Of a stretch of 64,000 bases of DNA, positions 1 to 64,000 are shown one piece after another. Position 1 is the stretch's first letter. Each line of letters starts with the position of its first letter. The stretch comes from Micromonospora zamorensis (lineage in GTDB: Bacteria; Actinomycetota; Actinomycetes; Mycobacteriales; Micromonosporaceae), in NCBI RefSeq assembly GCF_900090275.1, contig NZ_LT607755.1:3224001-3288000 (forward strand), in the 5' to 3' direction. Below the pieces are notes generated by a model, which saw only the letters and a program-made list of their open reading frames with translations, did not search any database and was not told where the DNA came from. The translations under genes and the position numbers were made by a program.

Positions 1-283
1 CGTAGGCGCCCTCGACGGCATAGCCACTGGAACGGCGTCGGGCGCGCAACCGCACCCAGGGCCAGTAGAGCATCGACAGCACGCCACCCACGATCAGCGT
101 CACCCACAGCGGCGAGATCTGCTCGCCCCACGAGAACCCCCGCGACAGTGCCAGACCGATCGCTCCGACCGCCGCCAGCGTCGCACCGATGTAGCTGAAC
201 CTGCGCAGCCGAACACTGGCGAGCGCAGCGGCCACCCGGCCCGGGTAGGCGGGATCGGCGGGGACGTCGAATCGGATGTGCAC
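1..283 (-). CDS. Small membrane protein, YcxB-like, 3' end outside window
   Basis: The reverse strand is open from a GTG at 283 to the window edge, giving about 94 residues without a stop. The protein starts VHIRFDVPADP, then shows two hydrophobic segments (about residues 32-46 and 56-73) separated by a short polar loop, then a basic stretch RLRARRRSS. This two-helix layout with a short N-terminal strand is typical of YcxB-like membrane proteins, and that is only a resemblance. The C-terminal domain lies outside the window. No convincing Shine-Dalgarno sequence precedes the GTG, and the frame stays open further upstream, so the start may lie a little earlier. Confidence 0.55.
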   Translation of the reverse strand, partial: MHIRFDVPADPAYPGRVAAALASVRLRRFSYIGATLAAVGAIGLALSRGFSWGEQISPLWVTLIVGGVLSMLYWPWVRLRARRRSSGYAVEGAY

Positions 284-414
284 GTCAGAACGATAGTGCC
301 CCGAACCACGTCCGGGTCTGGCGGACACCGAACGCCGGTGCTGGCCGGGATGCTGTGACATATCGCCCACAGCCAGGGCCACCGAAGCCGACAGCCGGTA
401 CCTACAGTCGGGCC

Positions 415-525
415 ATGAGCACCGACGAAGGCGCGCGGGCCTGGCTCCGCCGGCACGGAGCGGAGTTCGAATGCGGCAGTGCGGCTCAACGTCGGCCGCT
501 CGTGGACCTGAGCGTGCGGCCGTGA
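415..525 (+). CDS. Possible 36-aa small protein, leaderless
   Basis: An ATG at 415 opens a 36-codon frame (MSTDEGARAWLRRHGAEFECG...) ending five bases before the CoaD-like start. A TACAGT hexamer lies at 402-407, at the distance expected for a leaderless actinobacterial transcript. I do not recognise the sequence. It may be a real leader or small protein for the CoaD-like gene, a remnant of a larger gene, or chance. There is no Shine-Dalgarno sequence and no homology I can name. Confidence 0.25.
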   Translation: MSTDEGARAWLRRHGAEFECGSAAQRRPLVDLSVRP

Positions 526-530
526 CATCG

Positions 531-1055
531 ATGACACACACCGGCGTACGCGTGCGAGCCGTCTACCCCGGCAGCTTTGATCCCTTCACTCCCGGGCATG
601 CGAACGTGGTGAACCGGGCACGCGGCCTGTTCGACGAGGTGATCGTGCTCGTCGCGGTCAACGGCACCAAGCATCCGACGATCAACGAGCAGGAGCGAGC
701 GGCCGCCGTTCGGGCTATCCTGCCGGTGGAGTGGACCTCCGTCACCGTTGTGGCCTGGAGTGGATTGACCTCCGCCTACTGCCGAAGCCACGACGTGGGG
801 GTGATCGTCCGCGGCGTGCGCAACACCACCGACCTTCAGGCCGAGTGTCAGCTCGCCGCGATGAACCAGTCGCTGGGCGTCCCCACGGTATTTCTGCCCG
901 CGCGGCCCGAACTGGCCGCGGTGTCCTCCACCGCGGTGCGGGCGCTGGGGCCGTTGCCCCCCGTCCACGCGGCCGTAGGCAGCGAGACATCGGCGAACCT
1001 CAGGCATCACGGCAGGTGCGTGCAGTGGGCCACCGTGGCGTCGTCCGGGGCCTGA
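531..1055 (+). CDS. CoaD-like phosphopantetheine adenylyltransferase paralogue
   Basis: A nucleotidyltransferase-fold protein of 174 residues. It carries the CoaD hallmarks: YPGSFDPFTPGH (the TxGH adenylyl-transfer motif), VRGVRNTTDL, a QLAAMNQ stretch like the CoaD QMAQMN segment, and VSSTAVR (the usual SS[ST]xxR motif). CoaD joins ATP to 4'-phosphopantetheine in coenzyme A synthesis. After VSSTAVR the C-terminal 40 residues no longer resemble CoaD, whose final helix is normally ...LPxxVxxxL. The housekeeping coaD of actinomycetes usually sits beside rsmD, which is absent here, so this is probably a second copy. ATG 531 is chosen because homology starts six residues later. The 3' end overlaps the convergent PP2C gene by 49 bases. 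Confidence 0.7.
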   Translation: MTHTGVRVRAVYPGSFDPFTPGHANVVNRARGLFDEVIVLVAVNGTKHPTINEQERAAAVRAILPVEWTSVTVVAWSGLTSAYCRSHDVGVIVRGVRNTTDLQAECQLAAMNQSLGVPTVFLPARPELAAVSSTAVRALGPLPPVHAAVGSETSANLRHHGRCVQWATVASSGA

Positions 1056-1822
1056 GCGGCGGCGGCACCGAGGCCAGCGGCTTCGGCCTGCCGGGCGCGG
1101 CGGATGACACCGGATGGGCCGTCGGCGGCGAGCAGTGCCAGGACGCCCGGCCAGTCGGTGAGGCCGTACGGGCTGACGATACGGCTGGCACCGTTGCTGA
1201 GCAGCGCGGCACCGTTCAGGTCGGCGAGGGACCGGCTGCCGGTCACCGCCTCCCGGGCCGCGCGCGGGTCGTCCTTGGCGATCCAGTAGCCGCCGACCTG
1301 GTTTCGGCGGGCCCGCAGCGCCTCGGCGCAGGAGTCGCGGACGCGGTCGTACTCCAGGGTTCCCGGCGCAATGCCGTCCAGGGGCGCCGAGCAGCCACGC
1401 CGGGCGGTGACCTCACGGTCGTCGGTGATCACCTGAGGGCCGCCGTGGGCCGGGTCGAGGATGAGGAACGAGTCCGCGAGCAGCAGATAGTCAAGGCGGC
1501 CCCGGTACGCGCGCACCACCGCGACGGTGGCCTGCGGGCTGCGCGGGTCCCCGATGTCGCAGGTGTCGCCGTGCGCGGCGGCTATCTCGCCGATGGCCGT
1601 GGCGAGGACAGCCGTGAGGTCCTGCCCGTCGTCGCGCGACAGGTGGCCGAGCAGTGCTCCGCCGAGCCGCTGCGTGTACCAGGCGACCCCGTGGAAGCAG
1701 AGCGATTCGGCCCCAGGGATGCCGGCACCGTCGAGCAGGACGACAGCGCCGGGAACCGCACCGACGAAGTCCTCGTTCGACCGACCGGCCCGACCGGCGC
1801 TCGTCGCCAGGCTGACCTGCAC
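1007..1822 (-). CDS. PP2C-family (PPM) phosphatase-like protein
   Basis: The 271-residue protein begins VQVSLATSAGRAGRSNEDFVGAVPGAVVLLDGAG. This fits the PPM/PP2C metal-site pattern: Asn-Glu-Asp near the N-terminus followed by a buried strand and DGxG. Such proteins are Mg/Mn-dependent Ser/Thr phosphatases, here without visible membrane or sensor domains. The later canonical GD/DG motifs are hard to place, so activity is uncertain. The GTG at 1822 is chosen because an AGGAG (1830-1834) lies seven bases before it. The frame continues open upstream into a TetR remnant (to 2131), so an automated caller would make a false 347-aa fusion. The 3' end overlaps the CoaD-like gene. Confidence 0.6.
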   Translation of the reverse strand: MQVSLATSAGRAGRSNEDFVGAVPGAVVLLDGAGIPGAESLCFHGVAWYTQRLGGALLGHLSRDDGQDLTAVLATAIGEIAAAHGDTCDIGDPRSPQATVAVVRAYRGRLDYLLLADSFLILDPAHGGPQVITDDREVTARRGCSAPLDGIAPGTLEYDRVRDSCAEALRARRNQVGGYWIAKDDPRAAREAVTGSRSLADLNGAALLSNGASRIVSPYGLTDWPGVLALLAADGPSGVIRRARQAEAAGLGAAAAQAPDDATVAHCTHLP

Positions 1823-1929
1823 TCGTGCGCTCCTGTCTGTTGGCGGGAGTGACTCAGAGGTATATCGCTCGACGACACACGTCGCGTCGGCGAGCCGCCG
1901 GCCGCAGAGAAGCGGAGGGTCACGTTCGG

Positions 1930-2131
1930 GGTCGCCGGTGATGCCGTCCAGGACGGTGGTCAGGTTGTGGTGGAAGGTCGCCTCGGCATTGAGGTGGGCG
2001 ACGTCGATGACGAGTCGGGCCACGGCGGGGTACGTGCCAGTCTTCAACATACGGGTGAGGTAGGGGCCGAGGCTGGCCTGTAAGGCGGCTTCATCGGTGC
2101 CGGTGGAGCGGGCGGTGCGCCGCTCGGCCCA
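1930..2131 (-). pseudogene. TetR-family regulator remnant (C-terminal ligand domain only)
   Basis: The reverse strand reads WAERRTARSTGTDEAALQAS, then LGPYLTRMLKTGTYPAVARL and a segment ending NLTTVLDGI. This is the C-terminal helical domain of a TetR/AcrR-type repressor. A TAG at 2132-2134 ends the frame upstream, and no helix-turn-helix coding sequence precedes it. The N-terminal DNA-binding half is therefore gone. The remnant lies divergent to an FAD-monooxygenase remnant, the classical arrangement for a TetR-controlled inactivation or efflux enzyme. Confidence 0.65.
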
Positions 2132-2169
2132 CTACCGTACGGTGTATCCACCAATACGGTGCACGGTAG
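2132..2169. promoter_or_regulatory. Palindromic operator between decayed tetR and monooxygenase
   Basis: Arms CTACCGTACGGTGTAT (2132-2147) and ATACGGTGCACGGTAG (2154-2169) form an imperfect inverted repeat, 12 of 16 positions complementary, with a six-base spacer. It sits exactly between the two divergent remnants, where a TetR-type operator is expected. The ACGGTGTAT/ATACGGT segments may also hold -10 elements. Confidence 0.55.
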
Positions 2170-2173
2170 CGGC

Positions 2174-2672
2174 GTGAGAACACGAATCGCGATCGCCGGT
2201 ACGGGCTTTGTCCTATGTGGCAACACTCGTGGAGCTGAGCGTCGAGGACGCCGACCGGCGTCATTCCGATCTCGCCGAGCTGGTCGGCCCCGGGAACCTG
2301 CGGTGCGTCGGCGTGAACCAGTCCTGGCAGCGCAACGCCTCGGCGACTGCAGCCTCCGAATCGGGATCTCGCTGCACGGAGGACCAACCCCTCGACACGT
2401 ACCGCAGTAAGCGCGCCCTGTTCGACATGTTCGCTGGCTGGATCCCCCTTCCTCACCGACCTCATCGAGGCCGCCGAAGGCGTGCCGACGCCGCGCCTGA
2501 TCGAGGCGATGCCCACCGGTACGTGCTGGCCAACCGGCCGGGCGTCACCCTCATCGGCGACGCCGCGCACCTCATGCCACCGGTCGGCGAGGGCGCCAAC
2601 CAGGCCATGCTGGACGCCGCAGAATTCGCCGGCCAGCTTGCTGATGTGTGCACCAACAAGTTTTCACCATGA
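2174..2672 (+). pseudogene. FAD-dependent monooxygenase remnant (TetX/PHBH type)
   Basis: A GTG at 2174 starts VRTRIAIAGTG, the first strand and GxG turn of a Rossmann FAD domain. The frame then breaks near 2207. A second frame gives VATLVELSVEDADRRHSDLA, then more disrupted sequence, and finally RPGVTLIGDAAHLMPPVGEG followed by ANQAMLDAAEFAGQLAD. The latter is the GD motif that binds the FAD ribityl chain near the C-terminus of this family. The whole remnant is about 166 codons, whereas intact enzymes are about 380-400 residues. Large internal deletions and at least one frameshift have therefore occurred. Confidence 0.7.
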
Positions 2673-2691
2673 ACGGCGGATCTTGACGTAT

Positions 2692-3300
2692 TCAAAGATG
2701 GTCGAAGAACCGAGTAGACCACGTCTCATTGACCGTCGGGCCGAAGACCCATCCGTTAGGCCCGTCGTACGGCGCGGCGAGGATGTGCTCGGGCACGATG
2801 AGGTAACCGAGTTCGGCGAGTGCCTGCTCGATCCGTTGCCGGTCGTCGGGGTGCAGGAATGGTTTGTGCTCGCTCGGATTGGAAGCACCGTAGGTGGCGA
2901 GGTCACCAAACTTGCTCACACTCACGGTCAAGGACAGCGGAACCCGCGTGCGCTTCGTACGACTGCGGCTGGCCTCGGCGGGAATCCAGATGCTGCCGAA
3001 ACAGGCGGAGTCCTGGGCCAACCCCGAGTCGCACGTACAGCCGTAGGCCTCGCCCAACCGCCCTGCGAGCCGGTCAAACCGGCCCTGGGCCGCAGCGTGG
3101 TCGAAGTCCCGTGGCACCTCCAGACCATCACCGTCACCTCGGGCCACCCGCTCGTGCAACGCCGCCCGCATCGGCTCCGGCATGACGCCCTCCACCATGG
3201 CCCGGAGAACCGACTCCCGCCCGATGCCGCCCTCCACCGGCGCGACCGGCTCGTCCAGCGCCCGGAGTATCGACCACCAATCCGCGTCCACCATCGTCAC
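2692..3300 (-). CDS. Hypothetical protein, 202 aa
   Basis: A complete frame with actinobacterial codon use, MTMVDADWWSILRAL... to ...NETWSTRFFDHL. It looks soluble, with no signal peptide or membrane segment. It has an acidic N-terminal helical half, a single CTCDSG pair of cysteines, and a beta-rich C-terminal half. I recall similar unnamed proteins in Streptomyces but no assigned function. A second ATG six bases inside (3294) is an equally good start. It stands alone between the monooxygenase remnant and another unknown gene on the opposite strand. Confidence 0.6.
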   Translation of the reverse strand: MTMVDADWWSILRALDEPVAPVEGGIGRESVLRAMVEGVMPEPMRAALHERVARGDGDGLEVPRDFDHAAAQGRFDRLAGRLGEAYGCTCDSGLAQDSACFGSIWIPAEASRSRTKRTRVPLSLTVSVSKFGDLATYGASNPSEHKPFLHPDDRQRIEQALAELGYLIVPEHILAAPYDGPNGWVFGPTVNETWSTRFFDHL

Positions 3301-3422
3301 GCGTGCACCTTAAGCGGCGGGCTACGGAGCAACCAACCGGTTTGGGCCCGCCGACCCACGACTGACGGGCACCGCGACACCGTTACAGTAGCTGCGGTTC
3401 GGGACATGGCGGGAGCGTGGGG

Positions 3423-3806
3423 ATGAGCCTCGATATCTCAGTGTGGATACCGGACGGCGACGCCTACGCCGGTCGGGACGTTGTCGTTGATCCGCCGGGC
3501 ACCAGCACTGGGGTAGGAGCTGAAGGTCTTCGTTATGAGCTGTGGGGTTCGGCAGCCGTTCGGCGTCTCGGCGCGACGTTCCTGCCGCAACTTGCCGACA
3601 TCACGGTCGACAACCGTGGGCATCTTCAGGTCTCGCCCGGCCAGCTCGACGCCTTCGAGCAGGAGTGCGTACTCCTGGCAGAGACCGTCGAGCAACTATC
3701 CGCCGCGACTGGATACGACGTAGACCGCATCCTCCATTACCTGGTCAACATGCGGCACGCGGTGGAGCGCGCCAAGGCGATACACGGCGGCATCATCATC
3801 TGGTAG
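3423..3806 (+). CDS. Hypothetical protein, 127 aa
   Basis: The frame begins MSLDISVWIPDGDAYAGRDV and ends ...RAKAIHGGIIIW. A GGGAG at 3411-3415 lies seven bases before this ATG, which supports it over the GTG at 3417. The protein appears soluble and mixed alpha/beta, with a helical stretch near residues 75-118 (QLDAFEQECVLLAETVEQLS...). I do not recognise the family. Its stop lies only five bases from the stop of the convergent 65-residue frame. Confidence 0.6.
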   Translation: MSLDISVWIPDGDAYAGRDVVVDPPGTSTGVGAEGLRYELWGSAAVRRLGATFLPQLADITVDNRGHLQVSPGQLDAFEQECVLLAETVEQLSAATGYDVDRILHYLVNMRHAVERAKAIHGGIIIW

Positions 3807-3811
3807 CGGCA

Positions 3812-4009
3812 TCAGGTCATCCGGTCCAGGATCTGCCGCATCTGATCGACCGGCAGGGCCGCGTTGGCTGCGGCTGCCTCGGCCAGTTCAGGATCATCCA
3901 GAAGTGCGACGATTCGCGGAGCCGGGAGGCGTGGGCTGCCGGCCATCGCCTGCCGCACGGTGACGCTCGGGTCGGTGCTCAACCGGTCGACGAGTTCGTA
4001 CGCCGACAC
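3812..4009 (-). CDS. Small repeat-type protein, 65 aa, possibly a fragment
   Basis: The frame (from GTG 4009) reads SAYELVDRLSTDPSVTVRQA through PRLPAPRIVALLDDPELAEA to DQMRQILDRMT. This pattern of short helical units with D-P-x-V-R and LP-x-x-x-L resembles variant leucine-rich or HEAT-like repeat proteins of actinomycetes. Those usually have many units, whereas only about two and a half are present here. It may be a truncated copy. No good ribosome binding site precedes the GTG. The frame stays open a little upstream toward the methyltransferase stop. Confidence 0.4.
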   Translation of the reverse strand: MSAYELVDRLSTDPSVTVRQAMAGSPRLPAPRIVALLDDPELAEAAAANAALPVDQMRQILDRMT

Positions 4010-4063
4010 CGACTGGGTTAAGGGCTTGCCCCGGGTCCGGAAGACCCCAGCCTGTACGACCGG

Positions 4064-4909
4064 TCAGGGTTTGCGGGCCACCGCGCCGTAGATCGAGGCG
4101 TCGGCCAGCGCTGGCCGCTGCTCCGGCGGCACCTGCGGGCGCCACTCGGTGACCGGCACGATGCCCGGCTCGGCCAGCTCCAGGCCGGTGAAGAAGCGGG
4201 CGAACTCCGCACGGTCGCGGGGCACGGCGTCCTGCTTCATCCGGCCGGAGGCGAACTCGGCGTACATCCGCTCGACGATCTGGGTGGGGATGTGGTCGGT
4301 GGTGAAGTGGGTCAGCGCCAGCCAACTGCCTGACGGCAGCGCGTCGAGCAGCCGGCCGACGTGCTCGTGTGGGCGGTCGTCCTCGGTCAGGAAGTGCGTC
4401 ACGGCGATCAGCACCAGGCCCACCGGCTGGGACAGGTCAAGTGTGGTGTGCAGTTGCGGGTCGGCGAGGATCTTCTCCGGGTCACGCAGGTCCGCGTCGA
4501 GGTAGGCGGTGGCGCCGGCCGGGTCGCTGGTCAACAGCGCCCGAGCGTGGACCAGCACCATCGGGTCGTTGTCGACGTAGACCACCCGGGACTCGGGCAC
4601 GACAGACTGCGCCACCTCGTGGGTGTTGTCGGCGCTCGGTATGCCGGTGCCGATGTCGAGGAACTGCCGGATGCCGGCCTCCTCGGTGAGGAACCGGACG
4701 GCCCGGCCGAGGAAGGCCCGGTTCTCCCGGGCAAGGGTGCGTACTCCCGGGTAGACGGCCGCGATCTGGTCCCCGGACTCCCGGTCGACAGCGAAGTTGT
4801 CCTTGCCGCCGAGCCAGTAGTTGTAGCGGCGAGCCGGATGCACCACAGTGGTGTCGATCCGGTCGGCACCCCGACCCTCGGATGATTCCGACGTGGATGG
4901 CACCGTCAC
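4064..4909 (-). CDS. SAM-dependent methyltransferase, DUF574/Methyltransf_19
   Basis: The protein has the characteristic opening of the DUF574 (PF04672) family: DTTVVHPARRYNYWLGGKDNF, followed by FLDIGTGIPSADNTHEV (SAM-binding glycine loop), VVYVDNDPMVLVHARAL (acidic residue for the ribose) and LIAVTHFLTEDD. Members bind S-adenosylmethionine but the methyl acceptor is generally unknown. They are very numerous in Streptomyces and Micromonospora. A GGAGG at 4914-4918 supports either GTG 4909 (four bases) or GTG 4903 (ten bases). An upstream ATG at 4984 would add a basic tail without homology. It is a monocistronic gene divergent from the ThuA gene. Confidence 0.85.
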   Translation of the reverse strand: MTVPSTSESSEGRGADRIDTTVVHPARRYNYWLGGKDNFAVDRESGDQIAAVYPGVRTLARENRAFLGRAVRFLTEEAGIRQFLDIGTGIPSADNTHEVAQSVVPESRVVYVDNDPMVLVHARALLTSDPAGATAYLDADLRDPEKILADPQLHTTLDLSQPVGLVLIAVTHFLTEDDRPHEHVGRLLDALPSGSWLALTHFTTDHIPTQIVERMYAEFASGRMKQDAVPRDRAEFARFFTGLELAEPGIVPVTEWRPQVPPEQRPALADASIYGAVARKP

Positions 4910-5055
4910 GAGACCTCCCCAGGTCACCCGGCTGCGTCGCCGTGTGGCACGACGCACGATCTGACCATGGTAGGTGCTGGGCATGGGAGCGAGGGCCCCG
5001 TCCGGGCCTCGCCGACCGGCGGCGACACCGCAGGAAACCGCTTACCAGTACGCTA

Positions 5056-5085
5056 TTGACGGTCATCACTGGCTGTCAGTACCGT
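5056..5085 (+). promoter_or_regulatory. Probable sigma-HrdB-type promoter of the ThuA gene
   Basis: TTGACG (5056-5061) and TACCGT (5080-5085) are separated by 18 bases, a housekeeping-type arrangement. They lie just upstream of a LacI-type palindrome and about 60 bases before the chosen ATG. Confidence 0.45.
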
Positions 5086-5099
5086 GATGCGGGCAGCAA

Positions 5100-5112
5100 G
5101 AAAGCGCTTTCC
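5100..5112 (+). promoter_or_regulatory. LacI-type operator before the ThuA gene
   Basis: GAAAGCGCTTTCC contains the perfect 12-base palindrome GAAAGCGCTTTC. It lies 15 bases downstream of the likely -10 box, a classical repressor position. The same 13-base site, with small changes, occurs in the two promoters flanking the lacI-family gene near 20.7 kb. Confidence 0.6.
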
Positions 5113-5146
5113 GACCCTCACCGTCCAACAGGGAGCGAGCGCCCCC

Positions 5147-8100
5147 ATGCCCCGACACCTCCGCGCGTTCTGCCTCATCCTGCTCACCATCGCCGCCGTG
5201 GTGAGCACCACCACCGCCCTGCCCGCCGAAGCCGCCCCACGCTTCCGGGTGCTGGTCTTCTCCAAGATCACCAACTTCTACCACGACTCGATCCCGGCCG
5301 GCATCGCCGCGATCCAGCAGCTCGGCGCCGCCCACAACTTCGAGGTCGTCGCCACCACCGACGCCGCCGCGTTCACCGACGCCAACCTCGCCACGTTCGA
5401 CGCCCTGGTCTTCAACAACACCAACTCGCTCCCGACCTCGGGCGACCTGCTCAACGCCAGCCAGCGGGCCGCGCTGCAGACGTTCATCCGCAACGGCGGC
5501 GGCTGGGCCGGCCTGCACGCCGCCTCGGCCAGCGAGCGTGACTGGCCCTGGTACGAGGGCCTGGTCGGCACGATCTTCGACTATCACCCCGACTTCTCCT
5601 CCACCGGCGGCACCTTCCCCGGCCGGGTGAAGGTGCTCGACCGGGCGCACCCCTCCACCCGCAACCTGCCGGAGCTCTGGGAGCAGAGCGAGGAGTGGTA
5701 CAACTGGCGGACCAACCCGACCGGCAACGTGCACACCCTCGCGCAGATCAAGGTGCGCGACGGGATCAACGGGCTGGACGAGGGCGTCGACCACGCGTAC
5801 TCCTGGTGTCAGCGCTACGACGGCGGCCGGTCCTGGTTCACCGCCGGCGGGCACGCCAGCTCCCAGTTCAGCAGCGCGACGTTCCTGGAGCACCTGCGCT
5901 ACGGCATCGAGTGGGCGGCCGGCGCTGTCGCCGGCGACTGCTCGGCCACCAGGACCAGCAACTTCGAGCGGGTGGGGCTGGTCACCGAGAACCTGGCCGA
6001 CCCGTTCGAGTTGGCCGTCGGCCCGGACCGGAAGGTCTACTACATCCAGCGCACCGGCGCGCTGAAGGTGGTCAACTCCGACACCCTCCAGGTCACCACA
6101 CTGCTGGACTTCGCGTACACCTCGGCGATGACCGACCAGTCCGACGGGCTGCTCGGGATGACCCTCGACCGCAACTTCGCCAGCAACGGCTGGATCTACC
6201 TGCTCTGGTCGGACAAGACCCTCAAACAGCTCAACCTGTCCCGGTTCACTGTCGCCAACAACAGCGTCGCGCTCTCCTCGGAGAAGCGCCTGCTGACCGT
6301 CCCCACCTACCGGGGTGAGGGTCGGGCCAACTCGCACATGGGCGGGTCGCTGGCCATGGACGCGGCCGGTCGGCTCTACGCGGCGATCGGCGACAACACC
6401 GACCCGTTCGCCTCCAGCGGCTACACGCCCGTCGACGAGCGGGCCGGCCGCGCCGCCTGGGACGCCCAGGGCACCGCCGGCAACACCAACGACCTTCGCG
6501 GCAAGATCCTGCGGATCACCCCACAGGCCGACGGTACGTACACAGTGCCGAGCGGCAACCTCTTCCCCGCCGGCACCGCGAAGACCCGCCCGGAGGTCTA
6601 CGCGATGGGCATGCGCAACCCGTTCCGGATCACCGTCGAGCCGCAGACCAACGCGGTGCTGGTGGCCGACTACGGCCCGGACGCCCGCGCCGCCGATCCC
6701 AACCGTGGCCCGGAGGGGACTGTCGAGTTCAACCGGATCACCGGTGCCGGCAACTACGGCTGGCCGTACTGCGTGGGCAACAACATCCCGTTCAACGACT
6801 ACAACTTCGCCACCAGCACCTCCGGGGCGAAGTTCAACTGCGCCGCGCCGGTCAACAACTCGGGCCTGACCACCCTGCCGGCGTCGAAGTCCGCGCTGGT
6901 CTGGTACGCGTACTCGGCCTCCACCCAGTTCCCCGAGGTCGGCACCGGCGGCGGCGGGCCGATGAGCGGCCCGGTCTACGACTACGACCCGGCCAACACC
7001 CGCACCACGAAGTTCCCCGAGTACTTCGAGGGCAAGTGGATCACCTATGAGCTGACCCGCAAATGGTTCAAGACGCTGTCGATCCACAAGACGGCGCAGA
7101 CCTTCAGCAACGCGCGCTTCGGGCCCACCGCCGTGGGTGACCTCCAGTCGATCAACGGGATCTTCGGCAACATGAGCTGGATCCAGCCCTTCGAGGCCGA
7201 GTTCGGCCCGGACGGCTCGCTCTACGTCATCGACTTCGGCGAGGGCACCGGCAGCGGGCGCGGCGGCAGCAACGCCGGCGCGGGCATCTACCGCATCGAC
7301 TACGTCGCCAACGGGCGGCCACCTGCCGTGAAGATCGCCGCCACCCCGGACAGCGGGCGCACCCCACTCGCGGTGACGTTCTCCTCGGCCGGGTCATCCG
7401 CCGGTGACGGTTCGGCGCTCAGCTACGCCTGGGACTTCACCAACGACGGCAGCACCGACTCCACAGCGGCCAACCCGAGCCACACCTACTCGACCGCCGG
7501 CAGGCACACCGCCCGGCTGACCGTCCGCAACAGCGGCAACGGGTTGACCGCCACCGCGGTCACCGAGGTGGTGGTCGGCAACACCCGGCCCACGGTGACC
7601 ATCACCGTGCCGGACGGGGGCTTCTTCGACTTCGGCGACAAGATCCCGTACACGGTGACCGTCACCGACCCAGAGGAGACCACCATCGACTGCTCGAAGG
7701 TCACCGTGCAGACGCAGCTCGGTCACGACTCGCACGCCCATCCGCTGGACGTCTACACCGGCTGCTCGGGGCTGCTCGCCACCGAGGCCGACGCCGGTGA
7801 CGGGCACGGGCCAGGGCAGAACCTCTACACCGTGGTCACCGCGCAGTACACCGACGGCGGCGCGGCCGGCGGCGTACCGGCACTGACCGGCTCGACCCGG
7901 GCCCAGTTGCAACCCAAGAGCAAGGAGGCCGAGCACTTCACCGCCCAGTCCGGCATCATCGTGAACGACCGGGCGACCGCCCGCGCCGGCAAGCGGCTCG
8001 GCGAGGTCGACCACAACGACTGGGTGGCGTACGGGCCGGTGGACCTGCGCAACGTCGGCTCGGTGACGCTCGGGGTGACCAACGGCGGGCTCGGCGGCAC

Positions 8101-8599
8101 CATCGAGCTGCGGACCGGCTCCCCCACCGGCACCCTGGTCGGCGCGGCCACCATCGGCTCGACCGGCGGGTGGGACAACCTGGTGTCGCCCACCGTCACG
8201 CTCACCAACAAACCAGTCGGCACCACCACCCTGTACGCGAAGTTCCTCAACGCCGCCCAGGTCGGCGGCACCCCGGACCTGCTGTCGCTGGACTGGTTGC
8301 GGTTCAACGGCGCCGGGGTCAAACAGGAACCGGGCGGGACGCTCACCCTCGCGGCCAACCCGGCCAGCGGCACCGCACCGCTGACCACCACACTCACCGC
8401 CACCGCGACAGCGCCGTCCGGGCAGAGCATCACCGACTACGCGTGGGACTTCGGTGACAACAGCGCCATCACGCACGGGGCGACGCTGCGGTCGACCGCC
8501 CACAGCTATCCCCGCAAGGGGACCTTCACCGCCCGGGTGACGACCACCTACACCAGCGGGGAGACCCGCTCGCTCAACCTGACCGTCACGGTCACCTGA
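5147..8599 (+). CDS. Secreted ThuA / glucose-sorbosone dehydrogenase-like multidomain protein
   Basis: The 1150-residue protein has a Sec signal peptide (HLRAFCLILLTIAAVVSTTT, cleavage after AEAA). A ThuA-like domain follows (about 33-255; FRVLVFSKITNFYHDSI, GGGWAGLHA). Next comes a PQQ/soluble glucose dehydrogenase-type beta-propeller (about 275-720; NSHMGGSLAMDAAGRLYAAI, EVYAMGMRNPFR, FGPDGSLYVIDFGEG). Then come a PKD domain (about 735-830; YAWDFTNDG), a CBM6-like region (about 930-1060; KEAEHFTAQSG, DHNDWVAYGP) and a final PKD domain. Such proteins are secreted carbohydrate-acting enzymes of unproven substrate. ATG 5147 begins the signal peptide and has GGGAG about eleven bases upstream. 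The LacI-type operator at 5100 suggests control with the sugar locus at 12.5-22.8 kb. Confidence 0.85.
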   Translation: MPRHLRAFCLILLTIAAVVSTTTALPAEAAPRFRVLVFSKITNFYHDSIPAGIAAIQQLGAAHNFEVVATTDAAAFTDANLATFDALVFNNTNSLPTSGDLLNASQRAALQTFIRNGGGWAGLHAASASERDWPWYEGLVGTIFDYHPDFSSTGGTFPGRVKVLDRAHPSTRNLPELWEQSEEWYNWRTNPTGNVHTLAQIKVRDGINGLDEGVDHAYSWCQRYDGGRSWFTAGGHASSQFSSATFLEHLRYGIEWAAGAVAGDCSATRTSNFERVGLVTENLADPFELAVGPDRKVYYIQRTGALKVVNSDTLQVTTLLDFAYTSAMTDQSDGLLGMTLDRNFASNGWIYLLWSDKTLKQLNLSRFTVANNSVALSSEKRLLTVPTYRGEGRANSHMGGSLAMDAAGRLYAAIGDNTDPFASSGYTPVDERAGRAAWDAQGTAGNTNDLRGKILRITPQADGTYTVPSGNLFPAGTAKTRPEVYAMGMRNPFRITVEPQTNAVLVADYGPDARAADPNRGPEGTVEFNRITGAGNYGWPYCVGNNIPFNDYNFATSTSGAKFNCAAPVNNSGLTTLPASKSALVWYAYSASTQFPEVGTGGGGPMSGPVYDYDPANTRTTKFPEYFEGKWITYELTRKWFKTLSIHKTAQTFSNARFGPTAVGDLQSINGIFGNMSWIQPFEAEFGPDGSLYVIDFGEGTGSGRGGSNAGAGIYRIDYVANGRPPAVKIAATPDSGRTPLAVTFSSAGSSAGDGSALSYAWDFTNDGSTDSTAANPSHTYSTAGRHTARLTVRNSGNGLTATAVTEVVVGNTRPTVTITVPDGGFFDFGDKIPYTVTVTDPEETTIDCSKVTVQTQLGHDSHAHPLDVYTGCSGLLATEADAGDGHGPGQNLYTVVTAQYTDGGAAGGVPALTGSTRAQLQPKSKEAEHFTAQSGIIVNDRATARAGKRLGEVDHNDWVAYGPVDLRNVGSVTLGVTNGGLGGTIELRTGSPTGTLVGAATIGSTGGWDNLVSPTVTLTNKPVGTTTLYAKFLNAAQVGGTPDLLSLDWLRFNGAGVKQEPGGTLTLAANPASGTAPLTTTLTATATAPSGQSITDYAWDFGDNSAITHGATLRSTAHSYPRKGTFTARVTTTYTSGETRSLNLTVTVT

Positions 8600-8604
8600 T
8601 GATC

Positions 8605-8644
8605 GAGCGGTGGCGGGCAGGGATCGACCTGTCCGCCACCGCTC
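8605..8644. terminator. Hairpin terminator between convergent genes
   Basis: A perfect 12-base stem (GAGCGGTGGCGG, 8605-8616, with CCGCCACCGCTC, 8633-8644) and a 16-base loop starts five bases after the ThuA gene stop. It can serve the convergent subtilase gene too. Confidence 0.7.
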
Positions 8645-8702
8645 GGCCGCCAAGACGTCCAGCAGGGCGGCGCGCTCTGCACCGCCCCACGGTCGACTAC
8701 GG

Positions 8703-11700
8703 CTACTGCCAGGAACTCTGCTGGGTGTAGACGAGATTGCCGGGAATGACCGCGCCGTCATGGCTGTACTCGGTGTACGCCCAGAAGTCGCCCTCGGGCA
8801 GCGGCTTGTTCGGCTTCAGCGTGAAGCTTTGCGTCGCACCACGCTCCGCCGTGGAGGGAAGCGTCAGCGTGGCGCCCGGATACTTCGCGTTTCGGCCGAC
8901 GATGGCGTGACCGAACTGGAAGTCGACGACCGGACCACCGGGGAACTGTGCGAACACGTACGCGGTGTAGCGCCCCGGCTCGGGCAGAAACTTGTACGCC
9001 TGCTCCGCACTGGTCCAGAACCTGTCACTGCTGTAGATGAGGGTGTCCCCCTTGTACAGGTAGAGGTCCAGGTTCGTGTTCGGGTCCTCGGTGTTGGTCT
9101 CGACCATGATCCCGGCCGTGTTCGCCGGCACTGTGAAGTCGAACTTCTTCACTCCGGCGGCACCCGGGTCGAACACACCGCCGTAGACACCGGCCGGCAT
9201 CGAGTACGACGTGCGCTGCATTGGCGTGTAACCGGTGCTGCGACCGGCGAACCGTCCGGTGAAGCCCGGCTGGATCGAGCCGGACGCGCCGCTGGTCATC
9301 CGGCCGAATTCTTCCCCGTCGTCACCGTACGGCCGGGGCATGATTCCCCACGGCCGGGCGGCGACCGGGATCCGGGCGCTGTGTGCCTTGCCGCGCCAGC
9401 CGATCGACCCGGTCACGTACCGGTCCCAGGGCGCGCTGCCCCGACGCAGCGTGATGGTCACGGTCGCGGACCTGCCGGGCGCCAGCGTCACCGATGCCGG
9501 TGTCACGGTGACCTTCATGCCGTTCAGCCCCGACACTGACGAGCGGTAGGTCTCCCGCACCTTGCCCACGTTGGTCAGGGTGCGGGTGAGCGTCACCGGG
9601 CCGGTCCCGTCGTACTCGCGCAACGAGATGGCCGGCAGGTTGAGCTCCTTGCCGTCCGGCACGGCCGTCTCGCTGAAGGCGACCAGGTCCGCAGCGGTCG
9701 GCTCGATGACCAGACCGGGATCGGTGGCCCCGGCCAGGTTGATGAAACCACTGCCCTGGTCCAGGGGACTGCTGGTGCCGACCGTGTCGGTGGCGGTGGT
9801 CCGAAGCGCCGAGGCGACCGCGCCGGGTGACCAGTTCGGATGCGCGGCACGCAGAACCGCCGCCGCTCCGGCCACGTACGGCGAGGCCATCGAGGTGCCC
9901 GAGTACGCGTCGTACTGGCGTCCGAAGTTGCCCGCCGGGGAGACCGCGGCGATGATGTCCGAACCGGGCGCGACCAGGTCCGGTTTCAGGACGCCGAGGG
10001 TCACCTTGTCCGGGCCGGTGGAGGAGAAGTCCGCGACGCTGGGCACGCCGGGGACGCTGGAGCCGTCGCCGCCAGGGCGCAGGGACACCCGCGCGTCGGT
10101 CGGGTGACGCATCAGGTAGTTGAACAGCGTGCCGGCCTGCTTCTCGGTCGGCAGGTAGACGACCGGGAAGTTGAAGATCGAGTTGATCCGGTAGTTGCCG
10201 ACCGGGTCGAAGACCACCATCCCCGCGCCGCCCTTGGCCTTGATCTCGGCGGCGGATCCGAACGTGTCGGACAGCGCGCAGGCGACCACCTTGCCCTTGA
10301 TCTTGGCGGGGTCGAGGCTGCCCGGTTCGCAGTAGACCGCGCCCAGGTCCGGCGCCCCGGCCTGCTCGCCGAAGACCATCTGCCGTGAGTCGCCACCGGG
10401 CAGTGCGTCCAGCGAGCCGCCCACGAGCTTCGTGCCGTCGCCCAGCTTGACGGTGGCCTCGTCGAGGTTCGTCACCGCCGCGCCGACCGTGGTCACCCAC
10501 GGTGCCGCGTTGCTGATCGCCCCGCTCACGATGCCGGTGTTGCCGGCCGAAGCCGCCACGAAGACTCCGGCCAGCGTGGCGTTGAGGAAGGCGATGCCGA
10601 TGGGGGTGTTGGCCTCCCAGTCGCCGAGGTCGGAACCGATCGAGAAGTTGAGAACCTGCACGCCGTCGGCGACGGCCGCGTCGATGCCGGCGATGATGTC
10701 GGCGTCGTAGCCCATGCCGCCCCAGAGCACCTTGTAGACGGCGATTTGGGCGTCCGGCGCCACCCCGGAGACGGGACCGAAGCGCCGACCGTCGATGGTG
10801 ACGTCCGAGACCGGCAGGCCGGCCGCCGTGGACGCGGTGTGCGTGCCGTGCCCGGACATGTCGCGGGGAGACAACACCTCGCCCTCGGGCACCGAGCCGC
10901 CGCCGGCGAGCCACGTGTCGGCGAAGTAGCGGGCACCGACGATCTTGCCGTTGCAGTGCTCGGCCACGAAGGCCACGCCGGTCTGGCAGGTGCCACGCCA
11001 GGTCGCGGGGGCGGACATCTTCTTGGCGAACGACGCGCTCTCCGGCCAGATCCCGGTGTCCAGGACGCCGATCACCATGCCCGTACCGGTGCCGGGGCCG
11101 GGCTTGACCGGTTTGCCGGCAGAACCCCCCGCCGGGGGTTGGTCCGGCGCGGCCGGGGCGGTGGCTGCCGGAGCGCCGGGGGTCGGCGCGGTCGACGGCG
11201 CGGTGGGCGGCGGGGTCCTGGTGCCGAGGGCCCGCGAGGCGGTGACCGCGCGGACGCGCTTGTCCGCCCGCAACGTGGTTACCTGCTGGGCGGTCAGCTT
11301 GGCGGAGAACCCGTTGAAGGCGGTGGCGTACGCGGCGTTGACCTGAATCCCGGCGGCGGCAGCGACGGCGCTGCGCTGCATATCGAGGTGTCCGCGGTAA
11401 GCCCGTGCCGGTGCCGACGTGACGTCAAGCCGGTCACCCGCGTCCGGGCGGGTTCGCGCCAGGCCAGACACGCCACCGGCGTACGAGGTCAGGGGCTCCT
11501 CGGCCAGTTCCACGATGTACGTGCCCGAACCGGCGGCGTCCACGGCGGCTTGCCGGCTGGCGTCGTTGCGGCCGTCGGGTCGGCGGTCGGCGCCGTCGGT
11601 CAGCGTGACTCTTGTGTCGGACCCGGCGGTGAAGTAGCCGGTGGTGCTGTTGCCGCTGCCCGATGGCCCTGTCGGGGCCGCTGATGCCGAGCCCGCGACG

Positions 11701-11783
11701 CCGGTTGTGCCGGCGATCACGGCGAGGACCAGCGTCGGTATCGCTGATCTTCGCAGCCTGTTCCCGCTCGTGCTGGTAGCCAC
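8703..11783 (-). CDS. Secreted S8 subtilisin-family serine protease
   Basis: A 1026-residue pre-pro-protease. It has a signal peptide (to about residue 36, ASA-A), an inhibitor-I9-type propeptide (about 85-185; GTYIVELAEEPL, AKLTAQQVTTLR) and a Pro/Ala-rich linker. The catalytic domain has Asp242 in GVLDTGIWPE, His312 in SGHGTHTAS and Ser in GTSMASPYVAG. A protease-associated insert lies between His and Ser (GKVVACALSDTFGSAAEIKA). The C-terminal third is beta-rich, with an Fn3-like region and a jelly-roll type end. The start GTG 11783 has AGGAG five bases upstream. A CebR-like palindrome lies 57 bases further upstream. Likely role is extracellular protein degradation. Confidence 0.92.
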   Translation of the reverse strand: MATSTSGNRLRRSAIPTLVLAVIAGTTGVAGSASAAPTGPSGSGNSTTGYFTAGSDTRVTLTDGADRRPDGRNDASRQAAVDAAGSGTYIVELAEEPLTSYAGGVSGLARTRPDAGDRLDVTSAPARAYRGHLDMQRSAVAAAAGIQVNAAYATAFNGFSAKLTAQQVTTLRADKRVRAVTASRALGTRTPPPTAPSTAPTPGAPAATAPAAPDQPPAGGSAGKPVKPGPGTGTGMVIGVLDTGIWPESASFAKKMSAPATWRGTCQTGVAFVAEHCNGKIVGARYFADTWLAGGGSVPEGEVLSPRDMSGHGTHTASTAAGLPVSDVTIDGRRFGPVSGVAPDAQIAVYKVLWGGMGYDADIIAGIDAAVADGVQVLNFSIGSDLGDWEANTPIGIAFLNATLAGVFVAASAGNTGIVSGAISNAAPWVTTVGAAVTNLDEATVKLGDGTKLVGGSLDALPGGDSRQMVFGEQAGAPDLGAVYCEPGSLDPAKIKGKVVACALSDTFGSAAEIKAKGGAGMVVFDPVGNYRINSIFNFPVVYLPTEKQAGTLFNYLMRHPTDARVSLRPGGDGSSVPGVPSVADFSSTGPDKVTLGVLKPDLVAPGSDIIAAVSPAGNFGRQYDAYSGTSMASPYVAGAAAVLRAAHPNWSPGAVASALRTTATDTVGTSSPLDQGSGFINLAGATDPGLVIEPTAADLVAFSETAVPDGKELNLPAISLREYDGTGPVTLTRTLTNVGKVRETYRSSVSGLNGMKVTVTPASVTLAPGRSATVTITLRRGSAPWDRYVTGSIGWRGKAHSARIPVAARPWGIMPRPYGDDGEEFGRMTSGASGSIQPGFTGRFAGRSTGYTPMQRTSYSMPAGVYGGVFDPGAAGVKKFDFTVPANTAGIMVETNTEDPNTNLDLYLYKGDTLIYSSDRFWTSAEQAYKFLPEPGRYTAYVFAQFPGGPVVDFQFGHAIVGRNAKYPGATLTLPSTAERGATQSFTLKPNKPLPEGDFWAYTEYSHDGAVIPGNLVYTQQSSWQ

Positions 11784-11840
11784 GAGACTCCTCTCACGTG
11801 CTCCCTTGTGGAGCTGTTCTCATCGATCGCGACCCGCCTA

Positions 11841-11854
11841 TGGGAGCGCTCCCC
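11841..11854. promoter_or_regulatory. CebR-like palindrome upstream of the subtilase
   Basis: TGGGAGCGCTCCCC matches 13 of 14 bases of the CebR operator known from Streptomyces cellulose-utilisation genes (TGGGAGCGCTCCCA). It lies 57 bases before the protease start, in a 239-base gap between divergent genes. The regulator itself is not in the window. Confidence 0.45.
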
Positions 11855-12022
11855 CACCTAAGTGCTCGACGGTTAAACGATGGTTTGCGCGGTGTTACGG
11901 ATCGCTGCTGCGTATAAGATCACAAACCTCAGCCGCCGCATTGGCCCGCGACAGGGCATCGGTCAGGCGTCCGCGTGCCGCACTCCACACCCGGTATGTC
12001 GTTGCCGTACTAGGCTTCCGCC

Positions 12023-12367
12023 ATGCTGATCATCGATGGCGCGGGCCGGTGGACCGCACCCGCCGGGGCCGCCAACGACTGGGTCGAACAGCTGAGAGTG
12101 CCGGACCTGTCGGTGGGGACGTACTGCATCCCGGCGGGCGGTTTCGACGCCCAGAGCCCGCACACCGAGGACGAGATCTACGTGGTCACCGCGGGGCGGG
12201 CCCGGATCGTGACCCCGGACGGTGCCGCCGAGGTGGGCCCGGGGTCGGTGATCTTCGTGCCGGCTGGCGAGGAGCACCGGTTCGACGAGGTGACCGAGGA
12301 CCTGGCGCTGCTGGTGGTGTTCGGCCCGGCGTACGGCTCGCGCGCTCCGGGTCCGCGAGCCGAGTAG
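12023..12367 (+). CDS. Small cupin-domain protein
   Basis: A 114-residue single-domain cupin. Its metal-site motif 1 reads PAGGFDAQSPHTEDEIYVVTAG (the G-x5-H-x-H-x4-E-x6-G pattern with one His visible in SPHTEDE). Motif 2 reads VIFVPAGEEHRFDEV (P-G-x2-H). The fold binds small sugars or acids, or acts as a dioxygenase or isomerase; the substrate is unknown. A TAGGCT hexamer at 12011-12016 lies six bases before the ATG and there is no Shine-Dalgarno, so the mRNA is probably leaderless. It is convergent with the permease gene; the 159 bases between them hold nothing I recognise. Confidence 0.75.
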   Translation: MLIIDGAGRWTAPAGAANDWVEQLRVPDLSVGTYCIPAGGFDAQSPHTEDEIYVVTAGRARIVTPDGAAEVGPGSVIFVPAGEEHRFDEVTEDLALLVVFGPAYGSRAPGPRAE

Positions 12368-12526
12368 GGCGGACGGGTCGCCAGCCCGGAGGTTGACGTC
12401 TGTCGTGGGTGGACCCAACGAGCGGTGAGGTGGACACCCGAGGGCGAGCAGGCAGATGTCCAGGTGCCGGGCCTGCCAGCCACGTTCGGCCCATCCCCTA
12501 CCAGCGGATCCCTCCACTTACCGGGG

Positions 12527-13714
12527 CTATTTCCTGGAACCTGGCAGCAATAGTCCGGTCGCGGCTCGCCGCCGCCAGAGCACGGTGCACGCCCCGGCCA
12601 GGGCCAGCCCGAGCAGCGGCGCGACGCCGACCCCGGCGAGCGTGCAGGCCACCGCCAGCAACGCGGGCGGCACCCAACACCAGGCGGGCACGGTCCGCGG
12701 CGCACGACCGCGCCGACGGGCCGCGGCTTCCACGGCCATCGGCACCACCAACACCGGCAGCGCGGCGGCCAGGAGCGTCAACCAGGGCAGCACGAGGCGG
12801 TCGAAACGCGCCACCGCCAGCACCCCGCCGAGGACCGCGACGACCAGCATCGCCGTACGAGCCGGCACGCGGGGTGCCAGGCCACGGATCGCCAGCGCCC
12901 CGGAGTACGTGGTGGTCAACGCGGCGGCGAAGACCGCCACCGCGACGAACAGATTCGCGTACGCGGCCAGGCCCGAGCCGGCGGCCAGCAGCGCGACCAC
13001 GTCGGCCGAGCCGGTCCGCAGCCACAGGCCGGCGCCGGCGATCACCCCGAGCAGCGCGGGCCCGAGCAGCAGCCCCACGCACCAGGCCAGGTCCCGCCGC
13101 CGGGCGAGGCCGGCGCTGAAGTCCGGCGCGCGCAGCGCGAACACCGCCGCGTAGCCGATCAGCGCGGCGGCGTCGGCGAGCCCACCGGTGGCGAGGCGAA
13201 CCGGCGCACCGGGTGGCGGCAGCACCGTCAGGCACCAGCCGACCAGGACCACCGCGCTGAGCGTGGTGAGCACGGCGACCCGGTTGCCGAGCCGGGCCGG
13301 CCCCCAGGAGACGGCCAGCACCGCCACCTCCAGCAGCACCGGCCCGGCCCAGCCCGGCAGGTCCGTCAGGGCGGCCAGGGAGGCCCCGCCGAGCCCGACG
13401 TTGAACCCGTTCCAGCCGACCATCGACACGGCCAGCACCGCCGCCAGCAGCAGCCGTGACGTGTTGCCCAGGTAGGCGGGCAGCACCGCGGTCAGCGTTC
13501 CGCCGTCGCCGAGCGGCCGGCGCAGGCCGATCCGGCCCTGCCCCCAGAGCAGGGCCGTCATCAGCACCCCGCCGATCAGCAGCCCGGCGACCGGCACCGC
13601 GCCGCCGTGCCGGGCTGCCATCGCCGCACCGAGCACCAGCGTGGCGGGCGCGGTGCCGATGCCCAACCACGCGCCGACCGCCGCCGGCCAACGCCGCTCG
13701 GCAGTTTCAGACAA
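12527..13714 (-). CDS. Multi-pass permease, NCS1/cytosine-permease-like
   Basis: A 395-residue hydrophobic protein with about eleven membrane segments. The first has the broken-helix look AAVGAWLGIGTAPATLVLGA of the APC/NCS1 transporters, and helix 3 contains SMVGWNGFNVGLGG, similar to the cytosine permease QxGWxG region. The family imports nucleobases, allantoin or related small molecules with a cation. The TTG start at 13714 overlaps the last codons of the isomerase gene by eight bases, so the two are probably translationally coupled. This is the last gene of the run that starts at 19700. The substrate may match that of the pathway and cannot be read from sequence. Confidence 0.7.
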   Translation of the reverse strand: MSETAERRWPAAVGAWLGIGTAPATLVLGAAMAARHGGAVPVAGLLIGGVLMTALLWGQGRIGLRRPLGDGGTLTAVLPAYLGNTSRLLLAAVLAVSMVGWNGFNVGLGGASLAALTDLPGWAGPVLLEVAVLAVSWGPARLGNRVAVLTTLSAVVLVGWCLTVLPPPGAPVRLATGGLADAAALIGYAAVFALRAPDFSAGLARRRDLAWCVGLLLGPALLGVIAGAGLWLRTGSADVVALLAAGSGLAAYANLFVAVAVFAAALTTTYSGALAIRGLAPRVPARTAMLVVAVLGGVLAVARFDRLVLPWLTLLAAALPVLVVPMAVEAAARRRGRAPRTVPAWCWVPPALLAVACTLAGVGVAPLLGLALAGACTVLWRRRAATGLLLPGSRK

Positions 13715-14567
13715 CGTGGCGCAGGTAGCCGGCTATCGCCGCGTCCAGCACCTCCGCGCCCGGCCGCGCCCACACCTCGGCGGAGAAGACCTCCACCTCG
13801 ATCGGGCCGCCGTAGCCGGCCGCGTCGACCGCCTCGCGCAACCGGCGCAGCTCGATGCACCCGTCGCCGGGCAGCGCCCGCCCGAGCAGCACCCCCTCGG
13901 GCAGCGGTGTCACCCAGTCGCAGACCTGGAACGCGGCGATCCGGGAGCCCGCCCGCGCGATCTGCGCGTACACCGTGTCGTCCCACCAGACGTGGTACGC
14001 GTCCACGACCACGCCGACCACCGTCGGGTCGAACCGCTCGGCGATGTCCAGGGCCTGACCGAGGCTGGCGATCACGCAGCGGTCGGCGGCGAACATCGGG
14101 TGCAGCGGCTCGATCGCCAGGCGTACGCCGGCGGCCTCGGCGTGCGGGGCCAGCTCACCGATCGCGTCCGCGACCCGCTGCCGGGCGCCGTCGATGTCCC
14201 TGCTGCCCGGCGGCAGCCCACCGGACACCAGCACCAACTCCGGGGCGCCCAGTGTGGCCGCCTCCTCGATAGCCAGCAGGTTTTGCGCGCGCCAGTCGTC
14301 GGTGGAGAAGAAGCCGCCCCGGCACAGCGAGGTGACGGTGAGACCGGCGTCGCGGACCAGCTTCGCGGACCGGGCCAGCCCATGGTCGGCGACCGGTTCC
14401 CGCCACAGCCCGACGCCCGGCACCCCGGCGGCCACGCAGCCGGCCACCACGTCGGGCAGCGGCCACCGCTGGGCGGTCGCCTGGTTGAACGAGAAGCGCG
14501 CGAGGCTCTGTGGGCTTGTCGTTCGCGACTGCGGGGCTCGCAGGACCGGCTCACTCCTCGCGCTCAC
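13707..14567 (-). CDS. Sugar phosphate isomerase/epimerase, xylose-isomerase-like TIM barrel
   Basis: A 286-residue protein of the AP_endonuc_2 fold. Conserved features are LAIEPLHPMFAADRCVI (metal Glu in the strand-6 region), VGVVVDAYHVWWD (Asp-x-x-His), AFQVCDWVTPL and PIEVEVFSAEVWA (final metal Glu). These enzymes isomerise or dehydrate keto-sugars and inositols using a divalent metal. The GTG start overlaps the DUF993 stop (GTGA). The first 25 residues (VSARSEPVLRAPQSRTT...) are encoded by a repeat-like element and have no homology. The real fold begins at RFSFNQAT. Confidence 0.82.
   Translation of the reverse strand: MSARSEPVLRAPQSRTTSPQSLARFSFNQATAQRWPLPDVVAGCVAAGVPGVGLWREPVADHGLARSAKLVRDAGLTVTSLCRGGFFSTDDWRAQNLLAIEEAATLGAPELVLVSGGLPPGSRDIDGARQRVADAIGELAPHAEAAGVRLAIEPLHPMFAADRCVIASLGQALDIAERFDPTVVGVVVDAYHVWWDDTVYAQIARAGSRIAAFQVCDWVTPLPEGVLLGRALPGDGCIELRRLREAVDAAGYGGPIEVEVFSAEVWARPGAEVLDAAIAGYLRHVV
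14517..14567 (-). repeat. REP-like element forming the 5' end of the isomerase gene
   Basis: Read on the reverse strand it begins GTGAGCGCGAGGAGTGAGCC and continues through a TGCGAGCCCCGCA palindrome. It encodes the non-homologous N-terminus VSARSEPVLRAP. From memory, very similar elements are scattered in Micromonosporaceae genomes. A related start occurs at 36523. The copy number needs a genome count. Confidence 0.4.
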
Positions 14568-15715
14568 TGCTCCACCCCCGCCACCGTGAACAGCGCTCGG
14601 GCGCGGGTGGCGGCCAGGTCGGCGTCCGGCAACAGTCCCGCCGCGTCGGCCAGGGTGAGCAGCGTGGCCAGATGTGCCGGGGACCGGCCGGACTGCGCGC
14701 CGCCGACCATGGTGAAGTGGTCCTGGTGCCCGGCAAGCCAGGCCAGGAAGACGATCCCTGTCTTGTAGTGCCAGGTCGGGGCCGCGAACAGGTGCCGGGC
14801 CAGTGGCACGGTCGGCGCGAAGATCTCGTCGTACGCGGCCAGGTCTCCCCGGTCCAGGACGGCCAGCGCGGCGGCGGCGGCCGGTGCGATGGCCGCGAAC
14901 ACCCCGAGCAGCGCGTCGGAGTGCCCCACCTCGTCGCCCCGGATCAGCTCCGGGTAGTGGAAGTCGTCACCGGTGTAGAGGCGTACCCCGGCGGGCAGTC
15001 TGCGGCGCAGCGCGACCTCCCGGCCGGCGTCGAGCAGCGACACCTTGATGCCGTCCACCTTCGACTGGTGTGCCTTGATCAGCTCGACGACGGTGTCGGC
15101 GGCCAGTTCCAGGTCGACCGCACCCCAGTAACCGGTCAACGCCGGGTCGAACATCGGGCCCAGCCAGTGCAGCACCACCGGCTCGTCGGCGGCGCTCAGC
15201 AGCTCGTCGTACACCCGGAGGTAGTCCTCCGGCCCGCGCGCCGCGGCGGCCAGGTGTCGGCTGCACATCAGCACCGGCCGGGCGCCGGCAGCGCGTACGT
15301 CGTCGAGCTGCTCCAGGTACGCGGCGGTGACCGCCGCCAGGGTGGCCGGGCCGGCGGGCAGCTGATCCGTGCCGACCCCCGCGACGATCAACCCGCCCGC
15401 CGCGCGGGCCTCGGCGGCACTGCGGCGGATCAGCTCCCGGGTCGCCGGGTAGTCCAGCCCCATCCCCCGCTGGGCGGTGTCCATCGCCTCGGCGACCCCC
15501 AGCCCGTACGACCACAGGTGCCGCCGGAAGGCGAGGGTGGTGTCCCAGTCCACCGTCGCCGGGGCGCCCGGCACGTTCTCCGCGGTGGGGTCGGCGACGA
15601 CGTGCGCTGCCGCGTACGCGATCCGGCTGGTCGCTGGCGCGGCCGGGCGGGCGAAGCCGCTCCCCCCGGCCAGCCGGTGCCGTCGCCCGCCCGGCAACAC
15701 CACCTCGGCGGTCAT
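14564..15715 (-). CDS. DUF993 protein, dihydrodipicolinate-synthase-like TIM barrel
   Basis: A 383-residue protein of the DUF993 family (PF06187), distant from dihydrodipicolinate synthase. Distinct segments are VDWDTTLAFRRHLWSYGLGV, AMDTAQRGMGLDYPATRELI, VDGIKVSLLDAG (Lys in the position of the DHDPS Schiff-base lysine), GDDFHYPELI and WHYKTGIVFLAWL. A retro-aldol or dehydration step on a sugar-derived keto acid is inferred from fold and neighbours, not demonstrated. Its ATG overlaps the Gfo/Idh stop (ATGA), and its stop overlaps the isomerase start. The three enzymes therefore form a tightly coupled catabolic set. Confidence 0.82.
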   Translation of the reverse strand: MTAEVVLPGGRRHRLAGGSGFARPAAPATSRIAYAAAHVVADPTAENVPGAPATVDWDTTLAFRRHLWSYGLGVAEAMDTAQRGMGLDYPATRELIRRSAAEARAAGGLIVAGVGTDQLPAGPATLAAVTAAYLEQLDDVRAAGARPVLMCSRHLAAAARGPEDYLRVYDELLSAADEPVVLHWLGPMFDPALTGYWGAVDLELAADTVVELIKAHQSKVDGIKVSLLDAGREVALRRRLPAGVRLYTGDDFHYPELIRGDEVGHSDALLGVFAAIAPAAAAALAVLDRGDLAAYDEIFAPTVPLARHLFAAPTWHYKTGIVFLAWLAGHQDHFTMVGGAQSGRSPAHLATLLTLADAAGLLPDADLAATRARALFTVAGVEQ

Positions 15716-16863
15716 GAGCGCAGCTCCGGCACCTCGATGCGACCACCCTCGCGGGCGGAGCGCAGCCCCAGCTCGGCGAGCTGCACACCGCGTGCGCCGG
15801 CCAGGAAGTCCCACCGGAACGGCTCACCGGCCACGACGTGCCGCAGGTACGCCTCCCACTGCACCTTGAAACCGTTGTCGAACTCCTCGTTGTCGGGCAC
15901 CTCGGCCCACTGGGCCCGGAAGTCCTCGGTGGCCGGCAGGTCCGGGTTCCACACCGGTTTCGGGGTCACCGCCCGGTGCTGCACCCGACAGTTGCGCAGG
16001 CCGGCGATGGCGCTGCCCTCGGTGCCGTCGACCTGGAACTCCACCAGCTCGTCGCGGTACACACGCACGGCCCAGGACGAGTTGATCTGCGCGATGATGC
16101 CGCCGTCGAGTTCGAAGATCCCGTACGCGGCGTCGTCGGCGGTCGCCTGGTAGGCCTGACCGGTCTCGTCGACCCGTTGGGGCACGTGGGTGGCGGTCAC
16201 GCAGGACACGGCGGTGACCCGGCCGAACAGCTCCTCCAGCACATAGTGCCAGTGCGGGAACATGTCGACCACGATGCCGCCGCCGTCCTCGGTCCGGTAG
16301 TTCCACGACGGACGCTGAGCGGGCTGCCAGTCGCCCTCGAAGACCCAGTAGCCGAACTCACCGCGCACCGAGAGGATCCGGCCGAAGAAGCCGCCGTCGA
16401 TGAGGCGCTTGAGCTTGCGCAGGCCGGGCAGGAAGAGCTTGTCCTGCACGACACCGGTGCGTACGCCGGCCGCGTCCGCCGCCCGGGCCAGGTCGAGCGC
16501 GGCGGCGGTGTCCTCGGCCAGCGGCTTCTCCGTGTAGATGTGCTTGCCGGCCTCGATGGCCTGCCGGATCGCCTTCTCCCGCTGCTGGGTCACCTGGGCG
16601 TCGAAGTAGATCTCGACGTCGTCGCGGGCCAGCGCCGAGGTCAGGTCGGTGGTCCAGTCGGTCAGGCCGTGCCGCTCGGCGAGCTCCCGGAGTTTCGTCT
16701 CGTTGCGCCCGACCAGGACTGGCTCCGGCCAGATGGTCGTGCCGTCGGCCAGCGCCACGCCGCCGGATTCGCGGATGGCCAGCAGCGAGCGGACGAGGTG
16801 CTGGCGGTAGCCCATCCTTCCGGTCACTCCGTTGACGATGATGCCGATCGACCTGCGGGTCAT
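15712..16863 (-). CDS. Gfo/Idh/MocA-family NAD(P)-dependent oxidoreductase
   Basis: A 383-residue enzyme. The N-terminal Rossmann part starts RSIGIIVNGVTGRMGYRQHL, a GxTGxMG variant of the usual GxGxxG. It is followed by GKHIYTEKPLAED, the EKP motif carrying the family's catalytic Lys. The C-terminal domain contains GGGIVVDMFPHWHYVLEELF (D-x3-H) and forms the substrate pocket. The family oxidises a sugar or inositol hydroxyl to a ketone. ATG 16863 has GGAA six bases upstream. It lies 38 bases downstream of the ABC ATPase stop, so import and catabolism are probably co-transcribed. Confidence 0.88.
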   Translation of the reverse strand: MTRRSIGIIVNGVTGRMGYRQHLVRSLLAIRESGGVALADGTTIWPEPVLVGRNETKLRELAERHGLTDWTTDLTSALARDDVEIYFDAQVTQQREKAIRQAIEAGKHIYTEKPLAEDTAAALDLARAADAAGVRTGVVQDKLFLPGLRKLKRLIDGGFFGRILSVRGEFGYWVFEGDWQPAQRPSWNYRTEDGGGIVVDMFPHWHYVLEELFGRVTAVSCVTATHVPQRVDETGQAYQATADDAAYGIFELDGGIIAQINSSWAVRVYRDELVEFQVDGTEGSAIAGLRNCRVQHRAVTPKPVWNPDLPATEDFRAQWAEVPDNEEFDNGFKVQWEAYLRHVVAGEPFRWDFLAGARGVQLAELGLRSAREGGRIEVPELRS

Positions 16864-16901
16864 GATGTTCCTTCCGTCGTGCTGGTCGTGCCGATCCGCG
16901 C

Positions 16902-17696
16902 TCAGTGGTTGGCGGCCGCGCTGCCGAGCAACCCACGCAGGTCGGTGGCGAGGCGGTCGAAACGGGGGTCCGACATCACCTGCGCGTAGTCGCGGTGCGC
17001 CGGCAGCTCGACCGGAAAGGTGCGGATGATCCGGCCGGGCCGGGCGCTCATCACCACGACCCGGGTGCCGAGGAAGACCGCCTCGGCGATGGAGTGGGTG
17101 ACCAGCACCACAGTGGTGTCGGTCTCCCGCCAGATCCGGTGCAGTTCGGCATTCATCTGCTCGCGGGTCAGCGCGTCCAGGGCGCCGAACGGCTCGTCCA
17201 TCAGCAGCACCGGTGGGGAGTGCAGCAACGCACGGCAGAGCGCCACCCGCTGCTGCATGCCGCCGGACAACTCGTGCGGCAGGGCCTTCTCGAAGCCGGT
17301 CAGGCCGGTCATCTCGATCAGCTCGTCGGCCCGACGGGACGCCTGGGCCCGGTCCATGCCGCGCATCTCGGCCTGGAGCAGGATGTTGGCCCGGGCGCCG
17401 CGCCACTCCAGCAGCGCGGCCTTCTGGAAGACGAAACCGATCTCCTTCTGTGGGCCGCGTACCGGGCGCTGCAACAGCGACACCGCACCGCTGGTCGGCT
17501 TGACCAACCCCGCGACGATCTTCAGCAGGGTGGACTTGCCGCAGCCGGACGGACCGACGATCGTCACGAACTCCCCGGGCTCGATGTCCAGTGAGACGTC
17601 GTCCAGCGCGGTGGTCTGCGACCGTCGGGAGGTGAACCGTACGGTCACCCCGGACAACCCGATGGCGGTGCCGGTGGCTGCCGGCGCGGCGGTCAC
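16902..17696 (-). CDS. ABC transporter ATPase, nitrate/sulfonate/taurine type
   Basis: A complete 264-residue nucleotide-binding subunit: Walker A GPSGCGKST, Q-loop FVFQKAALLEWR, signature LSGGMQQRVALCRAL, Walker B VLLMDEPFGALD and switch VTHSIAEAVF. The WRGARANI segment after the Q-loop and the overall length match the SsuB/TauB/ThiZ subfamily, which pairs with NMT1/THI5-like binding proteins. It energises import through the permease at 18729. GTG 17696 starts four bases after the binding-protein stop. Confidence 0.93.
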   Translation of the reverse strand: MTAAPAATGTAIGLSGVTVRFTSRRSQTTALDDVSLDIEPGEFVTIVGPSGCGKSTLLKIVAGLVKPTSGAVSLLQRPVRGPQKEIGFVFQKAALLEWRGARANILLQAEMRGMDRAQASRRADELIEMTGLTGFEKALPHELSGGMQQRVALCRALLHSPPVLLMDEPFGALDALTREQMNAELHRIWRETDTTVVLVTHSIAEAVFLGTRVVVMSARPGRIIRTFPVELPAHRDYAQVMSDPRFDRLATDLRGLLGSAAANH

Positions 17697-17700
17697 GGCG

Positions 17701-18705
17701 TCACCCCTGCGCCGCGTACGAGGAGTCCCAGTACGCGTTGGGCGCCCCCGGGTCCTTCAGCTCCGCGTAACGGGACATCAGGTCGATGGTCTCGGTCCAC
17801 TGGGCCTCGGTGTTCACTCCGGGCGGCCCTTCGGAGCCGAGCAGCGGCAGGTTGAGGGTGAGCTGCTTGGTGAGCACCTCGGGAGCGGGCTCGTTCTCGG
17901 CGAGAGCGACCATCGCGCTGACCGCTCCGGCCGGGTCACGTGCGGCGTCGGCCCAGGACTTCTGGGTGGCACGGACGAACTTGCGGGCCAGCTCCGGGTC
18001 CTTCTGCAGGGTCTGGGTGTTGGCGATCAGCCCGGTGCCGAGCAGGTTCATGCCGTAGTCGGCGAAGAGCAGCACGTCGACCTTCTTGCCGGTCTTGCTC
18101 TCGATGGTCGGCGCCTGGTCGTGGAAGAAGCCCATGATGGCGTCGACCTTGCCCTCGGCCAGGGCGGCGATCTTGCCGGCGGCGTCCACGTTGACGACCT
18201 TGACCTCGTCCTTCTTGACGCCGTTCTTCTCCAGCCAGGCCGGGAAGGTGGCGTAGAGGGCGTCGCCGGGCGTACCGCCGACGGTCTTGCCCTTGAGGTC
18301 GGCCGGGGTCTTGATGTTCTCCTCGGTGAAGAACTCCACCGAGGACGGGCCCTTCTCCAGGTACGCGCCGAGGCTGCGCACCGGCATCCCACTGGCCACC
18401 GACTTGAGCAGCACCGGGCTGTCCGCCCAGCCGAAGTCGGTCTGCTTCTGGGCGACCTGCTTGACCGTGTTGCCCGAGCCGTTGCCGGGCAGGATCTTCA
18501 GGTCGATGCCCTCGGCGGAGTAGTAGCCCTTCTGCAGGCCATAGTAGAACGGCGCGTGCTCGCCGTAGGGCACCCAGTTGAGGGTGAGGGTGACCTGTTT
18601 GCTGCCGTCGGCGCCGGTCTTGCCGGCGGAGTCGTCCCCACCGCAGCCGGTGGCGGCGAGGAGCAGGGCTGCGGTGGCCAGGATGGTGGTGGCGGTGCGT
18701 TTCAT
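17701..18705 (-). CDS. NMT1/THI5-like ABC substrate-binding lipoprotein
   Basis: A 334-residue lipoprotein. The signal MKRTATTILATAALLLAATG ends in the lipobox AATGC. The mature part starts with the family hallmark TLTLNWVPYGEHAPFYYGLQ followed by KGYYSAEGIDLKILPGNGSG. It includes VGGTPGDALYATFPAWL and DAIMGFFHDQAPTIES. THI5-like proteins bind pyrimidines, riboflavin precursors, sulfonates or aromatic acids. The ligand is not fixed by sequence; the sugar-type enzymes beside it are unusual partners. ATG 18705 is chosen because it begins the signal peptide. Confidence 0.88.
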   Translation of the reverse strand: MKRTATTILATAALLLAATGCGGDDSAGKTGADGSKQVTLTLNWVPYGEHAPFYYGLQKGYYSAEGIDLKILPGNGSGNTVKQVAQKQTDFGWADSPVLLKSVASGMPVRSLGAYLEKGPSSVEFFTEENIKTPADLKGKTVGGTPGDALYATFPAWLEKNGVKKDEVKVVNVDAAGKIAALAEGKVDAIMGFFHDQAPTIESKTGKKVDVLLFADYGMNLLGTGLIANTQTLQKDPELARKFVRATQKSWADAARDPAGAVSAMVALAENEPAPEVLTKQLTLNLPLLGSEGPPGVNTEAQWTETIDLMSRYAELKDPGAPNAYWDSSYAAQG

Positions 18706-18728
18706 CGGTGCCTCCGTGATGGGGTCGG

Positions 18729-19700
18729 TCAGGAGGTGGTGAGGGACACGCCGGCGCGGCGGCTGGCATGCCACGGGATGAGCAGTGCCTCGGCGATCTC
18801 GACCAGGACGAACAGGACGATGCCGATGGCGGACATCAGGATCAGGTCGGCGAACAGCAGCGGGGCGTCGAGGTTGCCGTTGGCCAGCAACAGGACGTAG
18901 CCGAGCCCTTCGCTGGCGCCCACGAACTCACCGACCACGGCGCCGACCACCGCGAGGGTGACGGCCACCTTCAGGCCGGCCATCAGGTGCGGCAACGCGT
19001 TCGGGAAGCGGATCTTGCGGAAGGTGCGCCACGGCCCCGCGCCCATCGTGGCGGCGAGGTCGAGCAGCTCCGGGTCGGTGGAGCGCAGTCCGGCCACGCC
19101 GGAGATGACCACCGGGAAGAACGCGATGAGCACCGCCAGGATGATCTTCGGGGTGAGGCCGAGGCCGAACCAGACCACCAGGAGTGGCGCGATGGCGATC
19201 TTCGGGATGACCTGTGCGAACAGGACGATCGGATAGAGCGCCTTGTCGAGGGTGCGGGAGTAGGCGATGGCCACCGCGGTGGCCAGACCCAGTGCGGCGG
19301 CCAGCACGAAGCCGAGCACCGTCTCGTAGAGGGTGACGAGGGTGTGTCGGGCCAGCTCGGACCACTGACCGGTCATCGTCTCCCAGACCTGGGCGGGTGT
19401 GGGCACCAGGTAGTTCGGGACGTACTCCTGCGCAGCCACGAACCACCACGCGGCGAAGACGACGGCGAGCACCAGCGCCGGACGCCAGAGCGAGTCGGCG
19501 AAGGCCGCCGCCCGGCGACCGAGCGTCGGTCGGGGTGGTCGGCCGCCGGTTCCGGACGGTCGACCGGCCGCTGTGGACCGGCTCGGATCCTCGGCGGGTG
19601 TCGACGTTGCGGAGGCGAGCGAGGCCGCAGCCGCCGAATCACCGCCCGCCGCCTCGGCGGCGGCCTGCCGGCCCGCCGTGTCCAGAGAGTTCTCGGTCAC
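18729..19700 (-). CDS. ABC transporter permease, nitrate/sulfonate/taurine type
   Basis: A 323-residue permease. A long Ala/Ser/Pro-rich N-terminus (about 70 residues, cytoplasmic) precedes six membrane segments. The coupling loop is VAGLRSTDPELLDLAATMGA followed by GPWRTFRKIRFPNALPHLM, the EAA motif that contacts the ATPase. GTG 19700 has AGGAGG six bases upstream. It is the first gene of the run 19700 to 12527. A LacI-type operator lies 58 bases upstream of the start. Confidence 0.9.
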   Translation of the reverse strand: MTENSLDTAGRQAAAEAAGGDSAAAASLASATSTPAEDPSRSTAAGRPSGTGGRPPRPTLGRRAAAFADSLWRPALVLAVVFAAWWFVAAQEYVPNYLVPTPAQVWETMTGQWSELARHTLVTLYETVLGFVLAAALGLATAVAIAYSRTLDKALYPIVLFAQVIPKIAIAPLLVVWFGLGLTPKIILAVLIAFFPVVISGVAGLRSTDPELLDLAATMGAGPWRTFRKIRFPNALPHLMAGLKVAVTLAVVGAVVGEFVGASEGLGYVLLLANGNLDAPLLFADLILMSAIGIVLFVLVEIAEALLIPWHASRRAGVSLTTS

Positions 19701-19757
19701 GCGGAACCTCCTCGGGGCCCGGCACGGCACCGATTTGACGGGCCGTTCGGCGGATCA

Positions 19758-19770
19758 GGCAAACGCTTTC
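19758..19770 (-). promoter_or_regulatory. LacI-type operator before the ABC/catabolic operon
   Basis: On the reverse strand the site reads GAAAGCGTTTGCC, matching 11 of 13 bases of the site at 5100. A TACGCT hexamer lies just upstream, so a repressor would sit at or after the -10 region. Confidence 0.6.
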
Positions 19771-19865
19771 CTGGAGCGTAGGCGGCGCCCTCACGCCGGG
19801 CAAGGCCTTTCCTCGATCTGTTTCCACCGATGCCTGGTGACCCACCGGCTGTCCTAAAGGGACGG

Positions 19866-20582
19866 TCAGACGGCCGCCGGGTAGGTGTCCAGCAGGCCGC
19901 ACATGCCGAGCCGACCCCGCTCGACCGGCTCGTCCACCGCGTACACCCCGGCCTCGGCCAGGTGACGGGGGTCGCCTCGCTCCAAGGCGTCGAGCTGGCT
20001 GCCGGTGCTGGCGGCGGCCCGGCCCGCGCCGGCCTCCCATCGCTGCCGCCACCGCGCCAGCAGCGGCTGGCGCAGGGCGACCGCGGCGGCGTGGAAGGCG
20101 GCCAGCGCCGCCGGCCCGCCGGACCGCAGCGCCTGGAAGCCGGTCACCGCCAGATCCCGCCTGCGGTACGCGGCCCGCACGTCCGCGCCCGGCGCTCCCC
20201 CGTCGGGCAGCGCGGCCGCCGCGGCATACGCGCCCGGATCGCCAAGCACGTCGGGAGGGAAGGTCAGCACCGCGTCGCCAGCCTCGGGCAGGCCGCTGTT
20301 CTGCATGAGCACCACGATGCCCAGCCCGCCGGTGTTGACCAGACGGTGCACGGTGCCCGGCTCGAACCAGACCACCACCCCCGGCCGCAGGGCTGTCTCC
20401 CGGAAGCCGGAGGTCGTCAGGGTCTGCACCGCGCCCTCGCCGTCGGTCACCACGTACCCCTCGGTGCAGCACAGGTGCACGTGCGGCGTGCCGCCGACCA
20501 GGCCATCCGGAGCGACGGTGTCGTAGACACGCAGCCGGGAGACCCCGACCCCTCCGGGCAGCGGGGCCGGCCCGTCAGGCAT
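19866..20582 (-). CDS. Cupin-domain protein with helical C-terminal extension
   Basis: A 238-residue protein. The N-terminal half is a cupin: GTPHVHLCCTEGYVVTDGEG (H-x-H, Glu) and PGVVVWFEPGTVHRLVNTGG (P-G-x2-H). The C-terminal half (from about 110) is Ala-rich and helical, without a recognised domain. It is likely a sugar isomerase-type or ligand-sensing cupin of the adjacent pathway. It is divergent from the LacI gene and shares the 20631 operator. The 165 bases to the next gene downstream contain that operon's own operator. Confidence 0.75.
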   Translation of the reverse strand: MPDGPAPLPGGVGVSRLRVYDTVAPDGLVGGTPHVHLCCTEGYVVTDGEGAVQTLTTSGFRETALRPGVVVWFEPGTVHRLVNTGGLGIVVLMQNSGLPEAGDAVLTFPPDVLGDPGAYAAAAALPDGGAPGADVRAAYRRRDLAVTGFQALRSGGPAALAAFHAAAVALRQPLLARWRQRWEAGAGRAAASTGSQLDALERGDPRHLAEAGVYAVDEPVERGRLGMCGLLDTYPAAV

Positions 20583-20630
20583 CGAAGGACTCGTCGGCGA
20601 AGCGATCGGACATGGCCGGGCCTCCCTGCG

Positions 20631-20643
20631 GGAAAGGGCTTTC
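20631..20643 (-). promoter_or_regulatory. LacI-type operator in the lacI/cupin divergent promoter
   Basis: The reverse strand reads GAAAGCCCTTTCC, 12 of 13 bases identical to the 5100 site. It lies between the cupin start (20582) and the LacI-family start (20707), so it can give both autoregulation and control of the cupin gene. Confidence 0.6.
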
Positions 20644-20706
20644 TCTGCGGTACCGTGACGCTAGCCGGCACGGCGAAATGCCGTCAACAGACCAAGGGGG
20701 CGGGCC

Positions 20707-21780
20707 ATGGCGACTCTGTCCGATGTGGCACGTCGCGCGGGCGTCTCCCCCGCCACCGCCTCCCGCGTCATCAACGGCAGCAGCAAGCCGGTCACCGACG
20801 AGCTGCGTGAGCGGGTGCTCGCCGCCGTCGCCGAGTTGCAGTACGTGCCGAACGCCCATGCCCAGCTGCTGGCCCGCTCGCACCGCAGCGCCGTGGGTGT
20901 GATCGTGCACGACGTCTCCGACCCGTACTTCGCCGAGATCACCCGTGGGCTGCAACGCGTCGCCACCGACCAGGGTCGACTGCTGATGATCTGCAACAGC
21001 TACCGGGACCCGGACCGCGAGCTGGAGTACGTGGAGCTGCTACGCGGTCACCAGGTGGCGGCACTGATCCTGGCCGGCTCCGGCTACCACGACGAGGCGT
21101 TCACCCGGCAGCTCAACGAGAAGCTCGCCGCGTACGAGGCCACCGGCGGGCGGGTGGCGGTGATCGGCCGGCACGAGCACTCCGGCGACGCGGTGATGCC
21201 GGACAACCGGACCGGCGGCTACCTCGCCGGGCGGGAGCTGTGCGGGCTGGGGCACCGGGCGATCGGGGTGGTCGCCGGCCCGCGGATCCTGACCACCACG
21301 ACCGACCGGCTGGCCGGCCTCCGGCAGGCTCTCGCCGAGCAGGGCCGCGAGCTGCCGGAACGGCGCATCCGGTACGCGGAGTTCGACCGCGACGGCGGCG
21401 CGGAGGCCACTGCCCGACTGCTCGACGCCGACCCGGAGCTGACCGCGATCGTGGCGCTCAACGACTCGATGGCCATTGGCGCGCTCGCCACACTCCGCGC
21501 GCGCGGGCTGGCCGTACCGCAGCAGATTTCCGTGGTGGGTTTCGACGACATGCCGATCGCCCGGGATGTGACCCCGGCGCTGACCACCGTGCGACTGCCG
21601 CTGGTCGACATGGGGGTGCGCGCGATGTCCCTGGTGCTGGGTGCCGGAGCGCCGGAACCACGGGTCGAGGTGCTCCCCGCCGAGCTGATTCGCCGCGACA
21701 CCGCCGGTCCCGCCCCGCGTTCCTCCCCCGCCACCGCCGCGTCGGCCCCGCGTGCCGGACGGGGTGACGCAGGGCCGTGA
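20707..21780 (+). CDS. LacI-family transcriptional repressor
   Basis: A 357-residue regulator. The helix-turn-helix is MATLSDVARRAGVSPATASR followed by VINGSSKPV. The periplasmic-binding-like effector domain carries VGVIVHDVSDPYFAEITRGL, DAVMPDNRTGGYLAGRELCG and ISVVGFDDMPIARDVTPALT. Such proteins bind 14-16 base palindromes and release them on binding a sugar. It is predicted to recognise GAAAGCGCTTTCC at 5100, 19758 and 20631, because one copy lies at its own promoter. AAGGGG lies about eight bases before the ATG. Its TGA overlaps the GTG of the kinase-like gene. Confidence 0.92.
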   Translation: MATLSDVARRAGVSPATASRVINGSSKPVTDELRERVLAAVAELQYVPNAHAQLLARSHRSAVGVIVHDVSDPYFAEITRGLQRVATDQGRLLMICNSYRDPDRELEYVELLRGHQVAALILAGSGYHDEAFTRQLNEKLAAYEATGGRVAVIGRHEHSGDAVMPDNRTGGYLAGRELCGLGHRAIGVVAGPRILTTTTDRLAGLRQALAEQGRELPERRIRYAEFDRDGGAEATARLLDADPELTAIVALNDSMAIGALATLRARGLAVPQQISVVGFDDMPIARDVTPALTTVRLPLVDMGVRAMSLVLGAGAPEPRVEVLPAELIRRDTAGPAPRSSPATAASAPRAGRGDAGP

Positions 21781-22790
21781 CCGGAGCCAGCCCCACCCAG
21801 CGTGCCCTCCGGCCGGACGAGGTGGCGTACCTGCTCCGCGCCTCACTCGGGTCGCACGTCCAGGTCAGGGACTCCGGTCCACTGGACGGCGGCGGGTACG
21901 CGACCGTCTGGTGGGCGCTCCTCGACGACGACCGCCGGGTGGTGCTGAAGCTGGCCCCGCCGACCGGGACGCCACTGCTGCGCTACGAGCGCGGGCTCTG
22001 CGCGGCCGAGGCCCGCTACTTCCACCTCGTCGCCGAGCGTGCGCCGCAGGTGCCGGTGCCCGAAGTGCTGCACCACGGCACCGACCCCGCGTACGGCGAG
22101 TGGTTGGTCACCGCGATGCTGCCCGGCCGGTCGCTGGTCGACCTGGTCGAGGGTGGTGTCGACGACGGCCCGGCGCGATACGACCTCGGGGTTGCCCTCG
22201 CCGCGTTGCACCAGGTCGCCGGCGACCGGTTCGGGTACGACGACGACCGTCCCGGCGGGTCGACCTGGCGGGCCGCGTTCACGGCGATGCTCGATGCGCT
22301 GCTCGCCGACGCGACCGACTGGAACGTCCGGCTGCCGGTCACCCCGGCACGCCTGCACGCGCTGGTGCAGCGGCACGCCGCCGTGCTGGACGAGGTGCGC
22401 CGGCCGGCATTGCTGCACTTCGACTGCTGGGACGGCAACGTGCTGGCCGCGCCCGACCCGGACGGCCGGTGGCGGCTGCGTGGCCTGGTGGACGGCGAAC
22501 GGTTCCTCTTTGGCGATCCACTGCTGGACCTGGTCTCGCCACTGCTCTTCCGGCGTGTGGAGGAGGAACCGGAGCATCCCCTGCTGCGTGGCTACCAGGC
22601 CACCGCCGCCGAGCCGCTGCTGCTGGACGCCTCCGCGCGCCGCCGGTTGGGTCTCTACCGGCTGCACCTGTACCTGCTGATGACTGTGGAGATGCCCAGC
22701 CGCGGCATGACCGTTCGCACCCACGCGGGGCGGCATGCCCGGCTGGCAGGTCTGCTCGACGAGGAGCTCGCCGCGCTCGCCTCGGCCTGA
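21777..22790 (+). CDS. Aminoglycoside-phosphotransferase-fold kinase
   Basis: A 337-residue protein with the small-molecule kinase fold. It has a Gly-rich opening SGPLDGGGYATVWWALL, the ATP lysine in RRVVLKLA, the catalytic loop ALLHFDCWDGNVLA (H-x-D-x4-N) and the metal site RGLVDGERFLFGDPLLDL. The usual DFG/DxD is D-G-E here, as in several APH-like families. Translation is coupled to the LacI gene through GTGA. By context a sugar or sugar-acid kinase is more likely than an antibiotic resistance enzyme, but this is inference. Confidence 0.8.
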   Translation: MTGASPTQRALRPDEVAYLLRASLGSHVQVRDSGPLDGGGYATVWWALLDDDRRVVLKLAPPTGTPLLRYERGLCAAEARYFHLVAERAPQVPVPEVLHHGTDPAYGEWLVTAMLPGRSLVDLVEGGVDDGPARYDLGVALAALHQVAGDRFGYDDDRPGGSTWRAAFTAMLDALLADATDWNVRLPVTPARLHALVQRHAAVLDEVRRPALLHFDCWDGNVLAAPDPDGRWRLRGLVDGERFLFGDPLLDLVSPLLFRRVEEEPEHPLLRGYQATAAEPLLLDASARRRLGLYRLHLYLLMTVEMPSRGMTVRTHAGRHARLAGLLDEELAALASA

Positions 22791-22798
22791 CGGCCGGC

Positions 22799-22835
22799 GC
22801 GGGTGGCGCCCGACGCGTGGTCGGACGCCACCCGC
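22799..22835. terminator. Bidirectional hairpin terminator
   Basis: GCGGGTGGCG (22799-22808) pairs perfectly with CGCCACCCGC (22826-22835), and an inner CGAC/GTCG pair extends the structure. It lies between the kinase-like stop (22790) and the fasciclin stop (22842). Confidence 0.7.
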
Positions 22836-22841
22836 CCTCGG

Positions 22842-23504
22842 TCAGGGCAGGTCGATCGGGCGCAGCACCCGGTCCACCGAGTGCGCGATCTGCCGGTTGC
22901 CCTTGTTGACGTCGAAGGTGACGACGCGGGCGTCCCGGTCGTTGGTGTCGGCGTCGATCAGGCGCACCTGGCGGAAGAAGTACAGGTAGGTGCGCACGTC
23001 GACCTCGACGGTCGAGCCGAGCGCGGTGCTGAGGTCCGTGCCGTCGGCCCGGACCGCCGTCTTGCGATCGATGGTGGCGCCCGGCACCACGTGGTAGAGC
23101 AGCACCGATTCGACGGTGTCGATGCCCAGCCCGGCGACGGCGGAGAAGGCCGCGCTCTCGCTCGGCAGCTTCTTCGCCTCCGTGATCTCGCGTACCAACT
23201 GCTGGAAGGCCGCGTCGGTGGGGATGAACGCGGTCAGTGCGACAGTGCCGTCGGTGAGCACCTTGACCGGCGAGTTCGGCTTGGCCTCCAGCACGGCCAG
23301 CACGGCCGCGGTCAGCACGTCGAAGTCCCGCGAGTTGCGGTCGAAGCCGCTGGTGTCCTTCGTGAGCACAGCGGCGAGTGAGGTCGTGCCGAGCGACTTG
23401 GCCTTGCCGGTCGCCTGAGCGGCCGGCACAGCGATGGCCGTGGTGGCCAGCGCGGTGGCCATGGCGCCCACCGCCATCCTGGCGGCGAGTCGTGCGATCT
23501 TCAT
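22842..23504 (-). CDS. Secreted fasciclin (FAS1) domain protein
   Basis: A 220-residue exported protein with a signal peptide MKIARLAARMAVGAMATALA (cleavage near AQA-TG). One FAS1 domain contains the two family blocks: TVALTAFIPTDAAFQQLV (H1-like) and VESVLLYHVVPGATIDRKTA (H2-like YHVV). FAS1 domains mediate cell-surface adhesion or protein binding. AAAGG lies about seven bases before the ATG. It appears monocistronic. Confidence 0.88.
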   Translation of the reverse strand: MKIARLAARMAVGAMATALATTAIAVPAAQATGKAKSLGTTSLAAVLTKDTSGFDRNSRDFDVLTAAVLAVLEAKPNSPVKVLTDGTVALTAFIPTDAAFQQLVREITEAKKLPSESAAFSAVAGLGIDTVESVLLYHVVPGATIDRKTAVRADGTDLSTALGSTVEVDVRTYLYFFRQVRLIDADTNDRDARVVTFDVNKGNRQIAHSVDRVLRPIDLP

Positions 23505-23636
23505 CAGCGGGCCTTTCGTCGAAGCGTCGGATCCGTGACGTCTCGTCACGACCCATGCTTCGCACCGGGACCGCCACTCGGATGCACCCGGGGATAACCG
23601 ATTGTCCGGGGCACGTCGCGGGCTTAACCTCCCCCG

Positions 23637-24122
23637 GTGCTGATTCGGGAGTTCGTCGACCAGGACTGGTCGCAGGTGTGGCCGATCATCGAGGGGGTGA
23701 TCGGGGCACAGGAGACCTTCACCTATGACCCGGCGATGACCGCCGAGCAGTCGTACGGCATGTGGGTCGAGGTGGCACCAGGTCGGACGGTCGTGGCGGT
23801 CGACGGCGAGCGGGTGCTCGGCACCGCGAAGATGGGCACCAACCGGCCCGGGCCGGGCGCGCACGTGTCGACCGCGAGCTTCATGGTCGCCGCCGACGCG
23901 CGGGGCCGGGGCGTGGGCACCGCGCTGTGCCGCGATGCCCTGACCTGGGCCCGCGAGCAGGGGTACGCCGGCATGCAGTTCAACGCAGTGGCGGAGAGCA
24001 ACCGGTCGGCGGTGGAGTTGTACCGGCGGGAGGGCTTCGCGGTGGTCGGCACGGTGCCGGGCGCGTTCCGCCATCCCGCCCTCGGCCGGGTCGGGCTGCA
24101 CGTCATGTACCAGGAGTTCTGA
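23637..24122 (+). CDS. GNAT-family N-acetyltransferase
   Basis: A 161-residue acetyltransferase. Motif A is FMVAADARGRGVGTALCRDA (R-x-x-G-x-G/A acetyl-CoA pyrophosphate loop). Motif B follows in NAVAESNRSAVELYRREGFA, with its typical N-x2-A-x2-L-Y-x3-G-F ending. The acceptor is unknown; the layout resembles YhhY/phosphinothricin-type enzymes. GTG 23637 is preceded by a TTAACC-like hexamer and no Shine-Dalgarno, so it may be leaderless. The 132-base gap upstream to the divergent fasciclin gene contains both promoters. Confidence 0.85.
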   Translation: MLIREFVDQDWSQVWPIIEGVIGAQETFTYDPAMTAEQSYGMWVEVAPGRTVVAVDGERVLGTAKMGTNRPGPGAHVSTASFMVAADARGRGVGTALCRDALTWAREQGYAGMQFNAVAESNRSAVELYRREGFAVVGTVPGAFRHPALGRVGLHVMYQEF

Positions 24123-24175
24123 GCGGCCGAGTCTCGCGGACGCCCGAACGCGGCTGGCGGATGGGGTGCGGCGTC

Positions 24176-25465
24176 TCACCCGCCGACCGTGCCGCCGGCC
24201 GGGGCGGCGCGGAGTCCCACCTGCGCAGCGGCTGGCTCGGAGCCGGCGCGGCGGACCGGGCTGAAGAGGCCACCGACCGCTACCAGCAGGCACCCCGCTC
24301 CGGCCGCGAGCGTGACGGCCGCGACGCCGAACCGGGCGGCGGCCCAGGTCAGCACGACTGCGCCAGCCGGACCGAGCGCGTAGTGGGTGCTCCAGAACGC
24401 CGACGTGACCCGGCCGAGCAGGTGGTCCGGGGTGATCTCCTGGCGCAGCGACATCGAGCAGATGCCGCCGACGCTGAGGCAGCACAGGTACACGGCGGTC
24501 AGCGCGGTGACAGCGGGCACGCTCGTCGCGATGCCGACGCCCGCCACCGCGAACCCGCAGACGGCGTGGGCGCCGATCCACGTCGCGCCGAATCCGCGCC
24601 GTCGGCGCAGCGGGGCCACCAGCAGCGCGCCGGCGACCGTGCCCAGCGCCGCCAGGCCGAGCACCGTGCCGACGGTGCCCTCGGAGCCGCCGAGGTCGTG
24701 GGTGACGTGGTAGATGAGCACGTCGACGAAGCCGTAGGTCAGGAAGATGAACACCGACAGCAGGATGGTCAGCGCGCGTAGGACGGGCTGTCGCCACAGG
24801 AACCGCGCCCCGGCCAGGAACTCGGCCAGCGGCCGCTCCCGGGTCACCGTCGCGGCGCCGTCGGCCGGTGCGGGCCGTAGTCGGATCATCCACAGTCCCG
24901 CCGCGGACAGCGCGAAACTCGCCGCGTTGACGGCGATGGCGGTCGACGGGCCGAAGCGGGCCGACACCACGCCGGCGAGCAGCGGCCCGAGGACGGCCGC
25001 CGCCGCGTACGTCGCCTGCAACCGACCATTGGCCTCGGTGAGCCGATCACGATCGACGAGGTTGCGGACCGCTGTGACGGCAGCGACCTGGAACACCATG
25101 CCGGCGGCCTCGCAGATCGGCAGCACGACGAAGAGCAGCCACACCTGCGGGCCCACCAGCCACGCCAGCGGCACCAGGCCGTAGAGCACCAGACGGGTCA
25201 GGTCTGCCACGATCATCAGCGTGCGGCGGTCGTACCGGTCGACCAGCACCCCGCCGAAGATCCCGGCGGCGACGGACGCCGCGCCCGCGACGGCCGTGAG
25301 CAGGCCCATCTGCGCCACCGACCCGGTCGCCTGGAGCACCAGCAGCGGCACCGCCAGGTACGCGAACGAGTCGCCGGCCGCCGAGAGCGACTGCGCGACC
25401 CAGTACGTGCCGAAGGTGCGGTCCCGCCACAGCGGAGGCCGGTCTGCGCCGGCAGGTCGGCTCAT
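24176..25465 (-). CDS. MFS exporter, macrolide/enterobactin-efflux type
   Basis: A 429-residue transporter with twelve predicted membrane segments. Conserved motif A appears as GVLVDRYDRRTLMIVADLTR after helix 2. The opening FGTYWVAQSLSAAGDSFAYLA is typical of the DHA3 (MefA/EntS) subgroup, which exports antibiotics or siderophores by proton antiport. Start ATG 25465 is chosen because the family N-terminus begins there; no Shine-Dalgarno is present, and upstream ATGs at 25486 and 25510 are possible. It could export siderophore, given the des locus nearby, but nothing specific supports that. Confidence 0.82.
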   Translation of the reverse strand: MSRPAGADRPPLWRDRTFGTYWVAQSLSAAGDSFAYLAVPLLVLQATGSVAQMGLLTAVAGAASVAAGIFGGVLVDRYDRRTLMIVADLTRLVLYGLVPLAWLVGPQVWLLFVVLPICEAAGMVFQVAAVTAVRNLVDRDRLTEANGRLQATYAAAAVLGPLLAGVVSARFGPSTAIAVNAASFALSAAGLWMIRLRPAPADGAATVTRERPLAEFLAGARFLWRQPVLRALTILLSVFIFLTYGFVDVLIYHVTHDLGGSEGTVGTVLGLAALGTVAGALLVAPLRRRRGFGATWIGAHAVCGFAVAGVGIATSVPAVTALTAVYLCCLSVGGICSMSLRQEITPDHLLGRVTSAFWSTHYALGPAGAVVLTWAAARFGVAAVTLAAGAGCLLVAVGGLFSPVRRAGSEPAAAQVGLRAAPAGGTVGG

Positions 25466-25518
25466 GCGGCCGAGGGTAGTACGCATCGCCGATCCGGTTG
25501 GCCCGCACATGCCGGCAG

Positions 25519-25556
25519 CGGCGGCGGCCGCGGGAAGGATCCCGCGGCCGCCGCCG
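25519..25556. terminator. Perfect 17-bp hairpin terminator after the FMN reductase gene
   Basis: CGGCGGCGGCCGCGGGA (25519-25535) pairs perfectly with 25540-25556 around an AGGA loop. It lies 15 bases after the FMN reductase stop on the reverse strand and separates it from the MFS gene. Confidence 0.75.
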
Positions 25557-25571
25557 GTAAGCCCGAAACGG

Positions 25572-26132
25572 TCAGCCCTTGCGCAGCGGAGCGAGCGCGG
25601 AGCTCCAGGCGACCACCTGGTCGAGCGTGGTGGTCAGCGCGTCCTGCTGGAACTGGTTGGGCTTGAAGGTGCTGAAGTTCTCGAAGTCGGTGAAGAGCGA
25701 CAGCGCGACCTGCGAACGCACGTCGGCCATCTGGAGCTCACCGGAGATCAGACGCAGGTGCTCCACGGCACGCGCCCCGCCGACCGAGCCGTAGCTGACG
25801 AAGCCGACGGCCTTGTTGTTCCACTCGGCGTAGAGGAAGTCGATCGCGTTCTTCAGGGCGCCCGAGGTGGAGTGGTTGTACTCGGGGGTGACGATGATGA
25901 ACCCGTCGTACGAGGCGATCGTCTCGGCCCAGCGCAGCGTGTGCGGCTGGGAGTACTGACCCATCGAGGGCGGGTACGCCTCGTCGAGGTGCGGCAGCTG
26001 GTAGTCGAGCAGGTCGATCAGCTCGTACTCCGCGTCGGAGCGCTGCTTGGCGATCTCCAGCACCCAGCGGGCGACGGCTTCCCCGTTACGCCCCGGACGG
26101 GTGCTTCCGAGGATGATCCCGATCCTGGTCAT
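25572..26132 (-). CDS. NADPH-dependent FMN reductase family flavoprotein
   Basis: A 186-residue flavodoxin-like enzyme with GIILGSTRPGRNGEAVARWV (FMN phosphate loop GSxRxGR), the central VTPEYNHSTSGALKNAIDFL (P-E-Y-N family signature) and VGFVSYGSVGGARAVEHLR. These reductases make reduced flavin or reduce azo compounds, quinones or chromate. AAGGGC lies about seven bases before the ATG. It is divergent from a MarR gene with two operator copies between, so it is probably its regulated target. Confidence 0.9.
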   Translation of the reverse strand: MTRIGIILGSTRPGRNGEAVARWVLEIAKQRSDAEYELIDLLDYQLPHLDEAYPPSMGQYSQPHTLRWAETIASYDGFIIVTPEYNHSTSGALKNAIDFLYAEWNNKAVGFVSYGSVGGARAVEHLRLISGELQMADVRSQVALSLFTDFENFSTFKPNQFQQDALTTTLDQVVAWSSALAPLRKG

Positions 26133-26185
26133 GTGTGGTGCCCTTCCAGAGGTCCTTGCCTGACGGCCAGAACGCTAACCGGTGC

Positions 26186-26257
26186 TTGATTGGTCAAGCA
26201 AATACTCTGGTTATGGTCGTGGTCACACGGAGGGTAACCATTTGCTCAGTCAAACAA
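26186..26257. promoter_or_regulatory. Two MarR-type operator copies in the divergent promoter
   Basis: TTGATTGGTCAAGCAA (26186-26201) and TTGCTCAGTCAAACAA (26242-26257) share 12 of 16 bases in the same orientation, 56 bases apart. The first is embedded in the perfect palindrome TGCTTGA-TTGG-TCAAGCA (26183-26200). They flank the promoters of the FMN reductase and MarR genes, as expected for repression of both. Confidence 0.6.
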
Positions 26258-26264
26258 GTATGGT

Positions 26265-26744
26265 ATGAGGATGTCCAACCCCTCCGCGCCGACGCCGCAA
26301 CCCCTCAACCCCGACGAGGAGGCCCTGGTCCGCGCTCTGGGCCAGGTGATGCACGTGTTGCCCCGGGCGATCGACGCAGACATGGTCGGTGACCGTCAGT
26401 TACCACTCACCGAGTACACCGCCCTGATGAACCTGTCGGAGGCACCGGACCGGCGGATGCGCATGCACGAGCTCGCGGCGCTGTGCCATCTCTCGCTCAG
26501 CGGCATGACCCGCACGATCATCCGGTTGGAGACGCAGGGGCTGGTCAAGCGGGAACGGTGCGAGGAGGACGCCCGCGGCTGGAACGCCGTCCTCACCGAC
26601 GCCGGCTTCGCCCGCCTCCAGGAGTCCTGGCCCAGTCACCTGGCCGCCGTACGCCGCCGGTTCCTCCAGCACTTCGAGGGCTTCGACCTGGCCCAGTTGG
26701 CCCGTGCGTTCCAGCGGGCCGGCACGGCGGAGCCGACCCGCTGA
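26265..26744 (+). CDS. MarR-family transcriptional regulator
   Basis: A 159-residue winged-helix regulator. The recognition helix region is MRMHELAALCHLSLSGMTRT and the wing is LETQGLVKRERCEEDARGWN, with the D-x-R of the wing present. The family senses phenolic, quinone or oxidant signals and typically represses a divergent detoxification gene, here the FMN reductase. ATG 26265 and 26271 are both possible. A TATGGT hexamer six bases before 26271 would suit a leaderless mRNA. It ends ten bases before the convergent desD stop. Confidence 0.9.
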   Translation: MRMSNPSAPTPQPLNPDEEALVRALGQVMHVLPRAIDADMVGDRQLPLTEYTALMNLSEAPDRRMRMHELAALCHLSLSGMTRTIIRLETQGLVKRERCEEDARGWNAVLTDAGFARLQESWPSHLAAVRRRFLQHFEGFDLAQLARAFQRAGTAEPTR

Positions 26745-26754
26745 GAGTCCGCGG

Positions 26755-28602
26755 TCAGCGGGTCGGCGCGTGGGCCGCCAGCGGGTTGACGAGAGTGCCG
26801 ACGAACTGGAGAGCCGCCGACGGGTCGGCCAGATCGATCATCTGCTGGTTGTTGCGGAGCTGGAGCCGGTTGAGGCAGGACAACGTGAACTCCGGGGCGA
26901 ACAGGTCGTAGTGGCGGACCCGCTCGGCCAGGTGCGGCACCCGGTCGAAGTAGTCGGCCGCGCAGGCCGCGACCGTACGCCAGAAGTCGTCCTCGGCGAG
27001 CACGCCGGCCTCGACCAGGACCGCGTTGAGGTGACGCAGGAAGCAGTCCACCACGTCGGTGAAGATGGTCAGCAGCTTGGTGTCGTCGGGCACGTCGACC
27101 CGGATCCGCTCCACCTCGGCGGGCAGCTCGACGTCGGCGCTCATCACCGCGATCTCCTCGGCGATGTCCTTGAAGATCACCCGCTCGACCGTGTCGTGCT
27201 CGTCGAGGACCAGGATGACGTTCTCGCCGTGCGGCATGAACGCCAGGTCGTGGGCGTAGAAGCTGTGCAGCAGCGGGGTCAGGTAGGCGTCCAGGTAGCG
27301 ACGCAGCCAGACCTCGGGCGCCAACCCGGACCGGGCGATCAGCGCCGCGGCCAGCGAGCCGCCGTCGTTGTCCACGTGCAGCAGCGCGGCCATGGTGGAC
27401 AGTCGCTGCCCCGGCGCCAGGTCGGGCACCGGGCTCTCGCGCCACAGGGCGGCCAACATCTTCCGGTACGGGGAGGTGCGGTCGGTCGCCGCCTCGTACT
27501 GCCGGTGCCGGTAACCCACAGCGGCCCGTTCCCGGATCACGGTCAGGCCGGTGCCGGTCAGCACCTCGTCGCGCGCGATCAGGTCGGCCAGCCAGTCGTT
27601 GATCGCCGGGGTGGCCGCCATGTACGCGGCCGACAACCCCCGCATGAAGCCCATGTTCAGCACCGACAGCGCCGTCTTCACGTAGTGCCGGCTCGGCTCG
27701 CTCACGTTGAAGAAGGTGCGGATGGACTGCTGGGCGAGGTACGCGTCCGGCCCGGGGCCGAGGTGCACCAGCCGACGTTCGGCCAGCTCCCCGGCGAAGG
27801 TGACCGCCAGCTTGTTCCACCACTGCCACGGGTGCGCGGGGATCAGGTGGTAGTCGGCGAGGTCGAGGCCCAGGTCGGCCATCGTGGCCCCGAACCGGGC
27901 CCGGGTCTGCGCGTCCAGCTCGCTCTCGATCAGCGCGTCGTAGTCGAGGTCGGCGGCGCTGCTGAACGTCGAGTGGTCCCGGTGCGCGGCGAGCCACTCC
28001 AGGCGTACCGCCTCGGCGGTCTCTGGCGCGTAGCGGTGGTACTCGTCGACGCCGAAGCCGAGGCGGCCGTTGTTGGCCACGAAGCAGGGGTGGCCCTCGG
28101 TCATCGACGTCTCGATGGTCTGGAAGTCCGCAGTGGCCAGCTCGGCGGCGCTCGGCGCGGCCTTGGCCAGCTTGTACGCGGTGCCCGCCAGCGTCGAGGT
28201 GATCTCCTCCAGGTAGACCGGGAGCACCCGCGCGGAGAGCCCGAGGGTGCCGCGCAGCTCGACGATGAAATCCACCGCGTCGGGTGGCAGCGGCGTGCCG
28301 TCGCGGTGCCGGGTGATGCTGTCAGCGTCGATCTGCCAGTGCGCCAGGGCGAGCACCCGCGCGGCGAAGCGGTAGGTGACAGTGCCGTCGTCGCTGCGGA
28401 CCTCGTAGAACTGTCGGTCGTCGGGGCCTGGCACGGGCTCCGGTGCGAGCAGTCGTTCGTGGGTGAACTCGGCGAGCGCCTTGCGGACCAGCAGCCGGTT
28501 GGCCCGGGCCCAGCGCTGCGGGGTGAGGTGCCCGACCGGGTCTCCGGAAGCGGCGTGCCCGGCGGCGGCTGGCGTCAGGGTGGGAACGGCGGTGGCGGTC
28601 AC
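26755..28602 (-). CDS. desD: Desferrioxamine synthetase (NIS, IucA/IucC family)
   Basis: A 615-residue NRPS-independent siderophore synthetase. Signature segments are IETSMTEGHPCFVANNGRLG (ATP-site HPxxKxR-like region), YHLIPAHPWQWWN, and the C-terminal FhuF-like segment with FMPHGENVILVLDEHDTVER. DesD uses ATP to oligomerise and cyclise N-hydroxy-N-succinylcadaverine, giving desferrioxamine E and relatives. It is the last gene of the desABCD run. Its GTG overlaps the desC stop (GTGA). Confidence 0.95.
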   Translation of the reverse strand: MTATAVPTLTPAAAGHAASGDPVGHLTPQRWARANRLLVRKALAEFTHERLLAPEPVPGPDDRQFYEVRSDDGTVTYRFAARVLALAHWQIDADSITRHRDGTPLPPDAVDFIVELRGTLGLSARVLPVYLEEITSTLAGTAYKLAKAAPSAAELATADFQTIETSMTEGHPCFVANNGRLGFGVDEYHRYAPETAEAVRLEWLAAHRDHSTFSSAADLDYDALIESELDAQTRARFGATMADLGLDLADYHLIPAHPWQWWNKLAVTFAGELAERRLVHLGPGPDAYLAQQSIRTFFNVSEPSRHYVKTALSVLNMGFMRGLSAAYMAATPAINDWLADLIARDEVLTGTGLTVIRERAAVGYRHRQYEAATDRTSPYRKMLAALWRESPVPDLAPGQRLSTMAALLHVDNDGGSLAAALIARSGLAPEVWLRRYLDAYLTPLLHSFYAHDLAFMPHGENVILVLDEHDTVERVIFKDIAEEIAVMSADVELPAEVERIRVDVPDDTKLLTIFTDVVDCFLRHLNAVLVEAGVLAEDDFWRTVAACAADYFDRVPHLAERVRHYDLFAPEFTLSCLNRLQLRNNQQMIDLADPSAALQFVGTLVNPLAAHAPTR

Positions 28603-29222
28603 GCCGGGGCTCCTTCGGTTCGGGCGGCGGCAGCGCGGTCAGCGTCGGCGGGGCGGTCTGCGGCGGCGAGGTCGGCGGCCTGGAACTGGGCTCGGGTGCA
28701 GACGCTGAGCAGCGCGTCCTTCTCGGGCTTGGCGATCGGGCCGACGACCTCGAAGCCGACGGCGGCGTTCAGCGCGTGCACGGCCGTGTTGCGGACGTCC
28801 GGCTCGACCACCACCCGTCTGGTCGCGGGGTCGTCGAAGAGCCACGCCATGACGGTGCCGAGGACCGCCCGGGTGAAGCCGTGCACCGGAGTGCCGACGG
28901 GCGCGCAGAGGAAGTGCATGCCCACGTCACCGGGTTGGTGGTCGTAGAGGCCGGCCAGCTCGACGTGGGCCGGGTCGTAGCGCTCGGCGAGGAAGGCGGG
29001 ACTCCCCCGCCACAGCCCGAGGTACGCGTCGTGGTGCGGGTGTTCGGCGATCCGCTGGTACTCCTCGGTCACCCGGGCCAGGCCGGCGTCCTGCATCAGC
29101 CAGAACGCCGCCTTCGGGTGGGTCACCCAGGTGTGCAGCAGCGCGGCGTCGGTGTCCAGGTCGAGCGTACGCAGGGCGAACTCGCCGAGCCGATGGTCGG
29201 AGCGGGCGAAGACGACGCTCAC
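28599..29222 (-). CDS. desC: N-hydroxycadaverine acyltransferase (GNAT-like)
   Basis: A 207-residue acyltransferase of the IucB/DesC type: [40 protein letters not shown] and [20 protein letters not shown] (acyl-CoA loop and N-x2-A pattern), then [18 protein letters not shown]. DesC moves a succinyl or acetyl group from CoA to N-hydroxycadaverine. The start GTG overlaps the desB stop and the stop overlaps the desD start, so translation is coupled on both sides. The C-terminal 25 residues are Ala/Asp-rich and probably disordered. Confidence 0.92.
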
Positions 29223-30496
29223 GACGTCACCCCGAACTCCTGGAAGGTGATGCTCTTCTCGATCGGGTAGTACTCCCGGCCGAGCAGCTCACGGATGATC
29301 CAGGAGTTGCGGTAGGGGCCCATGCCCAGGTCCGGCGAGGTGATGCTGTGCGTGTGGGTGCCCGCGTTCTGCAGGAAGATGCCCCGCCCGCTGTGGTCGA
29401 TGCTGTAGTTGCGGGCCACGTCGAACCGGCCGTGCCCGTCCCAGCGGATCCGGTCACGCACCGGCGTGAGGAACTCCGGCACCCGGTAGTGGTAGCCGGT
29501 CGCCAGCACCAACCCCTCGGTACGCACTGTGAAGTCCCGCTCCTGCTCCACCTGACGCAGCCCGAGCGTGTACACCCCGTCCTGGTGATCGGCCCCGACC
29601 AGCTCGGTGTTGGTGAGCAGGCGGGTGTTCACCGGTCCGTCGACGGTATGCGCGTACAGCAGGTCGAAGATCTCGTTGATCAGATCCGCGTTGATCCCCT
29701 TGAACAGGCCCTTCTGCTCGGTCTCCAGCCGGTAGCGGGTCGCCTCGGGCAGAGCGTGGAAGTAGTCCACGTAGTCCGGTGAGGTCATCTCCAGCGTCAG
29801 CTTGGTGTATTCGAGCGGGAAGAACCGCGGCGAACGGGTCACCCAGTTGAGCTGGTAGCCGTACCGGTCGATGTCACCGAGCAGGTCGTGGTAGATCTCG
29901 GCGGCGCTCTGCCCGCTGCCCACCACGGTGATGCTGCGCTTGGTGCGCAGCGCCGCCCGGTGCTCCAGGTAACGGGAGTTGTGCACGGCGTCCCCGGGCA
30001 GCGCGGCGACGGCGTCGGGCAGGTACGGCGGGGTGCCGGTGCCGAGCACCAGGTGCCGGGCCGCGTACTCGACGGTCTCTCCGGTGCCGGTGCTGGCCCG
30101 CACCACGTACCGGTCGTCGGCGGCGTCGTACTCCACAGTGGTCACGGTCTGACCGAAGCGCACGTTCGGCAGCTTCGCCGCCGCCCACCGGCAGTACGCG
30201 TCGTACTCGCTGCGCAGCGGGTAGAAGCTCTCCCGGATGTAGAACGGGTAGAGCCGGCCGATCTCCTTGAGGTAGTTGAGGAAGGAGTACGGCGACGTCG
30301 GGTCGGCGAGGCTGACCAGATCGGCGATGAACGGGGTCTGCAGCCGCGCCGACTCCAGCAGCATGCCGGGGTGCCAGGCGAGGCTCGGGCGGGCCTCCAG
30401 GAACACCCCGTCCAGCTCGTCGATCGGCGCCGTGAGGCAGGCCAGGCCCAGGTTGTACGGGCCCAGCCCGATGGCGATGAAGTCGTGGGTGGACAT
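29219..30496 (-). CDS. desB: Cadaverine/lysine N-monooxygenase
   Basis: A 425-residue flavin N-hydroxylase. It shows the FAD loop [16 protein letters not shown], the NADPH loop [18 protein letters not shown], the family segment [18 protein letters not shown] and the C-terminal [11 protein letters not shown]. DesB hydroxylates the terminal amine of cadaverine with O2 and NADPH, the second step of desferrioxamine synthesis. ATG 30496 is chosen because the family N-terminus [13 protein letters not shown] starts there. It lies 62 bases after the desA stop, a gap that holds a short tandem duplication. Confidence 0.95.
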
Positions 30497-30524
30497 CCGG
30501 CCCTCCAGGCCCAGATTGGAGTTC

Positions 30525-30577
30525 ATCGGCATCAGCCGACGGTGCAGGTCGATCGGCATCAGCCGACGTGGCAGGTC
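30525..30577. repeat. 27-base tandem duplication at the 3' end of desA
   Basis: Two adjacent copies begin ATCGGCATCAGCCGACG (30525 and 30552). Each continues with GTGCAGGTC or TGGCAGGTC. The second copy contains the desA stop codon, so the first copy is a duplicated stop region that lengthens the desA-desB spacer. Confidence 0.65.
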
Positions 30578-32097
30578 AGGTCGGCGGTGACGTGGTCGTG
30601 CACGTAGCGGCCGGCGTGGGTGGCGATCAGGTCGAGGACGTAACCGACGTCTTCGACTGTGGTCGCCGGGTTGAGCAGGGTGAACTTCAAGAAGTGCCGG
30701 CCGTCGACCCGGGTCCCGGCGACCACGGCGAGGCCGGACGCCGCAAGGGCCTCCCGGGCGTGCAGGTTGGCCGCGTCGGCCAGGTCCCGGCCGGGGCCGG
30801 TGGGCAGGTAGCGGAAGACCACGGTGCTCAGCTCGGAGCGGGTCACCACCTCGAAGCGGGGGTCCTGGCTGACCAACTGCCAGGCGTCGGCGGCCCGGTC
30901 GACCACCTCGTCGAAGAGCGCGCCGAGCGCGTGCGGGCCCATCACCCGCAGCGTCAGCCAGAGCTTCAGCGCGTCGAAGCGGCGGGTGGTCTGCAGGCTC
31001 TTGTCGACCTGGTTGGGGATGCGCTGCTCCACCATCCGGGCCGGGTTGAGGTAGTCGGCGTGGTAGGTGGCGTGCCGCAGCACCCCCCGGTCGCGGACCA
31101 GCAGCGCGCTGGAGCTGACCGGCTGGAAGAACGACTTGTGGAAGTCGACGGTCACCGAGTCGGCCCGTTCGATGCCGTCGAGCAGGTGCCGGCGCGTCGG
31201 CGAGATCAGCAGACCGCAGCCGTACGCGGCGTCCACGTGCAGCCAGACACCGGTCGCCGCGCAGATCCCGGCGAGCTCCGTCAACGGGTCGATGGAGCCG
31301 AAGTCGGTGGTGCCGGCCGTGGCGACGACCGCCATCACCACCAGCCCGGCCTGCCGGCAGCGCTCGATCTCCTCGCGGACGGCGGACGCCCGGATCCGTC
31401 GCCGGGCGTCGGTGGGCACCGCGATCACGGCGTCCGGGGCGAGGCCGAGCAGTTTGGCCGACTTCTGCACGCTGAAGTGACCGGCCGCGGAGGTGAGCAC
31501 CCGCAGTCGGGGCAGCAGCTCCGCGCGGGCCGCCGGGCCGACCGCGTCGACGCACGCCTCCTCGCGGGCCAGCAGCAGCGCCTGGAGGTTGGACTGGCTG
31601 CCACCGCTGGTGAAGACGCCGTCCGCGCTGGGGCCGAGGCCGATCCGCTCGGCGGTCCAGTCGATCAGCCGCCGCTCGATGAGGGTCGCCCCGGCGCTCT
31701 GGTCCCAGGTGTCCAGGGACGAGTTCACGGCGGTGAGCACCGCTTCGCCGAGCAGCGCCGGGATGGCCACCGGGCAATTGAGGTGGGCGAGGTAGCGGGG
31801 GTGATGGAACCAGACGGCGTCGCGCAGGTAGACGTCCTCCAGCTCGTCCAGCGCGGCGCCGGCGTCGCCCAACGGCCGGTCCAGGTCCACCCGGTCGACC
31901 AGGGGGGCCAGCTCGGCGGGCGTGATCCCGGTGACGGGACGGTCCACGGTGGCCACCCGGCGGGCGACGCGGTCGACGCCGTCGGCGATCGCCCGCCGGT
32001 ACTGCTCGACCGAGCCGTCGTGCAACAGGTGGGCCCGCGCGGCGGCGGGCGCCGGTGACGGCGCGGTGTTCTCGACGGGGTACGTCGGCACGGTCAC
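30559..32097 (-). CDS. desA: PLP-dependent lysine decarboxylase
   Basis: A 512-residue group II decarboxylase that makes cadaverine for desferrioxamine. PLP-fold markers are [45 protein letters not shown] (Asp that binds the pyridine nitrogen) and [17 protein letters not shown] (Schiff-base Lys). GTG 32097 is chosen because a GGAAGGA lies six bases upstream. An in-frame extension to 32250 has no homology. No iron box lies directly upstream. The gene follows the binding protein and a reductase remnant on the same strand, so iron control probably comes from the box at 33512. Confidence 0.94.
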
Positions 32098-32194
32098 TCG
32101 AAGTCCTTCCACGTTCTGGACGAGGGCAGCCGGAACCTCCCCCGGCGCGGCGGTGCGCCTCGGGGTGGTGCTGCCTTTCTGATGGGTTCGCCAC

Positions 32195-32424
32195 TCAGGC
32201 CGTGGCGCCGACCAGCGCCTCGGCGCGCAGGTCCTCTTCCGAGAGCCCACAGCGCCAGTAGCCGGCGAAGGTCACCCGCCGACGGTCGAAGCCGCGCTCG
32301 CCGTCAGGTCCGCACCGCCGAAGGTCACCCGGACCAGCGAGGCGCCGACCCGACGGGCCCGTACGACGTGCGCGGCGAAGAAGCGGTACTGGAGGGCGAT
32401 CAGTTCGACGGTGCTCGTACTCAT
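32195..32424 (-). pseudogene. Siderophore-interacting protein (FAD ferric reductase) with the middle deleted
   Basis: From ATG 32424 the frame reads MSTSTVELIALQYRFFAAHV then VRARRVGASLVRVTFGGADL, the N-terminus of the SIP/ViuB ferric-siderophore reductase family, and stops at 32272. In a second frame, 32275-32195 encodes VTFAGYWRCGLSEEDLRAEA, the family C-terminus (GYWR-x-G-x-[ST]-E). Intact SIPs are about 260-280 residues, so about 200 residues holding the FAD and NADPH domains are missing. The junction lies at a GGGTGACCTTCG-like sequence present on both sides, consistent with deletion between short repeats. It sits four bases after the binding-protein stop, as an intact operon gene would. 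Confidence 0.8.
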
Positions 32425-32428
32425 GGCG

Positions 32429-33460
32429 TCAGCTGACCTTCTTCGCGTTCCGGATGGCGGTGGCGAGGTTTTCCAGCAGCGGCGCGGAGCCGGCGTACGA
32501 GAAGCGGGGCACAGCGTCCCAGGCGGTGACCTGGTTGGCCTTGACCGCCGGCAGTTGCTGCCAGGTCGGCTTGGCGGTGAGGTCCTTGGGCTGGAGGGCG
32601 GTGCTGCGGTTGTCCAGCAGGATCAGGTCGGCCGGGAACTTGCCGGTGTTCTCCCAGCTCAGCGCCTCGAAGTAGTCGCCGGATTCGAGCTTGTTGGGCA
32701 CCACGATGTCGACGCCCAGCTCCGCGAAGTACATCAGGTCGGTGCTGACCTTCGGGTTGGAGACGTAGAACAGGTCGGGGCTGCCGGAGCAGGCCATCAC
32801 CTTGATGCCGGGGTTGGCCTTGACCGCCTGCCGGACCGCCTCGGCGGCGGCGTCGAAGCGGGTCTTCGCGTCGGTGACCTTCTTCGCGGACAGGTCCGCG
32901 CCGAGCGACTCGGCCAGCGCGGCGTAGCGCTCGATCGGCTTGGTCATCGGCACCCGGGCGGTGGTGATCGCCACACTGGGCGCGAGCGGGAGGATCTTGC
33001 TCTTGCTCTCGTCCGGCACGTACCAGAGGGCGTCCGGGTCGTACATGTGGGTGACCAGCAGCTCGGGGCGCAGCGCCGCATACTTCTCCAGGCTGAACTC
33101 GCCCCACACGTTGCCGAGGATCTCGACGCTCTCGACGTTCAGGTCGCCGGCCTGGGGGTCGGCACTGCCGTCGGCCCGCTTGGTTTCACCGAACACTCCG
33201 ACGAGCTGCTTGTCTAGACCGAAATCGATCAGTGCCGCCGCCACGCCGGTGAAGGCCACGACGCGGGTCGGGCGGGCTGCGGCATCGACCTTCGTACCGC
33301 GGTCGTCGGTGAACGACCAGGGACCACTTCCGTTGCCGGCGGCGGGCTTCGCGGTGTCGTCCTTGCCGCAGGCGGCGAGCAGGGTGGCCAGCGTGGCGGC
33401 ACCACCGGCGGCCAACAGGCCACGGCGGGAGAGGCGACGTGCGGACAGGGCATCGGTCAT
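32429..33460 (-). CDS. Ferri-siderophore ABC binding lipoprotein (DesE/FepB-like)
   Basis: A 343-residue periplasmic-binding-type lipoprotein. The signal combines a twin-arginine motif SRRGLLAAGGAATLATLLAA with a lipobox ending in Cys31 (LLAAC). The mature protein has the class III binding fold: RPTRVVAFTGVAAALIDFGL, KYAALRPELLVTHMYDPD and KANQVTAWDAVPRFSYAG. It presents ferrioxamine to the permeases at 33535-35672. It is divergent from them across an iron box, and is followed on its own strand by the reductase remnant and desABCD. Confidence 0.9.
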   Translation of the reverse strand: MTDALSARRLSRRGLLAAGGAATLATLLAACGKDDTAKPAAGNGSGPWSFTDDRGTKVDAAARPTRVVAFTGVAAALIDFGLDKQLVGVFGETKRADGSADPQAGDLNVESVEILGNVWGEFSLEKYAALRPELLVTHMYDPDALWYVPDESKSKILPLAPSVAITTARVPMTKPIERYAALAESLGADLSAKKVTDAKTRFDAAAEAVRQAVKANPGIKVMACSGSPDLFYVSNPKVSTDLMYFAELGVDIVVPNKLESGDYFEALSWENTGKFPADLILLDNRSTALQPKDLTAKPTWQQLPAVKANQVTAWDAVPRFSYAGSAPLLENLATAIRNAKKVS

Positions 33461-33511
33461 GGTGTTGTCTTTCGATCAAGGGTCTGGCCGGGCTCGACCA
33501 GGGCAGCGGGG

Positions 33512-33530
33512 TTAGGTTAGCCTAACCTCG
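33512..33530. promoter_or_regulatory. DmdR/IdeR-type iron box
   Basis: TTAGGTTAGCCTAACCTCG contains the perfect palindrome AGGTTAG-C-CTAACCT (33514-33528). It matches the actinobacterial iron box TTAGGTTAGGCTAACCTAA at most positions. It is the only such site I find in the window and lies between the binding-protein and permease genes. Iron-loaded DmdR1/IdeR would repress both directions and, by readthrough, desABCD. Confidence 0.88.
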
Positions 33531-33534
33531 GTCA

Positions 33535-34647
33535 TTGTCAACAGCGGTTCGCCGTGCCACCACAACTCCGGAGCCCACACTGGACGCCACAGCTACCGTC
33601 ACCGAGGCGACACCGTCGGTGACGGACAGGAAATCGGCCGCGCCCCCGGCTCGGCGCGGCGCGCGGACGGCCCGCGCCGCCGGCCTGGTCGCCGCCGTGG
33701 CGCTGCTCGGGGTGATCGTGGTGCTCAGCATCGCGGTCGGAGCGAAATCCCTACCGCTCGCCGACGTCTGGTCCGGGTTGCTGCACCGCGACGCCACCGA
33801 GTACGCCGTGGTGCACCGGATGCGCCTGCCGCGTACCCTGCTCGGGTTGCTTGCCGGCGCCGCGCTCGGCGTGGCCGGCGCGGTCATGCAGGCCCTCACC
33901 CGCAACCCGCTCGCCGACCCCGGGCTGCTCGGTATCAACGCCGGCGCGTCCGCGGCCGTCGCCACCGCCGCCGCGTTCCTGGGCGTCACCGCCATCGGCG
34001 GGTACGTCTGGTTCGCGCTGTTCGGCGCGGCGGTGGTGACCGCACTCGTCTACGCCGTCGGCGGCGGGCGTGGCGCCACCCCGGCCCGCCTCGCGCTGGC
34101 CGGCGCGGCCCTCAACGCCACCCTCTACTCGTACGTGAGCGCGGTGATGCTGCTGGACACGGCCTCGCTGGACCGCCTGCGGTTCTGGACGGTCGGTTCG
34201 CTGGCCAGCGCGGACTCCGCGACGGTGACCCGGGTGCTGCCGTTCATCCTGGTCGGCCTCCTGGTCGCGCTCGGTGCCGCCCGACCGCTGAACGCCCTCG
34301 CGCTCGGCGACGACGCCGCACGGGCCCTGGGTGCCCGACCGGGGCTGATCCGCGCCGCCGTGATCGTGGCGGTCACGCTGCTCTGCGGCGCGGCGACCGC
34401 CGCCTGCGGCCCGATCGTCTTCGTCGGGCTGCTGGTGCCACACCTGGTACGCGCCCTGACCGGCCCGGACCTGCGCTGGCTGCTGCCGTACTGCGCGGTG
34501 CTCGCGCCCGCCCTGCTGCTCGGCGCGGACGTGCTCGGCCGGGTGCTGGGCCGACCCGGAGAACTCCAGGTCGGCATGGTGACCGCCGTGCTGGGCGGCC
34601 CGCTCTTCCTGTGGCTGGTCACCCGCGCGAAGGTGGCCCACCCGTGA
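33535..34647 (+). CDS. FecCD-family siderophore ABC permease 1
   Basis: A 370-residue BtuC/FecC-type permease with about nine or ten membrane helices after a 45-residue cytoplasmic lead. Family segments are MRLPRTLLGLLAGAALGVAG then AVMQALTRNPLADPGLLGIN (the coupling region) and GPIVFVGLLVPHLVRALTGP. The TTG at 33535 lies only five bases from the iron box. Either the mRNA is nearly leaderless or a later in-frame GTG is used; the lead sequence has no homology to decide. Its stop overlaps the start of the second permease (GTGA). Confidence 0.88.
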   Translation: MSTAVRRATTTPEPTLDATATVTEATPSVTDRKSAAPPARRGARTARAAGLVAAVALLGVIVVLSIAVGAKSLPLADVWSGLLHRDATEYAVVHRMRLPRTLLGLLAGAALGVAGAVMQALTRNPLADPGLLGINAGASAAVATAAAFLGVTAIGGYVWFALFGAAVVTALVYAVGGGRGATPARLALAGAALNATLYSYVSAVMLLDTASLDRLRFWTVGSLASADSATVTRVLPFILVGLLVALGAARPLNALALGDDAARALGARPGLIRAAVIVAVTLLCGAATAACGPIVFVGLLVPHLVRALTGPDLRWLLPYCAVLAPALLLGADVLGRVLGRPGELQVGMVTAVLGGPLFLWLVTRAKVAHP

Positions 34648-35672
34648 CCGTTCTTCGTACGTCCTGGGGACTTTCGGTGCGGTTCCGTCCTCGCGCGATG
34701 GCCATCGGTCTCGGCGCGGCAGTGCTCGCGGCCGGGTTGGGCCTGGTCGCCCTGGGCAGTGGTGACTATCCGATGGGCCCGACCGACGTGCTGCGCACCC
34801 TCGTCGGCGGCGGCACGCCGGCGGAGCAGTTCATCGTGCACGAGCTGCGACTGCCCCGCCTGGTCACCGCCCTGCTGGTCGGGGCGGCGCTGTCGCTGGC
34901 CGGCACGGTGTTCCAGTCGCTGGTCCGTAACCCGCTGGGCAGCCCAGACATCCTCGGCTTCACCCAGGGCGCGTCGGCCGGCGCGCTGGTCGTGATCGTG
35001 CTCGGTGGCAGCAGCCTGGCGCTGGCCGGCGCCGCGGTCGTCGGTGGCCTCGCCACCGGCCTGGTGATCTACGCGCTCGCCTGGCGACGCGGGGTGCACG
35101 GGTTCCGGCTCATCCTGGTCGGCATCGGCATCTCCGCGATCCTGACCGGCGTCAACGGCTACCTGCTGACCCGGGCGCCGCTGATGGACGCCGCGCGGGC
35201 GGTGCTCTGGCTCACCGGCAGCCTGGACGGGCGGGGCTGGGCCAACGCCGGGCCGCTGCTCGTCGTCCTGGTCGTGCTGGCGCCCGTGGTGCTCATCGGA
35301 TGCGGCACGGCGCTGCGGATGATGGAGTTGGGTGACGACACGGCCAGTGCCCTGGGCGTGCCGGTGCGCCGGCTGCGCCTGGTGCTGCTCGCGGCGGCGG
35401 TGCTGCTGGTCTCGTTCGCGGCGGCCGCCGCCGGGCCGGTGTCGTTCGTGGCGCTGGTCGCGCCGCACGTGACGAAGCGGCTGACCCGGGCGCCCGGCCC
35501 GAATCTGCTGCCGTCGATGGCCGTCGGTGCGGCGCTGCTGGTCGGCGCCGACCTGGTGGCCCAGCGCGCGTTTCCCGGGCACCAGCTTCCGGTCGGTGTG
35601 GTGACCGGAGTGATCGGCGGCGGCTATCTGGTCTGGCTGCTGGCGATGGAACGCCGGGCGGGCCGGCTGTGA
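34644..35672 (+). CDS. FecCD-family siderophore ABC permease 2
   Basis: A 342-residue partner of the previous permease, with the same architecture: LRLPRLVTALLVGAALSLAG (residues vary slightly), VFQSLVRNPLGSPDILGFTQ and GPVSFVALVAPHVTKRLTRA. Two different FecCD subunits normally form the heterodimeric channel. GTG 34644 overlaps the previous TGA. The stop is near the ATPase start. It imports ferrioxamine together with 32429-33460 and 35702-36526. Confidence 0.9.
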   Translation: MTVLRTSWGLSVRFRPRAMAIGLGAAVLAAGLGLVALGSGDYPMGPTDVLRTLVGGGTPAEQFIVHELRLPRLVTALLVGAALSLAGTVFQSLVRNPLGSPDILGFTQGASAGALVVIVLGGSSLALAGAAVVGGLATGLVIYALAWRRGVHGFRLILVGIGISAILTGVNGYLLTRAPLMDAARAVLWLTGSLDGRGWANAGPLLVVLVVLAPVVLIGCGTALRMMELGDDTASALGVPVRRLRLVLLAAAVLLVSFAAAAAGPVSFVALVAPHVTKRLTRAPGPNLLPSMAVGAALLVGADLVAQRAFPGHQLPVGVVTGVIGGGYLVWLLAMERRAGRL

Positions 35673-35701
35673 ACACCCGCGACGCCCTCGAAGGAGCACC
35701 C

Positions 35702-36526
35702 ATGCACCCCGGCAGTTCCCGGCTCGGCGGCACCGCGCTGACCCTCGCCTACGACCAGCGCACCATCACCGAGAACCTGACCGTCGCGGTACCCGACAAC
35801 TCGTTCACGGTGATCATCGGGCCGAACGCGTGCGGCAAGTCGACGCTGCTGCGCGCGCTGTCCCGGATGCTGCGCCCGAGCGCCGGCACCGTGCTGCTCG
35901 ACGGGCGGGACATCCACGACCTGCCGGCCCGCAAGGTGGCCCGCACTCTCGGTCTGCTCCCCCAGTCGTCGATCGCGCCGGACGGGATCACCGCCGCCGA
36001 GTTGGTCGCCCGGGGTCGCTACCCCCACCAGGGGCTGCTGCGGCAGTGGTCGCGCGAGGACGAACGGGTGGTCGAGGAGTCGATGGCCGCGACCGGTGTC
36101 GACGACCTCGCCGACCGGTCGGTGGACGAGCTGTCCGGCGGGCAACGGCAGCGGGTGTGGATCGCCATGGCGCTGGCCCAGCAGACCCCGCTGCTGCTGC
36201 TCGACGAGCCGACCACGTACCTCGACATCGCCCACCAGATCGAGATCCTGGACCTCTGCGCCCAATTGCACGAGGAGCAGGGGCGCACGCTGGTCGCGGT
36301 GCTGCATGACCTGAACCACGCGGCCCGCTACGCCACGCACCTGATCGCCATGCGCGACGGGCGCGTGGTTGCCGCCGGGGAACCGTCGTCGGTGGTCACC
36401 GCCGACCTGGTGGCGGAGGTGTTCGGGCTGCCCTGCCGGGTCATCGACGACCCGGAGACCGGCACCCCGCTGGTCGTGCCGGCGGCCCGGCGGCGCGCCA
36501 CCACCCTCGCCCCGGAGCCGGCGTGA
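35702..36526 (+). CDS. Siderophore ABC transporter ATPase (FepC-like)
   Basis: A 274-residue ATPase: Walker A GPNACGKST, Q-loop LGLLPQSSIAPDGITAAELV, signature ELSGGQRQRVWIAMALAQQ, Walker B LLLLDEPTTYLDIAHQIEIL and H-loop VLHDLNHAARYA. These are the FepC/FhuC subfamily forms (TTYLDIAHQ). ATG 35702 has AAGGAG five bases upstream. GTG 35669, overlapping the permease stop, is an alternative that adds eleven residues. The stop overlaps the GTG of the acylase-like gene, placing that enzyme in the iron-regulated operon. Confidence 0.92.
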   Translation: MHPGSSRLGGTALTLAYDQRTITENLTVAVPDNSFTVIIGPNACGKSTLLRALSRMLRPSAGTVLLDGRDIHDLPARKVARTLGLLPQSSIAPDGITAAELVARGRYPHQGLLRQWSREDERVVEESMAATGVDDLADRSVDELSGGQRQRVWIAMALAQQTPLLLLDEPTTYLDIAHQIEILDLCAQLHEEQGRTLVAVLHDLNHAARYATHLIAMRDGRVVAAGEPSSVVTADLVAEVFGLPCRVIDDPETGTPLVVPAARRRATTLAPEPA

Positions 36527-36542
36527 GCGAGCGCAGCGAGCC
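36523..36542 (+). repeat. Repeat-like start sequence of the acylase gene
   Basis: GTGAGCGAGCGCAGCGAGCC closely resembles the start of the isomerase gene read at 14567 on the other strand. Both encode VS-x-RSEP tails without homology and both create a GTGA overlap with the preceding gene. Confidence 0.4.
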
Positions 36543-38718
36543 AACCAGCAAGCACAGCAGGGAGCAGACCGGCAGGCGCGGCGGCGCCCGGCGTTTCCGT
36601 GACCCGTGGGGCGTGCCGCACCTGCGTGCCGGCGACCCGCTCGCGTTGGCGGCGGCGCAGGGCCGGGTGACCGCGTACGACCGGGCCTGGCAGATCGAGG
36701 TGGAACGGCACCGCGCCCAGGGCACCAGCGCCGCATTCCTCGGCGTCGACGCGCTCGACTGGGACCGGTTCGCCCGGCAGGTCCGGCTCGACGACACCGC
36801 ACGCCGCTGCCATGCGGCGCTCGACCCGGCGACCGCCGAGTGGGTAAGCGCGTACGTGGCCGGGGTCAACGACGGTCTCGCCGCCGGGGCGGCCCGCGCG
36901 CCGGAGTTCGCCGCCACCGGGCTGACGCCGGGCCGGTGGGAGCCGTGGACGCCGCTCGGGGTCTGGTTGGGCCACCACATCCTGTTCGCGGGCTTCCCCG
37001 GCAAGCTCTGGCGGGAGCACGTGGCGCAGCGGCTCGGCCCGGAGGCGGTGGACGTGTTCGCCACCGACGGGCCGTCCGTCGCCGGCAGCAACGGTTGGCT
37101 GCTCGCCGCCGAACGCACCGGCACCGGCGCCGCGCTGCTCGCCGGGGATCCGCACCGGTTCTTCGAGGATCCGGGGGTCTACCAGCAGATCCGGCTCGCC
37201 TGCCCGGAGTACGACGTGGTCGGGCTGGCGGTGCCCGGTGTGCCGGGCATCGCGCACTTCGGGCACGCCGGGGCGGTGGCCTGGGCGATCACCAACGCGA
37301 TGGCCGACTACCAGGACCTGTACGCCGAGCGGCTACGCCGGGACGGCGACCAGGTGCAGGCGCTCGGCCCGGACGGTTGGCGGCTCGCGCACTCCCACCT
37401 GGAGACGATCGAGGTGGCCGGAGCGGACCCGGTCGAGGTCGAGGTGGTGGAGACCGACCGAGGTCCGGTGATCGTCGGCGGGCCGGACGACGAGACGGCC
37501 ATCAGCCTGCGCTACCCGCCCCGGGTCCGCGCGGAGCTGGGCTTCGCGACGCTGCCGGAGTTGCTGCGCGCCCGCACCGTGACCGATGTGGACCACGCGC
37601 TGCGGCACTGGGTCGAGCCGGTCAACGTGGTGCAGGCAGCGGACACCGCCGGAGGGCTGTTGCACCGGGCCGCCGGGGCGGTGCCGGTGCGGCATCCGGA
37701 CAACGGGCGACGGGTGGTCCCCGGGTGGGACGCCGAGCACGCCTGGCAGGGCTGGTACGCGCCGATGCCCCGGGCCACGGTGGTCGGCCGGGCGGTGATG
37801 GCCAACGAGCGAGGGTTGGCGGCACCGCTCGGGGTCGAGTTCGCCCCGCCGCACCGAGCCCGCCGGATCGCCGAGCTGCTCGACGCCGGTCACGACTGGA
37901 CGGCCGACGGGCTGGCCGAGGTGCACACCGACACGTACCTGGGCTCGGCCGAGCCCCTGCTGGCGGTGCTGGAAGGGCTGACCGGGCTCGACCCGGCCAC
38001 CGCAGCGCTGCGTGAACGGCTGCGACGCTGGGACCGGCGGATGGCCGCCGACAGCACCGACGCGGCGCGGTTCGCCGCCCTGCGGGCCGCTGTCGTACGT
38101 CGGATCGCCGCCCATCCGGCGCTGGCCGCGTTGGCCGAGCCGCCCGCGTACCCGGAGGTGTTCGCGCCCTGGTTGGCGCTGACGCCGCGCGTCGGTTACG
38201 CGCTGGAGCACCTGCTCGGCGCGGCGTCGCTGCCCGGCGTGGACGTGGCCGCGCTGGTGCGTGCGGCGGCCGATGAGGTCGCCGGCGCGGCGGAGGACCC
38301 GGTGCGCTGGGGCGATCTGCACCGGCTGGCGGCGTGGCGGGCGTTGCCCGACCCGGACCCCGGGCCCGGCCCTCGACTCGACGGCGATCACGACTGTGTG
38401 CTGGCCACCTCCAGCGTGCCCGGGGTCACCCACTGGTGCTTCCGGGGGCCGACGGCGCGCTTCGTCTGGGACCTGGCCCGACGCGAGGACAGCCGTTGGG
38501 TGGTCCCGCTGGGCACCTGTGGCGTGCCCGGCGACGCGCACCACGACGACCAGAGCCCCGCCTGGCTGTCCGGGGAGCTGCTGCCGGTGATCACCGAATG
38601 GGATCAGCTCGTCGAGGAGCGGGACGCCCACGATCGGAACGCGGACCGGCCGCCGCCCGGGATGCGCCAGGCAGCGGCCGATTTCGGTGGCGTCAGCGCA
38701 GGCCGAACGCCCGGCTGA
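36523..38718 (+). CDS. Penicillin-acylase-family (Ntn) amidohydrolase
   Basis: A 731-residue member of the S45/penicillin amidase family. Landmarks are RFRDPWGVPHLRAGDPLALA (alpha-chain start) and DGPSVAGSNGWLLAAERTGT, where SNGW corresponds to the autocatalytic Ser-Asn-Asn/Gly-Trp start of the beta chain. Others are GAALLAGDPHRFF and GIAHFGHAGAVAWAITNAMA. Unlike secreted acylases it has no signal peptide, so it is probably cytoplasmic. By position it may hydrolyse or exchange an acyl group on desferrioxamine or its intermediates. The GTGA overlap couples it to the transporter. The first 20 residues come from a repeat-like sequence. Confidence 0.88.
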   Translation: MSERSEPTSKHSREQTGRRGGARRFRDPWGVPHLRAGDPLALAAAQGRVTAYDRAWQIEVERHRAQGTSAAFLGVDALDWDRFARQVRLDDTARRCHAALDPATAEWVSAYVAGVNDGLAAGAARAPEFAATGLTPGRWEPWTPLGVWLGHHILFAGFPGKLWREHVAQRLGPEAVDVFATDGPSVAGSNGWLLAAERTGTGAALLAGDPHRFFEDPGVYQQIRLACPEYDVVGLAVPGVPGIAHFGHAGAVAWAITNAMADYQDLYAERLRRDGDQVQALGPDGWRLAHSHLETIEVAGADPVEVEVVETDRGPVIVGGPDDETAISLRYPPRVRAELGFATLPELLRARTVTDVDHALRHWVEPVNVVQAADTAGGLLHRAAGAVPVRHPDNGRRVVPGWDAEHAWQGWYAPMPRATVVGRAVMANERGLAAPLGVEFAPPHRARRIAELLDAGHDWTADGLAEVHTDTYLGSAEPLLAVLEGLTGLDPATAALRERLRRWDRRMAADSTDAARFAALRAAVVRRIAAHPALAALAEPPAYPEVFAPWLALTPRVGYALEHLLGAASLPGVDVAALVRAAADEVAGAAEDPVRWGDLHRLAAWRALPDPDPGPGPRLDGDHDCVLATSSVPGVTHWCFRGPTARFVWDLARREDSRWVVPLGTCGVPGDAHHDDQSPAWLSGELLPVITEWDQLVEERDAHDRNADRPPPGMRQAAADFGGVSAGRTPG

Positions 38719-38751
38719 ACGCTGCCATGGCGCAAACCCGCCATCGCCGGC

Positions 38752-39369
38752 TCACCTCGTGGGCACGCCGAGGGTGGTCAGCTCGGCCAACCGGTCCAGC
38801 TGCTCCGGGTCGGACAGGGCGGAACCGACCGCCACCACCCGTACGCCGGCTTGCAGGAACGCGCCGGCGTTGCCCGCGTCCAGGCCGCCGGTCGCGACGA
38901 ACCGCAGCTGCGGCAGCGGACCGGCGACGGCCTTGAACCAGGCGGGCCCGAGAGAGATCGCGGGGAACGCCTTGAGCCAGGTGAGGCCGTGCCGCAGCGC
39001 CTGCTGGGCCTCGGTGGGGGTGGCCACACCGGGCAGGTGCGGCAGGCCACGCGCGGCGGCGGCGTCGGCGACCGCGAGGTCCAGGCCGGGCGCGACGGTG
39101 AACGCGGCACCCGCGTCGGCTGAGGCAGCGACCTGCTCGACGTCGAGCACGGTGCCCGCGCCGACGATCCGCCCGCGCTCGGTGCCCGCCTGGACGGCGG
39201 CGCGCAGAGCCGGCACCGCCTCGGGGGTGGCCACCGGAACCTCCACCACGTCGATGCCGAGGTCCCAGGCCCGCTCAGCGAGCCGGACCGTCTCGGCGAC
39301 CGGCAGGCCGCGCAGGATGGCCATCACCCGGGCACCGCCGAAGATGTGGTCGAAATCCGCTGTGGTCAT
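38752..39369 (-). CDS. eda: KDPG/KHG aldolase (2-dehydro-3-deoxy-phosphogluconate aldolase)
   Basis: A 205-residue class I aldolase. Catalytic features are MAILRGLPVAETVRLAERAW, VVEVPVATPEAVPAL (Glu base), GAGTVLDVEQVAASADAGAA, and GLTWLKAFPAISLGPAWFKA, where the first Lys forms the Schiff base. It splits 2-keto-3-deoxy-6-phosphogluconate to pyruvate and glyceraldehyde-3-phosphate. ATG 39369 has GGAG seven bases upstream. It follows the KDG kinase by 63 bases on the same strand, completing the last two steps of uronate or aldonate breakdown. Confidence 0.9.
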   Translation of the reverse strand: MTTADFDHIFGGARVMAILRGLPVAETVRLAERAWDLGIDVVEVPVATPEAVPALRAAVQAGTERGRIVGAGTVLDVEQVAASADAGAAFTVAPGLDLAVADAAAARGLPHLPGVATPTEAQQALRHGLTWLKAFPAISLGPAWFKAVAGPLPQLRFVATGGLDAGNAGAFLQAGVRVVAVGSALSDPEQLDRLAELTTLGVPTR

Positions 39370-39432
39370 GGTCCACTCCATCCGAGATCGCGGTGAGTCT
39401 GTTGGCTGCTGGCCCGATCGGAAACCGACCAC

Positions 39433-40458
39433 TCAGACCCGCGCTGGCGCGCCGGTCAGATCGAGCGGCGACCAGGCCTCGTCAGGGGCGGCGAGCAGCC
39501 TCTCGAACCAGGCCCACGGCGGGACCGGGGCGTTGTCGCCGCTGCTGGTCAACGCCTGCGCCGCGACCAGGTGGCCGAGGCGCAACCGCCGCACGGGATC
39601 CAGGTCGCGCAGCAGCCCGGCCAGGTAGCCGGCGGCGAAGGCGTCGCCGGCGCCGACCGGCTCCACCACGGCCACCCGGGGAGCGGGCACGAAGACCGGC
39701 TCGGCGTCACGGCACATCGCTGTGGCACCGACCGCGCCGTCCTTGACCACCAGCGTCTCCGGGTCGGGCAACAACCGGCGTACGGCCAGCGGGTCGGTGG
39801 TGCCCCACAGCGTCTCCGCCTCGTCCTGGCCCACGAAGACCAGGTCGCAGCGGTTGGCGAGGTCACGCAGCACCGGCGCGGCCTGCTCGGCGGGCCACAG
39901 CCGAGCCCGGTGGTTGACGTCGAAGCTGACCAGCGACCCCGCCAGCGGGCGGGCGGTCACCGCGTGCTCGACCAACGCCCGGCAGGACGCGGAGAGCGCC
40001 GGGGTGATGCCGGACAGGTGCAGCACACGGGCGCCGGCCAGCCTCGGGTCGGCCAGCGTCTCCGGGGCCATCCGGGAGGCCGCCGACCCGGCCCGGTAGT
40101 AGTGCACGGCGGTGCCCTCCGGGCCCGGGTCCTTGACGTACAGACCGGTGGGGGCGGCCGGGTCCACGACGACCTGGTCGACCCGGACGCCAGCGGCGGC
40201 GACGTGCCGGACGACGGCCCGACCGAAGGGGTCGTCGCCGACCCGGCTCACCCAGGTCGCCCGGTGCCCCAGCCGGGCCAGGTAACCGGCCACGTTGGAC
40301 TCCGCGCCGCCCACCGAGACGGCGACCCGTTCGGCGTGCTCCAGCGGCTCACCCGGCGCGGGGCAGAGCACCACCATCGTCTCGCCGACCGCGACCACCT
40401 CGACCGGCGCAAGGCCGCCCGGGACGGATGCCAGGTCAGGTCGGTGGTCGGTCGGCAT
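39433..40458 (-). CDS. kdgK: 2-keto-3-deoxygluconate kinase (PfkB/ribokinase family)
   Basis: A 341-residue PfkB kinase. The N-terminal block is VVAVGETMVVLCPAPGEPLE then AVSVGGAESNVAGYLARLGH (substrate G-G-A-x-x-N). LYVKDPGPEGTAVHYYRAGS matches KDG kinases, whose lid contains a Y-x-R pair. The ATP/catalytic motif is VGAGDAFAAGYLAGLL. It phosphorylates KDG to KDPG for the aldolase downstream. The product of the sugar locus at 12.5-22.8 kb could feed here, but that link is inference. Confidence 0.88.
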   Translation of the reverse strand: MPTDHRPDLASVPGGLAPVEVVAVGETMVVLCPAPGEPLEHAERVAVSVGGAESNVAGYLARLGHRATWVSRVGDDPFGRAVVRHVAAAGVRVDQVVVDPAAPTGLYVKDPGPEGTAVHYYRAGSAASRMAPETLADPRLAGARVLHLSGITPALSASCRALVEHAVTARPLAGSLVSFDVNHRARLWPAEQAAPVLRDLANRCDLVFVGQDEAETLWGTTDPLAVRRLLPDPETLVVKDGAVGATAMCRDAEPVFVPAPRVAVVEPVGAGDAFAAGYLAGLLRDLDPVRRLRLGHLVAAQALTSSGDNAPVPPWAWFERLLAAPDEAWSPLDLTGAPARV

Positions 40459-40543
40459 GGGCGCACACGTCCTCGCGGCGAGAGTCCTGGGCGCCGCCGA
40501 GCCTATGGTGTCCCGCGTGAGCCGGGCAACCCGGTGCCGAGGG

Positions 40544-41407
40544 TCAGGGCAACGTCAGCCCGTACGCGGCCAGCACCTCCGCGATCGGCTGGTAGTAGGT
40601 GGTGCCGCCGGAGGTGCAGTTGCCGCTGCCGCCGGAGAGGATGCCGAGGATGGCGCCGGTGGAGGCCACGTAGAGCGGTCCGCCGCTGTCCCCCGGCTCG
40701 GCGCAGATGTTGGTGCGGATCAGGCCGTAGATCACCCCGTTGGAGTAGTTGACGGTCTGGTTCAGACCGGTGACGGTGCCGCACCGCACCCCGGTGGTCA
40801 CACCGCTGCGACACACCGCCTGACCGACGTACGCGTTGCCGGGACCGTTGATGGGCAGCAGTCCGGGGTAGGTGTAGACCGCGCTCGGATGCGCGATCCG
40901 GCCGGTGTAGCGGATCAGCCCGTAGTCGTTGCCGGGGAAACTGGTGGCGGTGCGGGTGCCCAGCACCGTGGTCTGGGCGCTGTCGGCGTACCAGGTGCTG
41001 GCGGTGGTGGTGCAGTGCCCGGCGGTGATGACGTAGTAGGTGCTGCCGCTGCGCACGTTCGCTCCGAGCGAGCAGCGACCGCCGCCACCGCCGTAGATGC
41101 CCTGCCCGGCGGCGATCAGTGTGCGCAGGGTTCCGGGTTCGCGGCGCAGCAGCGCGCCGGCCCGGTCGGCTGTCGCCCGCAGCGCCCTCAGCTCGGCGGG
41201 AGTCACGGTGTCGTCGACGGTGAGGGTCATCCGGCCGGTGGCGGGGTCGAGGCCCCAGGCGGTGCCGGCGGTGCGTACCCCGGCCAACACGGCCGCCGGT
41301 TCGGCGGCGGTCGCGGCGGCCCGGTCGGGGACGGCGGCCTGCGCCGCGCCGGGTGCGACGAGCAGGAGGACGGTCAGGACGAGGGCGACGAGCGGGGAGC
41401 GGCGCAT
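40544..41407 (-). CDS. Secreted S1-family serine protease (streptogrisin/alpha-lytic type)
   Basis: A 287-residue pre-pro-protease. The signal peptide [20 protein letters not shown] ends near AQA, followed by a short pro-region of about 70 residues. The mature domain has the triad His131 in [11 protein letters not shown], Asp in [13 protein letters not shown] (about 157) and Ser in [13 protein letters not shown] (about 239), with paired cysteines around each. ATG 41407 has GGAGG five bases upstream, so an in-frame upstream extension is rejected. It is divergent from the LtrA gene, with 169 bases between. Confidence 0.92.
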
Positions 41408-41576
41408 CCAAGCCTCCGCGGAAATCGAAATAGACGGATGTCGTTCAGCATCGCCCGGCGTCCGACGTGGTGGCAACCTTCGGCCGTCCCCTTCCCCGAC
41501 CCGCGAGAATCGCCGATCTGGGGACGGGTCGCGCCGACGCCGCCGATAATCCTCGGGAGACGGCGGGAGGCCGGGC

Positions 41577-42764
41577 ATGACCACCGGAGGCACCGCGGCA
41601 CTGGTACGCCGTCGGGACGGGTCGACCCGGGCGACGCTGCTGGAGTTGCTCTTCGACGTGGTCTTCGTGGCCGCGCTCGCGCAGACCTCGAAGCTCCTCG
41701 CCGATCAGGAATCCTGGGCGCGCAGCGCTGCGGTGTTGCTGATGCTGACGGCGATCTGGTGGACGTGGTCGGTCACCTCCACCACGACCGAGTTCTACGA
41801 CCCGCAGCAACGCCCCATCCAGGCCATTCTCATGGTGGCCATGGTCGGATCGGTGGGGATGGCGGCCTCGCTGCCGATGGTCGCCGGTGGGCAGGCCATG
41901 GCCTTCGCGCTCGCCTACGTCGGCACCCACGTGGTGCGCGGCATCGTCCTGGTCAGCACGTTGTACCGACAGCATCACCCCTCGGCCATGGCGCGAGCCA
42001 CCCGGTTCCTGTTCTGGTTCCTGGTGTCCGGCGTCCTCTGGATCGTCGGGGCGCTGGCCGACACCGCGCGGTGGTGGATCTGGACCACCGCGATCGCCAT
42101 CGACCTGCTCTCCGCGGCGGCGCGCTACCCCACACCGCGGCTCGGCCGGGTGCCTCTCGACCAGTACGACCGGACCACCGCGCACCTGGGCGAGCGGTAC
42201 CAGCAGTTCGTCATCCTGGCCCTCGGCGACATCATCCTGGTGCCCACCCTGGAGCTCAGTCGCAGCGAGTTCGACCGCCTCAGAATCACCGCCCTGCTCT
42301 GCGCGTTCGTCATCATGCTGCTGCTGTGGCAGATCTATGTCTATCGGGCCGGCGAGTTGCTCGAAACCGCGGCCGCGTCAGTGCCCGGCCGGTCCACCCG
42401 GATCGCTCCGTACACCCATCTGGTGCTGCTGGTCGGCGTGGCGGTCACGGCGGCCTCCTTCGACCTGGTCGTCGACCGGCCGACCGGAACGACACCGGTG
42501 CGGTGGCTGATGCTGATCATCGGCGGGCCGCTGTTGTTCGTGCTCGGCCGGGCACTGTTCACCTATCTGTTGTCCGCTCGCGTGCCGTGGCGGCGAGTGA
42601 TGTGGCAACTGCTGCCGCTGCTGCTGCTGCCCTGGGCCGGCGGCTGGCCACCGGTGCTGGTCACCGCGATCGTGGCCCTAGGGCTGGCCGGGCACGTCCT
42701 GGTCCCCACCGGCGACGGCCGGGAGACCAGGCGGGGGCTCGGACCACGAGACGCCGCCGGATGA
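41577..42764 (+). CDS. Low-temperature-requirement A (LtrA) family membrane protein
   Basis: A 395-residue protein with about eleven membrane segments. It opens with the family block [20 protein letters not shown] and includes [20 protein letters not shown] and the [16 protein letters not shown] motif near the middle, the most conserved LtrA segment. The function of LtrA is not settled; it was named from a cold-sensitive Listeria mutant. GGAGG lies about six bases before the ATG. It ends ten bases from the convergent nucleosidase stop. Confidence 0.9.
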
Positions 42765-42774
42765 CCTCCGCCGG

Positions 42775-43347
42775 TCAGGCGATGTGTCGGCCGGCCCACT
42801 CGGCGAGGTCCCGGGCGCACGCGTCCACCGACTCCTTCCAGGTCCGGGCCGCGCCCTCCCCCGCCTCGTCGCTGACCTGCTTGACCACTCGGCACGGCAC
42901 ACCGGCCTGTGCGGCGGCCCACGCCACCGCGTACCCCTCCATGTCGACCAGGTCGGCGCGCTGCGCCAACCGGTCCCGGGCGTCGTCGTCGGCCACGAAC
43001 GTGTCACCGGTGGCCAGCACCGCGCCCTCGGTGGCCAGCGACAGTGGCGCCCCGTAGGTCTCGCCGGTGAGCGTCCGCAGCAGGTCGGTGTCCAGGTCGT
43101 GCTGGAGCACTGTGGCGACCTCGTGGATGCCGGCCCACCCGGGGCGCAACGCCCCGGCCGTGCCCAGGTTGAGCAGCAGGCGCGGTCGTGGCCCGGCGGC
43201 CAGCACCGCCGCCACCGCGCTGGCGGCGTTCACCTTCCCCATGCCGGTGAGCAGCACCGGCAGGTCGGGCGGCAGGTAGCGGGCCTCCTCCCCGACGGCG
43301 AGCACCACCAGCGGACGATCGGCGCGGACCGTACCCCGAAGATTCAC
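42775..43347 (-). CDS. Nucleosidase / phosphorylase-superfamily protein
   Basis: A 190-residue PNP/MTAN-fold enzyme, shorter than the usual 230-250 residues. It has LPVLLTGMGKVNAASAVAAV, LLNLGTAGALRPGWAGIHEV (phosphate/ribose pocket) and ADLVDMEGYAVAWAAAQAGV. The last is the MTAN M-E-[GA]-x-A-x-A motif with the ribose-binding Met-Glu. VVKQVSDEAGEGAARTW carries the catalytic Asp of S-D. It probably hydrolyses S-adenosylhomocysteine, methylthioadenosine or a related nucleoside. GTG 43347 is the likely start, with only a weak ribosome binding site; longer in-frame extensions lack homology. Confidence 0.82.
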   Translation of the reverse strand: MNLRGTVRADRPLVVLAVGEEARYLPPDLPVLLTGMGKVNAASAVAAVLAAGPRPRLLLNLGTAGALRPGWAGIHEVATVLQHDLDTDLLRTLTGETYGAPLSLATEGAVLATGDTFVADDDARDRLAQRADLVDMEGYAVAWAAAQAGVPCRVVKQVSDEAGEGAARTWKESVDACARDLAEWAGRHIA

Positions 43348-43498
43348 CGGAGCATCGTACGAGCCGGCTCCTCGACCACCAACCGCACCCAGCCACCGCT
43401 CAGCGGGGACGCATCGCGCGTTCAGCCGGGTGCGGCAGGCTGAACCGGCGAGCAACCGGGCGACGGCGGTCCGGTCCGCCGACGGAGAGGTGACGACG

Positions 43499-43933
43499 GT
43501 GTACGACGGACAGGAGTTCCTGCGCGACAACCGCTGGTGCCTGAGCCGGCGCGGTCTGCTGACCGGGGCGGGCGCTCTCGGTGCCGCCGGGCTGCTGAGC
43601 GCCTGCGGCGCCGGTGACAGCCCGACGGGCGGTACGGCGTCCGCTGCGCCCGGCACGGTGCTGGCCCGCACCGGGGACGTTCCGGTCGGTGGCGGCACGG
43701 TCGCCGGGGGCGTGCTGGTCGTACAGCCCGAGGCCGGCGCCTTCAAGGCGTACGACGCGACCTGCCCGCACCAGGGCGTCCGCGTGGGCGCACCCCGCGA
43801 CGGGGTGATCACCTGCCCCGCGCACAACTCGACCTTCTCCGCCGGCGACGGTGCCCGACTGGGCGGCCCCGCCACGAAGGGCCTGACGGAGATCCCGGTC
43901 CGCGTCGACGGCACGACCATCGTGCGCGCCTGA
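43499..43933 (+). CDS. Tat-exported Rieske [2Fe-2S] protein
   Basis: A 144-residue protein with a twin-arginine signal CLSRRGLLTGAGALGAAGLL ending in SACGAG, which is also a possible lipobox. A compact Rieske domain follows: TCPHQGVRVGAPRDGVITCP and AHNSTFSAGDGARLGGPATK. C-x-H and C-x2-H ligate the iron-sulfur cluster. It is likely an extracytoplasmic electron carrier, with no oxidoreductase partner in the window. GTG 43499 has GGAGAGG eight bases upstream; GTG 43490 overlaps that site and is less likely. Confidence 0.88.
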   Translation: MYDGQEFLRDNRWCLSRRGLLTGAGALGAAGLLSACGAGDSPTGGTASAAPGTVLARTGDVPVGGGTVAGGVLVVQPEAGAFKAYDATCPHQGVRVGAPRDGVITCPAHNSTFSAGDGARLGGPATKGLTEIPVRVDGTTIVRA

Positions 43934-43940
43934 CGTTCGG

Positions 43941-46646
43941 TCAGTCTTCGGCGAAGCGGTAGAGCACGAAGTCCTTCTCCGCGCCGCAGGCGATCACGTG
44001 GGTGTTCCACGAACAGGACGCGCTGCGGACGTCCTTCAGCTCGCCCAACTCGTCCACCTCACCGGACTCGGCCCACACACCGGCCAGTACGCGGTTGTCC
44101 GCGACCACGCTGGGCGCCTTGGCGAAGACCAGCAGGTTGCCCTCGTCCAGCCGGACCGCCACACCGCCCCGGTCGGACAGCACCGGCTTGCCGGCGGCGT
44201 CGAAGAGGGTGACGGTCGGGTCCGGGTACTCCCGTTGGGCGAGCAGCCGCTCACCCAACGGGACCAGGTCGGTCACGCCCGGCGCCGACCAGCGGATCGC
44301 GGGCTCACCCTCGGTCGCCGCCACCACCTCGGTGCGCGCGGCGTCGTTGTTCGGCACCTGCAACAGGCAGGCCCGCCGCTCGCCGCAGGCCACCAGTCCC
44401 TTCGGGCGGTAGTCGTCGTTGCCCGCCCGGTGCAGCACCACCGGCGCCGCGTCGGAACCCAGGTCGTACGACAGCAGCTGGTACCCGCCGTCGTTGCCGG
44501 CCACGTACAGGCGGTCCTCGTGCGCGACCACCAGGTCGTCCAGGTCCGCGACGCTGCCCCAGCGGCGCAGCACCTTGCCGGACTCCATGTCGAGCAGCCG
44601 CACCGACCGGTCCGCGCCGACCTGGATGAGCTGCCGCCCCTTGCCCGTCCACGAGTTGCGGGGCGTGCCGTCGAGGAAGGCCGGCCCGCCCGCCGCCTTC
44701 GCGGTGCCCACCGGCCGGACCACTGTGCGGCTGCCGTCGAACTGGTCGCGGGGGGTGGGCTGGGCCCACTTCTGGGTGCCGTTGCTCAGGCGCAGGCCGA
44801 CCAGTTGGGCCGCGGTCCGGTCCACGAGAACCGCCGTGTCGTCGGCGAAGTAGACGTTGTCGTCACCACGGATCGACCGCTGCCAACGCTGTTCGCCCGT
44901 ACGCGCGTCGAGCACGGCCAGCGGGCGCGGGGTGCTGTCGCCCGATGCGTCGGCGAGGACCGCGACCGCCCCGGGGACGGCGATGATCGCCTCCCAGTCG
45001 TCGGCCCGCGCGTCGGTCTGCTCGCGCCACAGCTCGTCGCCGGTTGCGGTGTCGACGGCCACTACCTCCAGCCGGTCGTCCGGCAGCGGGAACCCGAGGT
45101 AGGCCCGGTCGCCGAGCATCGCCGTCCACATGCCGGCCGGCCGCTCGGTCCCGGCCTTGGGCCGGGACAGTTCACGCAACGACCCGAACTCCAGATCCGG
45201 GTAGCGGTCACGGGTCAGGTAGATCGTCGCCGCGGCGCCCACCCCGACCAGGGCCAGCACCGCGCCGAGCACCACCCAGCGCGCCCGCCGCCAGCGCGGC
45301 CCACCCGCTGGCAGGGTCGGGGCCGCTGCGGCCCAGCCCGGCCCGGGAGGCGGGCCCGCCGGCGGGGTCGGCCCCGGCCAGGGCTGCGACGGTACTACCG
45401 GCGCGGCGGCTCCGGCCGGTGCGGGCGGGCTAACGGGGCCTGGCGCGGGCGGGCTCACAGGGCCCGGCGCGGGCGGTGGTCCCGCGTACGCCGGGGCGGG
45501 CAGCGGCTTGCGCAGCGGCAGGTCGGTCAGTGCGCCCTCGGCCACCGGCAGCTCCGGCTGGTCCAGCACGGTCGGGGCGACCCCCAGCTCGGCGTGCAGC
45601 ATCCGGGCCACCAGCGGGATCCGTGACGAGCCGCCGACGAGGAACAGCCCGGCGAGCTGGTCGGGGCTGAGACCGGCTGCGGCGATCACCTCCCGGGCCC
45701 GCTCCACCGCCCGGCGCAGCAACGGCGTGGCCGCCCGCTCGACGTCCGCCCGGGTCAGCTGGACCGTATCGGCCACCCCCGGCACGGCGACCGGCGCGAC
45801 AGTGGAGCGGGACAACGTCTCCTTCGCACCCCGTACCTCGTCCCAGAACCGCACCTGGTCGCGGCGCTGCGCCGGGTCCGCCGGCCGGGTCAACCGGGCC
45901 CACTGCGCGGCGTGCCGTTCACCGACCAGCTCACCGACCCGCCGCACCAGGGCCGCGTCGAGGTCCAGACCGCCCAGGTCGGGCAGGCCACCGTCGGCGA
46001 CCACGCTGAAGCCGGAGTCACCCCACGGGTCTGCGCCCTCGTTGCGCAGCACCGCGACGTCGAGCGTGCCGCCACCGAAGTCGAACACCGCGATCGCGCC
46101 GCCGACCGGCACCGGACGATGCAGCACCTGCGTGTAGTAGCGGGCGGCGGCCACCGGCTCCCGCAGCAGCCGGGTGCCCGGCGGCGTCGGCCCGGCCAGG
46201 GTGTGCTCGGCCACCTGCGGCCACCCCGCCAGCAGCAGGGCGTCGGCGAGCACCTGCCGTCGCGTCGCGTCCCAGGCGGCCGGGCAGGTGAGAACGGCCG
46301 GGGGCAGGAAGCCGACGGTGCCCACCGCGGCCCGCGCGACCGATGCCAGCACCGCGGCGAGCAGGTCGGCCGGCGGGTACGAGCGGTCGCCGAGCACAAT
46401 GGTCGGCTCGTCCACCCGGCGCTTCGGGTTCGCCTCGAACCGGGCCGGGTCGGCCTGCGCCAACCGCCGGGCGTCCCACCCGGTGTGCAGGGTGCCGTCC
46501 GGGTCGGCGTACACGGCGGAGGGGCTGAGCGGTTGACCGTCCATCAACAGCGGACGGGTGCGCCCGTCGGGCCAGCGCAGCACTGCGACGGTGTTGGACG
46601 TACCAAGGTCGACGCCGAGGGCGAAACCCTCGTGCTGGCCTGCCAT
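43941..46646 (-). CDS. Hsp70-like ATPase fused through a membrane helix to a PQQ-type propeller
   Basis: A 901-residue chimeric protein. Residues 8-350 form an actin/Hsp70 ATPase: phosphate-1 GVDLGTSNTVAVLRW, phosphate-2 AVFDFGGGTLDVAVL (about 187-200) and adenosine motif GLFLVGGSSRIPLV (about 333-346). The Hsp70 peptide-binding domain is absent. A Pro-rich linker (about 380-450, with PAPGPVSP repeated) leads to one membrane helix (457-477). An outside beta-propeller of PQQ/WD-like repeats follows (490-901; VVAVDTATGDELWREQ, LAVLDARTGEQRWQRS). It suggests ATP-linked sensing of an extracellular ligand or cell-wall state. ATG 46646 has GGAGG about ten bases upstream. It is monocistronic. Confidence 0.88.
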   Translation of the reverse strand: MAGQHEGFALGVDLGTSNTVAVLRWPDGRTRPLLMDGQPLSPSAVYADPDGTLHTGWDARRLAQADPARFEANPKRRVDEPTIVLGDRSYPPADLLAAVLASVARAAVGTVGFLPPAVLTCPAAWDATRRQVLADALLLAGWPQVAEHTLAGPTPPGTRLLREPVAAARYYTQVLHRPVPVGGAIAVFDFGGGTLDVAVLRNEGADPWGDSGFSVVADGGLPDLGGLDLDAALVRRVGELVGERHAAQWARLTRPADPAQRRDQVRFWDEVRGAKETLSRSTVAPVAVPGVADTVQLTRADVERAATPLLRRAVERAREVIAAAGLSPDQLAGLFLVGGSSRIPLVARMLHAELGVAPTVLDQPELPVAEGALTDLPLRKPLPAPAYAGPPPAPGPVSPPAPGPVSPPAPAGAAAPVVPSQPWPGPTPPAGPPPGPGWAAAAPTLPAGGPRWRRARWVVLGAVLALVGVGAAATIYLTRDRYPDLEFGSLRELSRPKAGTERPAGMWTAMLGDRAYLGFPLPDDRLEVVAVDTATGDELWREQTDARADDWEAIIAVPGAVAVLADASGDSTPRPLAVLDARTGEQRWQRSIRGDDNVYFADDTAVLVDRTAAQLVGLRLSNGTQKWAQPTPRDQFDGSRTVVRPVGTAKAAGGPAFLDGTPRNSWTGKGRQLIQVGADRSVRLLDMESGKVLRRWGSVADLDDLVVAHEDRLYVAGNDGGYQLLSYDLGSDAAPVVLHRAGNDDYRPKGLVACGERRACLLQVPNNDAARTEVVAATEGEPAIRWSAPGVTDLVPLGERLLAQREYPDPTVTLFDAAGKPVLSDRGGVAVRLDEGNLLVFAKAPSVVADNRVLAGVWAESGEVDELGELKDVRSASCSWNTHVIACGAEKDFVLYRFAED

Positions 46647-46750
46647 CTGCCCGATACCTCCGCCGCGACGAGGGGAACTCGACCCCGCATCGTACGCAGG
46701 CCCCGCCGCCGGGCTGATCACTCGGTCAGGGGACGGTCGGGATCGTCCGC

Positions 46751-47227
46751 TCAGTGCGTGGAACGTTCGCCGACGACCTCCCCGTCGCTGCTCTCCCCGG
46801 TGGGGCGGAACCCGAGCTTCAGGTAGAACTGCTCCGGGCCTTCCGCCCCCGGATGCCACGTCGTGAAGACGCGGTCGTGCCCGCGCTCACGCGCCTCCGC
46901 ACGGACGGCGTCCACCGCGAAGCGGCCGTGCCCGCGGCCCTGGTGCTCGGCGGCGATGTTCAGCCGCCACAGACCCGAGCGCAGGTCGTCCGGTCGGGCC
47001 GGGTCCCACACGATGTCGAAGAAGCCCATCAGGAAGCCGACGATCTCGTCACCCTCGACGATCAGACGTGGCCACGCGACCTCGGGCTGCGCGTACGCCT
47101 CGGCGAGGGACCAGGCGACCGGGGACGAGAACTTCTCCTGGTCCGGCCGCACACTCACCCGGCATGCGGCTTCGACGTTGTCCGGGGTGATCTGCACGAG
47201 TCGCGGCACGCCGGCCACCCTATCCAC
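46751..47227 (-). CDS. GNAT acetyltransferase, diamine/spermidine type
   Basis: A 158-residue acetyltransferase. VQITPDNVEAACRVSVRPDQ and KFSSPVAWSLAEAYAQPEVA are characteristic of the BltD/PaiA-like group that acetylates polyamines. The acetyl-CoA loop is LNIAAEHQGRGHGRFAVDAV and the end is FYLKLGFRPTGE. The GTG start at 47227 overlaps the stop region of the DinB gene by eight bases, so the two are co-translated. Confidence 0.85.
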   Translation of the reverse strand: MDRVAGVPRLVQITPDNVEAACRVSVRPDQEKFSSPVAWSLAEAYAQPEVAWPRLIVEGDEIVGFLMGFFDIVWDPARPDDLRSGLWRLNIAAEHQGRGHGRFAVDAVRAEARERGHDRVFTTWHPGAEGPEQFYLKLGFRPTGESSDGEVVGERSTH

Positions 47228-47771
47228 CGACCCTCTCGTTGGTCGTTTGCACGTCGGCCGCTCGCAGGAGCCGGAGTTGACCGATCTCCGCGACGTTCTT
47301 CATCAGCTCGGCGTTGACCCAGCCGATCGTGTGCGTGACCGTGTGGTCGGTCCCGCCCGGCCAGGGGAACGTCGCGTTGCCGTCGAGGTCGGCGTCGCTG
47401 AGGTGGTCGAGCAGGCCCAGCCATTCGGTGCGCAGGCCCCGCAGCCACGCCACGCTCGGCTCACCCGCGCCGGGCCAGACCACGGCCGTGCGCTGGCGCG
47501 GTGGCGCACCCCGGAGATGATCCATGGTCACGGTCCACCACCAGCCGATGTGCCACGTGAGCCAGCCGATCGTCGGCGCCGGGACCGGGTCGGGTTCGGT
47601 GTCGGCCCAGTCCGGCGTCCAGGTGCCGTCGGCGCTGCGCCGGACCGACCAGCAGTGCGGGGTCGGCTCCCAGAGGAAGTCGTCGGCTTCGAGTCGTTCG
47701 AGGTGGTACTCGAACAGCGCCCACGTCAGGTCGAACTGCCAGCGCAGGAGGGCAATGGACGTTACGGACAT
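47220..47771 (-). CDS. DinB-family protein
   Basis: A 183-residue four-helix-bundle protein of the DinB superfamily. The first helix reads LLRWQFDLTWALFEYHLERL, followed by WSVRR, a WHIGWWWTVTMDHL helix and HTIGWVNAELMKNVAEIGQL. The metal-binding His residues (WHIGWW and HTIGW) are in the expected places. Family members include bacillithiol/mycothiol-dependent transferases and uncharacterised damage-induced proteins. It overlaps the downstream GNAT gene. A long hairpin separates it from the RibD-like gene behind it. Confidence 0.8.
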   Translation of the reverse strand: MSVTSIALLRWQFDLTWALFEYHLERLEADDFLWEPTPHCWSVRRSADGTWTPDWADTEPDPVPAPTIGWLTWHIGWWWTVTMDHLRGAPPRQRTAVVWPGAGEPSVAWLRGLRTEWLGLLDHLSDADLDGNATFPWPGGTDHTVTHTIGWVNAELMKNVAEIGQLRLLRAADVQTTNERVGG

Positions 47772-47820
47772 CCGAGGATTCTGTCGGGGCGCCGGCGTCG
47801 CCGTCGACAGAATAAACACC

Positions 47821-47884
47821 CGCCGGCTCATGACCGGCGTGCGGGTGATGACTGTGCGGCATCTTGATGCCGCACAGTCATCAC
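47821..47884. terminator. Perfect 18-bp hairpin, likely terminator of the RibD/RibA operon
   Basis: Positions 47845-47862 (GTGATGACTGTGCGGCAT) pair perfectly with 47867-47884 around a CTTG loop. A smaller CGCCGG/CCGGCG hairpin lies beside it (47821-47839). It starts 43 bases after the reductase stop on the reverse strand. No U-tract is seen, as is common in actinomycetes. Confidence 0.65.
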
Positions 47885-47926
47885 GCTCGCAGCGAGTACC
47901 CCGCCGGCGCGGGCCCAACGCGACGA

Positions 47927-48637
47927 TCAGGAGTCGGCGGCGCAGCGCGCGGAGAGGGCGTAGCGGAGCAGGACCACGTCGCCGATCTGGCGGGCCTCGG
48001 CCAGCCGGGCGCGGCGGCCCGGGTGCCAGGGGAAACGACCCTCGCCGACGAACCGGGGCGCCCGCCCGTCGCCGACGAAGAACGGGGCGACCACCAGGTG
48101 CAGCTCGTCGGCGAGACCGGCGGCGAGGAACTGGGCGTGCACCGTCCCGCCGCCCTCCACCATCAGCCGCTGCACACCCCGCGCGGCCAGGTCGGTCAAC
48201 AGCCATCCAGGGTCGACCGGCTCGCCCGCGTCGATGACGGTGGCCAGGCGACCGAGGCGCTCCCGGGTCTTCTCGACCGCGTCGGTGGCGCAGTAGACGA
48301 GCCGGGTCGAATCACCGGCGGTGAAGAAGCGGGCGGTCGGGTCGAGATCACCCTGGGCGGTCAGCGTGACCTTGGTGGGTGATTCGGGTCGGCCGGACGC
48401 GGCCCGCTCCGCCCGCCGACTCGGCGAGCGCACCAGCAGCCGCGGGTCGTCGCGGCGGACGGTGCCGGCACCGACCAGGATCGCGTCGCAACTGGCCCGG
48501 ACCGCGTCGACCCGGTCCAGGTCGTCGTCGTTTGACAGCAGCAGGCGTTGCTCGGAGGCGTCGTCGATGTAGCCGTCGATCGAGGCCGCGCAGCTGAGCA
48601 GCACGTACGGTCGCGAGGGCTCAGGCTGGCAGCTCAT
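47927..48637 (-). CDS. RibD C-domain / dihydrofolate-reductase-fold reductase
   Basis: A 236-residue stand-alone reductase: RPYVLLSCAASIDGYIDDAS, LRA-type DAVRASCDAILVGAGTVRRD, VQRLMVEGGGTVHAQFLAAG and LHLVVAPFFVGDGRAPRF. In riboflavin synthesis this domain reduces the ribosyl side chain of the pyrimidine with NADPH. The deaminase domain that precedes it in RibD is absent. Its ATG overlaps the ribA stop (ATGA), so it probably acts on the RibA product or a derivative. No ribB, ribE or ribH is in this operon. Confidence 0.86.
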   Translation of the reverse strand: MSCQPEPSRPYVLLSCAASIDGYIDDASEQRLLLSNDDDLDRVDAVRASCDAILVGAGTVRRDDPRLLVRSPSRRAERAASGRPESPTKVTLTAQGDLDPTARFFTAGDSTRLVYCATDAVEKTRERLGRLATVIDAGEPVDPGWLLTDLAARGVQRLMVEGGGTVHAQFLAAGLADELHLVVAPFFVGDGRAPRFVGEGRFPWHPGRRARLAEARQIGDVVLLRYALSARCAADS

Positions 48638-49317
48638 CGGGGGCCAGCCCGGTCGGAGGTGCCACTCGTGAGCGCTTCCGCCGCCTCGGCCTCCGCCGCC
48701 TTGGCCGCCTTCGCCGCCAGGTAGTCCGCGTTGGCCGGGGAGAGGAACACGCTGGTGGGCACCCGCTCGGCGACGTCCACGCCCAGCTTCGTCAGCTGCT
48801 CGGCCTTGTCCGGGTTGCTGCTGAGCAGTCGGATCCGCGGCACGTCCAGCGTGGCCAGCATCTGTGCGGCGGCGGTGTAGTCCCGCTCGTCCTCGCCCCG
48901 GCCCAGCGCCACGTTGGCCTGGTAGGTGTCCAGCCCGGCGTCCTGCAACGCGTACGCGTCGAGTTTGGCGTACAGGCCGATGCCGCGACCCTCCTGGCGC
49001 AGGTAGAGCAGGAAACCGCCAGCTTCGGTGATCCGCTGCACCGCCTCGCGCAACTGCGGCCCGCAGTCGCAGCGTTGGCTGCCGAACACGTCGCCGGTCA
49101 GGCACTCGCTGTGCGGGCGGACCAACGGGGGCTCTCCCCCGGCGGCGAGCCGGTCCAGAGCGCCCGCCCAGTCGCCGAGACCGAGTGCGAGGTGCTCCCG
49201 GCCGTCCACCAGGCCCTTGAACGAGAACACCCGGACCGTCGTGGAGTAGCCGTCGGGAAACGTCAATGGCACCGTGACCTGCGTACGGATCGTGGCGACC
49301 GGCAATGCTTCGGGCAT
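48634..49317 (-). CDS. ribA: GTP cyclohydrolase II
   Basis: A 227-residue stand-alone GCH II without the RibB domain. Zinc cysteines 72, 83 and 85 lie in HSECLTGDVFGSQRCDCGPQ, and the substrate loop is LLYLRQEGRGIGLYAKLDAY. Tyr122 corresponds to the E. coli RibA Tyr105 that is lost in a Streptomyces paralogue making a formylated pyrimidine, so ordinary GCH II chemistry is expected. It hydrolyses GTP to 2,5-diamino-6-ribosylamino-4-pyrimidinone phosphate, formate and pyrophosphate. The last 30 residues are Ala-rich. It lies 57 bases after the membrane-protein stop. Confidence 0.93.
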   Translation of the reverse strand: MPEALPVATIRTQVTVPLTFPDGYSTTVRVFSFKGLVDGREHLALGLGDWAGALDRLAAGGEPPLVRPHSECLTGDVFGSQRCDCGPQLREAVQRITEAGGFLLYLRQEGRGIGLYAKLDAYALQDAGLDTYQANVALGRGEDERDYTAAAQMLATLDVPRIRLLSSNPDKAEQLTKLGVDVAERVPTSVFLSPANADYLAAKAAKAAEAEAAEALTSGTSDRAGPR

Positions 49318-49374
49318 GGGACTCCTCTGTCCGGCGCCGCCGACGCGCGGCGACGCGTACGTCTCACAACCGAC

Positions 49375-50313
49375 TCAACAGCCGCCGACGGGGGCGGCTT
49401 CCCGGGCGGCGACCGGAACTCGATTGCGCCGGGCCAGCAGCACGGCCGCTCCGGGCAGGCTGGCGACCAGGATCAGTGCACCGTAGACGGTGGCGGTGGC
49501 GACGCCCTCGGCCGCGCTGAGGCCGGCCGCGCCGAACACCCACGCGGCCACCCCCTCGCGCGGGCCGAAGCCGGCGACGTTCAACGGCAGGCCCATGGCG
49601 AGCAGGGCGAGCAGCGTCAACGGCAGGAGTCGTGACAGCGGGGCGTCCGATCCGGCGGTACGTGCCGCCACCAGGAAGGTGGCCAGGTGACCGGCGACCA
49701 TCACCGCGGAGGCGATCAGCACGCCGAGCCAGGTGCGCCGGGCCAGCAACCCGGACCGCACGTCCGCCACGGCGGTGCGCATCGCCCGCGCCCAGCGCGA
49801 GGGGCCGGCGTTCGGCACGGCCCGGGCCAGCAGCACGGTGACCAGCCCTCCCGCGAGCAGCATCCCGGCGGCGATCGGCAGGTACGGCCGCACCGGGGAC
49901 GGGAAGGCCGCGAGCACCACCAGCGCGACGCCGACCAGCACCACCTGCCCGGCGGTGCGTTCCCAGACCACCGCGCGGATGCCCCGGCTGACGTCACCGG
50001 CGTCCCGGCCGTGGCGGACCGCCCGGTGCACGTCGCCGAGCACACCGCCGGGAAGGGTGGCGTTGAGGAACACGGCCCGGTAGCAGTGCGCCACGGCGGT
50101 CGCCAGCGGCAGCCGCACGCCCAGACCACCGGCGACCAGGCTCCACCGCCATGCCGCGCAGACAGTGGTGAGCACCCCGATGACCAGCGCCGCAGCCAGC
50201 GCCGGCGCGTCGATCAGTCGCACCCCGGCGAGGAACGGGCCGGTGCCCACCTGCCACAACAGGACGGCGAGCAGACCCACCCCACCGACCACTCGTGCCC
50301 AGGCCCAGAACAT
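49375..50313 (-). CDS. Integral membrane protein, LPG-synthase TM-like (UPF0104)
   Basis: A 312-residue protein with about eight hydrophobic helices. Segments such as AAWRWSLVAGGLGVRLPLAT, RAVFLNATLPGGVLGDVHRA (the family P-G-G-x-G-D/E motif) and LLAMGLPLNVAGFGPREGVA identify the AglD/UPF0104 family. That fold corresponds to the membrane part of lysyl-phosphatidylglycerol synthase and often accompanies glycosyltransferases as a flippase or glycolipid enzyme. Here it lies in the same operon as a GT4 glycosyltransferase, implying a lipid-linked or exported product. Confidence 0.84.
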   Translation of the reverse strand: MFWAWARVVGGVGLLAVLLWQVGTGPFLAGVRLIDAPALAAALVIGVLTTVCAAWRWSLVAGGLGVRLPLATAVAHCYRAVFLNATLPGGVLGDVHRAVRHGRDAGDVSRGIRAVVWERTAGQVVLVGVALVVLAAFPSPVRPYLPIAAGMLLAGGLVTVLLARAVPNAGPSRWARAMRTAVADVRSGLLARRTWLGVLIASAVMVAGHLATFLVAARTAGSDAPLSRLLPLTLLALLAMGLPLNVAGFGPREGVAAWVFGAAGLSAAEGVATATVYGALILVASLPGAAVLLARRNRVPVAAREAAPVGGC

Positions 50314-50379
50314 CGGCGTCGGCCCTCCCCTTGAAGATCGTCCACTTGCCCTAGTCCACGTACCCAGGGTGAGAACGGT

Positions 50380-51198
50380 TCATCCGTCGGCGAGGAGGTC
50401 ACTGTGTTCGACCAGGACGGTGAGCCGCCCGGCCGCCGCGTCGGCCAGCCGACGCCGGGCGTACGCCTCGGCCGGGCCGGCCAGGTCGGGACGCTCTTCG
50501 CAGGCCGCGCCCAGCCAGCCCCGGAACCACTCGGCGGCCAGGTCGGCGTGCTCCGGGCCCAGCCGCCACGGGCTGGGCCGTTCCCGCACGTGCACGCCCC
50601 GCCGGGCGAACGCGGCGACGGTGGCGGCGACGGCGTCCGGGCCGAGCAGCCGCCGGCCGTCGACCGTACGCCGTTGGTGGTCGTTGAACGCGGCCTCGAC
50701 CACCGCGTCCAGTGGATCGGCCGGGGTGAACCGGACCCGCCCGGTCACCGAGAGGGCGAAGAGGGTCGGCCGGCCCACGCAGGCGGCCACCACCCGCTCG
50801 ATCTCCTCGACGCTGAGCATGTCCAGCAGCGCGGACGCGGTGAACAGCGAAGCATCGGCCAGGTCGGCGGCGCTCAGCCGGGTGAGGTCACCGCAGCGGG
50901 TGCTCACGGTGACCGGGGCGCCGTCGGAGGCGCTCACCCCGGTCATGCCCTCGGCGGCGCGGGCCAGCAGGTCGGCGTCGCGGTCGTGCAGCACCCAGTG
51001 CTGCGCGCCGGGCAGGCGGGGTGCCACCCAGCGGCTCATCGAGCCGGTGCCGCTGCCCAGGTCGTGGATCACCGTCGGGGCGTCACCGGCCAGTCGGGGG
51101 CGAACGGCGTCCAGCAGGTCCTCGGCACGCGCCGCCGCGTCGGCCGGCTCCCGCAGTCGCAGCCAGTCGGCGAACGGCAGGGTCTCCTCGACGGTCAT
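50380..51198 (-). CDS. Class I SAM-dependent methyltransferase
   Basis: A 272-residue methyltransferase. Motif I is TVIHDLGSGTGSMSRWVAPR (D-x-G-x-G-x-G variant). The next acidic loop is HWVLHDRDADLL, and motif IV-like DASLFTASALLDMLSVEEIE follows. A C-terminal stretch RVRFTPADPLDAVVEAAFND then HQRRTVDGRRLLGPDA is characteristic of this operon's protein rather than of a general family I can name. The acceptor is unknown. Its ATG overlaps the glycosyltransferase stop, so both modify the same product in all likelihood. Confidence 0.85.
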   Translation of the reverse strand: MTVEETLPFADWLRLREPADAAARAEDLLDAVRPRLAGDAPTVIHDLGSGTGSMSRWVAPRLPGAQHWVLHDRDADLLARAAEGMTGVSASDGAPVTVSTRCGDLTRLSAADLADASLFTASALLDMLSVEEIERVVAACVGRPTLFALSVTGRVRFTPADPLDAVVEAAFNDHQRRTVDGRRLLGPDAVAATVAAFARRGVHVRERPSPWRLGPEHADLAAEWFRGWLGAACEERPDLAGPAEAYARRRLADAAAGRLTVLVEHSDLLADG

Positions 51199-52277
51199 CC
51201 CGCCACCTCCTCCAGCGCGGCGGCCAGCAACGCGGTGGTCACCGGCCAGTCGGTCAGGGTGTCGCGCCGGGCCAGAGCGGCACGCCGCAGTCGAGCCCGC
51301 AGCGGGTCGTCGGTCAGCCAGCGGGTCAACGCGTTGGCCAGCGCGGCGGGGTCGTCCGGGGCGACGAGCAGGCCAGGCCGGTCACCGCCGGGCGTGTGAC
51401 CGAGCGCCTCCGGCAACCCGCCGACCTCGGTGGCGAGCACCGGCAGGCCGCGCGCCAGCGCCTCGGTGACGACCATCCCGTACGTCTCGCCCCGCGACGG
51501 CAGGACCAGCAGGTCGGAGTCGGCGTACGCGGCGTCCAGCGCCGCTGCGGTCAGCGGACCGACGAGGCGCACCCGCTCGGTGAGGCCGGCGCCCGTGAGC
51601 CGTTCCCGCAGCCGCCGCACGAGGTCCGGCTCCCGGGTCAGGGTGCCCGCGCACACCATCGTCCAGCGCAGCCCGACCAGCGTGGACAACGCGTCGACCA
51701 GCACGTCGTGCCCCTTGTGGTGGGTGACGGCCGCGACGCAGAGCAGCCGGTCGCCGGTGACCGAGCCGGGTGCCGGCGGTGCCGGCCGCACCCCGGGAGG
51801 CGCCGCCCGGATCCGGTCGGCGAGCGCCGGATGGCGGGCCACCAGGTGACGGCGGGTCCACTCGCTGGTGGTGACGACGGCCCGGGCGGTGGTCAGCGCC
51901 CGGGCCTCCGCCGCGTCGTCGAACGGCAGGTGCACGAGGACGACCAGGCGCAGCCGGCGGGCATGCGGCACGAGCAGGTCCGGCACTGTCGAGGCGATCA
52001 GGCCGTCGAGCAGCACCACGGCGTCGTCGGGCGTGGCGTCGAGCAGCTCGGTCAGCTTCGCCCGGTCGACCGGGTCGGGGGCCGGCCACGCGCCGGGCAC
52101 CGGGTGCTCGCGCACCGACCAGCCGCGCTCACCGAGCCCCGCGCAGACCCGCCGGTCGTACGTGTTGCCACCGCTGGGAGTGGCCACGTCGTCGATGTCA
52201 CCGGGCAGGACGACGTGCACCGTGCGGAAGGTCGTGTCCGACTCGCCGGTGGACGCCGTCCGACCGGCATCGATCAC
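51195..52277 (-). CDS. GT4-family glycosyltransferase
   Basis: A 360-residue GT-B enzyme. The N-terminal domain has the acceptor-side loop [20 protein letters not shown] (G-G-x-x). The C-terminal domain has [20 protein letters not shown] (donor phosphate region) and [20 protein letters not shown], the E-x7-E retaining motif that binds the sugar nucleotide. It is cytoplasmic or membrane-peripheral. GTG 52277 overlaps the stop of the pterin-synthase-like gene. Donor and acceptor are unknown. Confidence 0.88.
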
Positions 52278-52678
52278 AGCGAACGCTCGTAGCTCGCCCA
52301 GGCGATGTGCGACTCGTGCAGCGTGACGGTGATGCCGGTGAGGTCACGCGCCCCCGCGCCCAGGTCACCGGCGTGGACCCGCTCGACCAGCCGGTCCGCG
52401 ATGGTGCGGGCCAGCACCTCGGTGGTCGTGTTCACCCCGGCGAAGGCCGGCTCGTCGTCGAGGTTGCGGTAGGTCAGCTCGCCCAGCACGGCCCGCAGCT
52501 GCTCGGTGGCCAGGCCGATGTCGACCACGATTCCGTCGGCGTCCAGGTCGGGCCTGCGGAACGTCGCGTCCACCACGAAGGTGGCTCCGTGCAGACGCTG
52601 GGCCGGGCCGAACACGTCGCCCCGGAAACTGTGGGCGATCATCATGTGATCCCGAACGGTCACGCTGAACACTGTCAC
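52274..52678 (-). CDS. 6-pyruvoyltetrahydropterin synthase/QueD homologue with altered active site
   Basis: A 134-residue T-fold protein: [70 protein letters not shown] and [16 protein letters not shown]. Aligned to E. coli QueD, zinc ligand His16 and His31 (here His30) remain, but the third (His33) is Ala32. The catalytic Cys27 is Ala26, and the Asp70-His71 pair is Thr69-Tyr70. The substrate-anchoring Glu near the end is kept. Normal PTPS/QueD chemistry should be impossible, while a pterin or purine-like ligand may still bind. GTG 52678 overlaps the dehydrogenase stop (GTGA). Confidence 0.88.
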
Positions 52679-53658
52679 TCCCCGTCGTCGTAGGTGATGA
52701 GGTGGCAGAGCGCGGGCAGGTCGCCCGTGCTCAGTCTGGCAAGCACGTCGGGCAGCTCCGCGAACCGGGACGCACCGGTGATCAGGGCGTCGAAGGCCGG
52801 GTCGTCGAGCAGGTCGAGGGCGAGCGCCAGCCGGTCGGCGTAGCTGCGCCGCCCACGCCGGGCGGGCGCGACCATGCCGACCTGGCTGCTGCGTACGCTC
52901 AACCGGCCGGAGTGGAACGCCCCACCCAGCGACACCTGCACCTGGCGGTCGCCGTACCAGCTCAGCTCGATGACAGTGCCCTCCGGCGCGAGCAGGTCCA
53001 GCGAGCGTTGCAGGCCGGCACTGGTGGCGCTGGCGTGCACCACGAGGTCCCGGTCGCCGGTCGCGTCGTCCGGTTGGGCGAACTCGACACCGAGCGCGCC
53101 GGCCACCCCGGCCCGCCGGGCGTCGGTGTCGACCAGCTCGACGTGCACGCCGGGAAAACGGGCGAGCAGCGCGGCGACACAGCAGCCCACCATGCCCGCA
53201 CCCACGACGGTGACCCGGTCGCCGACCAGTGGTGCCGCGTCCCACAGCGCGTTGACGGCGGTCTCCACCGTGCCGGCGAGCACCGCCCGGGCCGGAGGCA
53301 CCCCGTCCGGCACGGGCACCACGGCGGTGGCCGGCACGACGTACGCACTCTGGTGCGGGTGCAGGCAGAAGACCGTGCGCCCGAGCAGGTCCGGCGGGCC
53401 CTGCTCGACCACGCCGACACTGAGATAGCCGTACTTCACCGGGCCGGGGAAGTCACCCTCCTGAAAGGGCGCGCGCATGGCGGCGTGCTGGTCGGCGGGC
53501 ACCCGGCCGGCGAAGACCAGCGTCTCGGTGCCCCGGCTGACCCCCGAGTACCGGGCCCGGACCAGCACCTCGTCGGGCCCCGGAGCGGGCAGCGTCACAG
53601 GCCGGATCTCCGCCGCGCCGGGCTCACGCACCCAGCAGGCGTACGCCTCGCGGTTCAC
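52675..53658 (-). CDS. Zinc-type alcohol dehydrogenase superfamily, BchC-like
   Basis: A 327-residue medium-chain dehydrogenase. The N-terminal domain contains [20 protein letters not shown], where SRGTE replaces the usual catalytic C-x-x-D/T-x-x. This is the pattern in BchC-type dehydrogenases. The Rossmann loop is [20 protein letters not shown] and the NAD Asp follows in [12 protein letters not shown]. The catalytic zinc ligands of classical ADH are not evident. GTG 53658 has a GAGG about nine bases upstream. It is the first gene of the operon that runs to 47927, with a likely promoter at 53730-53757. Confidence 0.84.
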
Positions 53659-53729
53659 CGTCGCGCACCTCACCTCTTGCTCGAGGCCGCACCGAGCGGC
53701 CAGGCTTCCGTGCCCCTCCCGGGTTGTCG

Positions 53730-53757
53730 ATCATAAACACGGAGCGGAGGTGTCCAC
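53730..53757 (-). promoter_or_regulatory. Promoter of the dehydrogenase-to-RibD operon
   Basis: On the reverse strand GTGGAC (53757-53752) and a strong -10 TATGAT (53735-53730) are 16 bases apart. They lie 72 bases upstream of the dehydrogenase start. The 137-base gap to the DUF2804 stop shows no other feature. Confidence 0.55.
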
Positions 53758-53795
53758 AGTTCGAAGTGGTCCGATGACGGCTGACCACGCGACTG

Positions 53796-54785
53796 CTACC
53801 AGCGGTTGCGCGCCTCCTCGGCCCAGCCGACGAGCCCGTCGAGGCTCACCTTCGTCCCGTCGTCCGTCTTCGCCCAGCCGGAGAAGTGCCCGAAACACTG
53901 GTGGGTCTCGTTCGCGACGACACCCAGGTTGGTGCGGGCAACCTTCTCGTGGAACGGCTGGAACTCGGCCTCGACCCGTTCCCCGCTGATCCGCCACGGG
54001 CGAAGCCAGTCCGACCGGTCGTAGGTCCAGCGCAGTTCCTCGCCGATCTTGTGCAACCGGCCGTCGACGAACAGGCCGTTCTCGGTGACCCCGGTGCCGT
54101 CAGTCCACTGACCGCCGAGCTGGATCGCCCGTCCCGGTGCCGCACCGGCGGCCCAGTTCCACGTGATCGCGTACGGCCATCTGCCGCGACCGTGGTCCAG
54201 CACGGCGAACGCGTCCGGCCCACCGATCTCGTACTTCTGGCCGTGCAGTTCCAGTGTGCCGAGGACAGGGCGGCCGACGTCCTTGACCGTGTACTGGAAT
54301 CGCGTAGGGCTCCACGGCACGACCACGCCGAGCGACTCGTGACCGGCCGGCAACGGCACGTCCACCTCCAGCCGCACTCCGGGGGCGCTCGCCGAGATGG
54401 CGGTGCCGTCCGGGCGCTGAGCGATCCGGATCGCCAGGCCACCGCCCTGTGCACGAACCTCGCCCACGCCGCTGTGCGGCGGTAGTACCGTTCCGCGCGC
54501 CAGCGGCACCACCACGTCGGCCTTCGTCTCGGTGCCGCTGTCCCGGTCGAGCACATAGACGCTGTGCACGCCGGCGTAGTCCAGCGACGAGGCGACCAGC
54601 CCGACGATGTGCTGCGGCGTCACGATGCCCCAGTACTCCCACCGCTTGGTCCGGCCCCAGCCGCGCAGGTTCGCGGTGTGCAGCGGGCGGCGTGTCCAGC
54701 CGACCGCCGCAGGATTGAGCCGCCCGCCCGGTTGGCACAGCTCGGCAGGTGAGGACAGTTCGCGTTCGTGGGTCACGAGGTGCAC
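53796..54785 (-). CDS. DUF2804 domain protein
   Basis: A 329-residue protein of the DUF2804 family. Recognisable segments are LCQPGGRLNPAAVGWTRRPL, RTKRWEYWGIVTPQHIVGLV, VLDHGRGRWPYAITWNWAAG and GQWTDGTGVTENGLFVDGRL. The D-x-G-R-G-x-W-P-Y-x-x-x-W-x-W motif is the family core. It is predicted to be a beta-rich, lipocalin-like fold; the function is unknown, with no signal peptide visible. It is upstream of, and on the same strand as, the 53.7-47.9 kb operon, but is separated by that operon's promoter, so it is probably independent. Confidence 0.85.
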   Translation of the reverse strand: MHLVTHERELSSPAELCQPGGRLNPAAVGWTRRPLHTANLRGWGRTKRWEYWGIVTPQHIVGLVASSLDYAGVHSVYVLDRDSGTETKADVVVPLARGTVLPPHSGVGEVRAQGGGLAIRIAQRPDGTAISASAPGVRLEVDVPLPAGHESLGVVVPWSPTRFQYTVKDVGRPVLGTLELHGQKYEIGGPDAFAVLDHGRGRWPYAITWNWAAGAAPGRAIQLGGQWTDGTGVTENGLFVDGRLHKIGEELRWTYDRSDWLRPWRISGERVEAEFQPFHEKVARTNLGVVANETHQCFGHFSGWAKTDDGTKVSLDGLVGWAEEARNRW

Positions 54786-55068
54786 GATAGCCCCGCCACC
54801 CTCCGAGACACCCGACCACAGGGTCGGTGGTGCCGCCTGGAAGGGCTTCGCCAGCTGCGGGTGCTACCAGCTGCGCACTCGCCAGAGTTCCACCACAGCT
54901 GGCCGCATCCCGCAGCCGGCGGGCTGACAGGTCCGGGACTTGGCCGGGTCCCATACCTGCTCGCCGGTCGGCGTCCGGCTCGGCCTGCCGGAGCACCTTT
55001 TGACTCAACTCGTTCTAAGTGAGCCATAACGGAGGCTATCCGGACCAAGAAGTCTGGTCAACGGCAGC
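54786..55068. other. Gap without a recognised gene
   Basis: About 280 bases between DUF2804 and the ROK operator. It contains a GACCA...TGGTC inverted repeat (about 55043-55059) that may belong to the ROK promoter. I see no coding sequence with credible homology. Confidence 0.4.
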
Positions 55069-55094
55069 ATTTAAGACTGTTTCCGTCCTTAAAT
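55069..55094. promoter_or_regulatory. Inverted repeat operator upstream of the ROK regulator
   Basis: ATTTAAGACTG (55069-55079) and CGTCCTTAAAT (55084-55094) form an imperfect palindrome (9 of 11 pairs) with a TTTC spacer, 15 bases before the ROK start. The AT-rich arms stand out in this GC-rich DNA. It is probably an autoregulatory site. Confidence 0.55.
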
Positions 55095-55109
55095 CGGTAT
55101 GCTCGACGC

Positions 55110-56330
55110 ATGACGCGTGCTGTCCCCGCCCCACCGAGCGGCACCCCCGGCAACGAGCGACTTGTCCTCGCCGCGCTGCGGGGCGGAGCCGTTCTCAGCC
55201 GGACCGAGTTGAGTGCCACGACCGGCCTGCCGAAGACGACGGTGACCGGCATCGCCAATCGCCTCCTGCAACGGGGCATGGTCGTCGAGCACACCGCCGA
55301 CACCGGACGACGGCATCGCAGTCGCGGCCGACCCGCGAGTGGCCTCGCGCTGGCGGACCCCGGCGGCCTGGTCGCCGCCCTGTGCTTCAGCCACACCACG
55401 ATCCGGGCCGCGGCGGTCGGCTGGGACGGCACCTTTGCCGCCCACCGGCAACGCGACATCGGTGGCGATCGCGACCAGCAACGCGTGCTCGACCGAGGGC
55501 TGCGCCTGCTCGAAGAGGCGTTCGCCGAGGCGGGGTCGACGCCGGAGCAGGCCGACTTTGCCGTCATCGGCGTTCCGGCAGCCTTCGAACGGGGGGTCGG
55601 GGCGGCATTCGGCCGGATGCCCGACGCCGCCCGCGAGGCCGTACCCGAGCTCGCAAAGGTCTTCGGTTGGTTTCGCTCAGACCCGCAGCCCATGGTCACC
55701 GAACGCCTGGGCATCCCGACGGCGGCGGAGAACTACGCCAACCTCGCAGCGCTGGGCGAGGCGACCGCCGGGGCGGGGCGCGGCCTGGACGACCTCATCT
55801 ACATCAAGCTGGTCGAGGGGGTCGGCGCCGGGCTGGTCCTCGGTGGCCGACTGCACCGAGGTGCGCGCGGCCTGGCTGGGGAACTGGCGCATGTGCAGGT
55901 GCTTCCCAACGGACGATGGTGCCTCTGCGGAAGTCGCGGCTGCCTCGCGGTGACGTACGGCGACTTCGTGGAAACGATCGGCTCGACCTACCCGCAACCG
56001 ATGACTGTCGCCGACATCCGCGAGCTCGCGGCTGCGGGCGAGGTGGGCACCCGACGCATCCTGGCGGACCTCGGTCGGGGCTTCGGGCGAGTGCTCGCCG
56101 ACGTCTGCGTGCTGCTCAGCCCGGAGGCAATCATCGTGGACGGAGCGCTCGGCGCGGCGGCAGAACCGTTTGTCGCCGGCATGCGCGAAGCGATGGACCA
56201 GCGCATGCCGAGCGTCATGGCGGAGTCCGTGCAGCTGCTCACCGGCGAGCTCGGGGAACGGGCCGAGCTGCTCGGTGCGGTCGCGCTCGCTCGGGCGGGA
56301 CAACTGCCCGCCGCGACCGTCAGCCGGTAA
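55110..56330 (+). CDS. ROK-family transcriptional regulator
   Basis: A 406-residue protein. The N-terminal winged helix-turn-helix is LSRTELSATTGLPKTTVTGI followed by ANRLLQRGMVVE. The sugar-kinase-like ROK domain has LIYIKLVEGVGAGLVLGGRL and GLAGELAHVQVLPNGRWCLC, then GSRGCLAV. G-E-x-x-H and C-x-C-G-x-x-G-C are the zinc-binding ROK signature. It should repress genes until a sugar or sugar phosphate binds. The obvious downstream targets are the two secreted esterases and perhaps itself, through the 55069 palindrome. Confidence 0.9.
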   Translation: MTRAVPAPPSGTPGNERLVLAALRGGAVLSRTELSATTGLPKTTVTGIANRLLQRGMVVEHTADTGRRHRSRGRPASGLALADPGGLVAALCFSHTTIRAAAVGWDGTFAAHRQRDIGGDRDQQRVLDRGLRLLEEAFAEAGSTPEQADFAVIGVPAAFERGVGAAFGRMPDAAREAVPELAKVFGWFRSDPQPMVTERLGIPTAAENYANLAALGEATAGAGRGLDDLIYIKLVEGVGAGLVLGGRLHRGARGLAGELAHVQVLPNGRWCLCGSRGCLAVTYGDFVETIGSTYPQPMTVADIRELAAAGEVGTRRILADLGRGFGRVLADVCVLLSPEAIIVDGALGAAAEPFVAGMREAMDQRMPSVMAESVQLLTGELGERAELLGAVALARAGQLPAATVSR

Positions 56331-56342
56331 CGGACGGGTCAC

Positions 56343-56385
56343 GGACGCAGCGCGTCCGCAACACCAAATTCACCCTGGTGTTGCG
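56343..56385. terminator. Double hairpin after the ROK gene
   Basis: GGACGC/GCGTCC (about 56343-56357) is followed by the perfect 10-bp inverted repeat CGCAACACCA (56357-56366) and TGGTGTTGCG (56376-56385). It starts 13 bases after the ROK stop, so a terminator is likely. The second repeat could also be an operator for the esterase. The remaining bases to 56658 form a long leader with no gene that I can support. Confidence 0.55.
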
Positions 56386-56658
56386 AAGTCTCCTGGTAGC
56401 GGTAATGTTCTGCCGGACAACAAAGCCTTCCTCCGTCCTCGGCCGGTCGGGGGAAGCGCCAGCGTCGCGACCGTTCCACTCCGGCTCCTTGCCCGGTACT
56501 CGCCTGAACCGTCGCCTGGCCTCCTTCACGGGCCGGTGCATTCGTTGATCCGATGCACCTCCCGTTCACGTGGACTCCCCCGTCCACGACAACCTGCGGC
56601 ACCGGACCGGTGCGAGCCGGGGACCTCCCCTGCCGCAAAAATGGAGGTACGACCACCG

Positions 56659-58293
56659 ATGAAGATCCGACCCACCGCTCGATGGGTGGCGGGGGTGTCA
56701 GCCGCAGCGACTGTTGCCCTGGCCGTCACCGCAGGCCCACCCGCCATGGCAAATTTCGCCAGCGCCTCACGCGGCGCCAGCACCTACCCCGGCCAGTCCC
56801 CCGTCGTCCAGACCGACAAGGGTGCGGTCCGTGGCGAGGCCAAGAGCATGGTGACCTCCTTCAAGGGCATCCCCTTCGCCGCGCCGCCGACCGGCGACCT
56901 TCGCTGGAAGGCACCGCAGCCGGCCGCCAGGTGGAAGGCCACGAGGGACGCGACACAGTTCGGGGCTTCCTGCGTACAGGGCACCGGCTGGGATCCCGGA
57001 TATGACAAGCCCACGCTGACCGAGGACTGCCTCTACCTCAACGTGTACCGCCCCAGCACCGCCTCAAAGAAGAACCTCCCGGTCTTCTTCTGGATCCACG
57101 GCGGCGGCAACTTCGCCGGCGCAGGGCGCGACACCAACCCGGACAAGTTCGTGACGCGGGAGGACGTCGTCTACGTCACGATCAACTACCGGCTCGGCGC
57201 CATGGGCTACCTCGTGAACCCGGCCCTTGAGGCGGACAACCGCGACGGCTCGGCCGGCAACTTCGCGATCCTGGACCAGCAGGCGGCTCTGCGCTGGGTG
57301 CAGAAGAACATCAAGGCGTTCGGCGGCAACCCCGACAACGTCACAGTTGCCGGGCAGTCCGCGGGCGCCGGCAACACGGCCGTGCAGCTTGCCTCGCCCA
57401 CCGCGCGAGGTCTCTTCGACCGCGCCATCCTCCAGAGCGGAGGCGGCAGTCCTCTGCGGACGTTGCCGGCGGCCCGAGAGAGCGGCGAGCAGTTCAGCGC
57501 CGAAATCGGCTGCCCGACGGGCGCGGGCCAGGTCGACTGCCTTCGCTCGAAGAGCCCCACCGAGATCCTCGCGGCGCAGGCCAAGGTCCGTCAGTCGGGC
57601 GCCGTCGCCGGCACTCGCGTCGTGCCGACCGATCCGATCGAGCTGATGAAGACCGGCAAGCTGACCGACCTGCCGGTCCTGGTCGGCGGCACCTCCGACG
57701 AGTCGCAGCAGAGTGTCTTCGCCGCGTACGACTACCTCGACAAGCCGCTCACCACCGCACAGCTCAACACCCTGATCTCCACCACGTACCCGAATGGTGT
57801 CGACCAGATCCGTGCCACCTACCCGGTGGTGAACTACAAGTCGCCCACCGTCACCTGGGGTGCGATCCAGAGCGACCAGCGTGCGTGTCGGGATCAGACG
57901 CTGCGCGAGCGGCTGGCGAAGGACACCAGGACCTACGCCTACGAGTTCGCCGAGAAGAATGGCCCGGCCTTCGTCTCGATCTGGCGCCTCAACACCGACT
58001 ACCCCTTCGGTGCCACCCACGTGAACGACCTCGGCTACCTCTGGGACTACCTCGGCACGGCCCTGCCCTTCAGCGGCGAGCAGGTCGACCTGTCCAACCA
58101 GATGATCAGCTACTGGGGCAGCTTCGCCCGCGACGGTAACCCGAACGTGCAGTTCGCGCCGACCTGGCCCCGGTACGCCCCGCAGGGTGACCTCCTGCAG
58201 TTCGCGGCACCCAGCGCCCAGCGGGTCGCCGACACCAAGGTCGGCGAATCGCACAACTGCTCGGTGTGGGACGCGGTCAGTCCCGCTGTCTGA
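56659..58293 (+). CDS. Secreted type-B carboxylesterase 1
   Basis: A 544-residue esterase with a signal peptide (MKIRPTARWVAGVSAAATVA..., cleavage near AMA-N). Family marks are FKGIPFAAPPTGDLRWKAPQ, LTEDCLYLNVYRP, the oxyanion loop FFWIHGGGNFAGAG, nucleophile Ser234 in VTVAGQSAGAGN, acid in VGGTSDESQQSVF and His in GATHVNDLGYLW. It hydrolyses carboxylic esters outside the cell; the natural substrate is unknown. ATG 56659 starts the signal peptide, with GGAGG eleven bases upstream. A homologous esterase follows 118 bases later. Confidence 0.92.
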   Translation: MKIRPTARWVAGVSAAATVALAVTAGPPAMANFASASRGASTYPGQSPVVQTDKGAVRGEAKSMVTSFKGIPFAAPPTGDLRWKAPQPAARWKATRDATQFGASCVQGTGWDPGYDKPTLTEDCLYLNVYRPSTASKKNLPVFFWIHGGGNFAGAGRDTNPDKFVTREDVVYVTINYRLGAMGYLVNPALEADNRDGSAGNFAILDQQAALRWVQKNIKAFGGNPDNVTVAGQSAGAGNTAVQLASPTARGLFDRAILQSGGGSPLRTLPAARESGEQFSAEIGCPTGAGQVDCLRSKSPTEILAAQAKVRQSGAVAGTRVVPTDPIELMKTGKLTDLPVLVGGTSDESQQSVFAAYDYLDKPLTTAQLNTLISTTYPNGVDQIRATYPVVNYKSPTVTWGAIQSDQRACRDQTLRERLAKDTRTYAYEFAEKNGPAFVSIWRLNTDYPFGATHVNDLGYLWDYLGTALPFSGEQVDLSNQMISYWGSFARDGNPNVQFAPTWPRYAPQGDLLQFAAPSAQRVADTKVGESHNCSVWDAVSPAV

Positions 58294-58411
58294 CCACGTC
58301 AGCGAGGTCCGCGAAATGGTGCCTCGGCACCACCTCGCGTATCCCGGCAACGAGCGCTTCGGCAAGCAACAGCTGCGTACACCCCTTCGATCGACCGAAA
58401 AGGACTAATTC

Positions 58412-59995
58412 GTGAGAAGTTTCCCCAAGCGTCGCCTGGCCACCTGGGCTGCCGCCGTGATCGCCCCTGTGCTGCTGCTCGGCGCGGGCGCCAGCGCCGT
58501 CGCCCAGGCGGACAGCAAGGGCGACGGACGCGGCGGTGACCCCGTCGTGCAGAGCCGGAACGGGCTCGTCCGTGGCGTCGCGACGAACCAGTTCGACCAG
58601 TTCCTCGGCCTGCCGTACGCGGCACCCCCCGTACGCGACCTGCGGTTCGCCCCTCCGGCCGCGCCGGAGTCGTGGCGGGGAATCCGGTCGGCCGATCAGC
58701 AGGCCCCGGCATGCGTGCAGTTCGAGCCGACCGGGATCCGCGAGGAGCAGGCCGTCAGCGAGGACTGCCTCTACCTCGACGTCTACCGGCCGAGCAAGGT
58801 CGCGAAGAACGCCAAGCTGCCGGTCATGCTCTGGTTCCACGGCGGTGGCCACACCCAGGGCACCGGCGTCATCTACGGCGGCGGAACGATGGCGGCCAAG
58901 ACCGACACCATCATCATCTCGATCAACTATCGCCTCGGGGCGCTCGGCTTCCTCGCCCACCCCGCGCTCAGCGCGGTCACGGACGGCGGCTCCGGCAACT
59001 ACGGCCGGATGGACCAGCTCGCGTCGATGAAGTGGGTCCGGGACAACATCGCCAACTTCGGCGGCGACCGGAACAACGTGACGATCTACGGCCAGTCCGC
59101 CGGCGGACAGGGCGTGTGCGACATGCTCGCCATGCCGGCCGCCAAGGGGCTGTTCCACAAGGCGATCGTGCAGAGCCAGCAGTGCCTGGCCACCCGCAAC
59201 ACGCTCGCGGTCGGCGAGCAGCGGGGTGTCGGGTTCGCCGAGTCGGTGGGTTGCACCGATGCCGCCACCGTTGTCAACTGCCTGCGCGCGGCGTGGCCCG
59301 GGAAGCTCGTCGCCAACCAGGCGAACTACCTCGGTAACTCCAAGGTGGGCGGCTCGCTGCTGCCCAAGTCGTTCGCCGACGCGTTCGCCGACGGCACCTG
59401 GAACAAGGTGCCGGTGATGTCCGGTACCACGCGCTCCGAGAACCGGCTCACCGAGACCGCCCTCGCCGGAATCACCGCGCAGGGCTACGTCGACACGATC
59501 AAGCGTGAGTACGGCGACAAGGCCGACCGCGTCCTCGCGACGTACCCGCTGAGCAAGTTCAAGAGCCCGTGGGACGCCATCACGCAGGTGCACACCGACG
59601 CTGGTCGCGCGTGCCAGACCGAGCAGGCCGCTCGGGTGATCTCGACCAAGACCCCGCTCTACCGCTACGAGTTCAACGACCCGACCTCGCCGACCCTGTA
59701 CGGGTTCCGCGTCCCGGGTGAGGATGTCTCCAACGGACACAGCGGCGAGCTGGCCTACCTGTTCGACTTCACTCTCGGCGAGCGGCCCCTCACCGCGCAG
59801 CAGAAGAAGCTGTCGGACCAGATGATGCGGTACTGGGGCGCCTTCGCCCACAACGGCAACCCGAACTACCGGGGTGCCCCGTCGTGGCCGACCTACGGCG
59901 GCGACGAGAACGTCATGCAGTTGCGCACCGGCGGAGCGAGCCGAGTGATCAACACCTTCGCGGCGGAGCACAACTGCGGCCTCTGGCTCAGCTGA
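58412..59995 (+). CDS. Secreted type-B carboxylesterase 2
   Basis: A 527-residue paralogue of the preceding esterase with its own signal peptide (RRLATWAAAVIAPVLLLGAG, cleavage near AQA-D). It has SEDCLYLDVYRPSK, MLWFHGGGHTQGTG, Ser229 in VTIYGQSAGGQGV, the acid in GTTRSENRLTET and His in DVSNGHSGELAYLF. Sequences have diverged strongly outside the motifs, so the duplication is old or the genes came together separately. The GTG start (58412) directly precedes the Arg/Lys-rich signal N-region. A terminator follows 33 bases after the stop. Confidence 0.92.
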   Translation: MRSFPKRRLATWAAAVIAPVLLLGAGASAVAQADSKGDGRGGDPVVQSRNGLVRGVATNQFDQFLGLPYAAPPVRDLRFAPPAAPESWRGIRSADQQAPACVQFEPTGIREEQAVSEDCLYLDVYRPSKVAKNAKLPVMLWFHGGGHTQGTGVIYGGGTMAAKTDTIIISINYRLGALGFLAHPALSAVTDGGSGNYGRMDQLASMKWVRDNIANFGGDRNNVTIYGQSAGGQGVCDMLAMPAAKGLFHKAIVQSQQCLATRNTLAVGEQRGVGFAESVGCTDAATVVNCLRAAWPGKLVANQANYLGNSKVGGSLLPKSFADAFADGTWNKVPVMSGTTRSENRLTETALAGITAQGYVDTIKREYGDKADRVLATYPLSKFKSPWDAITQVHTDAGRACQTEQAARVISTKTPLYRYEFNDPTSPTLYGFRVPGEDVSNGHSGELAYLFDFTLGERPLTAQQKKLSDQMMRYWGAFAHNGNPNYRGAPSWPTYGGDENVMQLRTGGASRVINTFAAEHNCGLWLS

Positions 59996-60028
59996 CCTCT
60001 TACCGCGCGCACCAATAAACAGAACAGT

Positions 60029-60058
60029 GCGGGCTCGCCCTCCACGGGGCGGGCCCGC
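60029..60058 (+). terminator. Hairpin terminator after esterase 2
   Basis: GCGGGCTCGCCC (60029-60040) pairs with GGGGCGGGCCCGC (60046-60058) around a short loop, with ATTGTTG following. It lies 33 bases after the esterase stop. Confidence 0.75.
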
Positions 60059-60065
60059 ATTGTTG

Positions 60066-60354
60066 CATCTCACCGATCGACTGCCGTCGGGGCTGCCTGC
60101 GCGGCGCCGCGGCGGTGCGGTGACCGCGCTGGACCTGGTCGCCACCCACCCCGGCGATGTTCGGTCTGTCGACGGAGGACGACGGCACCCGCGACGACCG
60201 CTGGTGTCGAAGAGTTCGTGGGCGATCACCGACTACCGCCCCGATCCGCCGCGCTCACCTCGGCATCGACCCGGATCGTGATCGCGGTCGGCGAGGAGTC
60301 TGCCGGGTACGGCGAACACTTGACGGACACATCGATGCGCCCTAGGTTCATACG
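60066..60354 (+). pseudogene. Alpha/beta-hydrolase remnant
   Basis: One frame encodes RRGGAVTALDLVATHPGDVR, the segment following the nucleophile elbow of small alpha/beta hydrolases. The same frame continues with SSWAITDYRPDP. A shifted frame continues ALTSASTRIVIAVGEESAGY, the strand before the catalytic Asp/His region, and ends at a TAG near 60354. The nucleophile serine, the cap and the C-terminus are missing or scrambled. The family recognition is from memory of actinobacterial sequences. Confidence 0.5.
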
Positions 60355-60362
60355 ACATCAGA

Positions 60363-60382
60363 CATAGGATGTCATAGGATGT
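60363..60382. promoter_or_regulatory. Tandem CATAGGATGT repeats, possible GntR-type site
   Basis: CATAGGATGT occurs twice without a gap (60363-60372, 60373-60382), preceded by ACATCAGA. The reverse complement contains ATCCTATGACATCC, the shape of some GntR-family sites. It lies 280 bases before the metalloprotease start; the sequence between is otherwise featureless leader. Confidence 0.4.
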
Positions 60383-60661
60383 GGTGCATGCGCAGCTTCG
60401 GCTGCTCCTGACTTCTTTCCTCCCGATCGTCCCCTTCGCTGCTCGCCCCTGGCTCACTGATCCAGCGCGGGCGGCCGGCCCGGCTCCACCTGCGGCCACG
60501 GCTCCATCGCGAACCCTGCACGAGACCGGCAGGACTCCCTCGTCATCAGCCGCTTCAGCTCCGCCGGGCTGGCGCGGCCCGACGCTGCCGAAACCAGTCG
60601 TACAGCCACGGACACCGGCGTCCTTGGCGCCCAGGCATCCCCCTTGAAGGAACAGGACCCC

Positions 60662-61984
60662 ATGAAGCTGTCTGCCCTCGGCCGCATCGCTCTGGCCACA
60701 GGCATCGCCGTGCTGACCACCGCCACGCTCCCCGGCACCCCCGCGGCCGCCGCCCCGGTGAAGAGGAAGATCCTCCCCGTTCTGGTGGAGTTCAACGACG
60801 CTTCCTTCCAGTTTCCGGACAAGGTGAAGGCGTCCACGCCGGACACCTACTTCGGCGCGAAGAGCGACTCGGCCGCGTCGTACCTGTCGGAGTTGTCGCG
60901 TGGGCAGTACACGCTGGTGCCCGCCGTACCGGAGCAGTTCCTCGGCCCGATCAAGCTGGACCTCAGCGCCGCCGGCTGCCCGCAGGGCAAGATCAACCAG
61001 TTGACCCGGGAGGAGCTCACCAAGCGCGGCCTGGTCGCGGGCAAGGACTACGAGAGCCTGTCGATCGTCTTCCCGGCACAGAAGACGAACTGCCCCTGGG
61101 CCGGCCTCGCCACCCTCCCCGGCCCGACCACCTGGATCAACCTGTACGGCACCGCCAGCGGCATCGACGTGGTCGGCCACGAACTCGGACACAACCTGGG
61201 CTTCGGGCACCAGGGTCGCGTCAAGTGCACCGGCGGCAACCTGGGCGCGTGCAAGTCAGGGGGCGCCAGCCACACGACCATCATGGCCGGTGGGTACCGG
61301 CCGGCCGGCTTCTCCGCACCGGAGATGATCCGTGCCGGATGGCTCAACGGCGGGGCCTCTCTCAAGGTCACCAAGTCGGGGGTCTACACGCTGCGCTCCC
61401 TGCACGGCAAGGGCAGCGGAGTCCGGGCCCTGGACATCGCCCTGGGCGGCGACCGGCTCGTCATCGAGTACCGCCACGCGGCCGGCAACTTCGACGCGAA
61501 GCTCGAGGGCGTCCACGCCTACCGTGTCCCCAAGGGCTCCTACGGTGCCTCGTCACTCATCGACACCACGACGGCGGACAAGACGGCCACCAACAACGCA
61601 CCGCCGAATGCGGACGCCATCACCAAACTGACGGACAAGGCGAGCAAGCTGTCCCTCGCCGTCGTGTCCTCCGGCGGTGGTCAGGCGAAGGTCAAGGTCG
61701 CGCTGAACGGCGATTCGCTCGCCGCCATCGACCCGGCCCCCTCGAAGTCCCCGTCCGCGTCCCCGACCCCCAGCGCGGCCACTCCCACCCCCAGTGCGAG
61801 CGCGAGCACCGGCACGGAATCCCTGACCGACGGCACCGAGCCGGTCACCGAGCTCGGCTCCGAGGAGCTCACCGCCGGTGGCGGTCGCTCGACCGTCCTG
61901 CCGCTCGCCGCCGGCGGCGGTGCCGCAGTGCTCGCGGTCGGCCTGGGATTCCTGCTGGTGAAGCGTCGTCGCAAGCGCGCCTGA
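60662..61984 (+). CDS. Cell-surface zinc metalloprotease (metzincin, M11/M6-like)
   Basis: A 440-residue exported protease. The signal peptide MKLSALGRIALATGIAVLTT ends near AAA. The zinc motif HELGHNLGFGH (173-183) and a Met-turn TTIMAGGYRP define a metzincin, most like gametolysin (M11) or M6 enzymes. A beta-rich C-terminal domain follows (about 230-365). Then come a Ser/Pro/Thr-rich stalk (PSKSPSASPTPSAATPTPSA) and a C-terminal membrane helix LAAGGGAAVLAVGLGFLLVK with a basic tail. No LPxTG motif is present, so it is membrane- rather than sortase-anchored. ATG 60662 has AGGA close upstream. Confidence 0.87.
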   Translation: MKLSALGRIALATGIAVLTTATLPGTPAAAAPVKRKILPVLVEFNDASFQFPDKVKASTPDTYFGAKSDSAASYLSELSRGQYTLVPAVPEQFLGPIKLDLSAAGCPQGKINQLTREELTKRGLVAGKDYESLSIVFPAQKTNCPWAGLATLPGPTTWINLYGTASGIDVVGHELGHNLGFGHQGRVKCTGGNLGACKSGGASHTTIMAGGYRPAGFSAPEMIRAGWLNGGASLKVTKSGVYTLRSLHGKGSGVRALDIALGGDRLVIEYRHAAGNFDAKLEGVHAYRVPKGSYGASSLIDTTTADKTATNNAPPNADAITKLTDKASKLSLAVVSSGGGQAKVKVALNGDSLAAIDPAPSKSPSASPTPSAATPTPSASASTGTESLTDGTEPVTELGSEELTAGGGRSTVLPLAAGGGAAVLAVGLGFLLVKRRRKRA

Positions 61985-61995
61985 CCGGCCTGTCG

Positions 61996-62036
61996 GGCCC
62001 CGGACGACCGCTCGCGCGGCGGGCGGCCGGGGCCCG
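61996..62036. terminator. Bidirectional hairpin terminator
   Basis: GGGCCCCGG pairs with CCGGGGCCC around an inner CGC-rich stem. It lies between the metalloprotease stop (61984) and the convergent beta-galactosidase stop (62046). Confidence 0.65.
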
Positions 62037-62045
62037 GTCAGACGG

Positions 62046-63869
62046 TCAGTCGAACTCCTCCACGTACTCCTCGGTGGGGCCCAGCTCAGGATGGTCGCGC
62101 AGCTCCAGGACCGGGCCGAGCCGGTCGGTCTCCAGTACGACAACCGTGTTCTCGCCGGCGCGCAGCAGTGGCGCGGGGCAGTAGAGCGTCACCTGCGGGC
62201 CGATGTCCCAGTAGCGGCCGAGCAGGAATCCGTTGACCCAGACCAGGCCGTGCACCGACCCGGGCAGGGCAAGGAAGGTGTCGGCCGGCTTCTCGATGGA
62301 CACCGTCGCCACCGCGAAGCCGGCACCGGTGCTGGCGGGTCCGGCAGAGGTGGCGCGGCGCAGGTCGTCCGGTGTCCACTCGGACAGGGCGATCGGCGAG
62401 CTGGCCCAGCCGTGCACGATCCGGCGGTCGACGAGCACCGGCCCGAGCAGGCCCTTGTGCTGACCGACCAGCGGGCCGTAGTTGATACGGCCCAGGTTCT
62501 CCACCAGGATCTCCAGGCGCACTGCCGCACCGGCGCCGCGGATCGGCAGCTCCGGATGCTCGGAGTCGGCGACACCGATCGGCACACCGTCGACGAGGAC
62601 GATCGCCCGGTCGCGTACGTCGGTCAGGATGATGACGTGGTCACCCGTGGGGATCCTCGGGTGGGCGGTGAGCAGCACCATCCCGGCGTCCAGGCCGAGC
62701 TGCTCGAAGGTGGCCGGTCGTGCACCGGTCGACTCCGGGGTGGGCACGGCACGCACGCCGGCGATCAGGTCGGCGCGGTGGGTCAGCGGCACCTGTGCCG
62801 GCGGGAGCACCGGCATCCGCTCGGAAACTCGCAGCTGTCCGGTCGCGCCCAGTGCCGCGCGCATGGCGTGGAACTTGGCGGTCAGCGTGCCGTCCTCGGC
62901 GATTGGCGCGTCGGAGTCGTAGCTGGTGATGGTGGGCTGCAGCCGGCCCCGGTCCGCGTTGGCGCCGGCCCACAGGCCGAAGTTGGTGCCTCCGTGCGCC
63001 ATGTAGAGGCTGACGCTTCCCCCCTCGTCGATGATGGCGTCGAGAGTCTTGACGGCGCTGTCCACCGCGCGGACGTGGTGTCGCTCGCCCCAGTGGTCGA
63101 ACCAGCCGTTCCAGTACTCGGCGACCACGAACGGTTCGTCGGGCCGGCGCCGGGCGAACAGGCTACGGGCGGCTTCGGGCTTCGAGCCGAGGGTGGCCGC
63201 GGCCAGTGTTCCGGGCACCGTCCCGGCGTCGTGCATCAGTTCGGTGGGGCCGTCGGCGGTGAACAGCAGCTCGGTGATGCCGCGGTCGAGCAGTGCCGAG
63301 CGAATCCAGCGCAGGTACGCCTCGTCGTCGCCGTAGCTGCCGTACTCGTTCTCGACCTGCACCGCCACGACGGGCCCGCCGGCCTGCGTCTGCTGCCGTG
63401 CGACGCGGGGAATCAGCTCGTCGAACCAACGCTCGACCGGCCCGGTGAACGCCGGGTCGGAGCTGCGCAGGGCCACGTCGCGGGCGGTGAGCCAGGCTGG
63501 CAGGCCGCCGTTGGACCACTCCGCGCAGATGTACGGGCCGGGCCGCAGGACGACGTCGAGGCCCTCTTCACCGGCGAGTGCGACGAACGCCTCAAGGTCG
63601 TGCCAGCCGTCGAAGCGGGGCGCGCGGTCCGCGTGCGGCTGGTGGAAGTTCCACGGCACGTACGTGTCGAGGGTGTTGAGACCGAGGTCGGCCAGCCGTC
63701 GGATCCGGTCGCGCCACAGCTCCGGGTGGACCCGGAAGTAGTGCAGGGCGCCGGAAAGGATGCGGTGAGGGACGCCGTGTCGGTGGAGCTGACGGTCGCT
63801 CCAGCCGAGCGCGGGCGATGGCCTGTTCAACGGTGTCAGTGTGTTGCCCGGCCGGGTCGTCTCGATCAT
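62046..63869 (-). CDS. Beta-galactosidase, glycoside hydrolase family 35
   Basis: A 607-residue GH35 enzyme without a signal peptide, so intracellular. Family features are ILSGALHYFRVHPELWRDRI, LGLNTLDTYVPWNFHQP, LRPGPYICAEWSNGGLPAWL, acid/base Glu175 in VAVQVENEYGSYG, the nucleophile Glu in FVVAEYWNGWFDHWG (about 249), and YMAHGGTNFG. The C-terminal third is jelly-roll (LVWVNGFLLGRYWDIGPQVT). It releases terminal beta-galactose from oligosaccharides. It is divergent from a LacI gene with an operator between, the usual arrangement for sugar-induced expression. Confidence 0.95.
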   Translation of the reverse strand: MIETTRPGNTLTPLNRPSPALGWSDRQLHRHGVPHRILSGALHYFRVHPELWRDRIRRLADLGLNTLDTYVPWNFHQPHADRAPRFDGWHDLEAFVALAGEEGLDVVLRPGPYICAEWSNGGLPAWLTARDVALRSSDPAFTGPVERWFDELIPRVARQQTQAGGPVVAVQVENEYGSYGDDEAYLRWIRSALLDRGITELLFTADGPTELMHDAGTVPGTLAAATLGSKPEAARSLFARRRPDEPFVVAEYWNGWFDHWGERHHVRAVDSAVKTLDAIIDEGGSVSLYMAHGGTNFGLWAGANADRGRLQPTITSYDSDAPIAEDGTLTAKFHAMRAALGATGQLRVSERMPVLPPAQVPLTHRADLIAGVRAVPTPESTGARPATFEQLGLDAGMVLLTAHPRIPTGDHVIILTDVRDRAIVLVDGVPIGVADSEHPELPIRGAGAAVRLEILVENLGRINYGPLVGQHKGLLGPVLVDRRIVHGWASSPIALSEWTPDDLRRATSAGPASTGAGFAVATVSIEKPADTFLALPGSVHGLVWVNGFLLGRYWDIGPQVTLYCPAPLLRAGENTVVVLETDRLGPVLELRDHPELGPTEEYVEEFD

Positions 63870-63881
63870 GGCGGAAGCCTA

Positions 63882-63904
63882 TGTTACCCGTGCCATACGT
63901 AACA
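63882..63904. promoter_or_regulatory. Inverted-repeat operator between GH35 and lacI
   Basis: TGTTAC (63882-63887) and GTAACA (63899-63904) form a perfect 6-bp inverted repeat with an 11-base spacer, 12 bases upstream of the GH35 start. It differs from the GAAAGC-type operators elsewhere in the window, consistent with a different LacI protein. Confidence 0.55.
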
Positions 63905-63950
63905 ATGGCGCTAGGATGCCGCCGTACCGGGTTCTCAGAAGGGCGGGCGG

Positions 63951-64000
63951 ATGACCGAGGCGACAATGCGTGGCAGGCAGCCGAGCATGGCTGACGTGGC
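63951..64000 (+). CDS. LacI-family regulator, 5' end only
   Basis: ATG 63951 begins MTEATMRGRQPSMADVA before the window ends. MADVA is the start of the LacI helix-turn-helix (M-x-D-V-A). GGGCGG lies just upstream. With the divergent beta-galactosidase and the palindrome between, it is very likely the local repressor of that gene. Confidence 0.65.
   Translation, partial: MTEATMRGRQPSMADV

Follow-up and report, generated by a model that had tools for sequence, protein, structure and literature searches.

Homologues of PTPS that lack zinc are not new. The structure of SCO6650 from Streptomyces coelicolor (PDB 3d7j) was released on 2008-10-21, and a 2008 paper in Acta Cryst. F reportedly described this protein as having no zinc, no catalytic triad and no PTPS activity, with a pterin-like pocket that is retained. 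The PTPS-IV subfamily of COG0720 has the signature FGPAQ (available portions of PMC5445326 and PMC5041015). In the available portion of the AGeNNT paper, the genomic neighbours of PTPS-IV (cluster 62) are PF00925 and PF01872, and no GT4 glycosyltransferase, dehydrogenase, creatininase, CDP-alcohol transferase or LtaP-like partner is named for it (PMC5445326). The same portion takes PF00925 to be GTP cyclohydrolase I/FolE2. The part of the review PMC13259868 that was available does not mention PTPS or Streptomyces. Overall, the surrounding pathway is less explored than the PTPS-IV protein itself, at least in the open-licence literature, where absence is weak evidence.

We analysed a stretch of 64,000 nucleotides from Micromonospora zamorensis (the window). 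At 52274..52678 on the minus strand, it encodes a T-fold protein of the PTPS-IV type, without a zinc site, the catalytic Cys or the Asp-His pair. This protein is 77% identical to SCO6650, in which the Cys and third-His sites are likewise occupied by Ala and the Asp-His pair is also lost, with Asn where the window protein has Thr69. Both PF00925 and PF01872 are present in the window's operon, as for PTPS-IV, but the PF00925 gene is a GTP cyclohydrolase II (RibA). A related operon is found at other Streptomyces loci. Where RibA was seen in those loci, it has Met at a key position and is accompanied by a creatininase, while the RibA of the window's operon is of the Tyr type, and that operon lacks a creatininase.

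Our main reading, to which we give a probability of roughly 50%, is that PTPS-IV is a metal-free T-fold protein that handles a diaminopyrimidine or pterin intermediate in a dedicated GTP-derived pathway, whose glycosylated product may be attached to the membrane. The operon points to an uncharacterised route that starts from GTP and is common in both Micromonospora and Streptomyces. Its list of partners replaces the label of a PTPS homologue without known function by definite steps that can be tested.

Residues lost and retained in PTPS-IV

As the original prediction held, the gene is intact and translationally coupled: the frame is open (134 amino acids from a GTG start), and it has a 4-base GTGA overlap with each flanking gene. 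A second GTG, with GGGGAG before it (by eye), lies two codons downstream at base 52672. This second start seems likelier than the first, and it would give a protein of 132 amino acids, which is the length of most of the 120 relatives listed. The window's genome has just this one PTPS copy. (One other genome, G302, has two PTPS-IV copies on different contigs, loci L129 and L156; their identities to the window's copy are 76% and 69%.)

The protein belongs to the PTPS superfamily (81.3 bits against PF01242, with a cut-off of 22.4), and its scores are far under the cut-offs of the curated models for QueD (35.5 vs. 89.25 bits) and PTPS (23.5 vs. 125.5 bits). An AF2 model of the protein (mean pLDDT 94.1) matches 3d7j with a TM score of 0.98 and an rmsd of 0.9, and it matches the structures of QueD and PTPS with query-normalised TM scores of about 0.7-0.8. 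The T-folds FolB and uricase are weaker matches.

We mapped the functional residues onto E. coli QueD (a PTPS-I, from NC_000913), which shares the T-fold, two His and a Glu with the window protein and is 21-23% identical to it in fold alignments. H16, H31 and E110 of QueD correspond to H16, H30 and E122 of the window protein. In contrast, QueD's third His, its Cys and its Asp-His pair are replaced (H33 by A32, C27 by A26, D70 by T69 and H71 by Y70). These are exactly the residues, both kept and lost, that had been named from the sequence. The window protein does not have the complement expected of an active PTPS or QueD (three zinc-binding His, the Cys and the Asp-His pair), and it contains none of the motifs of PTPS-I (CxxxHGH), PTPS-II (CxxxxxHGH) or PTPS-III (ExxHGH), as given in the available portions of PMC5041015 and PMC5445326.

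PTPS-IV might be a cryptic PTPS or QueD that uses other residues for the same reaction, since the fold and the ring anchor are the same. This is very improbable: the motifs are absent, the curated models score far too low, and none of the neighbouring genes that we found to be conserved is a queuosine gene. The 2008 abstract on SCO6650 is also said to state that this protein has no zinc and does not carry out the PTPS reaction. The Micromonospora records listed name the protein 6-carboxytetrahydropterin synthase or 6-pyruvoyltetrahydropterin synthase. Those names are unsupported, because the residues of PTPS-IV do not fit them.

To see how widely the changes are shared, we used an alignment of 157 rows: the window protein, QueD, and 155 others, including the window gene refetched as L001. 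Among the 128 distinct rows that are at least 65% identical to the window protein (L001 is one of them), the signature FGPAQ, which the window protein contains, is present in 125, and conservation reaches 98% or more at 45 of the 134 positions. A26, A32, H16, H30, E122, R71, L73 and D74 are present in all 128. At the site of the missing Asp, 80 rows have Asn, 40 have Thr and 8 have others (Asp in one row); at the site of the missing His, 123 have Tyr and 5 have others (His in two rows). The original prediction proposed to check whether the changed positions are invariant in the clade: A26 and A32 are, and the Asp-His sites vary. The six rows at 45-64% identity are similar, except that one is incomplete and one has Val for A32. 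We also searched for homologues with the catalytic Cys, and found it in 0 of the 133 rows that reach the position (134 rows at 45% identity or above, one of them incomplete). The loss at the Cys and third-His sites is fixed, not local. E122 and E87 are present in all 151 PTPS-IV-like rows, and the four QueD-like rows retain the zinc His, the Cys and the Asp-His pair.

More distant relatives from the Rubrobacteraceae (family f18, which includes Rubrobacter indicoceani, by a 100% match; 32-38% identity) keep all three zinc His, yet all 17 have Ala for the Cys, and 15 of the 17 have His and Tyr for the Asp-His pair. Homologues in the same operon with the Cys, His and Asp would have refuted the original prediction; these have the zinc His but not the Cys. 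In the four Rubrobacteraceae loci that we read (L170-L173), the PTPS gene lies between those for a dehydrogenase and a glycosyltransferase, as it does in the window. Because these proteins keep three His with Ala for Cys, and the four loci read share the core gene order, the losses were probably stepwise, with the Cys and the Asp-His pair going first and the zinc ligand later.

The missing catalytic residues might also suggest a decaying gene that is drifting towards loss. We rejected this idea, and give it practically no credence, because the gene is strongly conserved and intact, with no internal stops in the listed matches. Of the original prediction, four points are supported: the loss of the catalytic apparatus of PTPS and QueD, the retained Glu that anchors the ring, an operon that is shared with RibA, and a repurposed role.

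The operon and its partners

Directly before the PTPS gene, and also on the minus strand, is an MDR-type dehydrogenase (52675..53673). Its nearest curated model is BchC (54.8 bits, with a cut-off of 291); it has no match to ADH_N, and its matches in the PDB are weak. Downstream of PTPS, and all on the minus strand, are a GT4 family glycosyltransferase (51195..52277), a SAM-dependent methyltransferase (50380..51198; 27.6 bits against Methyltransf_25, with a cut-off of 27), a flippase-like membrane protein (49375..50313; LPG_synthase_TM, PF03706), RibA (48634..49317), and a RibD_C-type reductase without a deaminase domain (47927..48637, with its start placed by eye at an ATGA overlap with ribA). 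The best curated model for the reductase is the archaeal 2,5-diamino-6-ribosylamino-pyrimidinone 5'-phosphate reductase (133.6 bits, with a cut-off of 186). Upstream of the dehydrogenase, at 53796-54785 on the minus strand, is a DUF2804 protein (PF10974, 350.6 bits), in the place where many Micromonospora relatives have a CDP-alcohol transferase and an LtaP-like gene. In genome G509 (locus L181), another gene that resembles DUF2804 by eye has a CDP-alcohol transferase/flippase pair about 6 kb away.

We compared the neighbourhoods of 137 loci (80 plus 57 further ones, after removing the duplicates L117, L120 and L131; the two sets may still share near-duplicates). In every locus, a relative of the dehydrogenase lies upstream of PTPS and a relative of the GT4 enzyme lies downstream, both on the same strand and with identities down to 35% (in Rubrobacteraceae). 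The dehydrogenase is within 400 bases of PTPS in 132 loci; the exceptions are L058, L096, L123, L157 and L163. Other companions are the flippase-like protein (121 of 137 loci), the methyltransferase (120), a CDP-alcohol phosphatidyltransferase (PF01066; 119), RibA (108) and a creatininase (PF02633; 61). When we clustered called genes from 73 loci, no further family was present in more than 11. This does not prove that nothing else is conserved, because our home-made gene caller is crude: it misses genes, it merged RibA with RibD_C, and it had hidden the LtaP-like domain by merging it with the CDP-alcohol transferase. In five loci (L063, L073, L077, L167 and L169; three are from Pseudonocardia), RibA and RibD_C are in one open frame.

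None of the operon's proteins has a deaminase domain, and a deaminase motif was found within 7 kb of PTPS in just 2 of the 137 loci. Both look TadA-like by eye (HAE...PCAMC, in L165 and L166 from f3 genomes) and are probably unrelated neighbours. We also noticed that three loci from genus g231 (L145, L150 and L152) have an MFS transporter and a second methyltransferase-like gene between GT4 and the operon's methyltransferase. In a Rubrobacteraceae cluster, a gene for a FolB-like protein (dihydroneopterin aldolase) lies just past RibD_C on the opposite strand (L171:10301-10678).

Given that PTPS sits between the dehydrogenase and GT4 in all 137 loci, with 4-base overlaps in the window, and has lost its catalytic residues and a zinc ligand while keeping the Glu in the pocket, it could be a scaffold or binding subunit without enzymatic activity, which would keep an unstable reduced intermediate for these two enzymes. 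We think that this is possible but doubtful. A third of a protein's positions being nearly invariant (the 45 of 134 mentioned above) is what might be seen in an active site, and the related T-folds FolB and uricase catalyse their reactions without zinc. We lean towards the reading in which PTPS-IV acts on the intermediate, but sequence does not separate a catalyst from a binding protein.

The pairing of a GT4 enzyme with a PTPS-fold protein is reminiscent of cyanobacterial pterin glycosides, although the window's operon has no GTP cyclohydrolase I. A search for the nearest structures to the GT4 protein matched many GT4 enzymes and was unspecific: the cyanobacterial UDP-glucose:tetrahydrobiopterin glucosyltransferase (5ze7) is among the matches, at 27.9 bits, but many GT4 enzymes score higher.

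We tested the membrane partners for co-occurrence across a sample of 394 class-level genomes, 57 of which have PTPS-IV (at 58 places, of which all but a fragment in G357 were retrieved); these counts ignore kinship. The CDP-alcohol transferase is found in 56 genomes: 53 of the 57 with PTPS-IV (all but G355, G491, G543 and G622) and 3 of the 337 others (G337, G481 and G509). The flippase-like protein is found in 52 genomes (50 of 57 vs. 2 of 337) and the LtaP-like domain in 40 (38 of 57 vs. 2 of 337). The window's genome carries its CDP-alcohol transferase gene together with the LtaP-like one, about 197 kb from the operon. We considered whether the CDP-alcohol transferase might be a chance neighbour, and rejected this, as it co-occurs with PTPS-IV even when it is unlinked.

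The LtaP-like domain is within the PTPS stretch at 48 listed loci, two of which are duplicates. It is fused to the CDP-alcohol transferase in several lineages, and is often adjacent to it otherwise. All 25 members that we compared with PF00884 matched it at E values no higher than 0.5, the lowest being 2.3e-10. A bit score is given for one match, and at 23.8 it falls short of the cut-off, which is 25. With a 25-row profile, the best match in the PDB is a lipoteichoic acid primase (4uop, E = 1.5e-5; the best for a single stretch is 0.0018), while a 6-row profile had no PDB match up to E = 1. Comparisons by hhalign with single sequences of E. coli OpgB and LapC, with an unrelated E. coli protein as a control, found no match. 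The likeness to the lipoteichoic acid primase and synthase (LtaP and LtaS) would lie in a domain that resembles the sulfatase fold and is either next to a CDP-alcohol transferase or fused with it. The similarity of the domain itself is weak, however, and in the window's genome it is far from the operon. A lipid end product is not universal, because there are no CDP-alcohol transferase or flippase genes nearby in L165-L168 or in four Rubrobacteraceae stretches.

RibA comes in two forms

The window's RibA scores well above the cut-offs of the Pfam model (187.6 vs. 23.3) and NF001591 (246.5 vs. 148) and below that of TIGR00505 (181.4 vs. 205.85). A Tyr aligns to residue 105 of the E. coli protein, also a Tyr (counted on the alignment). 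The window's genome has two PF00925 genes, with the second RibA elsewhere, and it has no creatininase.

Across the loci, the residue at this position goes with the presence of the creatininase. All 48 loci with a Tyr-type RibA lack a creatininase in the stretch, while 59 of the 60 loci whose RibA has Met, His, Leu or Gln have one; in the 60th (L154), the creatininase is about 13 kb from PTPS in the genome. Here, "no creatininase" means that one query had no tblastn match at E = 1e-6 within the stretch, and the stretches differ in length. These 108 loci omit 29 of the 137 that have no RibA in the stretch (27 with neither gene and 2 with creatininase only). Three genomes with a Tyr-type RibA (G466, G204 and G643) do have an unlinked creatininase, so the pattern concerns the cluster and not the genome. 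Also, the 108 loci should not be taken as independent cases, and a Fisher test on them is not independent evidence. In a tree of RibA (75 rows), the association amounts to one change, and in a tree of the dehydrogenase and PTPS core (85 rows), there are two concerted changes; of these, one falls within Pseudonocardia, where the branches have moderate support.

RibD_C follows a similar divide. Of the 49 loci that have RibA but lack creatininase, 47 contain it; of the 61 with creatininase, just 13 do. A ribityl step is therefore not general, unless an unlinked gene carries it out.

We tested the creatininase of L062 against curated models. It belongs to the superfamily (PF02633, 212.8 vs. 31.3 bits) but is not an ArfB equivalog (NF033501, 32.4 vs. 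180 bits), and it is nearer to MftE (131.8 bits, with a cut-off of 172). The Met-type RibA of S. coelicolor, SCO6655, reportedly makes the formyl compound FAPy instead of APy. In archaea, GTP cyclohydrolase III, a formamide hydrolase (ArfB) and a reductase act in turn, by way of a formyl intermediate that is deformylated (available portion of PMC13028884). The Streptomyces form would resemble this route in having a formyl intermediate, a hydrolase from the creatininase superfamily and, in some clusters, a RibD_C reductase. It differs in that its cyclohydrolase is a relative of GTP cyclohydrolase II and its creatininase falls short of the ArfB model. As for SCO6655 itself, the part of PMC2853524 that was available reports that its expression is anticorrelated with predicted flux (-0.61), and places it in a table of genes that mostly rise in stationary phase.

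The resemblance to the archaeal route raises the question of whether the cluster contributes to coenzyme F420, or to a different deazaflavin, instead of a pterin. One title cited in the available part of PMC13028884 names deazaflavin, and we also counted a statement in the available part of PMC5041015 in favour. But this would leave GT4, the CDP-alcohol transferase and the LtaP-like partner unexplained. PTPS-IV is also absent from all 20 of the "same order" genomes listed, which we take to include makers of F420, and from 3 of the 8 Streptomyces genomes listed (genus g7, identified as Streptomyces by the duplicate loci L117 = L075 and L120 = L098). Overall, we consider a role in making F420 unlikely.

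A proposed pathway

Returning to the reading that we favour, in which PTPS-IV handles a diaminopyrimidine or pterin intermediate, we infer the following substrates and order of steps. PTPS-IV would have given up the zinc and the Cys/Asp-His chemistry and kept a pocket for a 2-amino-4-oxo-pyrimidine or pterin ring, within a pathway that is dedicated rather than housekeeping. From GTP, RibA would make APy, a diamino ribosylaminopyrimidinone phosphate. The changed RibA of the Streptomyces form would yield FAPy, which the creatininase-family hydrolase would deformylate. Where RibD_C is present (as in nearly all of the Tyr-type clusters, including the window's), it could produce the ribityl compound by reducing APy. 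Next, the dehydrogenase might oxidise a hydroxyl of the side chain. PTPS-IV would bind the oxidised intermediate, and probably promotes a metal-free isomerisation or ring closure to give a dihydropterin-like product. The GT4 enzyme could then glycosylate the product, and the methyltransferase could methylate it. Finally, the CDP-alcohol phosphatidyltransferase, the flippase-like protein and the LtaP-like transferase might link it to a phospholipid or to the surface of the cell. For example, a pterin glycoside might serve as the headgroup of a lipid, or it might receive phosphoglycerol from the LtaP-like enzyme.

The gene content suggests that the 2-amino-4-oxo pyrimidine is kept along the pathway, because the operon's proteins have no deaminase domain, the motif scan turned up just the two TadA-like genes, the RibD_C is of the type described above, and Glu122 is conserved. 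The ring closure can be compared with GTP cyclohydrolase I, which reaches a 2'-ketone by an Amadori rearrangement. A reductase together with a secondary-alcohol dehydrogenase could also yield a 2'-ketone, which a T-fold protein could close to a dihydropterin. This ketone step would fit poorly with the creatininase-type clusters that lack RibD_C.

A bolder version is that Actinobacteria make a pterin-type compound without GTP cyclohydrolase I, by way of RibA, RibD_C, oxidation at C2' and ring closure by PTPS-IV. This pterin would be glycosylated and joined to a phospholipid by the CDP-alcohol transferase, and the LtaP-like enzyme would then present it on the envelope or pass it to the envelope. 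If true, there would be a pterin-bearing surface lipid or polymer. We consider this version quite unlikely, in part because 48 of the 61 creatininase loci lack RibD_C.

Away from the operon, the window encodes several other proteins of possible interest, all described by eye. The open reading frame at 43941-46859 on the minus strand combines a Hsp70/DnaK-like N-terminal region, a proline-rich linker, a transmembrane segment and a PQQ-like beta-propeller. On the plus strand, 56170-58293 and 58412-59995 encode tandem secreted proteins that resemble carboxylesterases and have GQSAG motifs, and this pair is followed by a secreted protease-like protein with an HELGH motif (60644-61984).
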